Shown one piece after another: positions 1 to 64,000 of a stretch of 64,000 nucleotides of DNA. Source of the stretch: Branchiostoma floridae. Lineage: Eukaryota; Chordata; Leptocardii; Amphioxiformes; Branchiostomatidae. The first letter of the stretch is position 1, and each line of letters opens with the position of its first letter. The DNA is taken from contig NW_023365955.1 of NCBI RefSeq assembly GCF_000003815.2, positions 41,902-105,901 of the forward strand. Direction: 5' to 3'. The notes beneath the pieces were generated by a model. The model was given only the letters and a program-made list of their open reading frames with translations. It searched no databases and was not told the origin of the DNA. Made by a program: the position numbers and the translations under genes.

Positions 1-127
1 TGCATTTGCAACAGGTACAGGTACAGGAGCTAAATACCAGATGAACACCAGACTTCTACTGAGTCCGTCATCAAGCAAAGTAAGACAACATCTGTTCTCG
101 TTCATGCCGCTAGAAGGCGCAGCTCAC

Positions 128-1560
128 CTGTCATACACCAGGATGTCGTCCTTGGCAGCGTGCAGCTTCCCCCAGATGTCCTGAGACCAGGAGTCCTGGT
201 AGACCGGGAAGTTGGCCCTCCTCTCCAGCTCGCCGCGGTACCACCAGCTCGCCCAGCCCCAGTGGTTCACGGCGCCGAAGAAGATGTCCGACTTCCCCTC
301 GCTGTACAGCTTCTGTCGGAGAGCCTCCAGACTGGAAAGGAGATGGCAAGGGTTTAATTGATTCCAGAAGTATATTTCTTCTACTCTTATTTCTACTAAA
401 TCATCACCACAGGACAGGAAGACCACTTCAAGGTGTAAAGCTGGGGTCACACATGCGTATATATTCAAGTCCGTTTGAGGTGCGTATGAAGCTTTTAGTC
501 TCTACCAGGCTCCACAGGTCGCGGGGAAAATAGCACAAATCGGACAAATATAGATACATAACATGCCAGATGAGTTAGCTGACCGAGAAGTATGGTTAGC
601 AACCCAGCTAACTCGTCTGACATGTTACTTGTTTACGTTTGTACAATTTCTATTATTTTTCCAACGACCTGTGGGGCCTGGTGGAGGTAAATACTCCCAT
701 GCGCGCCTCATACGGACTTAAATATATACGCAGGTGTGACCCCGCCTTTACCCGAGGCCACTGCAGGCGTACCGGGTCTTTGATCATGAATGATATTGAA
801 TAGCATCTCTTCTCCCCAAGAAGGTAACGCTAAGGCCATGTTGATTTGGTTATATGGTCATGTGGATGACGTCGACGCGCGCATCAATATTCATCCGTTT
901 CAGCGAAAAGAAATAAGTTTTTGACCATACTTTGAACCGTACGAAGTAGCTGTAAATGAGCCATAAATTGAGAGAAAAATCGGAAAACGGACACTGATGT
1001 CTTTGAATGCCAATATAAATTCCAAGGTCAAAGAAGAATTAGATATACCATACTCTGTGTGTTTAGTCATCTGTTCAACCTTCCTGTCCACTTAGATTTG
1101 ATAATGAACGTAACTTCAAATAGTAGTTACTCAAGCAACTGGATGTGGTTTTGGAAACGGTCAGACGTTTCAATTAGCATCCAGTTTTTGGCGTATCTTA
1201 TTACCTGGATGTCTAACCTTCATCGACGAACGCAGCTTCTTGGGGGAGGGGGAGGACTTTTTTAATTCGTACGCTCGCACCAGCCAGTTTGGGGGCACGC
1301 AGAAGGAGTTACCCCTATAATCAAATCAACATGACCTTAGAGAGGGGAGGGTACCCTTACCTGGAGACCTCCCCCTGGCAGAAGGGTCAGGAGCCGATGG
1401 GGAACTTCATGACAATGACCTTCCCCTTGTTGTCCGCCATGGGGCTCCTCCCCTCCGCCTCCCAGTAGGCAGGCGGGCCGCACATCTCCTGCGCACAGGT
1501 CAGTGAACCCAGCCAGAAAACTACCAGGCACAGGGCCGCCGTCTGCAGCAATCCGCTCAT
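128..1560 (-). CDS. SELENOP: Selenoprotein P-like, N-terminal part (2 coding exons; continues off the left edge)
   Basis: Coding exons are 1560-1361 and 331-128, with acceptor and donor bases at every junction and matching frame (AG|T rebuilds Ser). The product starts with a signal peptide of about 23 residues (MSGLLQTAALCLVVFWLGSLTCAQ spans it, split here as two runs: MSGLLQTAALCL, VVFWLGSLTCAQ). It continues into a thioredoxin-like domain. An in-frame TGA at 1389-1387 followed by P-F-C gives a U-x-x-C redox motif, exactly where vertebrate selenoprotein P has UYLC. Downstream matches include LEALRQKLYSEG, VNHWG, FPVYQ and KDDILVYDR, in the same order and spacing as the vertebrate protein. 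Selenoprotein P is a secreted selenium carrier with peroxidase activity. The C-terminal region and the SECIS element would lie beyond position 1. Identification is firm; the selenocysteine assignment rests on homology because the SECIS is not in view. Confidence 0.88.
831..1340. mobile_element. Foldback MITE in selenoprotein P intron
   Basis: The left end AAGGCCATGTTGATTTG is repeated inverted at the right end (CAAATCAACATGACCTTA, about 1323-1340). The same termini occur at 32691 and 33967. There is no coding capacity. It lies wholly inside the intron between the two coding exons. Confidence 0.6.
1387..1389 (-). other. In-frame TGA read as selenocysteine
   Basis: Reading the minus strand, the codons run K-F-P-I-G-S-TGA-P-F-C-Q-G-E-V-S and then a perfect splice donor. 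A true stop here would give a protein of only 57 residues, whereas homology to selenoprotein P continues at identical spacing past the TGA and across the intron. Confidence 0.85.
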
Positions 1561-2320
1561 GACTGGGGTGGGAAGGAGGGAGGAAGAGACGGGGGAAGGG
1601 AGGAAGGAACGACGGAGAGAAGGAAAGAAGGGACGAAGAGATGTGCAAAGAGTAGAGATGAAGAAAGGAAAGGAGGAAAACACAAGGAGAGGAGATATGG
1701 AAAGATGGAGGAGAAGAAAAAGACAGGAAGAAAGGAGAGACGGAAAGAAGGGTGGAGAAAGGTGAAAGAGGGGAGATGGGGAAGAGAATTGAGGAAAGGA
1801 AGGAAACACATCGAGAGGAGATACGGAAAGATGGAGAAGAAGAAGAAGACAAGAAAAAGGAGAGACAGAAAGAAGGAAAGAAGGAACGACGAAAGGTGCA
1901 GAGAGGAGAGGTGGAGAAGAAAGGAGATCAGGAAAAGAAGGAAACACAAGGATTAATGGAAGAGGAGAAGTCAGGAAAGAAGGAAAGAAAGGGTCGAAGA
2001 AACGTACAAAGAGGAGAGATTGAGAAAGGAGATGAGGAAAGCAGAAAACATAAGGAGAGGAGATACGGAAAGATGGAGGAAGGGAAGAAGACAGAAAGGA
2101 GAGAAGAGAAGAATGGACGAAGAAAGGTGCAAAGAGGGGAGATGGGAAAGGGAAATAGGGAAAGGAAAGAAACACATCGAGAGGAGATACGGGAAAATGG
2201 AGGAAGAGGAGAAGACGGGACGAAATTAGAGAAGGAAAGAAGAGACGAAGAAAGCCGCGAAGAGGAGAGATGGAGAAAAGAGATGAGGAAAGGGAGAAAT
2301 TGATGAATTTCAGGGGGCCC
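1561..2320. repeat. Polypurine/polypyrimidine tract built of diverged ~120-bp tandem units
   Basis: The plus strand is almost purely A and G for about 750 bases, so the sense strand of the selenoprotein P gene is C/T-rich. A core like GAGGAGATACGGAAAGATGG recurs near 1690, 1815, 2055 and 2180, spaced about 120 bases apart. The tract ends directly at the 3' splice site CCCCAG|TC just before the start codon at 1560, so it forms an oversized intronic polypyrimidine tract. The long open frames across it on both strands are a composition effect, not genes. Confidence 0.85.
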
Positions 2321-3352
2321 GGAAAACGGAAAGATGTATGAGAATAGACAAGAGAATGTGGAGGAGATAGAGAAGAAGATAATGGACAAGGGGAGGAAAA
2401 AAGAGGAAACGGGAATAAAAAAGAAATAGTTGTAAATCACAAAATCAGCATCGCTGAGAGTATAGCTAAATTGGTAGACCGGCAGTGGCAAACATGTTCG
2501 TCTTTTTCATCTTTGTAGTGTAGTCGTGTGTAGTCGTCTTCTGAAGCTCCTCATCTTTCATCACACCGGCCATGCAGCTGTAGCCCATCACGTGAAACCA
2601 CAGTCTATTATACAAACCTGTAGCCCATCACGTGAACACGTGTCTATTATACCATCCCCAGTGCCGTACGGGCTTACTGTCTGATCCCTGAAGCGGTACC
2701 ACATGGCAGCCAGACAAACCGGGGCTCAAGGCCAACAAGATAAAACCGCAGCTAGTCTAAATTAAGCTCCGCACCTTGGAGGACTCTTAACGAGGACAAG
2801 GGTGTAGTCTGGACTCACGGGATGGGCTGGCACGCGATCTTAAGCAACGTCTATTCAAGCATCGGAAAGGAAGCGTTGGTTTCCTCCTATACATGAATGC
2901 GTACGGAGTCCAATAGCTTATCAAGACTCTTTCAAGTGTGTGTTCCTGTTTTAGATGAAATGAGAACGCATTCTAAAACATTTTTTGGGGGGACCCAATT
3001 GTTTATACAAGTATCAGATATCTACAGGACATCTACTTTGTTAAATTCTAAAAGAAATTTATAATAATCTACCTCTAACCTGAACCTACCTGTTGCGTGA
3101 ATGAAAAATAGACCCGTGGTCCGTGGATGCAGTAAATCTTGTGATTCAGCGATAGTCGGATAGATAAAGATATCGCTGGAAGGCCTGAGATTTTGCCACG
3201 TATTGAGCCATCCTTTCGCTTATCAATATGGACACTAAAATCGTGCTTTTTTCACTCCTAGTTTCGAAACTTATACCATAAAAATCCATGAACAATGTTC
3301 TAAACCTACGAATGTAAAAGTTTAACTGTACAGCACAAACCCAGTGTCTTAC
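2321..3352. other. Intron/intergenic, no gene seen
   Basis: No conserved frame is visible. A short direct repeat (GTAGCCCATCACGTGAA) occurs at about 2580 and 2620. It is probably the 5' intron of the selenoprotein P gene. Confidence 0.5.
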
Positions 3353-3460
3353 CTGGCTTCTGAAGAGAACTTCCAGCTCCCACAGACCCAGACTACAGAG
3401 ACCGGCCGGCTTCTCTCACGGCTCGGAAAAGTGCCACGACTGATCGGTCAGCCGGCTACT
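3353..3460 (-). other. Probable non-coding first exon of the selenoprotein P gene
   Basis: On the minus strand a good donor (GAAGCCAG|GTAAGACA) ends at 3353. The first coding exon at 1560 has an acceptor two bases before its ATG, so an upstream untranslated exon must exist. This GC-richer segment is the nearest candidate. The upstream boundary is a guess. Confidence 0.4.
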
Positions 3461-3913
3461 GGGCATCACGGGTTAAGTAAGGCTCATTTAAAAACCAGAA
3501 GATTTTATTTCTGAAGTGGGGAGATTTATTTTAATAAAAACGTCTTAAAATCGACTGAGCATACAACAAGTTGCGACAGGGATAATGCATATGATATCGC
3601 TGCGGTTTGTTTTGAAATGTATGTTTACAAAATGTAATTTTAACTGGTGTTGATATGATTTATGAAAGTTCCCTCCTACTGTACATAAATCGTACAGCTC
3701 ATGTTACGAAATGATGTTCTAACTGATGCCACATGTACGAGTCCGAGATGAGAAGCAGACGTGCAGTTGATTGACAGCTTTGACAGATGGTGTTATGTTT
3801 ACTGTGTGTCAGAAGGTCCATCTGTCTTTGTAAACAGCTTCTGTATTTGTTTTGGATGACATAATGGGTTATAAGGGGCACCATGATTGATGCATGAAAA
3901 ATGGTCTATTCTT

Positions 3914-4369
3914 CTCCAAGCAGATGTTAGGGGTGCGCAATTTCAAAGATTTTTGACAATCCTGGCCTCTACGTGGGACCGCGTGGCGTAACTGATCACA
4001 ACTACAGGGAGTTTGGCCTAGAGGCCAGAGGTCCTGGGATCAAATCCTATCATACTACCTACTACATGCTACCGACCTTGTGCTCTTCAGAAGACACTAA
4101 CACGGCTTTCCTCACTCCACCCCGGGTGTAAAAATGTGTACCTTTTGGTTTAGGAGGTAAAATGCGGTAGAAGTAGAGAGATGGGCTGCACCTCCCAATG
4201 TCGTGCCACACAGTGGATGATATCTATAATAACCCACTGCCCAAGACTAAAAAAGTCTATACCACCTTTACCTACCACACGTATTGTAGGTGTCTGTAGA
4301 GGGAGTTAATGCAGAAAGACTTGCAAGCCAGGAAACTTTACAGTCGCCCACCCAACATCTGCTCGGAGA
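3914..4369. mobile_element. MITE with CTCCAAGCAGA termini carrying a tRNA-derived SINE
   Basis: The left end CTCCAAGCAGATGTTAGG and the right end CCCAACATCTGCTCGGAG are inverted copies. Inside, from about 3976, the segment GGGACCGCGTGGCGTAAC followed by GGTCCTGGGATCAAATCC resembles the A and B boxes of a tRNA-derived SINE and matches the better copy at 43197. The same MITE termini recur at 27338, 27961, 31052 and 34331. Confidence 0.6.
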
Positions 4370-5620
4370 TTATATCTTCAGACAGTGAGTAGACTACGTC
4401 TGACAATGAGGCGTCTAAGTCTTTGAACCTTTGCTTTGTTGTGTCTTGCATAGCTTCTTTGTTTATTATCTTTACGTTTAGCGGTTAGAATATGCGGAAT
4501 GGCCTTGAGGACCCTTGAGGGTTTCGGGTCGCCTTAGCTTGTATCTGGATGGTTGGGGGGTTCAGACCTCGGCGGGGTCATACCAAATACTTAAGTTCAA
4601 ACATTAAAACATGTACAAACTGCTTTCTATGCATAGCACTTATGAGAAAAGGTTCGAGACTGAGACTGTGAGAGTAAAACACAATCCAGTGGACTAGCCC
4701 CCAACTGTACGCCCATGGGCTATAGTTTTTCAACGGAGATGTGCACTACCCCTGCACATCGAAAGGTGTGGAGAGGTTTTGGATGAACTAGTCTGTGTGA
4801 AACAAACTCTGCTGTCCGGGGTTGTAACTGGCCCCTCCCCACAGGAGGTCGGTGGATGTTGGGCGGGCTACTATAATCGAGATTAAGACGATCATGCTAT
4901 GAATGAACTAACTCTGAGGTTATCTAGTCAGAATTGTCCATGGCTGTTACCAGGCGCAGAGCCCATTGTATGAAATATCTTATTATAGTTAAATAGATGA
5001 ATAAATAATAAATAGTTATAAATAATCAAGGCCGTGAAAACACAAAAATATCATCAGACGCAGATGTAACCAGACTGTTGTCTTGTTGTCATCTCAAATG
5101 TCCAACAACAATCTTCTAAAAGTAGATATGTTGGCACATAAGCGTTAACATGATATGGATCATAACAAACGTCTGTTTATGTGTATGTTTATCAGGGCAT
5201 TCATAGCGGACCAAAGAGACTTGCGTAAGAGCTGCGGCTATAGACGTGTTGGACGCATGCGCATCCCGTCTTTGTCTTTTTCAGTCACCTTGTTTTCCGA
5301 GGATTGGACAGAAGCGCCTAATTACGTATGAAAGAAGTATAGACAAATTCTCTTCTTGCTGGGATGACAGTGGCCTGAAAACCCAAGAATCAGTTTTTGA
5401 CGAGTATTGGAGAGGAAATAGAAATAAGGATGAATACCAATGTACCTGGTTTCCAGTTACTGTCTCTACATTTTCCGACAAGAGTATGAGGTGACCCGGT
5501 GTGCTAATAACCCCCTCACATTAGGCGAAAATCGATCGGACGACGAGTCTGCGAGCTCTAAATTACGAGGAGGCATGGCCCTGCTGCCGACGAAGAAATG
5601 GCAGAGTTCCCCCTTCCCGG
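4370..5620. other. Intergenic, no gene supported
   Basis: Only short frames are present, with no recognisable domain and no consistent splice structure. The part next to the gap is upstream of repeat-protein copy 1 and may include its promoter. Confidence 0.4.
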
Positions 5621-6522
5621 NNNNNNNNNNNNNNNNNNNNNNNNNNNNNNNNNNNNNNNNNNNNNNNNNNNNNNNNNNNNNNNNNNNNNNNNNNNNNNNN
5701 NNNNNNNNNNNNNNNNNNNNNNNNNNNNNNNNNNNNNNNNNNNNNNNNNNNNNNNNNNNNNNNNNNNNNNNNNNNNNNNNNNNNNNNNNNNNNNNNNNNN
5801 NNNNNNNNNNNNNNNNNNNNNNNNNNNNNNNNNNNNNNNNNNNNNNNNNNNNNNNNNNNNNNNNNNNNNNNNNNNNNNNNNNNNNNNNNNNNNNNNNNNN
5901 NNNNNNNNNNNNNNNNNNNNNNNNNNNNNNNNNNNNNNNNNNNNNNNNNNNNNNNNNNNNNNNNNNNNNNNNNNNNNNNNNNNNNNNNNNNNNNNNNNNN
6001 NNNNNNNNNNNNNNNNNNNNNNNNNNNNNNNNNNNNNNNNNNNNNNNNNNNNNNNNNNNNNNNNNNNNNNNNNNNNNNNNNNNNNNNNNNNNNNNNNNNN
6101 NNNNNNNNNNNNNNNNNNNNNNNNNNNNNNNNNNNNNNNNNNNNNNNNNNNNNNNNNNNNNNNNNNNNNNNNNNNNNNNNNNNNNNNNNNNNNNNNNNNN
6201 NNNNNNNNNNNNNNNNNNNNNNNNNNNNNNNNNNNNNNNNNNNNNNNNNNNNNNNNNNNNNNNNNNNNNNNNNNNNNNNNNNNNNNNNNNNNNNNNNNNN
6301 NNNNNNNNNNNNNNNNNNNNNNNNNNNNNNNNNNNNNNNNNNNNNNNNNNNNNNNNNNNNNNNNNNNNNNNNNNNNNNNNNNNNNNNNNNNNNNNNNNNN
6401 NNNNNNNNNNNNNNNNNNNNNNNNNNNNNNNNNNNNNNNNNNNNNNNNNNNNNNNNNNNNNNNNNNNNNNNNNNNNNNNNNNNNNNNNNNNNNNNNNNNN
6501 NNNNNNNNNNNNNNNNNNNNNN
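5621..6522. other. Assembly gap (902 N)
   Basis: By comparison with copy 2, where the first coding exon ends about 460 bases before exon 2, the missing first exon of repeat-protein copy 1 should lie inside this gap. Confidence 0.95.
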
Positions 6523-6547
6523 GGCGCGGACGCAAAGCATACTAAAG

Positions 6548-6752
6548 CTAAGGCCACATTTCCAAACCGGGGCCTGGCCGGGCAGCTTTCTGGAACGAAG
6601 AGTATGATAAAAGAAACAACAGAAAACACAAAACTTTCTAGAAAGTCATTGACATAATCTGTGTATATATATTCTTTGAAAAACATTTTAATTTTTTCGT
6701 TCCCGCAATCATCCCGGCCGGGCCCCGGTTTGGAAATGTGACCGTACACTAA
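6548..6752. mobile_element. Foldback MITE in copy 1 intron 1
   Basis: The left terminus GGCCACATTTCCAAACCGGG is inverted at the right (CCCCGGTTTGGAAATGTGAC). The same insertion sits at the orthologous position in copy 2 (22387-22577), so it predates the gene duplication. Confidence 0.6.
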
Positions 6753-6857
6753 CGATAGGTTCGAATCTATGGTTACTGCAGTTTGGTTTTCTTCCTTACG
6801 TTACAACAAGAGAAACTGTCAGACGATATCATGACATTTCTCCACATGTTCTTTAAG

Positions 6858-9696
6858 ACACAGAGAAGACAGAGAAGAAGAGCGAGAAGAAGACAGAAGA
6901 TGTCCCCCGCCCGCGGGAACCCAGGACGATCCTGCTGCCCAAACTGTCGCTTCGTGACTTCCGAAACGATGAGTATTTGTACGGCGAGGAGGGAGAATAT
7001 GAGACAATTGTCTTGGAGGAGTGGGTCGACAAGTATGACGGACCCTCATCAGGTAAGTTATAAGTACATATACTTGTAGGAAAGTATAGACTCAAAGGTA
7101 TAGCTCTAGACTTGGTAATGTTATACAGGTGAAGATACTGTGTATATTTGTAATCCATGCCTTTTCTTTTTGTGCGAAGAAGAAAACATATATACTTATA
7201 GCAAAGCTTGACTCAAAGATAAATCTCTAGACTTGGTAATGTTATACATGTGAAGATAATGTGTGTAATTCGTAATCCATGTCTTTTCTTGTTTATTTTA
7301 CGAGAAAGAGGAAATATACCTTGCCTGTAGTAAAGCTAGATCCAAAGATGTAGCTCTAGACTTGGTAATGTTATACATGTGTATAAACTGTACGTGGTTT
7401 GCAATCCGTGCCTTTTCTTGAAAAGTTGTGCGTTCTAGAACAATGAAAGAAAGAAAATCACCTATCTATGATTATGCACGTTGCTTTAATGATGATTACA
7501 AAAATAATAAACAAACAGAAATCTTGCTGGCCACATTTTGAAACGTTACACCGCGACGTAACTCTTGGCGTTTTCTGAAAGTTAGGTTACTTTATTAGTC
7601 GTTCGAAATTAGCTTTCCTTTTTCCCTCATTGCCAATGTTTTGCCTAAGAATGCCCAACCTGTAACGTTAAAGAAAGTATTCTGCGCAAAGTCTGACCAA
7701 GCTAAACTGATGTGTTTCAGCCTACTCCCGTCGTCCCTTTCCGACGGAAAGCCACAGCTGGCCCACGGTAGCCCAGCCCTACCGCCACGCGGCCCCTCAG
7801 CCCCGCTCCCGCAAGCCTGACCGCCGTCCTTCCGGCAAGTTCGGCCCTAGTGCCATCGGAAGCACCAGCTCCATCTTCGGGGATGGAGGCCTCTTCTCCG
7901 CCATCCGGGGTATGGGTGACTTCGACAGAGAGAAACCTGCAGCCGCTGCCATCGTGCACCGCGCAGAGTCGGCAGAGTTTCTGCGCCGTGTGCGCGCTGC
8001 GAAAATCAAAGTTGAAGTAGACAACATCTCACGCCATTCCAAGGAGAACGAAGACGAGATTCTGAAGCGCGCTGTTAAGGTCCAGGAAGATGGCGCCAAC
8101 TCACTCAATTCCGAGGAGACAGATGAAGTATACTGGGATTCTCCAGGGTTTCAGGGCAAGTTTCTCATCAAGCGTGCTGAAGATAAAATTCGCGCCGACT
8201 CACTCCATTCTGAGAAGGGATCAATATACGTATACGTCAACGGTCCCTGGTTGCCTCTGTGGAAGGTGGAATACAACGAATTCTACAATCCCAACCCGCC
8301 TGCGTGGCTAGCTGAAGACGTTGAAGATGGAGACCCGTTCTTTGACGCGCTGGACGTGCCGATACAAGATGTCCATTCTGAGAGCGGATCAATTTACGTC
8401 AACGGTCCCTGGTTGCCTCTGTGGAGGGTGGACTACGACGAATTCTACAACCCCAACCCGCCTGCGTGGTTAGCTGAAGACACGGGAGATGAAGAGCCGT
8501 TCTTTGACGCACTGGACGTGCCGGTACAACTTGTCCCTCAGTACGCAGTCAAGGGACAGCAGCTCGGTCCTGTCCAGGAGTTGGAGCGGCCTCATCAGTT
8601 GCTGATGGCCCTCATCATGTTCGTTATGATGGAGTACTTCGTCTCCTTCCAGATCCTGATGTCCAGCGTGACAGAATCGCTTGTAGACGCTATGACGAGC
8701 GTGTTCGCAGTTATCCGGATCTACTACGATAAGATCAAGCATCTGATCCTGCCCTTCATCCCGTCCGTTGTCAAGGAGTTCATCATCTCAGTCTCCGGGC
8801 GCACCTGGATGTGGATGACCAGAGTGGCTGAGTCAGTAGGAGGCGCTATGAACAGGGCATTGGCACTTCTCCAGAGCCACTCCGACAAGTTTCAGCTCGT
8901 GGCCAATAAAATCAAACAGCTGCTGCAGCCCCTCGTTCCGTACGTCATGATGTTCAAGGACTCCGTGGTGTCCATGGTGGGATCCGCCCGGATGATGATG
9001 GTCAGTGCTGCAGAGTCGGTAGGAGGCGCTGTGAACAGGGTATTGTCAAGTCTCCAGTATCAGTATGACAGGTTTCAGGTCGCGGCCAATAATATCAAAC
9101 ATCTGATTCTGTTGTTCATCCCGCCCGTTATCCAGGAGTATATGGTCTCTTTCTACGGCTCCGTCCGGATCCTGATTTTCAATATGATAGAATTTCTACG
9201 GAGCGCTATGAACAGGGCTTCCCCGTTTGTGATCAAGTGCAAGGAGTGTGTCCTCTCTATATTTCGTTGTATCTGGATTCTGATGATTAGTATGATAGAA
9301 CTGCTCGCAGGCGCTATGCACAGGGCGTTGTTAGTGTTGGACTACGCCATCACCGATCTCATGTACCCTAGGCTGAAACAGCTGGTGCTGGCCTTAATCG
9401 CGTATGTTATCAGGTTGAAGGAGTGCATCCTCTCCATATACGGTTATGTCCGGATCCTGATTATCAAACTTGTAGAGACTTTAGTGGTCGCTGTGAAAAG
9501 GGTGTTACAAGTGTTGCACTACGTCGGCTACGATCTGATGTACACTAGCGTAAAACAGCTGGTGCTGGCCTTCATCGCGTCTGTTATCAGGTTAAAGGAC
9601 AGGATCATCTCCTGTATTCTCTTTATCCTCATCATCATTTATCTGACGAGGCGCGCGTATCAACTTAGAAACCAACATAGAAACCGGATGCACTGA
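6858..9696 (+). CDS. Unrecognised repeat membrane protein, copy 1 (exon 1 lost in gap)
   Basis: Exons are 6858-7052 (195 bases, phase 1 in and out) and 7721-9696; exon 1 should be inside the preceding gap. With a copy-2-sized exon 1 the protein would be 755 residues. Order: a Lys/Glu-rich stretch, an acidic segment ending KYDGPSS, a Pro/Arg-rich basic stretch, two W-rich repeats containing VNGPWLPLW and NPNPPAWLAED, then about six hydrophobic repeats of roughly 60 residues. The repeats begin K-x-L-[IV]-L-x-F-I and contain G-A-[MV]-x-R. A C-terminal hydrophobic segment followed by basic residues ends the protein. Compared with copy 2, five extra bases sit just before exon 2. They fall in the intron, upstream of the acceptor TTTAAG|AC, so the gene is not frameshifted. 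I do not recognise the family. Confidence 0.75.
7067..7425. repeat. Three ~125-bp tandem repeats in copy 1 intron 2
   Basis: CTCTAGACTTGGTAATGTTA recurs three times, at about 7102, 7226 and 7352, each followed by a related stretch ending in a CCATG/CCGTG-CCTTTTCTT motif. Copy 2 has the same structure in diverged form (about 22930-23220), and part of it is seen inverted at copy 3. Confidence 0.7.
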
Positions 9697-9750
9697 CGTT
9701 ACATTGTTTATGAGAAGAGTTTAAAAAAAAAAAAAAAACACGAACGAACG

Positions 9751-9788
9751 AGTCCCCGACGGACTGATGCCGTTGTGTATCTTCGGGG
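9751..9788 (+). promoter_or_regulatory. Conserved 3'UTR hairpin of copy 1
   Basis: It lies about 55 bases after the stop codon, following an A tract. CCCCGA pairs with TCGGGG around an inner CGG...CCG pair; the core reads GACTGATGCCGTTGTGTAT. It is conserved after all three gene copies, and related versions are repeated further down in the copy 2 3' region. Confidence 0.5.
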
Positions 9789-9799
9789 CTTTTTCAAGT

Positions 9800-12010
9800 G
9801 TTCTTTCTACAATCGTCGAAGTTCTCTACGGTAAATATCATTACCAAGATGTACCGATACGAAAAAGTGAAAAAAAAAACATTGGCTGACATTTGAAGCC
9901 AAAGATATAAAAACCATACATAGATTTAAAAAAAAAACATGGATATCTTTTAAGGGATCCCATGAGAAAAAAGGACGACTAAGGCAACGAATTATTGATT
10001 TACACAGCCTATGCAAGACTGTAGATTGTACTATTTTTCGGCAATTTTCGTTGCTGTAGCAGGCGTGTTACAAAGATGTGTATCATTTACTCGGCGGGAA
10101 CCGACTTGTAATTGATAAAAAAGAAAGACAACAAATATTGTTATGATAATGATATATGTTATTATCATGAAATGCTCTAGCTGGTCGTGAGTATATATCA
10201 TATGTTCAGTCGAATTTCAGTGTCCTAGCGTCGTTGTAGATACATCGACTTTACACAAGTAGGGACAATGTTAACATGGGAATGTTGTCTCGTGACACTG
10301 ATAATTTTGTTTAAGTAAGCTCAGTTGTATTGCAAAATTAAGTACTACATGGACTGTATATAAATGGGAAAGTTTTATTGGACATTGTATGAACACTTAA
10401 GCACTTGAATTTCATAAAAAGTACTATATCTAAGTACCCATTGGTCTTTGTGTAGTCATTTAATCATAACATGTACTGACCAGGATCGGACATGGTGCAC
10501 TTCTATTGTTCAAATGTGTTAACAATTTGATCATTTATTTGATCACACCTTTGAGACCACAGTGCAGTTATTTAAATTCTAGTGATTAGATGTCCTGGTT
10601 TCATCCTTATCTCCAATGAGAAAACTAACAGATGAATTAATGTGACAATAAATTCCACAACATCTGTTTGAAGACTGGGAGATATACTAAAGCACAAAGT
10701 ACTGATCTGAACGCTTAGGACATCTTCGTTTATGTTGACAATATACAATTACTGCAATAGTAGCATCAAAACGCGCCACCCTGTTCCAAAGTTGTGTGTA
10801 ATGCTACTACTGTCCATATACGGACGAAGACAAAGGCATGAAAGAATGAAAAAATAACTCCTCAAGGCATCCTCAAGCAATCAGCACCCACGGCTTATTT
10901 TGGTTGTAAAGTTTTTAAAAAAACACCTCATGCTAAATGTCTGCCATTAAAGCGTTAACCCATGCTTTATGAAAGCATATGTTTATTTTTGTTTGTCTCA
11001 GAACAAAAATATACAACGCAACGCCACATTGTTTTTTTTTTTTTTACAATGGGGCGCAAGTAACCAACTGGGGTCACGTGATGTCATGAAATCACGCTTG
11101 ACGCGGTCGTGGGATATATCAATTGCACATTTGCTCTTTGATATTTGCTCTTCTCCCCTTAACTGAGCTAACCTGTACTGGAGGATTTGCGATCCAAAGG
11201 TCCAAAAATTGCTTTTAACCTCCGCGCTGTCCTTGATAGGATTGCAATAGCTGTCCGCATGCTTCGGTATAGGGAGACCATTGAGATGTGCTCCCCTACG
11301 TATTCATTAAGTTCCCTTATATCCCTGTCACATTATCCACGATCTTCGGGCGTATCGATGGAAGATCGGCCATATTTAAGATCGACAGAGGGTTGCGCGT
11401 ATTTTTTTACCTGAAAACTGTCCCTGTCACATATAAGCCATACTTTGTAGCTTGTACAATTGTTGTGCAATAAAGTTGTTATTATAAGCGAGGCTCGGGC
11501 GATTGCCGCAGAATCGTCGTACGATCGATTTTCGCCAAATGTGACGGGGGTATGGGCGCGGTCACATGTAGGTCGTTCGATCATCGTACGATTTTGATAA
11601 TATGATTTTTAAGCAGACAGTGACAGAGCTAACCACACACAAGGATCCAAAAGAGCGTTTTGTACAGCAAGACAGCTGAACATTGTGGGACACATGCGTG
11701 GCTGTCCTAAAAATTGCCCCATGTTAGCGGTCGTAGGATTATCGCACCAACTATGTGACGGCGCCTCAACCACTAGACGGCGATCACTGGGTGACCATAC
11801 AGCAACCAAAATGAAATTTGTATGACCCTTGATTTCGTAACTGGATTATGATGCAAGATGCAAGTATGGTTTGAAAGACAACAAAGTAAACAAGATGTAC
11901 AAAGAACTGTGAAATTCGTTGAGAGTTCTGTTAGATGGCAAGCACTACCACCGGCCACAAAAGGTAAGATCTCTGAGTTTGTCCTAGATGTCATGCCCCA
12001 CGCGGGGTTT
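9800..12010. other. 3' region of copy 1 and intergenic spacer
   Basis: AT-rich and without coding signal. A candidate poly(A) signal AATAAA is at 10647-10652. Around 11500-11600 a palindromic segment contains ATCGATTTTCGCCAAATGTG, similar to sequence at 5520, suggesting a degraded DNA transposon end. Confidence 0.45.
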
Positions 12011-12024
12011 TGTCTAGTAATATG

Positions 12025-12263
12025 TAGATGCAGATGTAGATGTAGATGCAGATGTAGATGCAGATGTAGATGTAGATGCAGATCTACGTGCAGATGTAGA
12101 TGTAGATGCAGATCTACGTGCAGATGTAGATGGAGATGGAGATGTAGATGTAGATATAAATGTAGATGCAGATGTAGATGTAGATGCAGATCTACGTGCA
12201 GATGTAGATGGAGATGGAGATGTAGATGTAGATATAAATGTAGATGCAGATGTAGATGTAGAT
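12025..12263. repeat. Hexamer-based satellite (GATGTA/GATGCA)n
   Basis: About 240 bases of GATGTAGATGCA units, with higher-order blocks that include a GATCTACGTGCA variant repeated three times. Open frames on both strands (Arg-Cys or Ser-Thr repeats) are artefacts. It lies about 100 bases past the stop codon of the CARD-GIMAP-Hint gene. Confidence 0.95.
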
Positions 12264-12361
12264 GGCTTAGATAGTTGGTGACTCAGTGATCGGAACGCGG
12301 TCGCAGTCTCTAGAGAAAATGTAGTCTGTACCGGGCTTACATAGGAGTACAAGTTTTTGTA

Positions 12362-12946
12362 TCAACGTGACCTCCACCATGCCAGCATGTCCTCCAGCTT
12401 GCCCATCCACCACGGCACGCCGCCTGTCTCCTCCGGGACGCAAAGCAGCCTGAACAGGCGGGGGCAGGTGCGGTGCAGCCAGCCGAGCGGCAGGAGGAGC
12501 CCGTGCGCTAACGCCAGCGGAAGCTTGTCGGTATAGCAGGAGACGTACACGCCATCCACGATCAGGGAGCCGCTGTAGGTGTGGGGACAGTACTGACCAC
12601 TTTTGAGCGCGTAGTGAACGTCGACTACCTTATCAGGTGTCAAGCAACCTGTGGACTCTTCCACAGAGAACACCTTGTCTCCTTCTTTTATTTCTCTGGC
12701 AGGAACAGTGACCCTCTCTCCATCCCTGCTGATGGTGATGAAATGGCTCTGCGACAAGGAGACCGTCTTGCCCTTCTCTGTGGTGACATCAATGTATGTT
12801 GACAGGACGTCCTCCAGTGCATGGCTGAAGATGAACACTGGCTCAAATGTGTCTGCGGACACCCTGACATCCTCACCAACAGAAACTGAGGAAAGAGGAA
12901 CTTCGTCAGCAGAAGCTGTTACCAAAACAGAGGACGCGGGAAAACA
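12362..12946 (-). other. Hint/Hog autoprocessing domain with sterol-recognition-like tail
   Basis: The domain starts at D-C-F-P-A-S-S, with the Cys codon at 12946-12944. It resembles the G-C-F start of the Hedgehog C-terminal domain. SVGEDVRVSAD matches the Hedgehog L-x-P-G-D-x-V-L-A block, S-Q-S-H matches its T-x-x-H block, and SGSLIVDGVYVSCY matches its G-T-I-L-I-N-x-V-x-A-S-C-Y end. The remaining 56 residues (LALAHGLL ... GVPWWMGKLEDMLAWW) resemble the sterol-recognition region of Hedgehog. Differences: Ser replaces the usual Thr, and Asp rather than Gly precedes the catalytic Cys. Confidence 0.82.
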
Positions 12947-15900
12947 GTCCCTTTCAGTGTCTTTGTTCAACTCATCTTTCAACTTCTGCATAATGACCTT
13001 TTTCTGATGTTCATCGCTCTCTTCAAACAATTTAAACACTTCGTCGATCTTCTGATGTATCTCAATAGTGACGGGCTCCGGCTTGATAGGTTTTCCTTCT
13101 GGCTGTGGCGGCTGTGGTTGGTTGCTGACATCCCCGGATCCAGGTACCGCCACCGCAGCTCCCACCTCGTCCTTGCTTGCCATGCGTGTTGCGACATTCC
13201 TCGGGCTCTGATTGGAGGGTTCTCGAGTAGGGGATGGAGAAGATGGGGCTTGAGACTGAACATTCGTGGCCGCGGGCTGGTGCGTCTTCCTCCAGCGAGA
13301 CTGTGACACTGTCCACTGGCCTGTAGGGTCGTCGTCAACACGCCCTGGAACAGTCGTACTTTTCCCAGTGACGTCTTGACTGGAGATGTTTGCATGTCTT
13401 CTCTTCTCCTGTTGTTTTCCTCTTCGATCGTTCTTTTTCTTCTTTGATATCTTCTGGGTCCAATTTGGTACAAACGGTGTTGACTTTTTGTCAGCCCGAG
13501 GTTTCTGGGGATTTGCCTTCGCCTTGGGCGTCTTTGGTACTGCGCCGGCTGTCTGGTTGGTGCTTGCTGAAGTTACCTTGGGCTTCTTGCCTTGCCTTGA
13601 CGCACGTTTTGTTTTGTCATGATCATAGATCATTGAGGATACCATCTTAGTGTACTTATTATTGTATGGCTTATTGTCGGTATCAGTCATGACACTCCGT
13701 ATCATGTCAAGGAGCCTGTGCCTCTGTCTGTCCTTTGTATCCTGATCGTTTGTGCGGTTGTCAAAAATCAAATATCTATTCTTTACCTGCCTCAAAAGCC
13801 CTTTGAACCACTTTGGATTTTTGTCGTCGTTAATGAGGTCTTTCAATGCTTCTTCCTCAAAATCATCACCGTGCGTATACAATATGATTACGTGCTTGAG
13901 GATGTCAGTTTGAAACTTCTGAATCAGACTATTATATGCCATTTTCTCCTCCTCTGTTAATCTACAGTCCGGTCTGAAAACCAGTATTACGGCATGTATT
14001 CCACCATGCGCTAGCACATGAACTTTACTTATCTCTTCGACAATTGTCTCATAGGGCATACTGGTATCAGCAAATCCTGGGGTGTCAATTACATTTAGAA
14101 TGTATCCATCAATACATGCCTTAGCATTATCACAGGTGGTAGTTTCTGATCCCCACCTTTTAGACACGTTGAATACATTATTCCCTACAATACTGTTACC
14201 AGTGGCGCTTTTGCCGTTCCCTGTTCTTCCCAGCAACACTATGTTGTACGGAGACTGAAACAAAAGACGGAAATATTATGAACAAAAAAAGTGGATTCCA
14301 TATGATACTATACTAGAATATCAATCACAGTTATGATATCAATACACTACAACAACTGATAATATTGACTGTCAATGCCTAGGTTACAAACATTGTCCAT
14401 TGGGTAGATATCAATGAGGGACTTTCTTTGTGACGAGTAGACTGCGGAGACAACGTGAGATAACCCCCGGAGATCATACTCCTGGATACACTGAGTTCAA
14501 GACGTGGTTATTGTTACCGATTACATGCAAACCAGCAGATTTGACTTTAAATTTCTGCTGCTACATGTAGGTTAGTCCTGCAGAATGCGCTGGGAAGTTT
14601 CGGATTTACCGTAAAGCGTCGTCGGCCATTCTGAATTTACCGTTAAGTGTCGTCGGTCATTCTGAATTACTCCCCTTGAATATAGACAAAAAAAATTTAC
14701 CTGCCATTTTGTTTGAGCTTCACACGGAGATGCACCTGTGTAAAGATAAATGTTCATGTATTGTATAAATATTTCCAAGACGAGGATCCCTTCAAGATCC
14801 CACAATTTTGACTTACAGGATATTCTGTGTGAGACTTACCTGAAGTGTGAGTAGTTGTAACTGGCACCAGTAGATCGGCCAAATGGTCTTGCTTCACATC
14901 CTCCTGTCGTAGTGCGGAGCAGAGCGACTGTACTGCGGCTGCGCACTCAAGACCTCCCTTTCTGACAATCACGTCAATTATCTTCTCGTTGAGAACCTTT
15001 TATGAATAGGAAATCATTTAAATTCTGTCAAAAGACATGCGGTGAAAATGCAACATCTATCATATGCTCAGATGATACACTCCATTTTCTGTATCGTTAT
15101 AAACATCATTTGAGATAATTACATTACCTCTGTAGGTTCAGACATAAAACGTTAACAGGCAAAAGGGTGTACCTCACAGTGACAGCTAATATATAAAAGG
15201 ACATAATAAGACAGGTCCTGAATAAAAAGAATCTCCTTTCAGTTTGCTATATAGGCACAACTAGGAAAATCGGTATAACATTGTTGTTTCGCAGGGCCCA
15301 ATCGACGCTTTGATACAAACAACACAAATTTGAATTCAAACAATATCTACTGAAGCTTGCAGCAAAATCGCAGCTAGATACACAGCTAGCTTTGCAGTTT
15401 TGACAGCTCAAGATATGTTGAAAAATAGACTAATCACCTCTGTTGTTCGTGCCTCTTCTTTCATTCCTCTTTGCTTCTCAATAGAGATAATGCCATCTTG
15501 TACCAAGTGCTTGAGGATACGTCTCCCATCCATCTGTCTTACCAAGGCGCTGTAGTTCTTATGTAGCGGACACTGGCTTGATGTTTGTGTTGGTGGAGTA
15601 GCAGCTGCAGACGCTGACATACCTATCACTGCCAAATTTAAAACACAGTCCTGTACGCATCAACAGAAAATCAGCATCTCAATCGAACGACACCAAATGA
15701 AAACAACCACACAGCTTCACAATGGATACCTGAGACGCACACCATTTTAAAACGTGGGGCAGTGACAGCTGTGGATAGCTGACAACACGACTCCATATCT
15801 GCTTGGAGATAAGTAATTGCCAAACCCCATCGCCTATAGGCCAGCTGTTCTACAATACCAGGGAAATAGGGGTGATTTCTCAAATTATTACATCGATAGC

Positions 15901-18900
15901 GAAAACAGCTACCGCGAAAAAAAAAAGATCCTAAGGATCAAATACGTTCTAACCATAAAATGCATATGACTATCAACCGCGCAAAATGTTAACAGTATGC
16001 TATGTGAAACCAACCTCAATACTGGAAACGCAAAGCCCGAACGAGATGACATATTCCGACGAGGACAACATCTGCTTGACGATATTGAATTACCACAAGG
16101 CTTAATGCGCGATCCTAACGAAGACATAAGGGGGCACACACCAGTTTATTTGGGGTTTCAATTGGAGGCGGCACACCCTCAAGTCTAGCGACCAGCTCTA
16201 CCAGGGAATTATTCTGAACCAAAATAACTGTATATCTGGTGAAAGCATATTCCTTTAGCTACAAGACAAACTAAGTTTCGATCCTTCAACTTCTCTGATT
16301 TTAAAAAATTAGAGGGAAAAAACATTATTTTCATGTAAAAAATAATGCAAAAAATTGGGCATTTTGGCATTGAAAGAAAAACATGAAGATGATTTTTCCG
16401 GCAAACACGACTGATACTGTCAGAAAGAGGAAAACCTAACGAGTAATCCAGCTAATTATAAAGAAACTTCTAGTACTACAGTTTTTTTAATCATCCACGG
16501 CGCGCGGCATTACAACTAGGCTTAACACAGCGCTTCAGAGGTTAATCTAGGTCACGAGCCTAATCACATTCAGGCGTAGGAATATCCCGGAAGTAAGACG
16601 CGGACCAAAACACAATTTGCACCAAAAACACACCATTTCCTACGCTTTTCAGCCATGTAACCGTTTAATGTCATTTCGCAGGAAATAATGAGAAATGTCA
16701 ACTCAAACATGGACCCTCGGAAGCCTTTCGTCACTTTTTTCTCGCGCACTAGCTCGGACCCCTGTCGCGGAAGAACTGGGGTGTGCACCGTTAATATATG
16801 CAAATTATGATTATTATTGTCCATAACTTTAAAACGTTATACTCTATAGTCATGCCAAGTTTGAGTTGTCTGCGACTTTTCTTTCTCGAGTAACAGGTGG
16901 TTGAAAGTTGCGGTGTCGGAAGGCTGATTTTGCGCCTTCAGGCCAGTATACCATTCAATGCGCATAATAGCAATTACGTCACAATAAGCTTGTCCTATGG
17001 AAGAGGTTTTAGGCCATTAATACGTGCTAAATGAAGAGGTATGGTCGTGAAAAGGAAAGGCAAGGGGCCGCTCTTGCGATGGAGCACACTTTCCCTCTAT
17101 TTCTAACTGGAATGAACAGTAGAAACCACCTAGAACGTAGTTGAGTTCGTGACGTCACAATGCCGGCCACTAGCCTATGTTTGAAAGTAAGGACGCTGCA
17201 GTTTTAAGTTCCGCACTTCAATGAGAAGCGCTCAAAATGTTATTTTTTGGTCATATCTGGTAGAGGATAGACCTAGCTTTCCCGTCCAAGCGTTTCCGTA
17301 GGCCGGGCTTCTTTCATTTCGTAGAAAAATGAAGTCATATGTTGTATCTTTGGTTAAGATGGAGGCCTATTCTGCATATCCTGCAGGTATGAACTTAAAA
17401 ACGGGCATCTGCTAAGATAAGGCTGTGCAGTTTGGTGTCGGTCTAGGTGTAATAAACAAGCCTTGGGATGTATCTTCGGATTGGTGCAACTTACTTGTGT
17501 TAATGTCGAGAACTAGCGCCACGCCGAACTTAACACTTGATTTGCCAGGAAAGTGCGAAAATGACGTCAGCAGGGGCTTTTTTCATTGAAAAACGCTTGC
17601 CGCTTGATGTAGAAGCAACTGTGAACCGTGTAAATGCGATTTACAGGTGCCCCAGAGGTTGTGTAGCAGAAACAACAATGTTTCGGGAATTGTTATTTAA
17701 TCTATGCTTAGCACACACACTTCAAAGGCTCTGCGACCGTGTTTGAGGGGGGTGGGGGTGGTGAGGGGGGCAAATCCACCAATTATATGACAGTGTAGAA
17801 TCATATCAAAACCTGAGAAATCCGGCTTTTTTTAACTAGAATTTGATCGAGGCTATACACTTTCATGGGAAAAATGCAATTTGTTGGCTATTATCGCTAA
17901 TACTTTTTTCAGGATGGGCGCTTTTAAGGGGGCACACACCAGTTTATTTGGGGTTTCAATTGGAGGCGGCATACCCTAAAGTCTAGCGACCAGCTCTACC
18001 AGGGAATTATCCTGAACCAAAATAACTGTATATCTGGTGAAAGCATATTCCTTTAGCTACAAGACAAACTAAGTTTCGATCCTTCAACTTCTCTGATTTT
18101 AAAAAATTAGAGGGAAAAAACATTATTTTCATGTAAAAAATAATGCAAAAAATTGGGCATTTTGGCATTGAAAGAAAAACATGAAGATGATTTTTCCGGC
18201 AAACACGACTGATACTGTCAGAAAGAGGAAAACCTAACGAGTAATCCAGCTAATTATAAAGAAACTTCTAGTACTACAGTTTTTTTAATCATCCACGGCG
18301 CGCGGCATTACAACTAGGCTTAACACAGCGCTTCAGAGGTTAATCTAGGTCACGAGCCTAATCACATTCAGGCGTAGGAATATCCCGGAAGTAAGACGCG
18401 GACCAAAACACAATTTGCACCAAAAACACACCATTTCCTACGCTTTTCAGCCATGTAACCGTTTAATGTCATTTCGCAGGAAATAATGAGAAATGTCAAC
18501 TCAAACATGGACCCTCGGAAGCCTTTCGTCACTTTTTTCTCGCGCACTAGCTCGGAACTGGGGTGTGCACCGATAAACCACAATACCGGACGGCGTAGGG
18601 GTGAAAACTGAAATTATTACATCCGTAATAAAAACTGCTATGATAATCACGAAAAAAAAGAACGTGCATCAATTCGCAACGGAGTACAGACGACATGCCA
18701 AACCACATACAATTGCGGCAAAAGGAACACTCAACGCATGAAGACTCTGTTGCTGGAGGTTACCCTCCAGTCACAGAGTAATAACTCACACATATTAGCC
18801 CATGGCTACTTCCCTCCGCCAATGAGAAGGCAAGCCTCCATTTTCGGCGGAAATATCCACATGGTGTAAGACCATTTTTAACCTCCTTGGTAAAACTAAA

Positions 18901-20153
18901 AAGTGTCGGACCAAGGAGGTTAAAAATCTCTTTTTTTAACCTCCTTGGTCGGACTATTTCATGCAAATGAAGAAAAGGCATGGCAATATCAGGCAGGACT
19001 GTACACGTGGTCATATCAGAGTGAAAAGTGTGAGTGCTATACGTATGTGACCTATTTTGACCAATCATCTTAAGCTTCTATCTGGGAGTATGCCATGTGA
19101 TAAGTGACCAATCCTACTCTTTCTAATTGTCCAGAGGAATGTGATCAGACTTCCGGTCTGCACAGGTAGAACGCTTGGGAATGTTTTGACAAGATTAATG
19201 GCCTCGTGGCTATTGATAACTGACACTGTCTATCACAGCATGTCAAGCAATAAGCGAAGATTGTGGACTTTCAGGACAAAAAATCAGTTATGTCTGTGAC
19301 ATAGTATGAACAGGTACTTACCAGCACACCCTGGCCTTGAATCCCGTTCAGAAGCCTGCAAACTTTCACTTGCGCCTTTCTCCATCTCGATTTCTTGAGG
19401 CATTCCTGTGAAGACACTTTGATGGCCTAGGAGTGCAATAAACAGGTCGCTCGTGCATAAATGCATTGAGAATTCTGATACATTTCATCCTCTTCCACCA
19501 CCGGTGTTTCCACACACTAATCCGCATATTCTGTATATGTGTGTATACCGTTGTATTGTATAAAAAGTTTTACCTGCAAGTCCCTCACATAGAACTGCGA
19601 TGACGTCCACCTCATTGTAGATTTTGGCATCCAGTGACAAGTTTCTCTGACTTTTGATCAATTCGAATCTATTGTGTGCAGCTTTTCCGCATGAGAATAC
19701 TACATCTACATTGTCATAGAAACTATAATGTTCCTCATTTCTTGGTTCTTCATGTGGTTTGACGGTGTTGATGCCGACAAGTTTAGAATCGCGATATTTC
19801 TCATGTTTTAGGATAGACCCAACTTCCAGGGTCGTAGCAGAATAGCACACAATGCATTTAATATCTTCCGCAGCCGGAAGATCAGGGAAATGCCTGTCAT
19901 GGTATTCACCCAGCCAGTTGATCTCTGGCACTTTCACCCTCCTGGTAGGTCGTGGTTGCAGTACGATAACACCCTTTGTCTTTGCGTGCTTCAAATCATC
20001 GACATCGTCTTGATCTTTCAAGGCCAGGGTTGTGGTGTAGGTTTGAACTTTTTTAATCTGAAGATGTTTGGCTATATTTGTGTTGATTTCGTTGAGTTTC
20101 TGTCGGCCTTTTTCGTTCTTCTTCCAGTAGTCGTTCAGAAGAAGAACAGCCAT
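12362..20153 (-). CDS. Fusion protein: glycosyltransferase-like domain, CARD, AIG1/GIMAP GTPase, Hedgehog-type Hint domain
   Basis: Six coding exons: 20153-19574, 19405-19322, 15628-15438, 14996-14840, 14735-14701 and 14254-12362. All have AG/GT borders and agreeing phases (1,1,0,1,0), giving 980 codons (979 aa). The start at 20153 has a strong context (ACCATGG). Residues 1-193 resemble a GT4-type Rossmann domain (AVLLLNDYW, DVVFSCG). Residues 242-330 form a CARD (YSALVRQMDGRRILKHLV ... LCSALRQ ... DHLADLL). Residues 350-560 are an AIG1 GTPase with GRTGNGKSATGNSI, DTPG, a GIMAP box near 430-442, THGD and IFDNR. A Lys/Pro-rich linker follows, then a Hint domain from Cys786 with His853 and SCY. 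The 35-base exon 5 is required for frame. Domain calls for CARD, GTPase and Hint are firm; the N-terminal domain type and its membership in the same transcript are inferred from phase and spacing. Confidence 0.8.
15730..15796 (-). CDS. Possible alternative first exon of the CARD-GIMAP-Hint gene
   Basis: A minus-strand ATG at 15796 opens 22 codons ending in a donor (GTCTCAG|GTATCC) in phase 1. It could splice directly to the CARD exon at 15628 and keep frame, giving a product without the glycosyltransferase-like domain. There is no other support. Confidence 0.25.
16130..18572. mobile_element. Composite element with ~650-bp direct terminal repeats
   Basis: Near-identical direct repeats at 16130-16790 and 17928-18572 flank about 1.14 kb. 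The right copy lacks 15 bases near its end. Each copy itself starts GGGGGCACACACCAGTT and ends AACTGGGGTGTGCACCG, a roughly inverted pair. The outer flanks are ATAA on both sides and the inner flanks TTAA on both sides. That pattern fits one insertion event, with long terminal repeats or as a composite transposon, better than two independent insertions. No transposase or polymerase frame is seen. It sits in the long intron between exons 2 and 3 of the fusion gene. Confidence 0.7.
18885..18952. repeat. Short inverted repeats TTTAACCTCCTTGGT
   Basis: TTTTTAACCTCCTTGGT occurs twice in direct orientation and once inverted (ACCAAGGAGGTTAAAAA), so the middle arm can pair with either outer arm. It is intronic to the fusion gene. 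Confidence 0.7.
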
Positions 20154-20790
20154 GGTTCTAAGATTACCAGCTGAAGGTGAAACGCAATGTGAGAAATGTT
20201 GTAAAACAACATATCCACTTAAAATGAATAGAATCATTTCATTATTTCCTGTCCGTATTTCTGGTCATCACTGCAGCATGATTTACGGCATTTTTGTTAC
20301 AGTGCAACATAGACGGAATCACATAAGTTAGCCATGACATGATCCGGCACATTTTCTAACTAGAGTTCCTCGCCAAATAATTGAAATAAAAAAGTCCCTT
20401 ATTGCAATATTTTACATGAATGCATTTTATCCTCTTGCCGAATCACATATGATTCAAATATCGTACTTCATGAAGTTCAACCAATATACATTTATGTTGT
20501 TTCGGCTCAAGAATCAAGTTTAGTTAATCTCTCGAAATTATGGCACAGAACTATAAGAAAGTTAGAGTGATATCAATCTAGTTTTAGTTCACTGACTGAC
20601 TGACTGACTGACTGACTTATCAATCCTTTCCTTCCTGCCTATTGTGCCTGTATGGTTACGTTAGAAGAAAATAACAGACTCACCAAATTTGTGTCAATCT
20701 ACTCCCCTGTAATATGAAGTTTTAGATTTCTCCAAAATCAGACCTGCGCCATCGAAACCACCGGAAAATCCCGACCGCCGGTGAACTGTC
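20154..20790 (-). other. 5' region of the fusion gene with a candidate non-coding exon
   Basis: The first coding exon has an acceptor (ACCTTCAG|CTGG) at 20170, seventeen bases before its ATG, so an untranslated exon lies upstream. A minus-strand donor (AAATTTG|GTGAGTCTG) ending at 20684 is the best candidate. A (CTGA)n microsatellite sits at about 20590-20617. Confidence 0.4.
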
Positions 20791-21008
20791 TCTAACAGTG
20801 TGGTTGAACTTTTACCTTCGACATGGGTGCGGCAGTTGAGGTCGACACACTTGTTGAGTCACGGAAATATCGTGTGCATCTGGGTAAACAACTATTACGT
20901 ATGCGTAGTGATCGAGGGACCATCTTTAGATTGTCTCGACAAATTCAACGTGATAAATGATGGGGGCGATACTCGTTACCCTCCACCAGGTTATTCTACG
21001 GTAGCATA

Positions 21009-21110
21009 AGATGGTATTAAAAGCCGCCAGAAGAGTGAAGCCGGCCTGGGAGTGTGTTTGGCTCTGGTAGTATACGCACGTCCAAGGCCGGCTTCACTCC
21101 TCTGGCAGCC
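21009..21110. mobile_element. Short foldback element
   Basis: AGAGTGAAGCCGGCCTGG and CCAAGGCCGGCTTCACTCCT form inverted arms around a short loop. A related core is nested in the MITE at 31052-31198. Confidence 0.6.
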
Positions 21111-21827
21111 AGTCTGCAGGAAAGCTAAGAATTATTCCTCTAAGCCCTATGAACTCCGTCTGAAAATTATTGCCACCCTAGCCAGCGTATAGTGAGTCTG
21201 GTGGAGACTAAATACAACGTACTTGCAACGACACCCAAAGTTCATTGCGTCATGAAGGCACAACGAAAGGTCAAGTGTGACGGGTGGATCACAACAATGG
21301 TGTCTGTACACATTTTTCAAGTACCATATGCAAACTACGGGACCCGGTCAGTGACGCTAGCCTAGGGTCACATTTCCAAACTGGCGTGTGATCGGGCTGT
21401 ATAAGCCAAAAGACAACAAAGTACACTAGTCATTAAATAAATGAATATAAATTACTATTCATGAGTATATCTCTCTTTGATATGAACTTTTCTTTCTCGT
21501 TCCTGCAAATAGAAAGTACGGTCCGGTGCCTGTTTGACAACCCTCGCATAACAATTACAGCAAAAGCAAAAGCTGGTGAGTGGATGGTTTGAGTCATTTC
21601 AAACTTTAAAACCATTTTGAACTTAAACAAGCACAGTCCGGTGCCCGTTTGACAACCCTCGCATAACAATTAGATTGTAGTTTGCTCAAGTACGCTATAC
21701 CACGTAAAAGTACTACATCGTAGTTCGGTGAAATCAACGCCTTGGCGTAACGTAATTTATTTTTTATTGGAGGAGTGACACAATAAACGCCCAACTATGA
21801 CGATCGGCTTGATCCTAAAAACGCCGT

Positions 21828-21924
21828 TATAAAGGTAAGCCATTCTACAACTACGACGACGGGTAAGCGCATGCGCGGTTATGAAAAAGGAATGCGTCTG
21901 TTCTTTAAAGTGACTATGACGTCA
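21828..21924 (+). promoter_or_regulatory. Candidate promoter elements of copy 2
   Basis: TATAAA at 21828-21833 and a perfect cAMP-response palindrome TGACGTCA at 21917-21924 lie about 285 and 190 bases before the copy 2 start codon. They are seen in sequence only; the transcription start is unknown. Confidence 0.35.
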
Positions 21925-22112
21925 CAAATCTTCAGAGCAATCTTGTCGTGTAGTTTTATGTACACGATTTTCGCCTTGCTGCGTGAAAAAGTGCTCTAAG
22001 TTCTGGTTTATACCAGACATTGCGAGATTTAATTGGTTGACGCATTTGTCGACCAAGTCAAGAAAGTGATCGTGGTTTTTGAGGATCAATTTGCAAGTAT
22101 TAAAGTTGCAAA

Positions 22113-25100
22113 ATGCCGTTGAGAGGCCCGGGCTTCAACCAGCCGGTAACGACGGCAGTCTTGTCCGTCGCCGCCGTGGCATATATGCTCTGGATCTTAT
22201 TTGCAGAAGGTGAGTTGGCCAAGATAGCTGCAGTACTTCACATGCATCTAATATAATTACATGTCTGTTTTAGTTTTTGTTTAATCCGCATCACTTTTGT
22301 AAGGTTTGGTAGAGTATCAAGACGATTTCAGTCTTCACGATACAAACCTTTTTCTGATCGCGCGAACGCAAAGCAAACTAAAGCTAAGGTCACATTTCCA
22401 ACCCCGGGGCCCGGGCGGGCAGCTTTCTGGAACCAAGAGTATGATATAAGAAACAACAGAAAACTAAAAACTAAAAAGTCATTGATATAATCTGTGTATA
22501 ATCCTTGAAAAACATTTTAATTTTTTCGTTCCCGCAATCATCCCGGCCGGGCCCCGGTTTGGAAATGTGACCGTACACTAACGATATGTTCGAATCTGCA
22601 GTTTGGTTTTCTTCCTTACGTTACAACAAGAGAAACTGTCAGACGATATCATGACATTTCTCCACATGTTAGACACAGAGAAGACAGAGAAGAAGAGCGA
22701 GAAGAAGACAGAAGACGTCCCCCGCCCGCGGGAACCCAGGACGATCCTGCTGCCCAAACTGTCGCTTCGTGACTTCCGAAACGATGAGTATTTGTACGGC
22801 GAGGAGGGAGAATATGAGACAATTGTCTTGGAGGAGTGGGTCGACAAGTATGACGGACCCTCATCGGGTAAGTTACAAGTAAATATATACCTGTAGTAAA
22901 GTATATGTATATATATATATATACACTCAAAGTATAGCTCTAGATATATAGACTTGGTAATGCTTTTTTGTGGGAAGACGAAAACATATACTTGTAGCAA
23001 AGTTTGACTCAAAGATATATCTCTAGACTTGGTAACGTTATTATGTAAAGATACCGTGTGTAGTTTGTAAACCATGCCTTTTCATTTCCTTTTTTGTCAG
23101 AAGAAGAAATGTATACCTGTACTAAAGTTAGACTCAAGTGTATAGCTATAGGCTTATGTAATGTTATACATGTGTATATACTGGGCGTGTTTTGTAATCT
23201 GTGCATTTTCTTGAAAAGTTGTGCGTTCTAGAACAACAAAAGAAAGAAATGTCCCTATCTGTATAATGCGTGTTGATTTATAATGATTAGAAAAGTAATC
23301 TACAAATCGAAATCTTACTTTTCACATCCAGTTTTGTAACGTTACATCGCGATCTCACTCTTGATGTTTTAAAAAAGTGAAATGGGGTTACTTTAGTCGT
23401 TCGAAATTGGTTTTCCTTTGTTTCCTGGATATAAATTTTCGTTCAGAACGCCTAACTTGTAACGTTGAAGAAAGTATTCTGCGCAAGGTCTTGACCAAGC
23501 TAAACTGATGTGTTTCAGCCTACTCCCGTCGTCCCTTCCCGACGGAAAGCCACAGCTGGCCCACGGTAGCCCCGCCCTACCGTCCCGCGGTCCCACAGCC
23601 CCGCTCCCGCAAGCCTGACCGCCGTCCTCCCGGCAAGTGCGGCCCTAGCGCCATCGGAAGCAACTGCTCCATCTTCGGGGATGGAGACCTCTTCTCCGCC
23701 ATCCGGGGTATGGGTGACTTCGACAGAGAGAAACCCGCAGCCGCTACCATCGTGCACCGCGGAGAGTCGGCAGAGTTTCTGCGCCTTGTGCGCGCTGCGA
23801 AAATCAAAGTTGAAGTAGGCAACATCTCACGCCATTCCAAGGAGAACGAAGACGAGATTCTGAAGCGCGCTGTTAAGGTCCAGGAAGATGGCGCCAACTC
23901 ACTCAATTCCGAGGAGACAGATGAAGTATACTGGGATTCTCCAGGGTTTCAGGAAAAGTTTCTCATCAAGCGTGCTGAAGATAAAATTGGCACCGACTCA
24001 CGCCACTTTGAGGAGGGATCAATATACGTATACGTCAACGGTCCCTGGTTGCCTCTGTGGAGGGTGGAATACAACGAGTTCTACAACCCCAACCCGCCTG
24101 CGTGGTTAGCTGAAGACGTTGAAGATGGAGACCCGTTCTTTGACGCACTGGACGTGCCGATGCAACTTGTCCATTCTGAGAAGGGATCAATATACGTAAA
24201 CGGTCCGTGGTTGCCTCTGTGGAGGGTGGACTACGACGAATTCTACAACCCCAACCCGCCTGCGTGGTTAGCTGAAGACGCAGAAGATGAAGAACCGTTC
24301 TTTGACGCCAACCCGCCTGCGTGGCTAGCTGAAGACACGGGAGATGAAGAGCCGTTCTTTGACGCGCTGGACGTGCCGGTACAATTTGTCCCTCAGTACG
24401 CAGTCAAGGGACGGCAGCTCGGTCCTGTCCAGGAGTTGGAGCGGCCTCATCAACTGCTGATGGCCCTCATCATGTTCGTTATGACGGAGTACTTCGTCTC
24501 CTTCCAGATCCTGATGTCGAGCGTGACAGAATCGCTTGTAGACGCTATGAAGAGCGCGTTTGCTGTTATCCGGATCTACTACGAGAAGATCAAGCAGCTG
24601 ATCCTGCCCTTCATCCCGTCCGTTGTCAAGAATTTCATCATCTCAGTCTCCGGGCGCACCTGGAAGATGCTGACCAGTGTGGCAGAGATGCTTGGAGGCG
24701 CTATGAACATGGCATTGTCAGTTGTCCAGAGCCACTCCGACAAGTTTCAGCTTGTGGTCAATAGAACCAAACAGCTGCTGCAGCCCCTTGTCCCGTACGT
24801 CATGATGTTAAAGGACTCTATGGTGTCCATGGTGGGATCCGCCCGGATGATGATGGCGAGTCTAGGAGGCGCTATGAACAGGGCGTTGTTACTACTCAGC
24901 TACGACAGGTTTCAGGCCGTGGTACTACTCAGCTACGACAGGTTTCAGGTCGTGGTCAGTAAGATAAAACAGCTGCTCAATGCCCTCATCCCACCCGTTA
25001 TCCAGGAATGTATGGTCTCTTTCTACGGCTCCATCCGGATCCGGATCACCAGTGTTGCAGAATTGTTAGCAGGCGCTATGAACAGGGCTTCCCCGTTTGT

Positions 25101-25566
25101 GATCAAGTTCAAGGAGTGTATCCTTTCTATATTTGGTTGTATCTGGATTCTGATGATTAGTATGATAGAACTGCTCGCAGGCGCTATGCACAGGACGATG
25201 TTAGTGTTGCACTACGCCATCACCGATCTCATGTACCCTAGGCTGAAACAGCTGGTGCTGGCCTTCATCGCCTCTGTTATCAAGTTCAAGGAGTGTATCC
25301 TCTCCATATACGGTTATGCCCGGATCCTGATTATCAAACTTGTAGAGACTTTATGGGGCGCTGTGAAAAGGCTGTTACGAGTGTTGCACTACGTCGGCTA
25401 CGATCTGATGTACACTAGCGTAAAACGGCTGGTGCTGGCCTTCATCGCGTCTGTTATCAGGTTAAAGGACAGGATCATCTCCTGTATTCTCTTTATCCTC
25501 ATCATCATTTATCTGACGAGGCGCGCGTATCAACATAGAAACCAACTTAGACACCGGATGAACTGA
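22113..25566 (+). CDS. Unrecognised repeat membrane protein, copy 2 (complete)
   Basis: Exons are 22113-22209, 22673-22867 and 23519-25566, with GT/AG borders and phase 1 at both introns. Together they give 780 codons (779 aa). Exon 1 encodes MPLRGPGFNQPV followed by a hydrophobic anchor (TTAVLSVAAVAYMLWILFA, residues about 12-31). Residues 33-97 are Lys/Glu-rich, then acidic. About 264-384 hold three W/P-rich acidic repeats (VNGPWLPLW, NPPAWLAED, PFFDALDVP). About 409-760 hold five to six hydrophobic repeats of roughly 60 residues with L-I-L-P-F-I-P-x-V-V and G-A-M-N-R cores. The end is a membrane-type segment (ISCILFILIIIYL) and basic residues. The likely topology is membrane-bound with hairpin-like or amphipathic helices. 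I recognise no known family. It lies head to head with the CARD-GIMAP-Hint gene, about 2 kb between start codons. Confidence 0.82.
22387..22577. mobile_element. Foldback MITE in copy 2 intron 1
   Basis: Inverted ends GGTCACATTTCCAACCCCGG and CCCCGGTTTGGAAATGTGAC. It is the same insertion as in copy 1 at 6548-6752. Confidence 0.6.
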
Positions 25567-25616
25567 CGTTACATTGTTTATGAAAAAAGTTAAAAAAAAA
25601 AAACACGAACGAACGA

Positions 25617-26020
25617 GTCCCCGACGGACTGATGCCGTTGTGTATCTTCGGGGCTTTTTCAAGTGTTCTTTCTACAATCGTCGAAGTTCTCTACGGTACA
25701 TATCATTACCAAGATGTACCGATACGAAAAAGTGGAAAAAAAACTTTGGCTGACATTTGAAGCCAAAGATATAAAAACATACATAGATTAAAAACAAACA
25801 AACATGGACATCTTAAGGGATCCCATGAGAAAAAAGGACTATCAAGGCGTTACGAGTTATTGATTTAAAAATAAGAGAACAAGTCATCTCCCGGGCATGG
25901 ATCCCGTTGTGTATCTTAGAAACTCTCTCAGACTGTAAGAAGAAGGGTAAAACGTCGGCAGAAAGACAGTTTGAAAAGAACGAGCCCACGACTGATGCCA
26001 CTGTGTGTCTAAGGGGCTCG
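25617..26020 (+). promoter_or_regulatory. Series of three related 3'UTR hairpins after copy 2
   Basis: Hairpin 1 (about 25617-25654) pairs CCCCGA with TCGGGG. A diverged version at about 25868-25925 keeps GGATCCCGTTGTGTATCTTAG. Hairpin 3 (25981-26020) pairs CGAGCCC with GGGCTCG around GACTGATGCCACTGTGTGTC. The shared core GATGCC-x-x-TGTGT suggests tandem duplication of a structured RNA element. A candidate poly(A) signal AATAAA follows at 26190-26195. Confidence 0.5.
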
Positions 26021-26199
26021 TCTCAGAGTGCTTTGTGCAATTTCAAGTGTTCTGGTGTAAGAAAAATCATTTAAAAAAACTTTGGCATAAAGACAGTTCT
26101 AAGTCAATGCCAAAGATATAAAAATGATAAAAATTATTTTTAAAAAATGGGAACCTGTCACGGGATCCTTTAAAAAAATAATACGAAGGAATAAAGGTA

Positions 26200-28686
26200 A
26201 TGTCCATTTACAGAACATGGGTAAGATTATTGTGTCTTCTTTGTTGTTGATACCTTGCTTTCTCTAACACGTCATCCCATTTCAATATGTGTCTCAGGTA
26301 TACTGCATTGTGAATATACGGGCATCAAACAATATATTTGTTGTTGAAACAGGGAACAGAAATGTCAATGTATTGCTGGTATTATTGGGGAATTAATGAA
26401 CCCCCGGTAAATCACTACTATATATTTGTGTATATTACATGCTCAATGAAGATTTTATTGCCTGTTATATATATGTAAATATCTAATTCAAACATTTAAG
26501 TGACAACATTGTCACACCCTCATATACAGTTTCTGTACTTAATGTTACTTATAGACAGGGAGTTGTCAATGTAACTTACTAGTGCTGGGCACCTATGTAT
26601 TTAACTAGTCTGTATATATACATTTTGTACATCTAATTAAAACTATTAGTGACATCTTCACACCCTCTTGTGTTACCAAAACTTTTGCTCACCAAGTCTT
26701 TGCTGTATTATCCCTGTATCAATGCTGCTAGTCATGGACAGTTGGGGATAGTGAGCAACATATCATACTTTGTGTACTCACAGATGTGTGAATTGTTTCA
26801 TTAAAGAGTTACTCTTGATGAAATACCCTTTGGTCTGTCTTTGTGCTGTCCTCTTGGATCACAATATACTGCTTTAGAGTAGTCCACTAATACTTAATTC
26901 ACTAGAAGAATCGCGCTTGAGTATCTGTCAGCTTAAAAAAGAGCATTGCCATCGTTAACACAATCCCTATCTATAGTATTCATGCTGTAAAGAACAGAAA
27001 GAAAAATAAGTGTGGCAATTGCCAAAGAAGGCTTTATTCAAATGTATTTGGTGGAAAATTTTGATTATACATTGTATTTCATCTTTCACTGTTTTCAACA
27101 GCAACTATATAAAATTTCTATCTAATCTTTACACCTATGTGTTCCTGATTTGATCCAACACATTTGTCCTAACTAAGCATACATCATGTATGTCTTCCAT
27201 TTCAGAAAAAGAAATCTTTCAATGTTCAAAGCAAAATAATGGATGTTGTAATACATGTAGTGAAAACATGCCTAAGAATACATGTCATTAAACATACACT
27301 GCATTGGACTTGACTAGAAGAGATTAGAAATTAGTCATCTCCAAGCAGATGTTATGAGGTTATTATTATTTATGCCTTAGTTTCTTCATTACAGAGAAAA
27401 TGACAAAGATATACCATATAACATCTGCTTGGAGACTGGAAGATATACTGCATCATTTACATGTGACCCTTTGTTGTTCCACAACTTATCCCTGATATAC
27501 TGTCATGTCAAATAGGGAAGATAGACTACTTTTTCTGCTCCAAAAATGCAAGAGAAGTCTTCAGAAAGAAGATCAAAGGTTGTCTAAGGAAAGAAGAAAA
27601 AATCAAGTAAGTATGATCTCAATCAAGCCAAAAAACTGAAAACAGATCAAGGCACCCTGAACCAAATCCTGATGACCTAAAAGTGACACAGAAGAAGTCT
27701 ACCAATGGAAAATACAAAACCACAGGAGCAACTGCATGCCAATCACATTTTACCCTCCAAACTAAATCCTCATAACAGCATAAATTGGTAATCAGATACA
27801 GTTTAAGGTGTCCACGGGTATCGAAAGATACCAAAATGCTTGTTGGGACCACTGGCAAGCAGAGTTTTAAGCTCGAAAACTTGAAACTTGTACATGAAAT
27901 GCAGCTGCCAGTAGCCTGACTAAAATGACATTCCTAGCTGCCGGCCCTACAGTTGCCTACTCTCCAAGCAGAGGTTAGGCTCCGGCTGTTTTTTAACGTT
28001 TTTTTAGTGGTTTTTATCGGGCTTTCTATTTTGTCTTTTATCTTGCTGTGTCAAAACCCAATTGGCTGGTGTACTTTAAGAAAAATGACAAAATAGAAAG
28101 CCCGATAAAAACGACTAAAAAAAGCAACGTTAAAAAACAGCTGGAGCCTAACCTCTGCTTGGAGAGTAACGGTTGCCTGCCAGGGAGAGATTGTGTAAAC
28201 ATAGACAGGTAAGTGCAGTATTCATTATTGGTACAAGTTTCTCCTCTTTGTAATGTAAGTACTGTACAATTGCACCACAGTAGGCCACTGCAGGATACCC
28301 ACAGGACCACTTCTGCTCTAGGAACCTGGTCACATTCATCAGGTGATAGTCACATGATTCCCAACTGATAACATGCTTCATCTTTATGAAAATAACACTA
28401 ACTATAACTTTGATTGTTAATGTGACTGTATGTGTTCTTCTTGTTATTTTCTTGGACCTGTAAGCCCCAAAACATGTGAACGCCTGCCGGTATAATCTTT
28501 TGATTGTCTAATCGGTCCAACATTATGTACACTGATTTTTTCAGGTCTGTTTTTTCTGGACCAGTCCAACAAGACAAAGCGGTTTTCAACCTGTACCCAC
28601 CCCTATTCTATGGCATAGAAATCATACAGCGGCCTAAGACAAATGTGACAGGGCTGTCAGTGTAAGCGGTAAGGCAGCTGCCCATT
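26200..28686. other. Intergenic, foldback elements only
   Basis: AT-rich with no gene supported. Two members of the CTCCAAGCAGA MITE family are present: a short one at 27338-27435, and a long hairpin at 27961-28166 whose arms of about 75 bases (TCTCCAAGCAGAGGTTAGGC and its inverse) flank a short loop. Confidence 0.55.
27961..28166. mobile_element. Long-hairpin MITE
   Basis: Near-perfect inverted arms: GAGGTTAGGCTCCGGCTG at the left and CAGCTGGAGCCTAACCTC at the right, with AAAGCCCGATAAAAAC and its inverse inside. A second, less symmetric copy lies at 34331-34516. Confidence 0.8.
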
Positions 28687-31333
28687 CTACTCTCCCTTCT
28701 GCTTCAGCCTGGCTGCTTCGATGGTCTCAAACGTGGGCAGGCCTGCAGGCAGGTTCAGTAAGTTATACTCATCTGAGATTATGTGCTCGGAGCCCTCTGA
28801 AGTCAAACATACAAATATCATTGGATAATTGGATTACAATAAGATGATGAGTCTTTAAGATTCTGTGTCATCTCACAGAATGAGGGGTCCTTGGCCTCAC
28901 CCAGAAATAATAAGCACAACTCAGATTTCGAAGCACAACATCGTAGTATGAAGCCTTTTATCAATATCCTCTAAATTTTAAATCATTGCAGTCATTACCT
29001 TCCAGGCATTCGTTTTTTGCTAATCAAAAGGTAAGTGGCGAGAAAAACAAGGGTGAATTGTGATCAGACATTTGTGGGTCGAGTTCCCCATGCCGTAAAT
29101 TCTTTGTCATTAACAAAAAACATTGTCAAAATGATTCCCTTCCTATTTCAAGCAGAAAGAAGTGGGTGTCTGACTTCCAGCAGTGCAAATTGACCCGCAC
29201 ACTCAGGTCAGGTCAATTGTCCATGTTTTTTGTCCTTCTCCCTTACCTAACATTACTGGGTGGCGCCTGCAAAGTAATGATCACACTAATTTGAATTTTG
29301 GTACACATCTATGCTTCGAAATCTGAGTTGTGCTGATCATTTCTGGGTGAGGCCGAGGACTTATTGATCACCCCTCGTACATAGTGATACACTGACCAAA
29401 GGCATAAAACTGAATCATGGATTCTTGTATAGTTGTTCTCTATGAATCAAAGGGCTTTTAAGAGCAGGCGTAAAGGATGATCAGGGTATCTAGTCTGCAC
29501 CATGAAGCAAAGAGCAGTTTTTGTGCCTCAGATAACTTTCTTTCCAACAAAAAATTGATGGCCTAAACCCTATACACTGACTGAACACTTACCCCTCATG
29601 CGCTGGATCATGGTTCCATACGCCATATCATACTGATAGGCCAGGATGAACGTTAGTGGTACCAGTGGGAGGATGGGACCTGGTGTCTTCCTCTTCAAGG
29701 TTCTGAAACAAGGTAAATTCAATCTCCACTAGCACTTCCTAAAACAACTCGATAATTAGCACAAATCAAAGATGTCTGTGTGTCAAAATGTATGTGATTA
29801 CACATTGCAAACTTCAATGTTGTCTTTGGTCCAAGTAGAACTATAGGTACCAGGCATATAACCATATGCATGGGGATTCTTGGGGGCATCTTTTCCTTTA
29901 TTGTTTCCACAAGCAAAAGATACACATATAAACGCTATGCAAAAAAGAAACTGTACCATTCCTAAATAACTTTTGACAAATATTATGTCGCTAGTAGCAT
30001 AGAAATACCCAACCTGATATATGTTATAGTTCCCTTTAAATTTTTTTAATACCTACCATAGATTCCACTAGTATTGTAGTAACCGAAATTGTTGCAATAT
30101 AACTTATATGTGTAGTATCAGACCGTACCTTTTTTTGTATATACATTGCCATACATTGTTACTGATGCAATTGTTGCGCAATAAACCATCTATCTATCTA
30201 TCTATATATATAGAGTCACATGTCTAATGTAGAAAGCAAAAACACTTACGCTCCCAGACCACCAACTGCGACGAGAGCGTAGAAAGCGCCGAAGTAGTTT
30301 AGCGTCTCCCTGGCCCGGCTGATCTGCATGGCCATCATCCGCTCTCGCATCTGGTTCTGCATCTGGAGCTGACGTTCCAACTAATCATGCAAAAACAAGA
30401 TATTCAAACATGTTAACCCTTAAACTGCCAGAGTTTCAGCACTATAAAATGCTATCAAGTGCCAGGGTTGGCTGCTGACCCCCAAAAAGAACCCCCTGAA
30501 CAAGGCCGAAGTCTCTAACTTCCGGGGTTCGTGCGCTACGCTACTTTGGGGGAATACGCTATCCTGGATATATCCGGGTGTGGCACACAGGACATGTATA
30601 TGTGTGCCAGATATATCCGGGTTTGGCAGTTTAAGGGTTAAGGTAAATGTAATCTCATAGTCATAGCCTTTCCCCTAGTGTTGTGAGGCTGTAGCTAGTG
30701 GGTTTATGTTATCCACTGTGTTGCCACGGTGTTGGGAGGCAGAGTCCAACTCTCTGACTACCTCACATTGCCTTTTGTCTCTTCTGAAGTGAGGTACAGA
30801 TTTCTACATTCGAGTGGAGTGAAGAAAGTTGTGTAAGTGCCTTTTCCATGGGCACAACATCCATGGCACGTCTGGGGATTTGAACTAACACCCTGCCATT
30901 ACACCGACACTCACATGTTAAAGTGATAAGTTTATCATGAATTCTTCACTGAAGGTTTGAAATCTGATGATAAGAACAGGGAGGCACAATAATATGACAT
31001 GTGATAACTTATTAATGTGGAAATGAGATACATTTTGTACAAATGCTAATATCCAAGCAGATCCTAAGGTAGAATAAGATTGTATCAAAAACTGGCCAAG
31101 CTACCAGCAGCCAAACACACTCCTACTACTGGTAGTCCAAGGCCGGCTTCACTCCTCTGCCAGTTTTTGATACTATCTTATGCTATCTGCTTGGAGACAT
31201 GTAATGTAATCTTATAATGTAAACAGTTGATATTTATGAAGAAAACCCACACCTGCATCTGCATAGTGTTGAGCTGGAATGCCTGCATCTTGGCCAGGTT
31301 GTCGTCCATGGCTTTTCCCATGATGGACCCCAT
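28687..31333 (-). CDS. PLGRKT: Plasminogen receptor KT-like (PLGRKT)
   Basis: Four coding exons: 31333-31253, 30380-30250, 29702-29593 and 28796-28687. All have consensus borders and join in one frame of 144 codons (143 aa; the human protein has 147). Matches to the family run the full length: a start MGSIMGKAMDDN, then LERQLQMQNQMRERMMAMQI, NYFGAFYAL, PILPLVPLTFILAYQYDMAYGT (two membrane segments, about residues 55-72 and 80-100) and PTFETIEAAR near the end. A further untranslated exon upstream ends at about 31650. The last residues are KQKGE, so the C-terminal lysine used for plasminogen binding in vertebrates is absent. Vertebrate PLGRKT is an integral plasma-membrane protein. Confidence 0.92.
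30186..30212. repeat. (CTAT)n/(TA)n microsatellite in PLGRKT intron
   Basis: Five to six CTAT units followed by TA repeats. Confidence 0.85.
31052..31198. mobile_element. MITE of the CTCCAAGCAGA family in PLGRKT intron 1
   Basis: Ends TCCAAGCAGAT and ATCTGCTTGGAGA, with inner inverted arms GTATCAAAAACTGGC and GCCAGTTTTTGATAC. Its core contains AGGCCGGCTTCACTCCTCTG, shared with the foldback at 21009. Confidence 0.7.
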
Positions 31334-31719
31334 GGCTATAATGAATTGTTTTGATGACCTTGTTGATAATCAAAGTTTCAAACTGAAGAAAACAATACAG
31401 AGAGGATCACAACAGGGGAATTTCTTAATCAATTCTTAATCAAATGATATGATTCTGACATCCAATGTACCTGAAGTATGCTGGGAGCTTTGATTTTCCT
31501 TGATTTCATAGTATAGGTAATACTTCAATAAAAACACTTCAAGGTTTCATGCATGACACAGCATCATGAGCATGTAACTTGTAAGACTAGTGAGCACATG
31601 AAAATAACAAACCACACAACTCAGCTGGATCAAGTCAACCATCACCTACCTGGCAATGTCAGCTTCTTGGTGTCGCTTTCACACTGGGTACAGTCACTTC
31701 TCAGTTGAACTTTCGTTTC

Positions 31720-32168
31720 TTAAACACAGACAGTGAGTAGACACAGCAGTCTCTTTTACACAGTTTTGGGGACAGCCAAGTGCGTGGAGGTCAGAAAACT
31801 AACCGCTAGCTCGTTGACCTTTGGAATCCTCCACTGACTTGGGATATGTTAGATTAAGTAAACCTCAAAAGAGCAAAACAATTGCAATCTTTTTATAAAA
31901 ACTATTATATTAATATCTTGGTTTATATTGGTTTATCTTATAAAGTTGGATGAATGAGATAATCATCCAAAACTAAGGTGCAAAATGAACACCCCTAATT
32001 TTTATTGGTATAGCCTGAACTTTTTTCCGTGGTGCGCATGCTCGTCTGATCGGAGAAGACAAGATGGCGGAGAAACAGAAAATCTCCGTCGTCTGTCGGT
32101 AACTTTCTCTTTTCTGTGAAAATGCCAGCTTCATCGGCGCTGTTGTAGTGTAGAAATTCAGGACAAGC
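31720..32168. promoter_or_regulatory. Divergent promoter region between PLGRKT and the FN3 membrane gene
   Basis: The untranslated first exon of PLGRKT (minus) and the start of the FN3 gene (plus, ATG 32169) are about 500 bases apart. AAGATGGCGG at 32061-32070 matches the YY1 consensus often found at TATA-less promoters. Confidence 0.5.
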
Positions 32169-35100
32169 ATGGTGCTAAGGACCTTCCATACATTTTGGGT
32201 GATCTTGGGGACGATCTTCGTCAGAAATTGCGGTAAGTTTTAGCCCTACCGCATGATAAGAAAAATTCGTCTGTGGTATGTTTACCTTTGTTCAATTAAG
32301 TTTAACATAAAACCACCTGTGACTTGGTATCTTACTGACTTTTGTCTGTATTTGGCACGTATTTGGAGAAAAGGGTCTAAAGTATGCAGCCATAGTGCCA
32401 GGCAGTAACATGAATAGCATGGTACTGTTCAGTGTGCTGTGACCTTTGTCATTGTTGATAAATAACAAAGGTTGCGTAATCTGGATGTGAAATTTGTTAG
32501 TCTAACTTAAATAAGGCATGTTGCGAGAAAGCAGGTTTTCCTAGTTGTTGCCATCAAACAGCTATTTAATAAAAGGTGACTAAGTACCTAATGGTTGGAC
32601 TGGAAGTGGAATACATCTGAATTTGGACTGGTCTAATTGCTGTGCACTAATTGCTTAGACCCCGCTAAAGAAACATGGTACATGTAGTCAGTAAGGCCAC
32701 GTTGATTTGATTAGGCATAGGAAAAAAAATGTTGTGTTTCCTGTTTCCCTACCTACCCTAAAAAAACCTGCCGACCCTAGACTTTTTTTTGGGTGGGCAG
32801 TGGAGTCACATAGCTTCCAGTTAGAATTTTTATTTGGCCTGCTTCCTATTGAAGTAAAACACTGCTTGTCCCATCTAATGAAGGATAATTGTATCTATCA
32901 TGCACAAAATTAAAGTTTGACATTGAAAGACAAGTGTCATCATACATTTCAGTTTACTTTGTTCAACTGTATTGTAAATATGTATCACTAGAATTTTGGC
33001 CAGCCTAAAAGAAATACAAGAAAAAAAAAGATAATCCCTACCTACCGACCCTAATTTTTTCAGGACTGAAACAGGAAACACAACATTTTTTTCCTAGGCC
33101 TTATATGGATGACATCCGCGCTCGCACCAATTTTCGGTCATTTCCCCCCCCCCCCCCCCCCCCAAAAAAAGTTTTCGACCAAAAATAAATTGTGCAAAGC
33201 AGCTGTAAAATGAGCACAAATATTCCGTAGATTGAAATAAAAAAGTATCAGAAAACAGATGCCATAGGATGCCAAAATGAATCTAAAGTCAAAGAATAAG
33301 ATGTGAAAGGACAGAAAGAAAAAAAATCTATTGTTGGTTGGGGGAGGTACTAGTACAGAAAATTCAGGACCAGAGAATCATTTCCAGGTCCGGACATGAA
33401 CCTGGACCTGATTGTCTGTGGAAACTTGAGAACTGGCAATACTCAAAACAATGGTAATTGGTCAATTTTGCTACAAAGGAATCTGTTTGGTGGATTATTT
33501 GAACTCCCACTGCATTTTAAAATCCCATCTCCATGTGATAAAGGCTAACTGTCTCAGTCTGTACCTTTGACTGTAGAAACTTGGTGCAATTGACAATAAA
33601 CTCTACTTGACTTCGCTCTTGTTGTCTTCTTGGCCCCCGGTTAGACCCCAAATGGCTGCCGACAGTGTGTCCATTTTGTAATTGTCGAAACCTGTTCCTC
33701 TGTTGTTTTTTTCAGGTCTGTTTTTTCGGATTGGTCCAAGAAGAAAAAATGTTTTGCACCCGTATGATGCACTGGTCCCTACACCTAACTGTTGGTATAC
33801 CATACTATGTGTGTTTAGTCCTTTGTTCAACCTCTCGGCCACTTTGATTTCATACTAAAGGCAACTTTTTTTTTTTGCCAAACTTTTTTTTTACTCGCTC
33901 GCTCGCATCAGTTTTGGAGTTCCCGGAGGATGTCATCCATATAATCAAATCAACATGGCCTAAATGATAGCAAACAGGATCCAATAGCAACCTACTATTA
34001 CACTGTTTATCTATAGAGAATGTATTTGGCAATTGTTGTCACCCTGTCACCCTGTTTATGTGTACATGTATTTATAAGGTATTTCGCAGATTTTGCAGGC
34101 TTGTAGGTAAAGGCCCCTGAGACGTAAACAGTGTCATCTCAACCATTGTTACAATTTGTGTAACAATGTATGGAATGTAATGGCACCTGTAATTTAAAAT
34201 GGCTGAATGTTTACACATATCACCCAGAATTCTTGTCGCCCGCACATGTGTGGTGAAGTCTGTGAAAGAGCTTATTCCATGCAGTAGATTCGTGTTGGAC
34301 ACACAAACAGAAATGGTACTGCTGCCCTACTCTCCAAGCAGAGGTTAGGCTCCGACTGTTTTTTTAACGTTTTTTAGTCGTTTTTACCAGGCTTTCTATT
34401 TTGTCATTTTTCTTGAAGTACGCCAGCCACAGCAAGATGATATAAAAAATTTGAAAGCCCGATAAAAACGACTAAAAAAACGTTAAAAAAACAGCTGGAG
34501 CCTACTGCTAGGAGAGTACCGCTGCCCTACCTGTACAGAGTTGGACGTGTTGAGTTTGTGTCCTGCAGGAGGCGAGCCTCAGTCTCAGCCAGTCGTGTCC
34601 GTGACCGTTACCGAGGTAACAACATCATCAGCTGTCCTGTCCTGGGACTCCCACAGCCGAGATGTCACCAAGTGTAGCCTCATCTACTGGGAAGACCGTG
34701 CAGGTCAAAGGCCAGAGGTCAACCTGGTGGAGGTTGACCTGGAGAGGAACGGCACCTTCCAGCTGACCCGACTGGACAGGAACTGCTCGTATCGAGCACA
34801 GTTCAAGTGTTCCGTAGGAGACAATAAATATGTTGAGTCTGAAAAGATTCTCTTTACCACAGGTGAGGGACTGCAGTTTTTGTATTTTAGCGCATTTGTG
34901 TCATTTTAATGGAGGTAGAGTCAATTCCACATTACCAAGAGGGTGTTTCTTGCCTTTTGTTCCAACATTTTGGAAATGTTTATAACATTCTAATTGTGAT
35001 AAGTAACTGTTTAGAACTGTTTATAACATCATTGTGATGTTCTAAATATTTTCTACAGTATTCAAACATGTTAGAAACATTTCTAACATCTAAGTCATTA

Positions 35101-37627
35101 TTTCTGATAGTTTCTAAACTGTTCCAACATAGATTTATCATTTGTGATCACATGTGAGGTGTAGGTTTTAATCATTCACTGTCCAGTTGATTCTATTCTT
35201 CCCCTTGTGGCAAAATGCCTCTTATCTGACAATATTGTTATGTTTTGTTATGTTCTGTGTTGTACAAAAAGTTTAACAATAACATTGTTCATATTGTTGT
35301 TTCTCTGGTATTTCTGTTACTGTAAATACTTAAGCTAGTGTGCTACTTAGCTCCAAAGGATGATTTCATTAGATAAACATATAAGAATAGCACAACCTTG
35401 TAAAATCAAGGAGCTTTTATCAGATAAAAGGTCCTTGGTAAAATCATTTTTTTTGCCTGTTGTGGTTGGTACTGATGATATGAATTATGATATTTCCTTT
35501 CTTTTGCACAGTTTCTAATGAAGACGTTGTCAGCACATTTATGCCACATTCCAACTCCAAGCCTCCAATCACAAAAGAAAATACATCAGAAGACAACGGT
35601 TCAACTCCTTCTCTTTCCAGGTACATTGTATTCAAATTACATAGAACCACCTGTAAGATACAGTTGTCTGTATTTGAGTACCATATTGTATGACAAAACA
35701 CAGTGAAGGTAAGACTAAGATTCAGCTATCGATAAGGTGTGTCATTCGAATGACTTAGGCTATGTACCAGTATCATATTCTTTTACAAAACACACTCTTC
35801 GTACTTCACTACAAGTGGAATTCTGAAAAAAGTCTGCTGATACATGTATGTATTCATTTATACATACTCTATTGGAAAATAACACTCCCTTCTGGATTTT
35901 AGTTCTCCATTAGTTACACATCATACAGTTCTGTCCCTGTGAGACTTAGTGCTCCAGTAGACGAGAGGGTGGAGAAGGAATTGCACACCCCTCCTTCACC
36001 ATAAAAAGTCATGTGCGGGTCAGGCAAAACATTGGTAAATGCCTGTCTGCCTGCTCATCTGTTGAATCGACAGGAGAACCATTAAAAAAAAGTAAAAGAT
36101 TATGGACTTTGAATGAAAATCATTGTGACAGGTGATACTTTATTTTTTAATAGGGACATTCTTTTAGGCTGCTTCCTTGGGCTCCTGGGCATCGGAATCC
36201 TGGTATCCCTGCAGATCCTCATCTTCCGCCACTGGAGGAGATACATCATGTATGGCAGGAGGTTTGCCAGGTATGTTTGTAGGAGATACATGTATGGCAG
36301 GAGGTTTGCCAGGTATGTTTGTAGGAGATACATGTATGGCAGGAGGTTTGCCAGGTATGTTTGTAAGAGATACATGTATGGCAGGAAGTTTGCCAGGTAT
36401 GTTTGTAGGAGATACATGTATGGCAGGAGGTTTGCCAGGTATGTTTGTAGGAGATACATGTATGGCAGGAGGTTTGCCAGGTATGTTTGTAGGAGATACA
36501 TGTATGGCAGGAGGTTTGCCAGGTATGTTTGTAGGAGATACATGTATGGCAGGAGGTTTGCCAGGTATGTTTGTAGGAGATACATGCATATGTATGGCAG
36601 GAGGTTTGCCAGGTATGTTTATAGGAGATACATCATGTACATGTATGGCAGGAGGTTTGCCAGGTATGTTTTTAATATGTTCCTAGTGACTTGCATAGGC
36701 AGGTTGGGTGTAGCCTGGTAGTGGTACCCAAACAGGGCTCTAGCCAGCTCGAATTTGTTTTTGTCAGTCAATTCCCATTGTCGCGAAAACACTATTCCTG
36801 GAGTTCGAGAGACTGAACTGAGACCTTGAAAAACGGGTTTTAATGAGATTATCGTATGCAAAAGGGCACCGACATACATTGTCAACAATCATAACAATAG
36901 GAAAACAAACAGTGTGTGTGTGGCTTTTACCGCCATGGACGGCGTCCCCAAACCGCCTGTAGCTTCCACCAAGGAGCTTTTATCAGATTTTTGTCCATCA
37001 AGGTTGACAGATTGGTTTTAAAATTTTTCCGTCGCAAGCAGCAAATTTCCATCAATTGAAAAACGGACGCTGGCTAGAGCCCTGTACCCAAACGTATTAT
37101 AGCTCCCAAGTCTCCTCTGTACTCTTTGCGAATATTTGTGGACAGGAAAGAAGTAGTAAATCTGTTTGTTGGCTTCAAAGTACATCCCAAATGGTTCATA
37201 CAGTCACACCTGTACTATTGAGAACCACCAGAACCTGTGACCACATTTTGATGGTCTAGTTAGACTATTCTATGCATTGATCCAAGCATTAAGTCTACTG
37301 TCTGTAATGGCCCCCCCCAGTCTTCTGTGACCATTATCTACAAGTCCCTACAAGTAGTGCCTATAGACAATTTTGACAATGCATTGGTTGATTCAATGAT
37401 TTCTATAAGATGATGGAGAAGGGTATTTAGATATAGCTTCTATGTTTATGATAATTGCATGTACATGACATTCAACTTTGTAAGTGTGAGACTCTGTAAA
37501 AACATGTCTTGTGCCAGCTTGTTGGCTAGCTATCTTTTCTCGTTGTTAAAGTAGCCAATCTTCTTTTTCCATTTCCAGAATGCGTGAGGAGGATCGAGAC
37601 GAGTTCCCCAACTTCAACATAGGTTAA
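32169..37627 (+). CDS. Single-FN3 type I membrane protein
   Basis: Five exons: 32169-32232, 34569-34862, 35512-35620, 36154-36270 and 37579-37627. Phases 1,1,2,2 agree and give 211 codons (210 aa). Exon 1 is a signal peptide (residues 1-21, MVLRTFHTFWVILGTIFVRN). Exon 2 is one fibronectin type III domain (about 26-119; VSVTVTEVTTSSAVLSW, L-x-R-N-C-S-Y-R-A-Q-F near its end). Exon 3 is a Ser/Thr/Asn-rich linker. Exon 4 is a membrane segment (ILLGCFLGLLGIGILVSLQI, about 157-180) and a basic tail. Exon 5 ends EEDRDEFPNFNIG. Layout recalls FNDC4/5 proteins but the sequence does not clearly match them. Exon 4 ends inside a 42-base repeat that multiplies its splice donor. A candidate poly(A) signal is at 40513-40518. 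Confidence 0.75.
32691..33967. mobile_element. MITE (AAGGCCATGTTGATTTG family) split by a nested MITE
   Basis: Left end AAGGCCACGTTGATTTGATT; right end ATAATCAAATCAACATGGCC. The left arm is interrupted at 32712-33105 by another foldback element whose arms are AAATGTTGTGTTTCCTGTTT and its inverse. The nested element is flanked by TTA on both sides. A C20-type homopolymer lies at about 33147-33167. Confidence 0.6.
34331..34516. mobile_element. Long-hairpin MITE, second copy
   Basis: The arms match the element at 27961-28166 (GAGGTTAGGCTCCGACTG; CGATAAAAACGACTAAAAAA). The right terminus is degraded (CTGCTAGGAGAG). It is in FN3-gene intron 1, just before exon 2. Confidence 0.75.
36240..36670 (+). 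repeat. 42-bp VNTR spanning an exon-intron boundary
   Basis: About ten copies of a unit containing ATGTATGGCAGGAGGTTTGC and CAGGTATGTTTGTAGGAGA. The first copy lies in exon 4 of the FN3 gene and the rest follow it. Each unit carries a strong donor (GCCAG|GTATGT) and an acceptor-like TTTGTAG|GAG. The unit length is a multiple of three, so use of any copy's donor keeps frame (14 residues, YMYGRRFARYVCRR, per unit). The last two copies carry small insertions. Confidence 0.95.
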
Positions 37628-37926
37628 CTGAGGACACATATCTGCATACCTCTCTTTACAGCACAACAGTCTATCAACAGGCTGGATTTATATCTGGTCT
37701 CCAACTTTTGCCATTTGAAAACAATCACATTTATAGACAATGAGCAGTAACAGCACAACATGAACGTGTGCACTAAGGGCTTTGTGGCTTTCATTTAAGC
37801 TGCTCAACCTTTATTTGGTTTGTATACATAATTTAATGACATGGGGGACAAGAAGACAATAACTTTAGGAGCAGAACAACAATGCTGATACATTCGAAAA
37901 TAGTTTCATCAGGTTGGCAGAATGTA

Positions 37927-38168
37927 GGGTAAGGGAGAATTCTTCTTACACAACCAGTAGGTACTTACATTGCTTACGTTTCGATGTCTCTCAGACACCT
38001 TTGTCAGAGCTTCTAACTGCTATATGTAGCCGATGTATACATATAGTGGTCGTATAGCGGTGAGAAGCAGAACTCCAATAAGAAGCTCTGACAAAGGTGT
38101 CTGAAAGACATTGAAACGTAAGCAATGTAAGTACCTACTGGTTGTGTAGGAAGATTTCTCCTTTATCC
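37927..38168. mobile_element. Foldback MITE with ~90-bp arms
   Basis: CAACCAGTAGGTACTTACAT and ATGTAAGTACCTACTGGTTG lie at the two sides, with GACACCTTTGTCAGAGCTTC and its inverse further in. Confidence 0.85.
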
Positions 38169-39336
38169 AATGCTGATACAATGTATACTTGTGTTCTGCC
38201 AAAATTTGGAGTTCAAGGTAAACTTACTTTGGACTGAAAGAATATGAAAATGTTAATTGTGATATGTATTTAGTTCGATTAATGCTTATTTGCCAATGGT
38301 AATTTAGATTGGTCCACATAGATTCTATGAATGATACAAGAAAACAAACAAGGCCATTTGGCAGTGTTAGGCCAGTTTATATGTGGTGCTGATAGAAAGT
38401 TAAGTTCAAAAGAAGCCGATATGTTGATTATATCTGTTAAGCTAAAATTTATGATATTATGACACCTAGATTATCTGTTAGCAATATAAAATGATACTGT
38501 CTTGTATATTTTGCACTGTAAGTTTTAGGTACTGCCGTGCTTCATGTTTTGTGATTTTTATTTTTAAAAGTATTAATTTAACTCATACTGTGAGGCACTT
38601 TAGTCCTAATTTTTTTTTCAGTTACAGTTGTATTGTTGTAGCTGCCATAACAGATGGATAGAGCCATTTTGAAGTTCTGTATCAATGCTTTTGTAAAGCC
38701 ATCTTATAATTTTACTTTCAAACTAACAATGCTTTTATGAATGGTTTTGGAACTGGTGTTTCCAAGAGGTGTTTATTTTGAGGAGTGACTGTTTGAAGGA
38801 AATTAATGTTCATGTTGGGTTTTTCAATGAATGGATTGTAAAATACAATAGACTACATAGTTGTATAAAGAGAAAGACATCAGACATCAAATATATACAT
38901 TGTAAATACAGAAGCTATGCACTTGATAAAAGGTAAGTTGCAAAATCACGCATATACTAGTGTTGAAATACACTCAGTGCATACCATATCTCATAGCACA
39001 TGAATTTGCAGTACAGGTGTTGGACTTGTGTTAACAATAGCTGAAGATATGAATGATTTGTTGAAGGGGATGGGGTTGCTATATGTAATGGTAGGTTCAA
39101 CTTGGTAAAATGAGTGTTTGCTCCAACTTTGCCTATCGAATATGCTGGGTTGGCTGTGGTAGTGTGGTATGATTGTGCATTTTAAACATGCATCTGTTTC
39201 TGGTAGCCTGGATCAAATAGAAGAAACTTCTATTTCCAGATATTGAAATATGTTTTTTTAGTACCGTACATGCATTTAAGTTTGTGGGGATTTACTTTTG
39301 TGGGAGCAGGAAAATTGACATTTTGCGGTGGTTCTA

Positions 39337-39713
39337 ACTTAGGCCACACCAATTTAATTTCTTGGTTCACGGATTCGCTCGCTCCTATTTTTGGGGAAAT
39401 AAAATAAAAATGAAAATCACCACTCAGCAAATTTTCACCATTAATGAAACCATTCACCAACTTTCTGGTGTAGCAAACATAAAAACTGACACTACTTTTG
39501 TAATTTTCAATGAACAGGTGCTGTTACTGTACAGTGATAGTGTTTTTGTACTTTTTTCAAGCTGAAAACTTTTTACTCTTAATGTTTTGGATTAGCCCTT
39601 ACCTTTACCCCAACCATTTTACAATTTTTATTTTCATTTTTATTTCGCCCTCTCGCTCCATATTTTTTATGAAAAAATCCGTGAACCAAGAAATTAAATT
39701 GGTGTGGCCTTAA
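39337..39713. mobile_element. Foldback MITE with GGCCACACCAATTTAATTTC ends
   Basis: The left terminus GGCCACACCAATTTAATTTC is found inverted at the right (GAAATTAAATTGGTGTGGCC), with inner arms TTGGTTCACGGAT and ATCCGTGAACCAA. Confidence 0.85.
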
Positions 39714-40851
39714 GTTCGTGGTAGTGCCATAGTTAAGTTAAGTCTCATACTATAGTGGAAAAATGTTTAAGTTTGCAGTGAAGTGGCCACCACAAAAACT
39801 GTGAACATAAAACCACCACAAACATTTCTGCATTTACTGTAGTAAGACATGCTCTGTGCCTTGTGCCTACTTTGATTTATGTACTATACCGTAAATGTGA
39901 ACTGCCTGTTTGCAACGTATTGCACTTGATAATGCTGAGAGGTCAGCTAAGAGATACATGTATGTCAATGTTTGTTCCGTAGTCATGTAACATTCCGTGT
40001 ACATATATGTGTAGTTGTTTTAAGTGGTGCCCCAAGCTTCCAAGTACTCTCTGTTGGCCATTCCATTCTAACATGCAGGGAGGAACAGGCAGCCAGAAAT
40101 TCTCTCAAATTTGAAAATTCCAAAGCTAGATTGAATAGGCTGTATGTGCCAAAATGTATCAAAGGGGGTACAGAGAATTCTTCCGCCTTCCACGCCTTAG
40201 AATGGTATAATCTTATTGTACAGCATAGTTCACTAGTTGTGTGTGAAGCAGTGGACTCAGCATATACGTACTTTATTCTGTCAAATGCTAGGAATGTTTG
40301 GGCAAATCCTGCAGATATATATGTATGTTTTGTATGGCTCAAAACTGTTCCACTTTTGGCTAACTTGTCACAGTTCTACAGCTGCCTTGCTTGCAAATGC
40401 CTGTCTGTGGTACTGGTATGAGACATTTACAAATACATGTACAGATAGACCATACTATGACATTACACCAAGGGGACTAACATGTCCAGGCTACTGTACA
40501 GATAGAGCACACAATAAAGTTATGTTTCCATCTTGAGGTTCTCGTTTTTGTTTTGTTCAATAAGCCAATGTAAGAGACCGTGATGACCCCCTCACATTTG
40601 TGGTATGTAGATGGGTCCTCCTGTTGGTTTGATGGATAGCATACAGTCAATTGAAAAGGTGGGTCCTCATGTGGGAATGTGGTGTGTTAGTATAGTCAAA
40701 TAGTGTGATTTTGAAAGTTGTGTGAAATCTCTTGCCTAGGTCAGTGACAGTGGTAACCAAGCCATGTAGGCAAGTCAGGGGTAGGGTGATGCCTGTATGG
40801 CTTGCCCACTCTAATGTCAACCCACTCTACACTCTTGAGTTTCTTTGTGTG

Positions 40852-41162
40852 TGTGTGTCTGTGTGTTTATTCTGCATTTATGAGTATTGTAATCGTCATT
40901 GTCGTCTAGTTCCTTTGTGTAGTGTCATAGTCTGTATAGACTGACTAACAGTAGTAGAAGTAGAGTCACAGTGTGTCTGTGTGTTTATTCTGCATTTATG
41001 AGTATTGTAATCTTCATTGCTGTCTAGTTCATTTGTGTAGTGTCATAGTCTGTATAGACTGACTGACAGTAGTAGAAGTGTGTGTGTTTGTGTGCGTGTG
41101 TGTGTTTGTGTGCGTGTGTGTGTGTGTGCGTGTGTGTGTGCATGTGCATGTGTATGTGTGTG
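40852..41162. repeat. ~118-bp tandem duplication followed by (GT)n
   Basis: The segment from GTGTGTCTGTGTGTTTATTC to GACAGTAGTAGAAG is present twice in direct order with few changes. It runs into a GT-rich microsatellite of about 80 bases. Confidence 0.9.
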
Positions 41163-42606
41163 GAGGGGAAGTTTGACAAGTGAGCCTGATTGCCATCCTA
41201 GTTTTCCTAAGCTCCTATACTCAGCCCTATGCTAAAGACACCCAGACTAGTGTTTAACAAGAAGAAGCTTTAAGAAAGTTGTCTTCTTGCTGCAGATGAG
41301 ATGAATTGTCACCATCTTTACTCCAAAGTACCAGTGCCAAAGGTTTGTCACTATGAGCGCCTTTGGCAACAGGTACTTCAGAGTTCAGCAGGTGGAACAC
41401 TTGAGTCTTCAAGATGCTCTGTTGCTTGGAAGATGTCTTGCCAGATGTCTTCAACTTTGACTCCAGTATCTTACCATGAGTAGTTCACTTGAATGCAATC
41501 AAAAGAATCTAATACATATATATCACTCTTGTTTGGTTATAAAAACAAATACCCATGAAGAAAGTATAGCTATTACTTTATTGTTTAACAGCATTTGTGA
41601 GCCAAATATAGTCTCTTCTATTACATTTTTGTGGCTTCGTTCTGATAAAGCAGTGTTTGTACATACATATATCTCATATAGAGCTATCAATAGCTATTTG
41701 AAGGACAGTTTATCCATTTCAATGTTAGCAGTGACTTTGCACTACTGCTCAACACACTTTGAGAATTCTTTAGAACAAGGAGGCTAAAACCTTGTCTTGA
41801 ATAATGCTTTGGCCATAAGAATTCGAAATATCAATACAGTAGATCTACTAAAACATCATACTTATGAAAATATGCAAAACAAATTAAAAGAAAAAAAACT
41901 TGTGCATACAGCCTCTCCAGCATGCATTACGAAAAATGTCTACAAATCCTGAGTCTACTATCTGCGTTTAAGTCTGACTTGCGGTTTCAAAGGTAGTATC
42001 TAACTAAATTGCAATCCTTCTTGCTCTAAATAAGATAGAACTCTATTGAAATGTCTGGTCAAATATATTCTCTGTTTGTTAATTTCCACTTTGAAATAGA
42101 TTATTGCGGTGAAAATTTTGTTCTACATCAGCTTTCTTTGCACATTGCTTGTGTATGTAAAATACTCTCAGTCTGTATTTTCATTCTATCATTATTGCTT
42201 CAGACCAACTTGCATAGTGCAAATGTACTAGTATTCTTTCCACATTACCTAACGTTAATTGTGTGTCCTAAATCTCGTATCCATGTACTGTTCTGATAAT
42301 AAGTTTGGTGGCTTGACAAGTTTGGAATACGCTTTCCATTGTGCTCTCTTTGTTGGTCGTTTTTCCAGTCGATTTTGGAAACGGGAAAATGGAAAAAATG
42401 ATTTTAGTTCTTAATCACTTTCTCCTTCTAATATTTAGTTGGCTGATTTTGTGCTGTGCCTGGATTAAGAGATTCAAAAAAATGCTTTTACGGTTTTTTT
42501 CTGAGACTTTTTAAAGTGCATCGTCGGTAATATTGTCCCAGGATATTGTGGACTCCTCTTGACAAATGTGTTTGCATTTCTCCTTGCATGTTTTACCCTG
42601 TTTAAC

Positions 42607-45600
42607 CTATGCTGAGGACACGGCCTCTAGGCAGAGCCTGACCATCCCCAGTTTTCCCGCCTTGACCATGTCCTTTCCCAGCTCTATGACGTCACTTGAG
42701 TTCTGCCTGCAAAACGTGTGGAACTCTGGGAGGAAGTCGACGTAGCGCTTCCGGCCCTCCGTTACCCAGCGTTCCATTTCCACAATGGCGTCTTCCCGCC
42801 AAGTTTTGTCACGCCTGTGCAGCGTGAGGATGATTTCTCCCAGGAGCTTGAAGGATTCTGTAAAAAACGGTAGTTCTAAATGGTTATGATGATACTAACA
42901 GCTACATCGACTTCCTATAATCAAATAACGTAGGGATAGACCGGGTTAGAGGGGTGTCATTCCATCCTTAACACCAACAACTCAGTTGTCTATCATGCAA
43001 TGCAATATTATCATTTCTAGTTCAGTTTATGATATCTAAAGAGATATTCCCCACTCTGCCACAAAAGGATATTGAAACTTCATTCACAAATTTTGTAGTT
43101 TAGCATAAATGTGTTTGAATGCTGGGTTCCTAGTTACAATTACACAACCAAAGGGATTTTATCTGCAGACGTTTCGGTAATCGTTTAGCTACATTGTGGG
43201 GCCGCGTGGCGCAATCGTCAGCACGTTTGACTCAGGTCCAGAAGGTCCTGAGTTCAAACCCCGACGTGTCACCGGTCTTGTGCCCTTGGGCAAGGCACTT
43301 TACACGACTTTCCTATATAGGCTACAAAAGTCTTCAGCAAATTGAAGTTGGTAGCCTCAAAAACGGAAGAAACATTGCTTGGACGGGGCTTGATGCACTG
43401 TGCAGCAAGAAGTAGTACAGTTCATTAAGCTTCGGGGAAAGTAGTCGAAAGGTTGCCTAAACGCCAGCAGATGCAACTAGGAACCCAGTATTCATTTTCC
43501 AACCTGATGAAACTATCTATGGATATAATTGAACATTCTGTCTGTGTTTCAGTGATATTCTAAGTTGCTTTTCTCCGTCCTTACCAGTGAGCGGAGCCCC
43601 CTCGTTGAGATGCTCCATCCCCACCGCCTGCTTGAAGGCGCCCATCGCCTTCCAGTCGTCCCCTCTCGCCCTGTGGCACTTGCCCCTCATGAGCTGGACC
43701 TCCGGCAGCGAGTTTCCCATGTCGCAGTCCCGGGCGCGCGCCACGTACTCCACCGCCTGCGCCAGCTCGAACTCCGCTACCACCGACGACTCGTCCATGG
43801 TCTCCACCCCGAGATGGTAGCACACCACCGCCAGTTCCAGGTACGCGTGCACCCCCGTGCGGGTGCCCAGGATCGCTTGCATGTCTTCCTTGGCTTTGGT
43901 GAGGAGTTTCTTGTCAGGGCGGCCCTCTAGTGTCCCCTGTCGGTACTTTGCCAACTGGTCCAGGTACATGTTCTTATTGGCCTGAGCGCTGATACTGAAG
44001 GCGAAGAAGTTCTGCGCATGCTCAGGCACGATGGCACGAGAGACGTTGAGGATATCCAGGGCGATCTGGTACCTCCCCGATTGGACAAATATTTTGGCGA
44101 GTTTGTTGAGAATAGCGGTGTCCTCTCCGGCTTGCTGTATGGCCTCGCCGAAGTAGTCCAGAGGGTCTTGTTCAAAGTACCCGCTGTCGCGGATACAGTC
44201 TTCCGAAAACCCCTTGTTCAGGGCAGACCTACTCTGCAAGAGGAGTCCCGTATAGCAGAGCGCCTTACACTTGTAGTACTGAGACTTCGTGTTTCTCACC
44301 ACGTCTTTGAGAAGGTCCAGCGCCTGGTAACAAAGGTCAAGGTTGGCCTCCTGTCGCAGGGAGTCGATCCGGATGTAGTTCAGGGCGATGGCGAACAGCC
44401 ATTGGCTCTGCTCTGATGACGTCACGTTTTCTTTCCCCATCCGAAGGGCCCGGTTGTAGTAGCCGTTCGATCTCTCGAACACCTGTTCGAAAGAAGACAT
44501 GTAACCATATAAGGGACATATATAGAAACACTTGAATCAGTTCTAGTCCTTTGAGTTGGAAAAGTAAATATTTATTTGTCAACATAGCAAGATAAGAAAT
44601 GAGGGAACCGGATATTTTGTCTTTGATCTGTGTTTCTGTGATTACCTGGATGAGATCATCTTGGGTTCTAGCGTGGAAAACGTCCAGCGCGCATGCGTAG
44701 CCGAGTTCGGCCATTGCTCTCGCCTCGACCAGCGACACCTGCATAAGGAATTGAAAATAGCAACCTCAGCCACAATGGCACTTGAAACTTGGAACAGTCA
44801 AATAATCAAACTTACATACAAAAAAGAGCTCTGATATCCTCAAACCAGACCATATTCAGATCATGACATAATTAACCTATAAGTTTTCCTTTAGTGCCGT
44901 TGAAAGCTAACGTTACTGGGTGGCAAATAAGAGAGCATCTCCTTGCCAAACGATAACAGCAAATATCATTGAAAAACAATGACAACTTCTAGAGTTATAT
45001 CCCGTTAACAAAACCACACTGAAACACCAATGAAAACACCACCTTCTCAGGAAAGGTATTCACCGTTTCATGATCAGTCTCGGCGTCAGTTTGTCCTATC
45101 GCCGCTCTGGCGCTGTCCTCGAACGTCTCTGCCTCCTCGTACCTGTCTGTCTTCCTGAGGAGATAGCAGCTGTTCTTCAGCGCGTTCACGTTCGCGGAGT
45201 CCTCCTCTAGCACCGTCTCGAAGTATAGCTTGGCGGACTGCGTGTCCTCAAGATGGTAGGCGAGGACTCCCATCACGTTCAGGACGGCAAGCTTCACTGT
45301 TCCTGTAACAAGAGCGGGGTGAATACAGACTCAGTCACGTTTGGGACTGCAAGAACACTGTCGTGCCACCTAGCGGCTAAGGCTATTTTTGCAGAAACGA
45401 AAAATAAATCCGTTTACAAAGGAATAGACAAGGATTATGCTTACGACTAAGTTCTTAACGTTTTGTGTGTTTTGCTGGCCTTTTCGCTCCCGAAAGCTGC
45501 CCGGTCGGAAATAGGACCATAGTATTAAAAGAGTCGTCAAAGTATTTTAGATTGTGAAATAATCATAAGTCTTAGAATATTCTTTACCAGCGCCCTATCA

Positions 45601-46136
45601 ACATGATGTAGCTATTCAGGCAAGAAGGTAAAAACTGTTGATAGTATTCCACTCATATGATGATCAAGATCGAATGAAATATTACCGTTTTGACAGATGG
45701 TAAATATAAAGTTATCATTAAGTTGTCTCACCCGATTAAGTCTGAAAACATTCTTTTCCAACGATCTGTCAACATTATGAAGCTATTCACGCATGAAGGT
45801 AAAATGTTAGCACTTGATAAAGATCTGATAAAACATTATCTTGTGTTGACAGATTGTAAACTTATTATCCAGTTGTCTTACCCGTTTCAGTCTCTGCGTC
45901 ATGCAAATGATGACCAAGGTAAAACATTACCGTTTTGACATGTTATGAATATAAAGTTGCTGTTAAGTTGTCTTACCCGTTTCAGTCTCTGCGTCTTGCC
46001 GGAGATCCTCATACAGACACTTGAGCTCGTACCTGCCCCTGGGGCGGCGCACGTGGTCGCTGTCCCTGTCCAGACTCCAGTCCAGGTTGAAATGTCCGGC
46101 GACAAACTCCGGCACGGCTTGCTTTGTTGTAGTCAT
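42607..46136 (-). CDS. TTC22: Tetratricopeptide repeat protein 22-like
   Basis: Five coding exons: 46136-45977, 45302-45043, 44738-44646, 44482-43585 and 42857-42607. Phases 1,0,0,1 agree and give 554 codons (553 aa; human TTC22 is about 569). Family matches: an N-terminal GHFNLDWSLD segment, VLAYHLEDTQSAKLYFETVL (a TPR), EARAMAELGYACALDV, DPLDYFGEAIQQA followed by ILNKLAKIF, ELAVVCYHLGVETMDE and LPEVQLMRGKCHRARGDDW (TPR motifs). The last exon is helical and ends CLEAVSSA. TPR domains mediate protein contacts; the partner of TTC22 is not known to me. An acceptor before the ATG (CTTCTACAG|TCAGG) shows an upstream untranslated exon. The exon 2 donor (GAAG|GTGGTG) is weak. Confidence 0.88.
43197..43480 (+). 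mobile_element. tRNA-derived SINE
   Basis: GGGGCCGCGTGGCGCAATCG gives an A-box-like start and GGTCCTGAGTTCAAACCCCG a B-box-like segment 35 bases on. They are followed by the tRNA-unrelated body CTTGGGCAAGGCACTTTACA. A diverged copy is at 3976. It lies in TTC22 intron 4. It does not fold as a clean tRNA, so it is not called a tRNA gene. Confidence 0.7.
45683..46000. repeat. Three diverged tandem copies including the TTC22 exon 1 donor
   Basis: The motif TTGACAGATGGTAAATATAA ... AGTTGTCTTACCCGTTTCAG recurs at about 45690, 45845 and 45935-46000. The copy nearest exon 1 holds its true donor (GAAACGG|GTAAGAC on the minus strand). The next copy (45871-45903) repeats the exon end and donor almost exactly. 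Confidence 0.75.
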
Positions 46137-46149
46137 GGCGCCGTTTCTA

Positions 46150-49100
46150 TGTGCTTAGACCATGCCTGACTGTAGAAGGCAACAAAAATGTGTTTTCAAT
46201 AACTCTCTAGGCCACCTCAACACACCAGTTAAGGTAGGCAAATAAACGTGTCACTTTTTTTTATACTTTGCTGGGTGGTATGGGAAGTTCAAGCGTTCAT
46301 CTGTTAGTTAATGGTTTGCGAGAATGGTAACTAAAACGTTATGAATGCAAATTCATTATATGGTTATTTTGGCCTTGGTTTAGATACGATTTCTAGGAAT
46401 ATGATTTTCAGTATATCTGAGCTAAGACATGAAAACAGAAATATTTGTAGGCTAGGTTTCATAGCCATTAAAAGGTAGCTTTGGCACACAGATTTTTCGC
46501 AAGACATATAATCTAAGTTACAAAATCTCTTTTTAATTCTGTACACCTGCCAGTAAGTTGAATTACTGTGCAGAAGTCTGACCTCATTTGTATGTATCTC
46601 AGCAGCGTCAGAAGGCTTTAGGCGCTGTTTTGTTCGCAAGTCGTAAGTATAGGTTATTAAGTCTTTTGCCTAGGGCCGAGCTTTGTACGGTGATTTTTTT
46701 TCGACACACCTACATTCCAATCCCACAACATCTGCTGTGACCCTGCGGTCAACATACAGGACAGTCATACTTTTTGTGTTTTCATGAAAAAAATATTGGT
46801 TTCTTGTTAGAATTCTAGAAGCCTACGTTTTCTTGATATAGAGATAAGTTGTTTGTACCCTTTTCATTGAACTGCAAAACATTCTGTGGTTTTGTAAAAA
46901 ATAATTACGTTAAGTCGAATCTTCTAAAAGGAGATTATCAGATAATCTTGCGATAAATTCGCTTAAAAGGTGAAATTGGTTGGCAATAAAACACAAAATC
47001 GTGAGACGTTCTTCTTATCATATCAATAGTTACATTTGTATCAATTAGTAGAAATGTTTGTCATCTTGCTGACATTTAGATGATAAGTTCTATGTTATGA
47101 AACCCGATAGAAATGACATACATTCCTTCATCGACCCTTAGCCCGCATATGTCTTCTTTGTTTATTTGTAGTTACTAGAAACACTTTTAAGGTCACAAGC
47201 TTGCAAATAGAAAAAAAAAACAGTTTATCAAAGGAAAAGGGAATAGTTTGTGTCTAAATCTGTACTTAAATTTTGAAATTTATCATGAAATTGTCTGATG
47301 CAACGCGGGAACAGACAAGGCTCAGAATAAAGATGGCGGACAGAAGTCAGACGACATTCCAGAGGTCAAAAGAACCACATTTAAAGATGGCGGCACTGCT
47401 GAATTTGTTTCTCCTTTATATCACATTTACCTAGAAACTTTCGTTGACTTACTAATATATTTTTTTATTAGAATCTGATACCATACAATGTTTGCGTGAC
47501 ATGCATGACCATTAACCATTTTCAAACTCAATAATGCATTGGGATAAACCATAAACGTGTCAGAGGTCACCAGACGATCACAGACAACGCACGTCAAGAT
47601 GTTACATTGCATCATTTTTCAACCTGAAGTCGGCATAACTCAAAGGGACTGGTGAATTGGACAAATCACAGAACAAATACGATGAAATTACCCAGTCTAG
47701 AATCATTATGCCCCTACCCGTGGATTCTTCATGTGTCTGTACTGACAGATTTGATGAAATATGGGGCAGGTGTGCGTGTATGTCTGCGTTGGGTATTCAA
47801 CACGATTCATGCGCAAATTTGTCAACCTGCCACTCCCCCTTTTAAGTTTTACTACCATATATCAACGTATAAACGGAACAATGGTAGAATGAACAAAGAA
47901 ACAACTGAGCCACTACTATGTAGGATAGGACTCTAACTAGAGGGGTTGTCATCGAACCAACGCTAATGTCTACGCCATGGTATCATAAATATTTTATATC
48001 TCAGTGCCTCTCAACAAAAAGGTAGCACGGTTTTGAATATCCAGGGACTGAAGCTATATGCCCATACGCTAGTAGCCGTTTTTTCTATTAAATGTGCTCT
48101 GAATGCCAAGGGTGTTTTGTCAGATTGCTAAGATAAGAATCTATTACAAAGACATTTTGCAGAACAAAAGCACAAATTCACGAGGTATATCATTACGGTA
48201 CAGTTGCTGTACACATTACCTAAGTCTTGCTATATTTTGTTGCTACAATCGTTCGAAGTTTGTCGACAAAACCGTATGAAATTTGCAGTTGGACAAACTA
48301 CAGAAGAAGTAGAATTATAATAAGCTACTCCATATTTTCAATACAATCACCTCATTCATTTGAATATTTTGATGTTTTACTTCACCCAACTGAAACAATA
48401 CACTCTCCAGTACGTCCACATAATATAATATGTATGCACGTTACCTCACCTGTTGACCGTTTCAGTGTTATATAAACGTCTAACGTGTTTATTTTAAGCA
48501 CGGACTGATGGTTTCACAGAAGAAAGGCTGCATACTTTTTAGTTTATTTACTTTAGAGGCCATCATGGTCATTCCACAAAGGAACAGGCATGGAGAAGCT
48601 GTGGTGAAACCCGTGCAGGTGTGTTCTTGATATAGTAACACTTTTTTTAGGTTTTCTGTTAATTACCTTAACTGGTATGGAAGTAAAATTTGGTTATAGT
48701 AATAGCTGACTCCGTGTCTTTTTATCAAAATATTCATATATATTATATCATAACCACTGATGTTTATTTTGCTGCATTTTCTACCGCCTCATGATTTGTA
48801 TTCAATGCAAATTACCGACAGAAACTGTATATCTTTTACCGAGTTGCTATGGTCCATATCATCATGTAAGAGTAGAAAAGTTTGCATAACGATTCTGAAA
48901 ACTTGATATACCATTTCTTCGTGGCACTATATTTCAATTGTTGCGCCATGTACATAATCCTCGTTAAAAGTTTCGTTTCCTGCAATTCCAAGAAACGAAG
49001 AGTTGCTATCGGCTACCATCAGAATCTGATGTGGCAACGAAACATTTGACAACAGAAAGATAGATTTTAACTTACATCAGCTGAAAAATACTGTTTCAGT

Positions 49101-50400
49101 TACTAGTAGTATAAGCTTCAAGGGCATTTACTACACTAGTGGAGTTTCAGACTTCCTTCTGTACACATATATTCTATTACGTCTAACTCCTTCAGTACTA
49201 TGCGTGTGCCATTGTCTTGATACCAAAAACTGAAGCTGTGAAGATTGTAAGTAACAAAAAATGCATTTGTAAAGTTGAAGGAACACGAACAAAGAATCAT
49301 TGATAACAGTCAATTGAAAAGGTTACGGGTGATCGTAAAATTCAACTCTCAACTGCAGCGTACTTAGTACAAGCAAATATGCCATAACGAGTCCAGAAAA
49401 AAACGCTGTATTACTCAAGACAGAAAAACCTAAAATTACCACCAAGGTATGTTTTCCCGTGTTCCAGTCGATTGAAAAGGTCACGTCTAAACCTTGCATT
49501 ACAGCTCACCCTGGTGACAAACACACAGACAATGGGACCAGTAATTCCCCCCACATTCTTCCACAGACCAACTCGTTTGCGCTACAGTTTCGCATTTTAA
49601 CCTAATTTAAAACCTGTCGGCACGAAATGGTTAGAAGGTTTCTGTAATTTTCTGGCAAATGTAGAACCCGGTGCAGTGTTTCAGGTGCGATTTTAGCTCT
49701 TTTTGTACTTCTTTCAGGTGGTCCTTACGGGGTAGTAGAAGCCGAGAGAGATACAGGGGCCACTAGAAGGAAGTATCAAAATCCTCGAACACACCTGAAA
49801 CTTTAAACCCGTCCAGACATCTGCTTGTAGGTAAGATCTCAGTCACAGTTTGTCACAAAGCTTGAAGTTGTACCGTCGGTATCTTTTAGAGAGATCACGC
49901 CCAAAGAGGGCAACATGCAAATGGCATTCGTACCATCCTAGACACTGCCTGGGGGGAAACGACAATCATGATGGCAGTGGCATGAATAGTTTAGGTGATT
50001 TTTTTCGTCGTCGTCCATATTGGGTCTCTACACTTCCGCATAGTTTATCCGTATCACAACAACGCTGCTGCGACTGGTTTTAAATTGATGGGAAAATGTC
50101 CGCCCGTGGAGATTTGTTAAGAGAAAGAATTTCATATGGCCGATACCCTCCCACGTAATGAAGTGTAACATTACACTCATTGTTTCATTTCGAATAACTA
50201 TATCGATACGTGGTAACTCGATTCCGTGTGGTTTTCAAGATACTGTAGTCTTTTTCTAGACATAGCACAGGTGAAAGATACGACAAGTCAGACTGTATGA
50301 AAATGTGTGAGTATATTATAATTAACCGGGAGTTCTAGAGGGTGTAACTGTCGGGCACCCCCACGGGTTGTCCCGCCCAGCGCATCCGTGCGTGCACGCC
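46150..50400. other. Intergenic or long 5' intron, no gene supported
   Basis: AT-rich with scattered short frames. AAGATGGCGG occurs at 47329 and again near 47384, a promoter-type motif with no gene visible beside it. If the candidate TTC22 first exon at 50.4 kb is right, this is its intron 1. Confidence 0.45.
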
Positions 50401-50416
50401 AGGTGTGCGCTCTTAC

Positions 50417-50520
50417 CTGGCGCTGTCTGCTCTCTCGTCCTCTCGACTCGGAGTCTGACGTCGTCGTTACAGTCGATGGATAAGAATTCGGGGCAGCAGT
50501 CTCGTTGTTAAAGATGTCTT
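50417..50520 (-). promoter_or_regulatory. GC-rich candidate first exon/promoter (possibly TTC22)
   Basis: On the minus strand a strong donor (GCGCCAG|GTAAGAGC) ends at 50417 in a local CpG-rich stretch. TTC22 needs an upstream untranslated exon and this is the best-looking candidate, though 4.3 kb away. Confidence 0.3.
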
Positions 50521-50562
50521 CACATCGCCAGCTTGGTTGTAATGTTCCATTCCATTCTAGCT

Positions 50563-50737
50563 ATGCCTCCACCCAGCCAAGGCTGGTCCAACCTGTTCTA
50601 CGGGACTATCTCACACCTCGTCACGGGTCAACGCGCCTCGCGGCCAATCACAGGCTTCCCTCAACACAGCCGACCAATGGGAACGCCGCAGACGATAGTT
50701 CTTGTTGCACACGGGGTTACGGGTGGACTACCCTCAG
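50563..50737 (+). CDS. Hypothetical first coding exon, divergent from the TTC22-type promoter
   Basis: ATG at 50563 opens 58 codons (MPPPSQGWSNLFYGTISHLV ... TIVLVAHGVTGG) ending in a good donor (CCCTCAG|GTAACT), phase 1. It adjoins a CpG-rich divergent promoter candidate. No recognisable domain and no matching downstream plus-strand exon were found. Confidence 0.25.
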
Positions 50738-50759
50738 GTAACTTGTTAAGTTTGCTTAT

Positions 50760-52440
50760 CTTTCGACTCCATTGACTGTGAAGCAAACTAGCGACTTCTG
50801 CTGACAGCTACCCACTTCAAAATGTAACAAGGAGGACCGCTATGTGTTAGTTTAGTGACAGTGCTAAGATAGAACTTGTTTTGGATCCACAGCGCCAAGA
50901 AAAACGCCCCAAAAGGTGCAGATGGCCCATGAATTATATTGTGTGTGGGAATATACTTGTCTTGCCCTACCCTGAGGCCCAATCCTGATATTGTCTGCAC
51001 TGAGATCAAGTCATACGTGAAAAACGGCAATTCCAACAGAAACCGACAGGTGTCTTCTGTCTGGGTAATACTGTATTGCCATTTCCACTGACGAAAACGT
51101 GACCCCCCCCCCCCCTCCCCTCCGCTTGGTTAAGTTCTGCGAATTCTGGTGGGTACGAAATTCCACTCTAACAACCGATGTGCCATCCCCTATTTGAAGT
51201 GGGTCAGCCGTGGGAAAATACCTTCTCATTCTCACTGTACAAACAATGCCGTGTGACCAACGCCCTTCCGCAATAGCCTCCATAGCAGGCTTATTGGTTG
51301 GGCCTTTTTGATGCTCTCGATCCAGGCCGATTTACCGTTGGAACAAGACAGTATTAAAGCTTAAAACAGGATCAAAGTCGGCCAGGCAGTGTCAATAATG
51401 GACACTGTCCTTGGAGAAGATTAGCTTTTGGAGTATAGTACTAGTCTCTACCAGACTCAATGTTTAAAGGCCGCTGGATAAATAGTAGGTAGACGAAAGT
51501 TGCCAAATTAACTGTTGTAGCCGGCCGTGGGATTACAGCTACTCCTGTCATATATTTTCAGTTTTTAGCAGATTTCTATATTGTTCACTCGACCTATGGA
51601 GACTGGCAGAGACTCCTTTTTTGGAACGTTTTGTGTGCTGTTTTCCTATCTGTTCTACTTGCACCCAATTTCATAGTCACCCCTAGCTAGTCTTAGAAGA
51701 TTGTGAGCATTGTGAGTCTTCCTCTGTACAAGTGGTGGAGTAGTCTCTAATAGACTCCTTTGTTTGATGAAAAATATAAAACAGTAACTAAATGCAGAAT
51801 TTGCTGGAGCTAAAGGAGCTGGCCGGTCATAGAGTTAGTTAGTTACTCAGAAATGACTCTATGCTCGATTAAGTCCGACAAATAAAATAACCACATTTAG
51901 GCAAATTCCATTGAACTATATATCATTCGATCTGAAGTTAGTACGTAAATTCTAGACCATAGTCCAACTTCACTCCACATAACTTTATTGTTTAACATAC
52001 AGTTTTTTTTACAAATTTCCTACATTTACCTTTGAAGCCTAGTTTATGAAATCCTTTACACCGCGTACCGACAAGACAACCGATCAAAATTCAGAATTAT
52101 TACAATTTCAACACAAATAGCTAGCATGTTACTACTGTAGAAATCCAATATTCAGAATCCTGAGGAATTTGAATTTCTCCGTGAAGTCCGAGTCGACCCG
52201 TAAAATTTGAAGCCTAGTTTATGAAATCATTTACACCGACAAGGCAACCGATCAATATTCAGAATTATTACAATTCCAACACAAATAGCATGTTACTACA
52301 TTCGAAGTCCAATATTGTCTGCCCCCTCCTGTCCGATCCATGCACCAAAGAAGATCTAGATGCTCTGACCCCCAGAGGAAGGGAGTGTGTGGAGTATTGG
52401 AGCAGGAAAGTGTAGTGATGACACGAAAGAAAGAAGTCCA
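50760..52440. other. Intergenic; holds a duplicated copy of the SLC15 3' end
   Basis: No gene is supported. A direct duplication is visible: 52029-52140 resembles 52210-52305 (GAAGCCTAGTTTATGAAATC). The block 52141-52200 resembles the SLC15 stop-codon region at 52437-52497 (CAGAATCCTGA-GAATTTGAA), so the gene's C-terminal coding end exists as a second, broken copy. Confidence 0.6.
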
Positions 52441-52444
52441 ATAT

Positions 52445-53276
52445 TCAGAATCCTGACGAATTTGAATTTCTCCGTGACGTTCGAGTCGAGCCGTTAGGAG
52501 TGGCGACCAGCATCAGGTCGTCTTCCTCCTCGATGACGTATAACTTCCGGATGAGCTGGCCGTTGGTGGGTGTGGCCACGTACGTGTAACCACGGGCAAC
52601 GGAGATGAACGCTGCCAGGTTAACCGACAACAAGGCCGCCAGAAGGAAGAAATATCGCTCCACGAAGCCGTCATTCAACTCTTCTGGGAACCAGTTGTCA
52701 CCTGTGAAGACAAAGATCCCTTTAACAAATAGAAGTATACAATTTATCACTAAAATGGTTGCTCAAAACTCAAAAGCCTTGTTTTTACCATGGCATCCCG
52801 ACAGGTCCGATGTAGCTATTCTTTTCATCATTCTCAATCAAATCAAATCAAAATGATAGGAAATCACGAACACAGAATGTCCTGGGCCACACACACAAGC
52901 GCCCTGTAAAACTAAACCTCCATTTTTACGGAGGATACAAATCATCATTCAAATTGGCTATTACAGTGTCGAATCTTGCCATATCAAAGTGATATACCAT
53001 CTCAACTCAAACTTTGGTCAAGAGTGTCAGGAAATCTGTACCGTTCCTCAACCGTTGAGCAAGCTACAGTAGCCATTTGGCACTAAATTTATCGGTTATG
53101 ACGTTAGATAGCAGGAAAAAGAGATATCAATGATATAGACTTACCGTCAGTCACTAAGTTGACGACCTCGGCCACCACGCTGCCCATGTAGCCGCCCAGC
53201 CCCACCGTCAGGGAGAAGCACCCCTGTAGCACGCCGCGAAGGTCTCGGGGGGCCTCCGTGTACGCGAACTGGATTC
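52445..53276 (-). CDS. SLC15 (proton-coupled oligopeptide transporter) C-terminal exons
   Basis: Two exons, 53276-53145 and 52701-52445, with phase 1 at both junctions, encode the last 130 or so residues of a POT-family carrier. The first encodes FAYTEAPRDLRGVLQGCF followed by a glycine-rich membrane segment. The second encodes RYFFLLAALLSVNLAAFISV, the last membrane helix, then a cytosolic tail rich in Ser/Arg. This matches the end of SLC15A3/A4-type transporters (EFAYAEAPRSMQG, YYFFLLA). The upstream exons, which should lie at higher coordinates, are not found before the transferrin exons begin at 55704. Either they are in the 595-N gap or the region is rearranged. Confidence 0.78.
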
Positions 53277-53394
53277 CTACGGGAAGGGAAGGTGGGAATG
53301 GTTGAATGGAAGAGACGTACGCGTTTTTACAAATAGGGGACCAAAACCTATACGACGTCTTCTTAGAAGCAAGCGTTATACTAGTATGTCAAAC

Positions 53395-53460
53395 GGCACC
53401 CCTGTAACAGACCGTGCCGGGTCTCGTGGGGCCTCCGTGTACGCGAACTGGATTCCTGGT
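53395..53460 (-). pseudogene. Partial duplicate of an SLC15 exon
   Basis: The stretch GGGGCCTCCGTGTACGCGAA CTGGATTCCT, with the CACCCCTGTA just before it, repeats 53219-53280 (the start of the TM11 exon). The matching acceptor base is changed (CCAGGAATCC instead of GTAGGAATCC) and the rest of the exon is missing. Confidence 0.65.
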
Positions 53461-53496
53461 GGGGAGGGAAGTATGGTTTAATATTCCAGTCAAAAG

Positions 53497-53880
53497 CCTA
53501 ATACAATGTATTTGGGCCTAATACAATGTATTCCAGGGCCTAATACAATGTATTCCTCAAATACAATGTGTTACATCCACTGTATTACTCAAATACAATG
53601 TATTATGATTTCAAATACAATGTATTTCACAAATACAATGTATTACAGAGGCAAAATACATTGTATTGAGCCCAATACATTGTAGTGAGCCCAGTACAAT
53701 GTAATACACTGTATTGAGTCCAATACACTGTATTGAGTCAAATACATTGTACTGAGTCAATTACATTGTAGTGAGTCAAATACATCGTAGTTAGTCAAAT
53801 ACACTGTACTGAGTCCTACACAGTGTACTGAGTCCAATACACTGTACAGAGTCGTATACAATGTATTTCAAAGTAAACTA
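53497..53880. repeat. Array of quasi-palindromic AATACAATGTATT units that flips orientation
   Basis: About 20 units spaced 15-22 bases apart. In the left half they read ATACAATGTATT; from about 53648 they read mostly ATACATTGTATT or ATACACTGTATT with AGTC/AGCC spacers. So the array is both locally and globally palindromic. There is no coding potential. Confidence 0.9.
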
Positions 53881-54951
53881 CATTACATGCAGTACCACTT
53901 CCCTCCGCCAGGGATGTAGCACTCCACTTACAAGGGTATCATAGGGGATCTGGGTATCAGTAGACGAACTTGTACTGGCGAAATTCAAAGAATGCCACGT
54001 GCGACGCCTGCATGCAGATACGACTTTTTTTCTAATTTCATTTTGTATTGCTGAACATTCATAATATACAGGAATAACAAATACTTATTTTTCCCCCATT
54101 GACATGGATTTTTGTGTTAGAAAATTTACCAAATGTCTGCTAAGGTACATTGCTGTGGACTTGAATTCGTGTTAAGAGATGATGATTTTAAGATAAATCT
54201 ATCGAAAAACGGAGCAGAATAGTACCATGGCGCATGTGGCATGTCTCAAAAGAATATAATCGTGAAATTTGTATCATGATATGGAACAGGAAAAATAAGA
54301 TCCCATCATACTCCAGAATTGCTGTAAGTTGCATGTTCTGCACGTCAAGGAATTATCCAATGATGGCATTATTATGAAAAGGGAAGTCACTTCGGATCCT
54401 CATTTTATATGACCTATCATGTGTCTGTGCGAAAATATGCTACGTAAATTACGTCATGGGACGTCATGGGTCAGAAACGGAGGAAGACCCCCTAAATTTC
54501 TGAAAATTAGGACGGCATTTCGCCAAATGATGTCACCTGAGATAATAAGTGATTGATGAAAAACTGACTTTAAAACTTAAGAAATCAATTCGTGAAGTGA
54601 CCGAGGACACGTCACTCATCTTCCTGGATTTCTCGGCAGACAATTGTTACAAACCACAGTGTACATAAAGTACATATAATCGGCACGTATTCAGAAATCA
54701 TTAGTGACCAAAGTAGTATATTACTGAACAAATCCCAGTGGCATACAACATATCCCGCAAACGCAAAATGTACAGGGTTCCCCGGTTGTTAAGTGAGCCT
54801 GTTTATGACCAGAAGTTTGACGCTAAACTTTAGAACAATCGCTGTGAACAGAAGTTATGACATACAGAACATTTGCTGTGAAAGTCGTGACCTTTCCGTT
54901 AAACAGCAAAGGTCTCGCTATGATAACAACGTGCTCGCTAGAAAACGTGAC
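53881..54951. other. Intergenic, nothing recognised
   Basis: No conserved frame, no splice-consistent exon for either the SLC15 or the transferrin gene. Confidence 0.45.
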
Positions 54952-55546
54952 NNNNNNNNNNNNNNNNNNNNNNNNNNNNNNNNNNNNNNNNNNNNNNNNN
55001 NNNNNNNNNNNNNNNNNNNNNNNNNNNNNNNNNNNNNNNNNNNNNNNNNNNNNNNNNNNNNNNNNNNNNNNNNNNNNNNNNNNNNNNNNNNNNNNNNNNN
55101 NNNNNNNNNNNNNNNNNNNNNNNNNNNNNNNNNNNNNNNNNNNNNNNNNNNNNNNNNNNNNNNNNNNNNNNNNNNNNNNNNNNNNNNNNNNNNNNNNNNN
55201 NNNNNNNNNNNNNNNNNNNNNNNNNNNNNNNNNNNNNNNNNNNNNNNNNNNNNNNNNNNNNNNNNNNNNNNNNNNNNNNNNNNNNNNNNNNNNNNNNNNN
55301 NNNNNNNNNNNNNNNNNNNNNNNNNNNNNNNNNNNNNNNNNNNNNNNNNNNNNNNNNNNNNNNNNNNNNNNNNNNNNNNNNNNNNNNNNNNNNNNNNNNN
55401 NNNNNNNNNNNNNNNNNNNNNNNNNNNNNNNNNNNNNNNNNNNNNNNNNNNNNNNNNNNNNNNNNNNNNNNNNNNNNNNNNNNNNNNNNNNNNNNNNNNN
55501 NNNNNNNNNNNNNNNNNNNNNNNNNNNNNNNNNNNNNNNNNNNNNN
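54952..55546. other. Assembly gap (595 N)
   Basis: It must contain, or hide the loss of, the 3' exons of the transferrin gene and possibly the 5' exons of the SLC15 gene. Confidence 0.95.
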
Positions 55547-55703
55547 CAATGAATAAGTTAGATATGTACATGTAACAAGACACAAGAGGTGATTTACAGT
55601 CTTCAATGAGTTTGCAATGTTCTGTAGTGTAAGGCTAAACAGTGCCCTACAGCTTTAACCAGACTTAGTCTTACTATCAAGAATAAAAGATTAACCAACT
55701 CAC

Positions 55704-58700
55704 CAGGCACACAGCTCTGGCTGAAGAAGTCTCCCACAGCCTGAACCAGACTAGTCTGACCATCAGTGTGAACAAAGTCCTGGTCTACCAGCCAGCCGGT
55801 GGGGATGATCCAGCCGGACGTCTTGCCGATACCGGTGTGGCAGGACTTACGGCCACGCAGGTTGTTCATGTCAATTTCTTGGTTGTCCTTACGGACCACA
55901 GCAACAGCCCAGTAGCTGGCATCACCTGAAAGTGGCATAAGAACAATCACATTTCAGCACCAAGGACACTGTCTGGGATAAAAAATTTACAATCATTATA
56001 CACTTGCACCACATCATTTCAAATAGGAAAGAAATAGTAGTTAAGTTAATGTGTGTGTTTGTTTGTTTGTTTGTTTGTTGCTTTGCCATTACCAAGCAAA
56101 ACCTGCATCTCAATCAGTTAAATCCGGTGACAGGTTGTCTCCCTGACACCATGTCCAACACGATTATCCAAGTTTTGTACGTACTAATTTCATTTATGCA
56201 TGTATGAAAAGCCACCAGTGCTGCTACAAATACATTCATACCCACCATTTCCATAGTCCTCCCCCATGATGGGCCTCATGTCAAACCTAGATCCAGCCTG
56301 GTAGATGTCTCCTCCATCCAGGGTGATCACATCAGCCTGGAGATATGTAAGGGTGAGTCATTATTGAGAAAGCCATGCATGCGTCATACAGCTGTCTTGT
56401 TACTGAAAATGCTGTCTTTGGTCCTTTTTGGCTTTGGGTTTGTCTCAGTCTTCTATGACATAAAAATTGTATGACACCCTACAATGAATATGATCATGCC
56501 ATAAGGCTACTTGAGACATGTAAATGGTCTATTGATTTGGTAAAAGCAAGAGAAGCTGTCATGTTTTACAACAAGCAAGTTCAAACTCTATTCAAACTGG
56601 CCTTTATTTCAACCCAAAGTGTGTTGGTTTCCTTAAACTTCCAACTCTGACAAGCCAATTCCCTTACTTAAACCATGATTGAAAATGCTAGAGTTTAGTA
56701 AACACACCTGGTTCATGTGGATCTTCTGCATACACTGTTCAGCGTTGTCAGCCTGCACACACTTGATGGTGGGGAAAGTAACATCATGAGATTCCATGGT
56801 CCTGCTCAGCTGCTCACACTTCTCCCTCTCTGCCTCCGAGGTCACGCACCAGCGCACCTGGTTATCTGTAGGATAAAAGGAAAACGAAAGTGATGTCGAT
56901 TCAGCTTTAGCTCACTGAAGAGCTTGTCTTCCACTGGTCTTGACAGAGAGGACAGATGCTATGTACAGTACATGTATTTACAAGTTCATAGTACAGGGGA
57001 ATGTGAGGGTAATTCTAACATTGTGGCCCCTGTGGCAGTATGTAGGCTGGCTTTGTGACACACTTTCCTTTCTTGTGTCATTTCTATTATGCCCGCGCAT
57101 TCCATTCATTGGTTAAAAAGATTCCGACAACAAAATAAGCAACATTTATTGATCTCTTGCCTTTTTTGAGGAACGTTTTGTATTCCCTTGTCCGCGTGCA
57201 AGAGGTCATGGGAGGTTCATTATCATAGATTTATTCACCGCCGATCGCACGAGGCTCGCTTATATGTGAGGGGAACAGGTTTTGGGCGAAAAATACGCAA
57301 GACCATCTTAAGATCTTAAAATCAGCCGACCTTCCTGCGATCGCGAAGTACGTCCGAAGATCGTATATAATGTGAGGCGGGTATAAGGACTGCAACCCTT
57401 TCTGGTAGCGTGCATGTCATAGTTCGTAGGATGTGGGACAGTACAGACGTTTTTTAATTAGCCATCCCATTGAGACTGTTAGGCCACAAAAAGTAAATTG
57501 TTTGATGACATCTGCTCAAAAATACCTTTTTGCTTGATTTTGGAAGAAGGAAATTTTCTATACCTCCAGGAATGGTCAATATGACATGAGTGTAGTTGTA
57601 GAAGTGACAGTAGAATTTATCACAATCACAAAAAGTATCGTATGGTATCGCATACCGAGCACATGCTGAGTCCTCTCTTCATTACGGTGGATCATGCTAC
57701 GAATGGATGTCAGATAGCTGGAGCCCAGCCACTTCTGCCACGTGTTCCGCTGGCCCACCGGGACCAGGCGCTGCACGTTGTCACGGAACATCAGGTCACG
57801 ACCTCCGAACTTGCTGGAGTCAAACATCTGGAAATCACTGTGCTTTCCAAAATGCTCCTGTTAAGATATTTGGGAAGAGAATGCAATAGTGGGAGTATAT
57901 ATGCAATCCAAGGAAGGTACAAGACTGTTTGAGAGCAAAAATCATTTGGGGAATAATCAAGAATTGTATGCCATGTGATCCTAGAAATATCAAGTGTAAC
58001 ATTAGATGCGGTTCAATTACCTAGGAGATGGATTGCTTGCCTTGCGTTTGGAGAATTGGGGGTTCAATACCCAGCCAGGCCACACAAAACACTCGTAAAA
58101 TGGTACAGATTTCCCTCTGCACTCATCACTTATATTCTAAGAGAGAGTATAGGATTTTAACACAATCCACAACCAGTGGAACAGATCCCTATTGTAGTGG
58201 CCTGTTGTGGCCCAAGGGCTATAAATTTGGGCCGCCCTTCAAGGCAGGATTGTTAAGTAGTAAGATTCAGACTGTCACTCCTACCTGTGCCTGCATCAGG
58301 ATGTTGACAATCTGCTGCAGCTCACTCCTGCTACGGGGAGACGTCATGACAGCGTGGGACGGGACACGGGCAAGGTTACAGTCCCTGGTGGGAGGAGAAC
58401 ACAGAAACTTTGTAAAAGTCAAAATAAAACTTTTGTTTAGACTGTTTAAATCTCAACCATTTCTGTCATTTCTTTTAATGAAGTATAAAGTTTCTGCCAA
58501 AATACAACAGATTCTGAGGTCAGAACTGTTAAGGACTTTTGCAACAACATTTGTTCAGATATTATCAATGGCATTCAGTAAAATAGGTTGGACATACCAT
58601 GCCTTGCAATGCTCATTCTTCTTGACAGGGTTAACTACTTTATGTTGCCTGCGATGAGACTGTACTTACTTGTACTGGTGCCACTGCTTGCGGGAGCCAT

Positions 58701-60557
58701 CAGGACAGAGCAGTTCATAGTCGTTCTCATTGAGGTTCCTGGTCCATTGCTCCTCACTGCGGCCGTTGGTGTTCTCAAAGATGGTATTATGGTTCACGAA
58801 GGCAACATCACCAGCACCCTCGACAAGGCACCTAGTGGTAGATGGAAACATCAGGTAAGATTGATCACAAAACAGAATTGTGTTGGCCACTTCTCTTTAA
58901 AAGATTATCCTAAAAAAACATACTGTTAACTGTCAAAAGATAAGATACACAAGTTTCTCTCAAGATTGATACACTAAAACAAGTACCTGAATGCTCCAGA
59001 GTATCCATAGTAGGGTTCGTTGGTGTTGCGGACACAGCGGTTTTCTCCCTCCCCAACACACAGGGAACAGAGGCTCTTAGGGTTGGTGCTATCAGGGTTG
59101 TACTCTGGGCTCTGGGCACCTGAAGATACACATTTTACAATATCACAAACAGCTTCTCAGGGTGTGACAACTTCTGCACATTCCAAAAAAAAAACATAAT
59201 GACTGAAGGTGTGTCAGAAACTGTACTTCATCAAAACAATTAAAGTGAAACACGCCACCTACAATATTTGACTTCATAGGAAAGTACAAAAAAGGCACAT
59301 AGTAGTCACTTCTTACTGACCAGGCACACAGCTCTTGCTGAAGAACTTGCCCACAGCCTGTGGGATGGACTTCTTGCTGTCCACCTGCATCTGGTTGTTC
59401 TGGATCAGCCAGCCGACCGGCACGTTCCAGCCGGAGGTCTTACTGATACCGGTGTGGCAGGACTTACGGCCACGCAGGTTGTTCATGTTGATTTCTGGGT
59501 TGTTGATGCGGGCAACAGCTACAGCCCAGTAGCTGGCATCACCTGAAAATTATACACTATTGTTATTTCAGCACCAAGGATATCCCTATGATAACAATAC
59601 AAGAATAGGCTTCTTTTCATAGCAATATGATACGAAATGACACTCAGTGCTTTGCACACAGCAAAAGCATTGAAGAAATGGTCATTAAGTATGGTCAGTT
59701 TATCACAGGAAGACAAGAACATATGCCAGCCTTACCGTTTCCATAGTCCTCCCCCATGACAGGCACCAGGTCGTACTTAGAGCCTGCTGTGAGAACGTCT
59801 CCTCCATCCAGAGTGATCACATCAGCCTAAATGTAAAAAAAAAACATATTTAATAAAACTTTTTGACTGTCTCAAAAAGTACCCAGAGCAATGCTAATAC
59901 AACTAAAATTCTGCCTGAGGCATTTGTTAAAAGATGGATATCATTGCTTGTAGTCATCACCTGGTGGTGAGCAATCTTGTACATGCAGTCCTCAGTAGAC
60001 TGGCCCTGCACACACTCCAGCCTGTGGTTCAGTCTCCTGCTGAAGGCACGGCTCATCTCCTGGCACTTCTGCTGCTCCTGGCTGGAGATGGTGCACCAGC
60101 GCAGGGTGCCTGAGTAACAGAATTATGGTACTTTAAACGAGCACTTTTTATTGAAAACTCACATTTTAAAACCATTTAACAACAAAATGCTTACATTTTT
60201 CAAAACAAACTTGTCTGACGTTAGAGAAATCCAGTCCCTGATGGAGGATAGGGTGGTATAGAGATAGCTTTCAAGTTTGGTTCAAGCAAGCGGGGGCTTG
60301 ACCAGAGTAAAGTAAGTTTTCAAAACATCAGCTCAGAATATAGATCTAGTCTTACTGTGGGGCTGGACTTGCTTGGGAGTATGGTGACTGCGGAGACAGC
60401 GCAGGTACTCCTGTCCCAGCCACTCCTCCCAGCTGTCCTTGCTGCCCACCTCCACCAGATGATGGGTGTCGTCACGGAACAGCAGGTCGTGGCCGCCGAA
60501 GGAGGAAGAGTCGAACATCTGGAAGCCACGCTCGTTGTCATCAGAACCAAACTGCTC
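55704..60557 (-). CDS. Transferrin family protein, parts of at least three lobes (both ends missing)
   Basis: Eleven exons: 60557-60356 (end of one lobe); 60109-59961, 59826-59736, 59542-59321, 59119-58987, 58831-58670, 58384-58285, 57857-57656 (a complete lobe); 56865-56708, 56336-56246, 55925-55704 (start of another). Phases agree throughout, and equivalent exons of successive lobes have equal length (91, 222, 202). Signatures: LRWCTIS/VRWCVTS lobe starts, ITLDGGD (iron Asp), SYWAVAV (iron Tyr), RGRKSCHTG (anion site), [11 protein letters not shown] (iron Tyr), [17 protein letters not shown] (iron His), EHFGK. The residue equal to anion-binding Arg is Lys in both visible lobes ([16 protein letters not shown]). 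Transferrins bind ferric iron in extracellular fluid or at the cell surface. The start is beyond the gap at 60829 and the end is in the gap at 55546. Confidence 0.92.
58010..58260 (+). mobile_element. Possible tRNA-derived SINE in a transferrin intron
   Basis: GGGGGTTCAATACCCAGCCA resembles a B box, preceded by TACCTAGGAGATGGATTGC. Downstream, GCCCAAGGGCTATAAATTTG resembles a body also seen near 4710 (GCCCATGGGCTATAG). Weak. Confidence 0.35.
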
Positions 60558-60828
60558 CTACAAGTTTGGGGAGCAAGGTAGATGAGGTTCTTTGTTTGTT
60601 CTGCCTAACTGGTAAACCGCTTTGGACTTTGGACTACAAAATAATGCGATTTGATGAATGATGCTTTACTGATTATGACTCTATACTCAATAAATCATAC
60701 ATTTTATATCTTGTTAAATTCTTGCAGACTAAGCACCAGATTGACAAATTGCTCTACACTTCTGATACTTCCACAAATGCTAAAATTATATTTCCGGACA
60801 TTATTCACAGGATTTCAACATTTCTAAC

Positions 60829-60928
60829 NNNNNNNNNNNNNNNNNNNNNNNNNNNNNNNNNNNNNNNNNNNNNNNNNNNNNNNNNNNNNNNNNNNNNNNN
60901 NNNNNNNNNNNNNNNNNNNNNNNNNNNN
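60829..60928. other. Assembly gap (100 N)
   Basis: A standard-size gap that separates the transferrin exons from copy 3 of the repeat-protein gene; its true length is unknown. Confidence 0.95.
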
Positions 60929-61220
60929 CTTCTTCTTACAGTCTGAGAGAGTCCCGAAGATACACAACGGTATCCATGACCGGGAGATGACTCGTTCTCT
61001 TTTTTTTTTAAATCAATAATTCGTAACGCCTTGATAGTCCTTTTTTCTCATGGGATCCCTTAAGATGTCCATGTTTGTTTGTTTTTAATCTATGTATGTT
61101 TTTATATCTTTGGCTTCAAATGTCAGCCAAAGTTTTTTTTCCACTTTTTCGTATCGGTACATCTTGGTAATGATATGTACCGTAGAGAACTTTGACGATT
61201 GTAGAAAGAACACTTGAAAA

Positions 61221-61258
61221 AGCCCCGAAGATACACAACGGCATCAGTCCGTCGGGGA
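61221..61258 (-). promoter_or_regulatory. Conserved 3'UTR hairpin of copy 3
   Basis: Minus-strand counterpart of the hairpins after copies 1 and 2 (CCCCGA...TCGGGG around GACTGATGCCGTTGTGTAT). A second, diverged version follows at about 60945-61000. Confidence 0.5.
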
Positions 61259-61317
61259 CTCGTTCGTTCGTGTTTTTTTTTTTTTTTTTTGTAACTTTTT
61301 TCATAAACAATGTAACG

Positions 61318-63366
61318 TCAGTGCATCCGGTGTCTAAGTTGGTTTCTATGTTGATACGCGCGCCTCGTCAGATAAATGATGATCAGGATAAAGAGAATAC
61401 AGGAGATGATCCTGTCCTTTAACCTGATAACAGACGCGATGAAGGCTAGCACCAGCTGTTTTACGCTAGTGTACATCAGATCGTAGCCGACGTAGTGCAA
61501 CACTCGTAACACCCTTTTCACAGCGCCCCATAAAGTCTCTACAAGTTTGATAATCAGGATCTGGATATAACCGTATATGGACAGGATACAATTCTTGAAC
61601 TTGACAACATACTGGATGAAGGCCAGTAGCAGCTGTTTCAGGCTAGTGTACATGAGATCGGTGATGGCGTAGTCCAACACTAACATCGCCCTGTGCATAG
61701 CGAATGCTAGCAATTCTATCATACTAATCATCAGAATCCAGATACAACGAAATATAGAGAGGACACACTCCTTGAACTTGATCACAAACGGGGAAGCCCT
61801 GTTCATAGCGCTCCGTAGAAATTCTATCATATTGAAAATCAGGATCCGGACGGAGCCGTAGAAAGAGACCATATACTCCTGNNNNNNNNNNNNNNNNNNN
61901 NNNNNNNNNNNNNNNNNNNNNNNNNNNNNNNNNNNNNNNNNNNNNNNNNNNNNNNNNNNNNNNNNNNNNNNNNNNNNNNNNTTGACATGCCCTGTTCACA
62001 GCGCCTCCTACCGATTCTGTTGCACTGACCATCATCATCCGGGCGGATCCCACCATGGACACCATGGAATCCTTGAACATCATGACGTACGGGACGAGGG
62101 GCTGCAGCAGCTGTTTGATTTTATTGGCCACGAGCTGAAACTTGTCAGAGTGGCTCTGGAGGAGTGCCAGTGCCCTGTTCATAGCGCCTCCTACTGACTC
62201 AGCCACCCTGGTCATCCACATCCAGGTGCACCCGGAGACTGAGATGATGAAATCCTTGACAATGAACGGGATGAAGGGCAGAATCAGATGCTTGATCTTA
62301 TCGTAGTAGATCCGGATAACTGCGAACACGCTCGTCATAGCGTCTACAATCTTCTCTGCCCCGCTGGACATCAGGATCTGGAAGGAGACGAGGTACTGCA
62401 TCATGACGAACATGATGAGGGCCATCAGCAGCTGATGGGGCCGCTCCAACTCCTGGACAGGACCGAACTGTTGTCCATTGACTGCGGACAGAGGAACAAG
62501 TTGTACCGGCACGTCCAGCGCGTCAAAGAACGGCTCTTCATCTCCCGTGTCTTCAGCTAGCCACGCAGGCGGGTTGGTGTCAAAGAACGGTTCTTCATGT
62601 TCTGCGTCTTCAGCTAGCCACGCAGGCGGGTTGGGGTTGTAGAATTCGTCGTAGTCCACCCTCCACAGAGGCAACCAGGGACCGTTGACGTATACTGATC
62701 CCTTCTCAGAATGGACAAGTTGCATCGGCACGTCCAGTGCGTCAAAGAACGGGTCTCCATCTTCAACGTTTTCAGCTAACCACGCAGGCGGGTTGGGGTT
62801 GTAGAACTCGTTGTATTCCACCCTCCACAGAGGCAACCAGGGACCGTTGACGTATACGTATATTGATCCCTCCTCAGAGTGGCGTGAGTCGGCGCGAATT
62901 TTATCTTCAGCACGCTTGATGAGAAACTTGCCCTGAAACCCTGGAGAATCCCAGTATACTTCATCTGTCTCCTCGGAATTGAGTGAGTTGGCGCCATCTT
63001 CCTGGACCTTAACAGCGCGCTTCAGAATCTCGTCTTCGTTCTCCTTGGAATGGCGTGAGATGTTGTCTACTTCAACTTTGATTTTCGCAGCGCGCACAAG
63101 GCGCAGAAACTCTGCCGACTCTCCGCGGTGCACGATGGCAGCGGCTGCAGGTTTCTCTCTATTGAAGTCACCCATACCCCGGATGGCGGAGAAGAGGCCA
63201 CCATCCCCGAAGATCGAGCAGGTGCTACGGGTGGTGCTAGGGCCGAACTTGCCGGGAGGACGGCGGTCAGGCTTGCGGGAGCGGGGCTGTGGGGCCGCGG
63301 GACGGTAGGACTGGGCTACCATGGGCCAGCTGTGGCTTTCCGTCGGAAAGGGACGACGGGAGTAGG
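61318..63366 (-). CDS. Unrecognised repeat membrane protein, copy 3 (last exon, with internal gap)
   Basis: The main exon runs 63366-61318 on the minus strand, with the same acceptor (TGTTTCAG|CCTACT) and stop context as copies 1 and 2. It is interrupted by a 100-N gap at 61981-61882, so the frame change across the gap is not evidence of damage. The upstream intron (63367 onward) is almost identical to that of copy 1. The W-rich region has the extra NPPAWLAED block of copy 2, and the 3' half (LVETLWGAVKR) and 3'UTR follow copy 2. Exons 1 and 2 are off the right edge. Confidence 0.75.
61882..61981. other. Assembly gap inside copy 3 (100 N)
   Basis: Falls in the hydrophobic repeat region, where near-identical repeats would collapse or break an assembly. 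Confidence 0.95.
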
Positions 63367-63733
63367 CTGAAACACATCAGTTTAGCTTGGTCAGACTTTG
63401 TGCAGAATACTTTCTTTAACGTTACAGGTTGGGCATTCTTAGGCAAAACATTGGCAATGAGGGAAAAAGGAAAGCTAATTTCGAACGACTAATAAAGTAA
63501 CCTAACTTTCAGAAAACGCCAAGAGTTACGTCGCGGTGTAACGTTTCAAAATGTGGCCAGCAAGATTTCTGTTTGTTTATTATTTTTGTAATCATCATTA
63601 AAGCAACGTGCATAATCATAGATAGGTGATTTTCTTTCTTTCATTGTTCTAGAACGCACAACTTTTCAAGAAAAGGCACGGATTGCAAACCACGTACAGT
63701 TTATACACATGTATAACATTACCAAGTCTAGAG

Positions 63734-63833
63734 NNNNNNNNNNNNNNNNNNNNNNNNNNNNNNNNNNNNNNNNNNNNNNNNNNNNNNNNNNNNNNNNNNN
63801 NNNNNNNNNNNNNNNNNNNNNNNNNNNNNNNNN
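63734..63833. other. Assembly gap in copy 3 intron 2 (100 N)
   Basis: Coincides with the ~125-bp tandem repeats seen in the same intron of copy 1. The bases on either side match copy 1 positions close together (about 7345-7355), so little or nothing may be missing. Confidence 0.95.
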
Positions 63834-64000
63834 TTGGATCTAGCTTTACTACAGGCAAGGTATATTCCCTCTTTCTCGTAAAATAAACAAGAAAAGACAT
63901 GGATTACAAACTACACACATTATCTTCACATGTACAACATTACCAAGTCTAGCGATATATCTTTGAGTCAAGCTTTGCTATAAGTATATATGTTTTCTTC

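What the first reader, a model, noticed from the sequence alone, without database searches (positions are those of the whole stretch)
12362..20153. A sensor-CARD-GIMAP GTPase fused to a Hedgehog-type Hint domain
Six minus-strand exons join with agreeing phases into 980 open codons: a GT4-like Rossmann domain, a CARD, an AIG1/GIMAP GTPase, a basic linker and a Hint domain. CARD and GIMAP are immune signalling modules; Hint domains cut themselves off and can transfer a lipid. I know of no described protein with this order, but could not search. Model (inference): the Hint domain releases, and perhaps lipid-anchors, a CARD-GTPase, so that it is membrane-bound or activated only after processing.
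Basis: partly seen in the sequence, partly recalled or inferred. Interest (0 to 1): 0.95.

Follow-up and report, generated by a model that had tools for sequence, protein, structure and literature searches.

The report
Lancelet immune GTPase with Hedgehog-type tail
A lancelet gene joins a worn-down sugar-transferase half, a cell-death signalling domain, an immune GTPase and a Hedgehog-type self-cutting tail; a second gene copy shows that the fusion is real, and the tail probably cuts itself off and may attach a lipid anchor.

Summary
Six minus-strand exons join with agreeing phases into 979 residues plus a stop, with a Hint domain from Cys786. The strongest new evidence is a second copy at C18:3.616-3.624 Mb: the same four domains in the same order, 60-67% identical, with the same intron phases at the borders readable in both and a conserved 35-nt mini-exon. 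dN/dS is 0.14-0.31 in the four domains.

CARD+AIG1+HINT in lancelets is already in print (PMC12373286, 2025), and AIG1+Hint is older (PMC3723955, PMC2362128). What I did not find described is the N-terminal domain: a GT4 glycosyltransferase N-lobe without its glycine loop and C-lobe.

The Hint domain keeps Cys786, S850-x-x-H853 and SCY, and by two of three alignments has His827 where Hedgehog has its general-base Asp. That swap leaves Hedgehog active and widens its sterol range (PMC9163320). In a GTPase tree the three Hint-bearing proteins group with two that end in CaaX-like boxes.

Best mechanism (inferred): self-cleavage at Asp785-Cys786, probably with lipid anchoring of a cytosolic CARD-GTPase. 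No transcript, cleavage or structure-model evidence was obtained.

The parts
19574..20153 (-). Exon 1: start Met and GT4-like N-lobe (Rossmann), residues 1-193
19322..19405 (-). Exon 2: 84 nt, phase-neutral spacer; no counterpart recognised in the C18 paralogue, so the least certain exon
15438..15628 (-). Exon 3: first half of CARD (alternative acceptor at 15622)
14840..14996 (-). Exon 4: second half of CARD
14701..14735 (-). Exon 5: 35-nt mini-exon, same length and phase in the C18 paralogue
13634..14245 (-). AIG1/GIMAP GTPase domain (residues 353-556) in exon 6 (14254-12362)
13064..13615 (-). Basic linker, residues 563-746, net charge +23
12947..13063 (-). Stretch directly before the Hint Cys, ending in Asp785 (position -1); residues 747-785, probably helical (inferred by eye, no call)
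12527..12946 (-). Hint domain from Cys786 (codon starts at 12946) to Asp925; His827, S850-x-x-H853, S921-C922-Y923
12365..12526 (-). Adduct-recognition-like C-terminal region, residues 926-979, Trp-rich, 45 of 54 residues identical in the paralogue
12362..12364 (-). Stop codon

Best explanation
It is one lancelet gene for a cytosolic immune GTPase precursor: GT4-like N-lobe, CARD, GIMAP GTPase, basic linker, Hedgehog-type Hint/ARR (Hog) domain. Shown from sequence: the order, the exon structure, its conservation in a paralogue, the retained Hint Cys and His, and absence of the GT4 glycine loop and C-lobe. Inferred mechanism: after translation Cys786 attacks the Asp785 carbonyl (N-to-S acyl shift). 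The thioester is then resolved by a lipid alcohol held by the C-terminal Trp-rich region with His827 as general base, or by water. This frees the GT4-CARD-GTPase, with or without a C-terminal lipid. The polybasic linker plus the lipid would hold it on a membrane, where GTP-driven GIMAP assembly clusters the CARDs to recruit caspase-type partners. The GT4 lobe is read as a non-catalytic binding module.
For: Gene: phases and a 35-nt mini-exon conserved in the C18 paralogue, whose CARD exon has no in-frame ATG before the CARD; dN/dS 0.23 (GT4), 0.14 (CARD), 0.19 (AIG1), 0.31 (Hint). Hint: best PDB matches are Hedgehog, E 9.7e-11 with the window sequence and 1.7e-35 with the four-sequence profile; Cys, S-x-x-H and SCY align. 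His at the Asp46/D303 column in the 3 AIG1-Hint proteins read (for the window, 90 for all three); D303H Hedgehog stays active and accepts more sterols (PMC9163320, passages read). Adduct-like region 45 of 54 identical between paralogues against 92 of 140 for the Hint core. Three Hint-GTPases and two GTPases ending CPLF/CTLF form one side of a branch with support 97/92. GTPase: the closest solved structures are GIMAP5/7/4/2/1.
Against: No transcript, protein or cleavage data. Residue -1 is Asp (Gly in Hedgehog and in the C19 gene), which may favour hydrolysis over lipid transfer (recalled from intein practice, from no call). Hedgehog works in the secretory path; no hydrophobic start was seen here (19-residue windows starting in the first 24 residues: highest mean -0.51). 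The tail lacks the HWY motif of Hedgehog (by eye). In alignment A2 Ser826, not His827, falls under the Hedgehog Asp; searches put His827 there. The three Hint-bearing GTPases are not clearly a single group: two changes in the best tree, one origin in 42% of bootstrap trees, and 35 of 500 label shuffles needed as few changes. CaaX-like ends were seen in only 2 of 13 non-Hint frames. No structure model could be made.
Confidence: 0.45

Rival explanations
1. Self-cleaving but not lipid-transferring: the Hint domain hydrolyses at Asp785-Cys786 and simply releases the CARD-GTPase, constitutively or on a redox or thiol cue.
For: Cys and S-x-x-H kept; Asp at -1 in window and C18; no HWY motif in the tail. 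Hedgehog D46A forms are cleaved faster by DTT (PMC13060885, passages read).
Against: His, not Ala, at the general-base site; the adduct-like tail is better conserved than the Hint core (45 of 54 against 92 of 140), which pure hydrolysis would not need; two relatives carry CaaX-like ends.
Confidence: 0.35
2. The Hint domain no longer cleaves and serves as a fixed C-terminal regulatory or membrane-binding domain.
For: Thr of TxxH is Ser and -1 is Asp; the C19 relative has STY in place of SCY.
Against: Catalytic Cys and His kept in the 3 AIG1-Hint proteins read; Hint dN/dS 0.31.
Confidence: 0.15
3. Two genes: a short GT4-like gene (exon 1, with or without exon 2) and a separate CARD-AIG1-Hint gene starting at the ATG in exon 3 (near 15620).
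For: 3.7-kb repeat-bearing intron between exons 2 and 3; an in-frame ATG close to the start of exon 3; the exon-1 frames of window and C18 run into a stop about 29 and 11 codons after the donor, so an unspliced short protein is possible; published lancelet architectures name CARD as the N-terminal domain (PMC12373286).
Against: The C18 CARD exon has no in-frame ATG before the CARD, and its splice phase fits the GT4 exon; the same order and strand occur at two loci; exon 1 is 580 nt with a phase-1 GT donor at both.
Confidence: 0.07

Closest known systems
Lancelet CARD+AIG1+HINT GIMAP proteins (PMC12373286, PLoS Genet 2025)
   Same: CARD, AIG1 and C-terminal HINT in the same order in Branchiostoma; probably the same gene set (my inference, no accession compared)
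   Different: Section 10, read in full, describes no GT4-like N-terminal domain, no active-site analysis and no mechanism for the HINT part; figures and supplements not seen
Coral AIG1 + C-terminal Hint proteins (PMC3723955) and a snail AIG gene with Hint (PMC7053062)
   Same: AIG1 GTPase joined to Hint
   Different: No CARD or GT4 part stated together with the Hint in the passages read
Fungal GmGIN1 (PMC2362128, citing Requena 2002)
   Same: AIG1-like GTPase followed by a bona fide Hog domain, no signal peptide
   Different: No CARD or GT4 part stated in the passages read
GT4 glycosyltransferases of conflict systems, Pfam PF20706 (PMC8195603)
   Same: Likely origin of the first domain; metazoan versions are fused to immune and death-type domains (GT4-TRADD-N in cephalochordates; passages read)
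   Different: Here only the N-lobe remains and the glycine loop is lost; joined to CARD-GIMAP-Hint
Hedgehog C-terminal domain (1AT0; D303H form 6TYY)
   Same: Hint core with Cys, (T/S)xxH and SCY, followed by a hydrophobic tail
   Different: His in place of Asp at the general-base site, Asp at -1, no HWY motif, no secretion signal seen, GTPase cargo

Membership tests
Hint/Hog (Hedgehog-type) | Sequence match above curated cut-off | tested here: met
   PF01079 82.1 bits, cut-off 29.7; Hedgehog chains top the PDB lists
Hint/Hog (Hedgehog-type) | Catalytic Cys1 at the junction | tested here: met
   Cys786; invariant column in 4 of 4 sequences. In one search the six Hints had been cut to start at this Cys, so their agreement there is by construction
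Hint/Hog (Hedgehog-type) | TxxH motif | tested here: met
   S850-Q-S-H853, Ser for Thr
Hint/Hog (Hedgehog-type) | General-base Asp46/D303 needed for cholesterol transfer | tested here: not met
   His827, Ser826; D303H keeps activity per PMC9163320
Hint/Hog (Hedgehog-type) | Self-cleavage and lipid adduct | not testable with these tools
   needs expression
Hedgehog ligand | N-terminal signalling domain and secretion signal | tested here: not met
   No signalling-domain family in the Pfam list at E<=1; no hydrophobic start
GIMAP/AIG1 GTPase | AIG1 domain, nearest to GIMAPs | tested here: met
   PF04548 E 1.5e-57; GIMAP5 best solved structure, E 3e-25, and 8 of 15 hits are GIMAPs, ahead of Toc34-type GTPases
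CARD | PF00619 above cut-off | tested here: met
   24.1 and 25.2 bits against 23.9 in two paralogues, marginal; 14 of 16 PDB leads are CARDs, at E 0.16-1.2, none significant
GT4-conflict glycosyltransferase (PF20706) | Profile match | tested here: inconclusive
   Window domain 0 families at E<=10; C18 counterpart 34.0 bits, cut-off 26; the profile also rings in 14 of 14 control genomes, so it does not single out the conflict branch
GT4-conflict glycosyltransferase (PF20706) | Glycine loop and nucleotide-sugar C-lobe (active enzyme) | tested here: not met
   GG in 27 of 28 paralogous loci printed (21 of the 28 aligned), absent in both four-domain genes; no C-lobe in either. That the loop is needed for activity is recalled

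The most novel reading that the evidence does not exclude
A Hog domain lipid-anchors an intracellular immune GTPase: the GT4-CARD-GIMAP part is esterified at Asp785 to a sterol-like lipid by a Hint domain with a natural His general base, and in this GTPase clade Hog and CaaX are interchangeable C-terminal lipid-anchor devices. This would be a natural use of Hedgehog chemistry outside secreted ligands.
Probability: 0.35. Interest if true: 0.88.

Novelty: new variant of a known kind. Interest (0 to 1): 0.55.

Why it matters
If the tail works, Hedgehog-type self-cleavage and lipid attachment would also serve inside cells, on an immune GTPase, and would tie a death-domain adaptor to a membrane by a covalent step that is written into the protein. 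A native His at the site where Hedgehog's Asp was changed to His in the laboratory would give a natural test of the widened lipid range.

Tried and rejected
Chance joining or wrong gene model: rejected by the C18 paralogue. Haplotype copy elsewhere: the DNA search with exon 6 lists, besides itself, only C18 at 72-75%. Whole-protein Pfam scan for CARD and GT4: no hit at E<=1, so segments were scanned apart. PDB profile search for the GT4 lobe: no match at E<=0.01 among 177635 sequences. Rfam on 10000-22000: 0 matches. tRNA scan of the window: 0. NCBIfam: for exon 6, nine GTPase models and one DNA polymerase model over the Hint part, all below their cut-offs; for exon 1, none. CARD or GT4 on the C19 AIG1-Hint gene: cannot tell, 6478 of 9400 fetched bases read N. 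The ninth Hint place (C146, one stop inside) was not read. The tree used 23 of the 30 matches plus the C19 Hint gene joined from its pieces (two of the other matches); five matches were left out (L056, L063, L064, L066, L067).

Print searches: 'Hint domain'+GIMAP (3 papers); amphioxus+'Hint domain'+hedgehog (5); amphioxus/glycosyl transferase/death-fold/CARD, three of four (3); amphioxus/domain combinations/CARD/glycosyltransferase (1); lancelet/glycosyltransferase/death domain/NACHT (0); amphioxus/AIG1/CARD (2); conflict systems/GT4/glycosyltransferase/Branchiostoma, three of four (2); GIMAP/Hint/autoprocessing (1); GmGIN1 (4); hedgehog/cholesterolysis/D46, two of three (209, 20 listed). Papers: PMC12373286 passages and section 10; PMC3723955, PMC7053062, PMC8195603, PMC3482391, PMC2362128, PMC9163320 and PMC13060885 passages only; other listed papers search listing only. 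Figures and supplements were not seen, so a four-domain drawing in one of them (for instance Fig 6 of PMC8195603 or of PMC12373286) is not excluded.
Full report
Observation. Pfam finds AIG1 at 353-556 (E 1.5e-57) and Hint at 784-947 (E 5.4e-23) in the whole protein. Scanned alone, the CARD segment reaches PF00619 with 24.1 bits against a cut-off of 23.9 and its paralogue 25.2; 14 of 16 PDB leads are CARDs (ICEBERG, CARD8, caspase-1, Apaf-1), none significant by itself (E 0.16-1.2). The first domain matches no Pfam family itself, but its 62%-identical counterpart on C18 matches PF20706 GT4-conflict (34.0 bits, cut-off 26). Besides itself and C18 the window domain hits 60 places of the same genome at E<=0.01, the best at 1.7e-12; 57 of the 60 lie in open frames of at least 394 residues. 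Because PF20706 rings over its cut-off in 14 of 14 control genomes, I take the match as 'GT4', and the 'conflict' branch as likely from the lancelet relatives (two scanned, 265.9 and 242.6 bits).

A second copy settles the gene model. On C18 the same four domains lie in the same order and strand: GT4-like lobe, two CARD exons, AIG1, Hint. Exon lengths are 580, 170, 139 and 35 nt, with phases 1, 0, 1, 0; the window has 580, (84), 191, 157 and 35 nt with phases 1, (1), 0, 1, 0, and the C18 splice borders that could be read are AG and GT. The CARD exon of C18 has no in-frame ATG before the CARD, so it needs an upstream exon. Amino-acid identity is 62, 60, 67 and 67% for GT4, CARD, AIG1 and Hint, and dN/dS by Nei-Gojobori is 0.23, 0.14, 0.19 and 0.31 (bootstrap ranges 0.15-0.34, 0.00-0.29, 0.10-0.28, 0.21-0.44). 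The CARD dS of 2.07 is near saturation, so that ratio is rough. A run of N covers most of the C18 linker, and AIG1 and Hint lie in different frames on its two sides, so their continuity is not directly read. Exon 2 has no counterpart that I could recognise there.

The GT4-like lobe. In the alignment of 23 sequences (the two four-domain genes and 21 of the 28 other loci held) the two four-domain genes differ together from the rest at the glycine loop. Of the 28 loci printed, 27 have GG there; L013 does not. The C-terminal lobe is absent. The simplest reading is a GT4 derivative without enzyme activity (inference). PMC8195603 (passages read) describes GT4 domains as predicted effectors of bacterial conflict systems that were taken into animal immunity, with GT4-TRADD-N in cephalochordates, and TRADD-N fusions to AIG GTPases.

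The Hint domain. The window sequence matches Hedgehog chains at E 9.7e-11 and the four-sequence profile, which includes the lancelet Hedgehog Hint, at 1.7e-35. Cys786, S850-x-x-H853 and S921-C922-Y923 align with Hedgehog's Cys, TxxH and SCY. The general-base Asp is His827 and in the six-sequence alignment, where the three AIG1-Hint proteins and one of two C4 Hints have His, and the lancelet Hedgehog and the other C4 Hint have Asp. The four-sequence alignment is shifted by one and puts Ser826 there. According to PMC9163320 (passages read), Hedgehog D303H (PDB 6TYY) keeps its structure and activity and accepts more sterols, while D303A loses cholesterol transfer. Residue -1 is Asp in both four-domain genes and Gly in the C19 gene. 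The tail after the Hint core is 45 of 54 identical between the paralogues against 92 of 140 for the core.

The GTPase family. In a tree of 24 AIG1 domains (23 of the 30 matches, and the C19 Hint gene joined from its pieces), the three Hint-bearing ones and two neighbours on C19 lie on one side of a branch with support 97/92. The two neighbours end in CPLF and CTLF, and their tails, otherwise divergent, align at C-x-L-F-stop. These were 2 of the 13 non-Hint frames read; one other has a hydrophobic stretch near its end (19-residue mean 3.12). A single origin of Hint is not shown by this tree: two changes in the best tree, one in 42% of bootstrap trees, and 35 of 500 label shuffles needed as few. 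That Hog and CaaX are exchangeable anchors is my inference; prenylation of CxLF ends is recalled and untested.

Known and new. PMC12373286 (section 10 read) reports N-terminal CARD and C-terminal HINT as the most recurrent architectures of lancelet AIG1 proteins, and CARD+AIG1+HINT as shared only with a few fungi. AIG1+Hint is known from corals (PMC3723955), a snail (PMC7053062) and a fungus (GmGIN1, in PMC2362128). I did not find the GT4-like lobe, the active-site reading or the CaaX relation in the passages I read. So I call it a new variant of a known kind.

Mechanism. The most likely course is self-cleavage at Asp785-Cys786, with a lipid alcohol or water resolving the thioester; I give 0.45 to release with probable lipid anchoring, 0.35 to release by hydrolysis alone, 0.15 to a dead Hint domain and 0.07 to two separate genes. 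These overlap slightly and are judgements. Structure prediction could not be run (15 busy answers).

Noticed in passing
window 7711-9696 (+), 23509-25566 (+), 61318-63376 (-): Three copies, the outer two 85-87% identical to the middle one, of a 660-685-residue single-frame protein (the third is broken by a run of N) without a credible Pfam match (two of the three scanned); the only other relative found in the genome is on C15 at 5.92 Mb, 60-75% identical.
   Followed up: partly
C19:15.240 and 15.242 Mb (L049, L046): Two GIMAP-like frames end in CTLF and CPLF, CaaX-like boxes, about 10 kb from an AIG1-Hint gene.
   Followed up: partly
G000, many contigs: 57 GT4-conflict matches over the cut-off in this genome (lower bound: 102 candidates, 57 scored), several in clusters, as on C3, C5, C14, C18, C19 and C191.
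   Followed up: partly
window 16127-16426 and 17925-18224: Two 99%-identical 300-nt direct repeats in the long intron between exons 2 and 3.
   Followed up: no
L074, intron between the two CARD exons (reverse-strand nt about 3733-4520): Reading frames that look like a Penelope-type element with a GIY-YIG part (recognised by eye, no search).
   Followed up: no
window Hint (12365-13063) against C18 Hint: Synonymous divergence is lower in Hint (dS 0.67) than in GT4 (1.06), AIG1 (1.12) and CARD (2.07), which could mean gene conversion.
   Followed up: no
C4:25.13 Mb (L003, L004, L007, L008): Two neighbouring intron-split Hint genes with no AIG1 match listed there; one has His and one Asp at the general-base column.
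   Followed up: partly
window 43517-44536 (-): 339-residue frame with weak TPR matches, all below cut-off.
   Followed up: no
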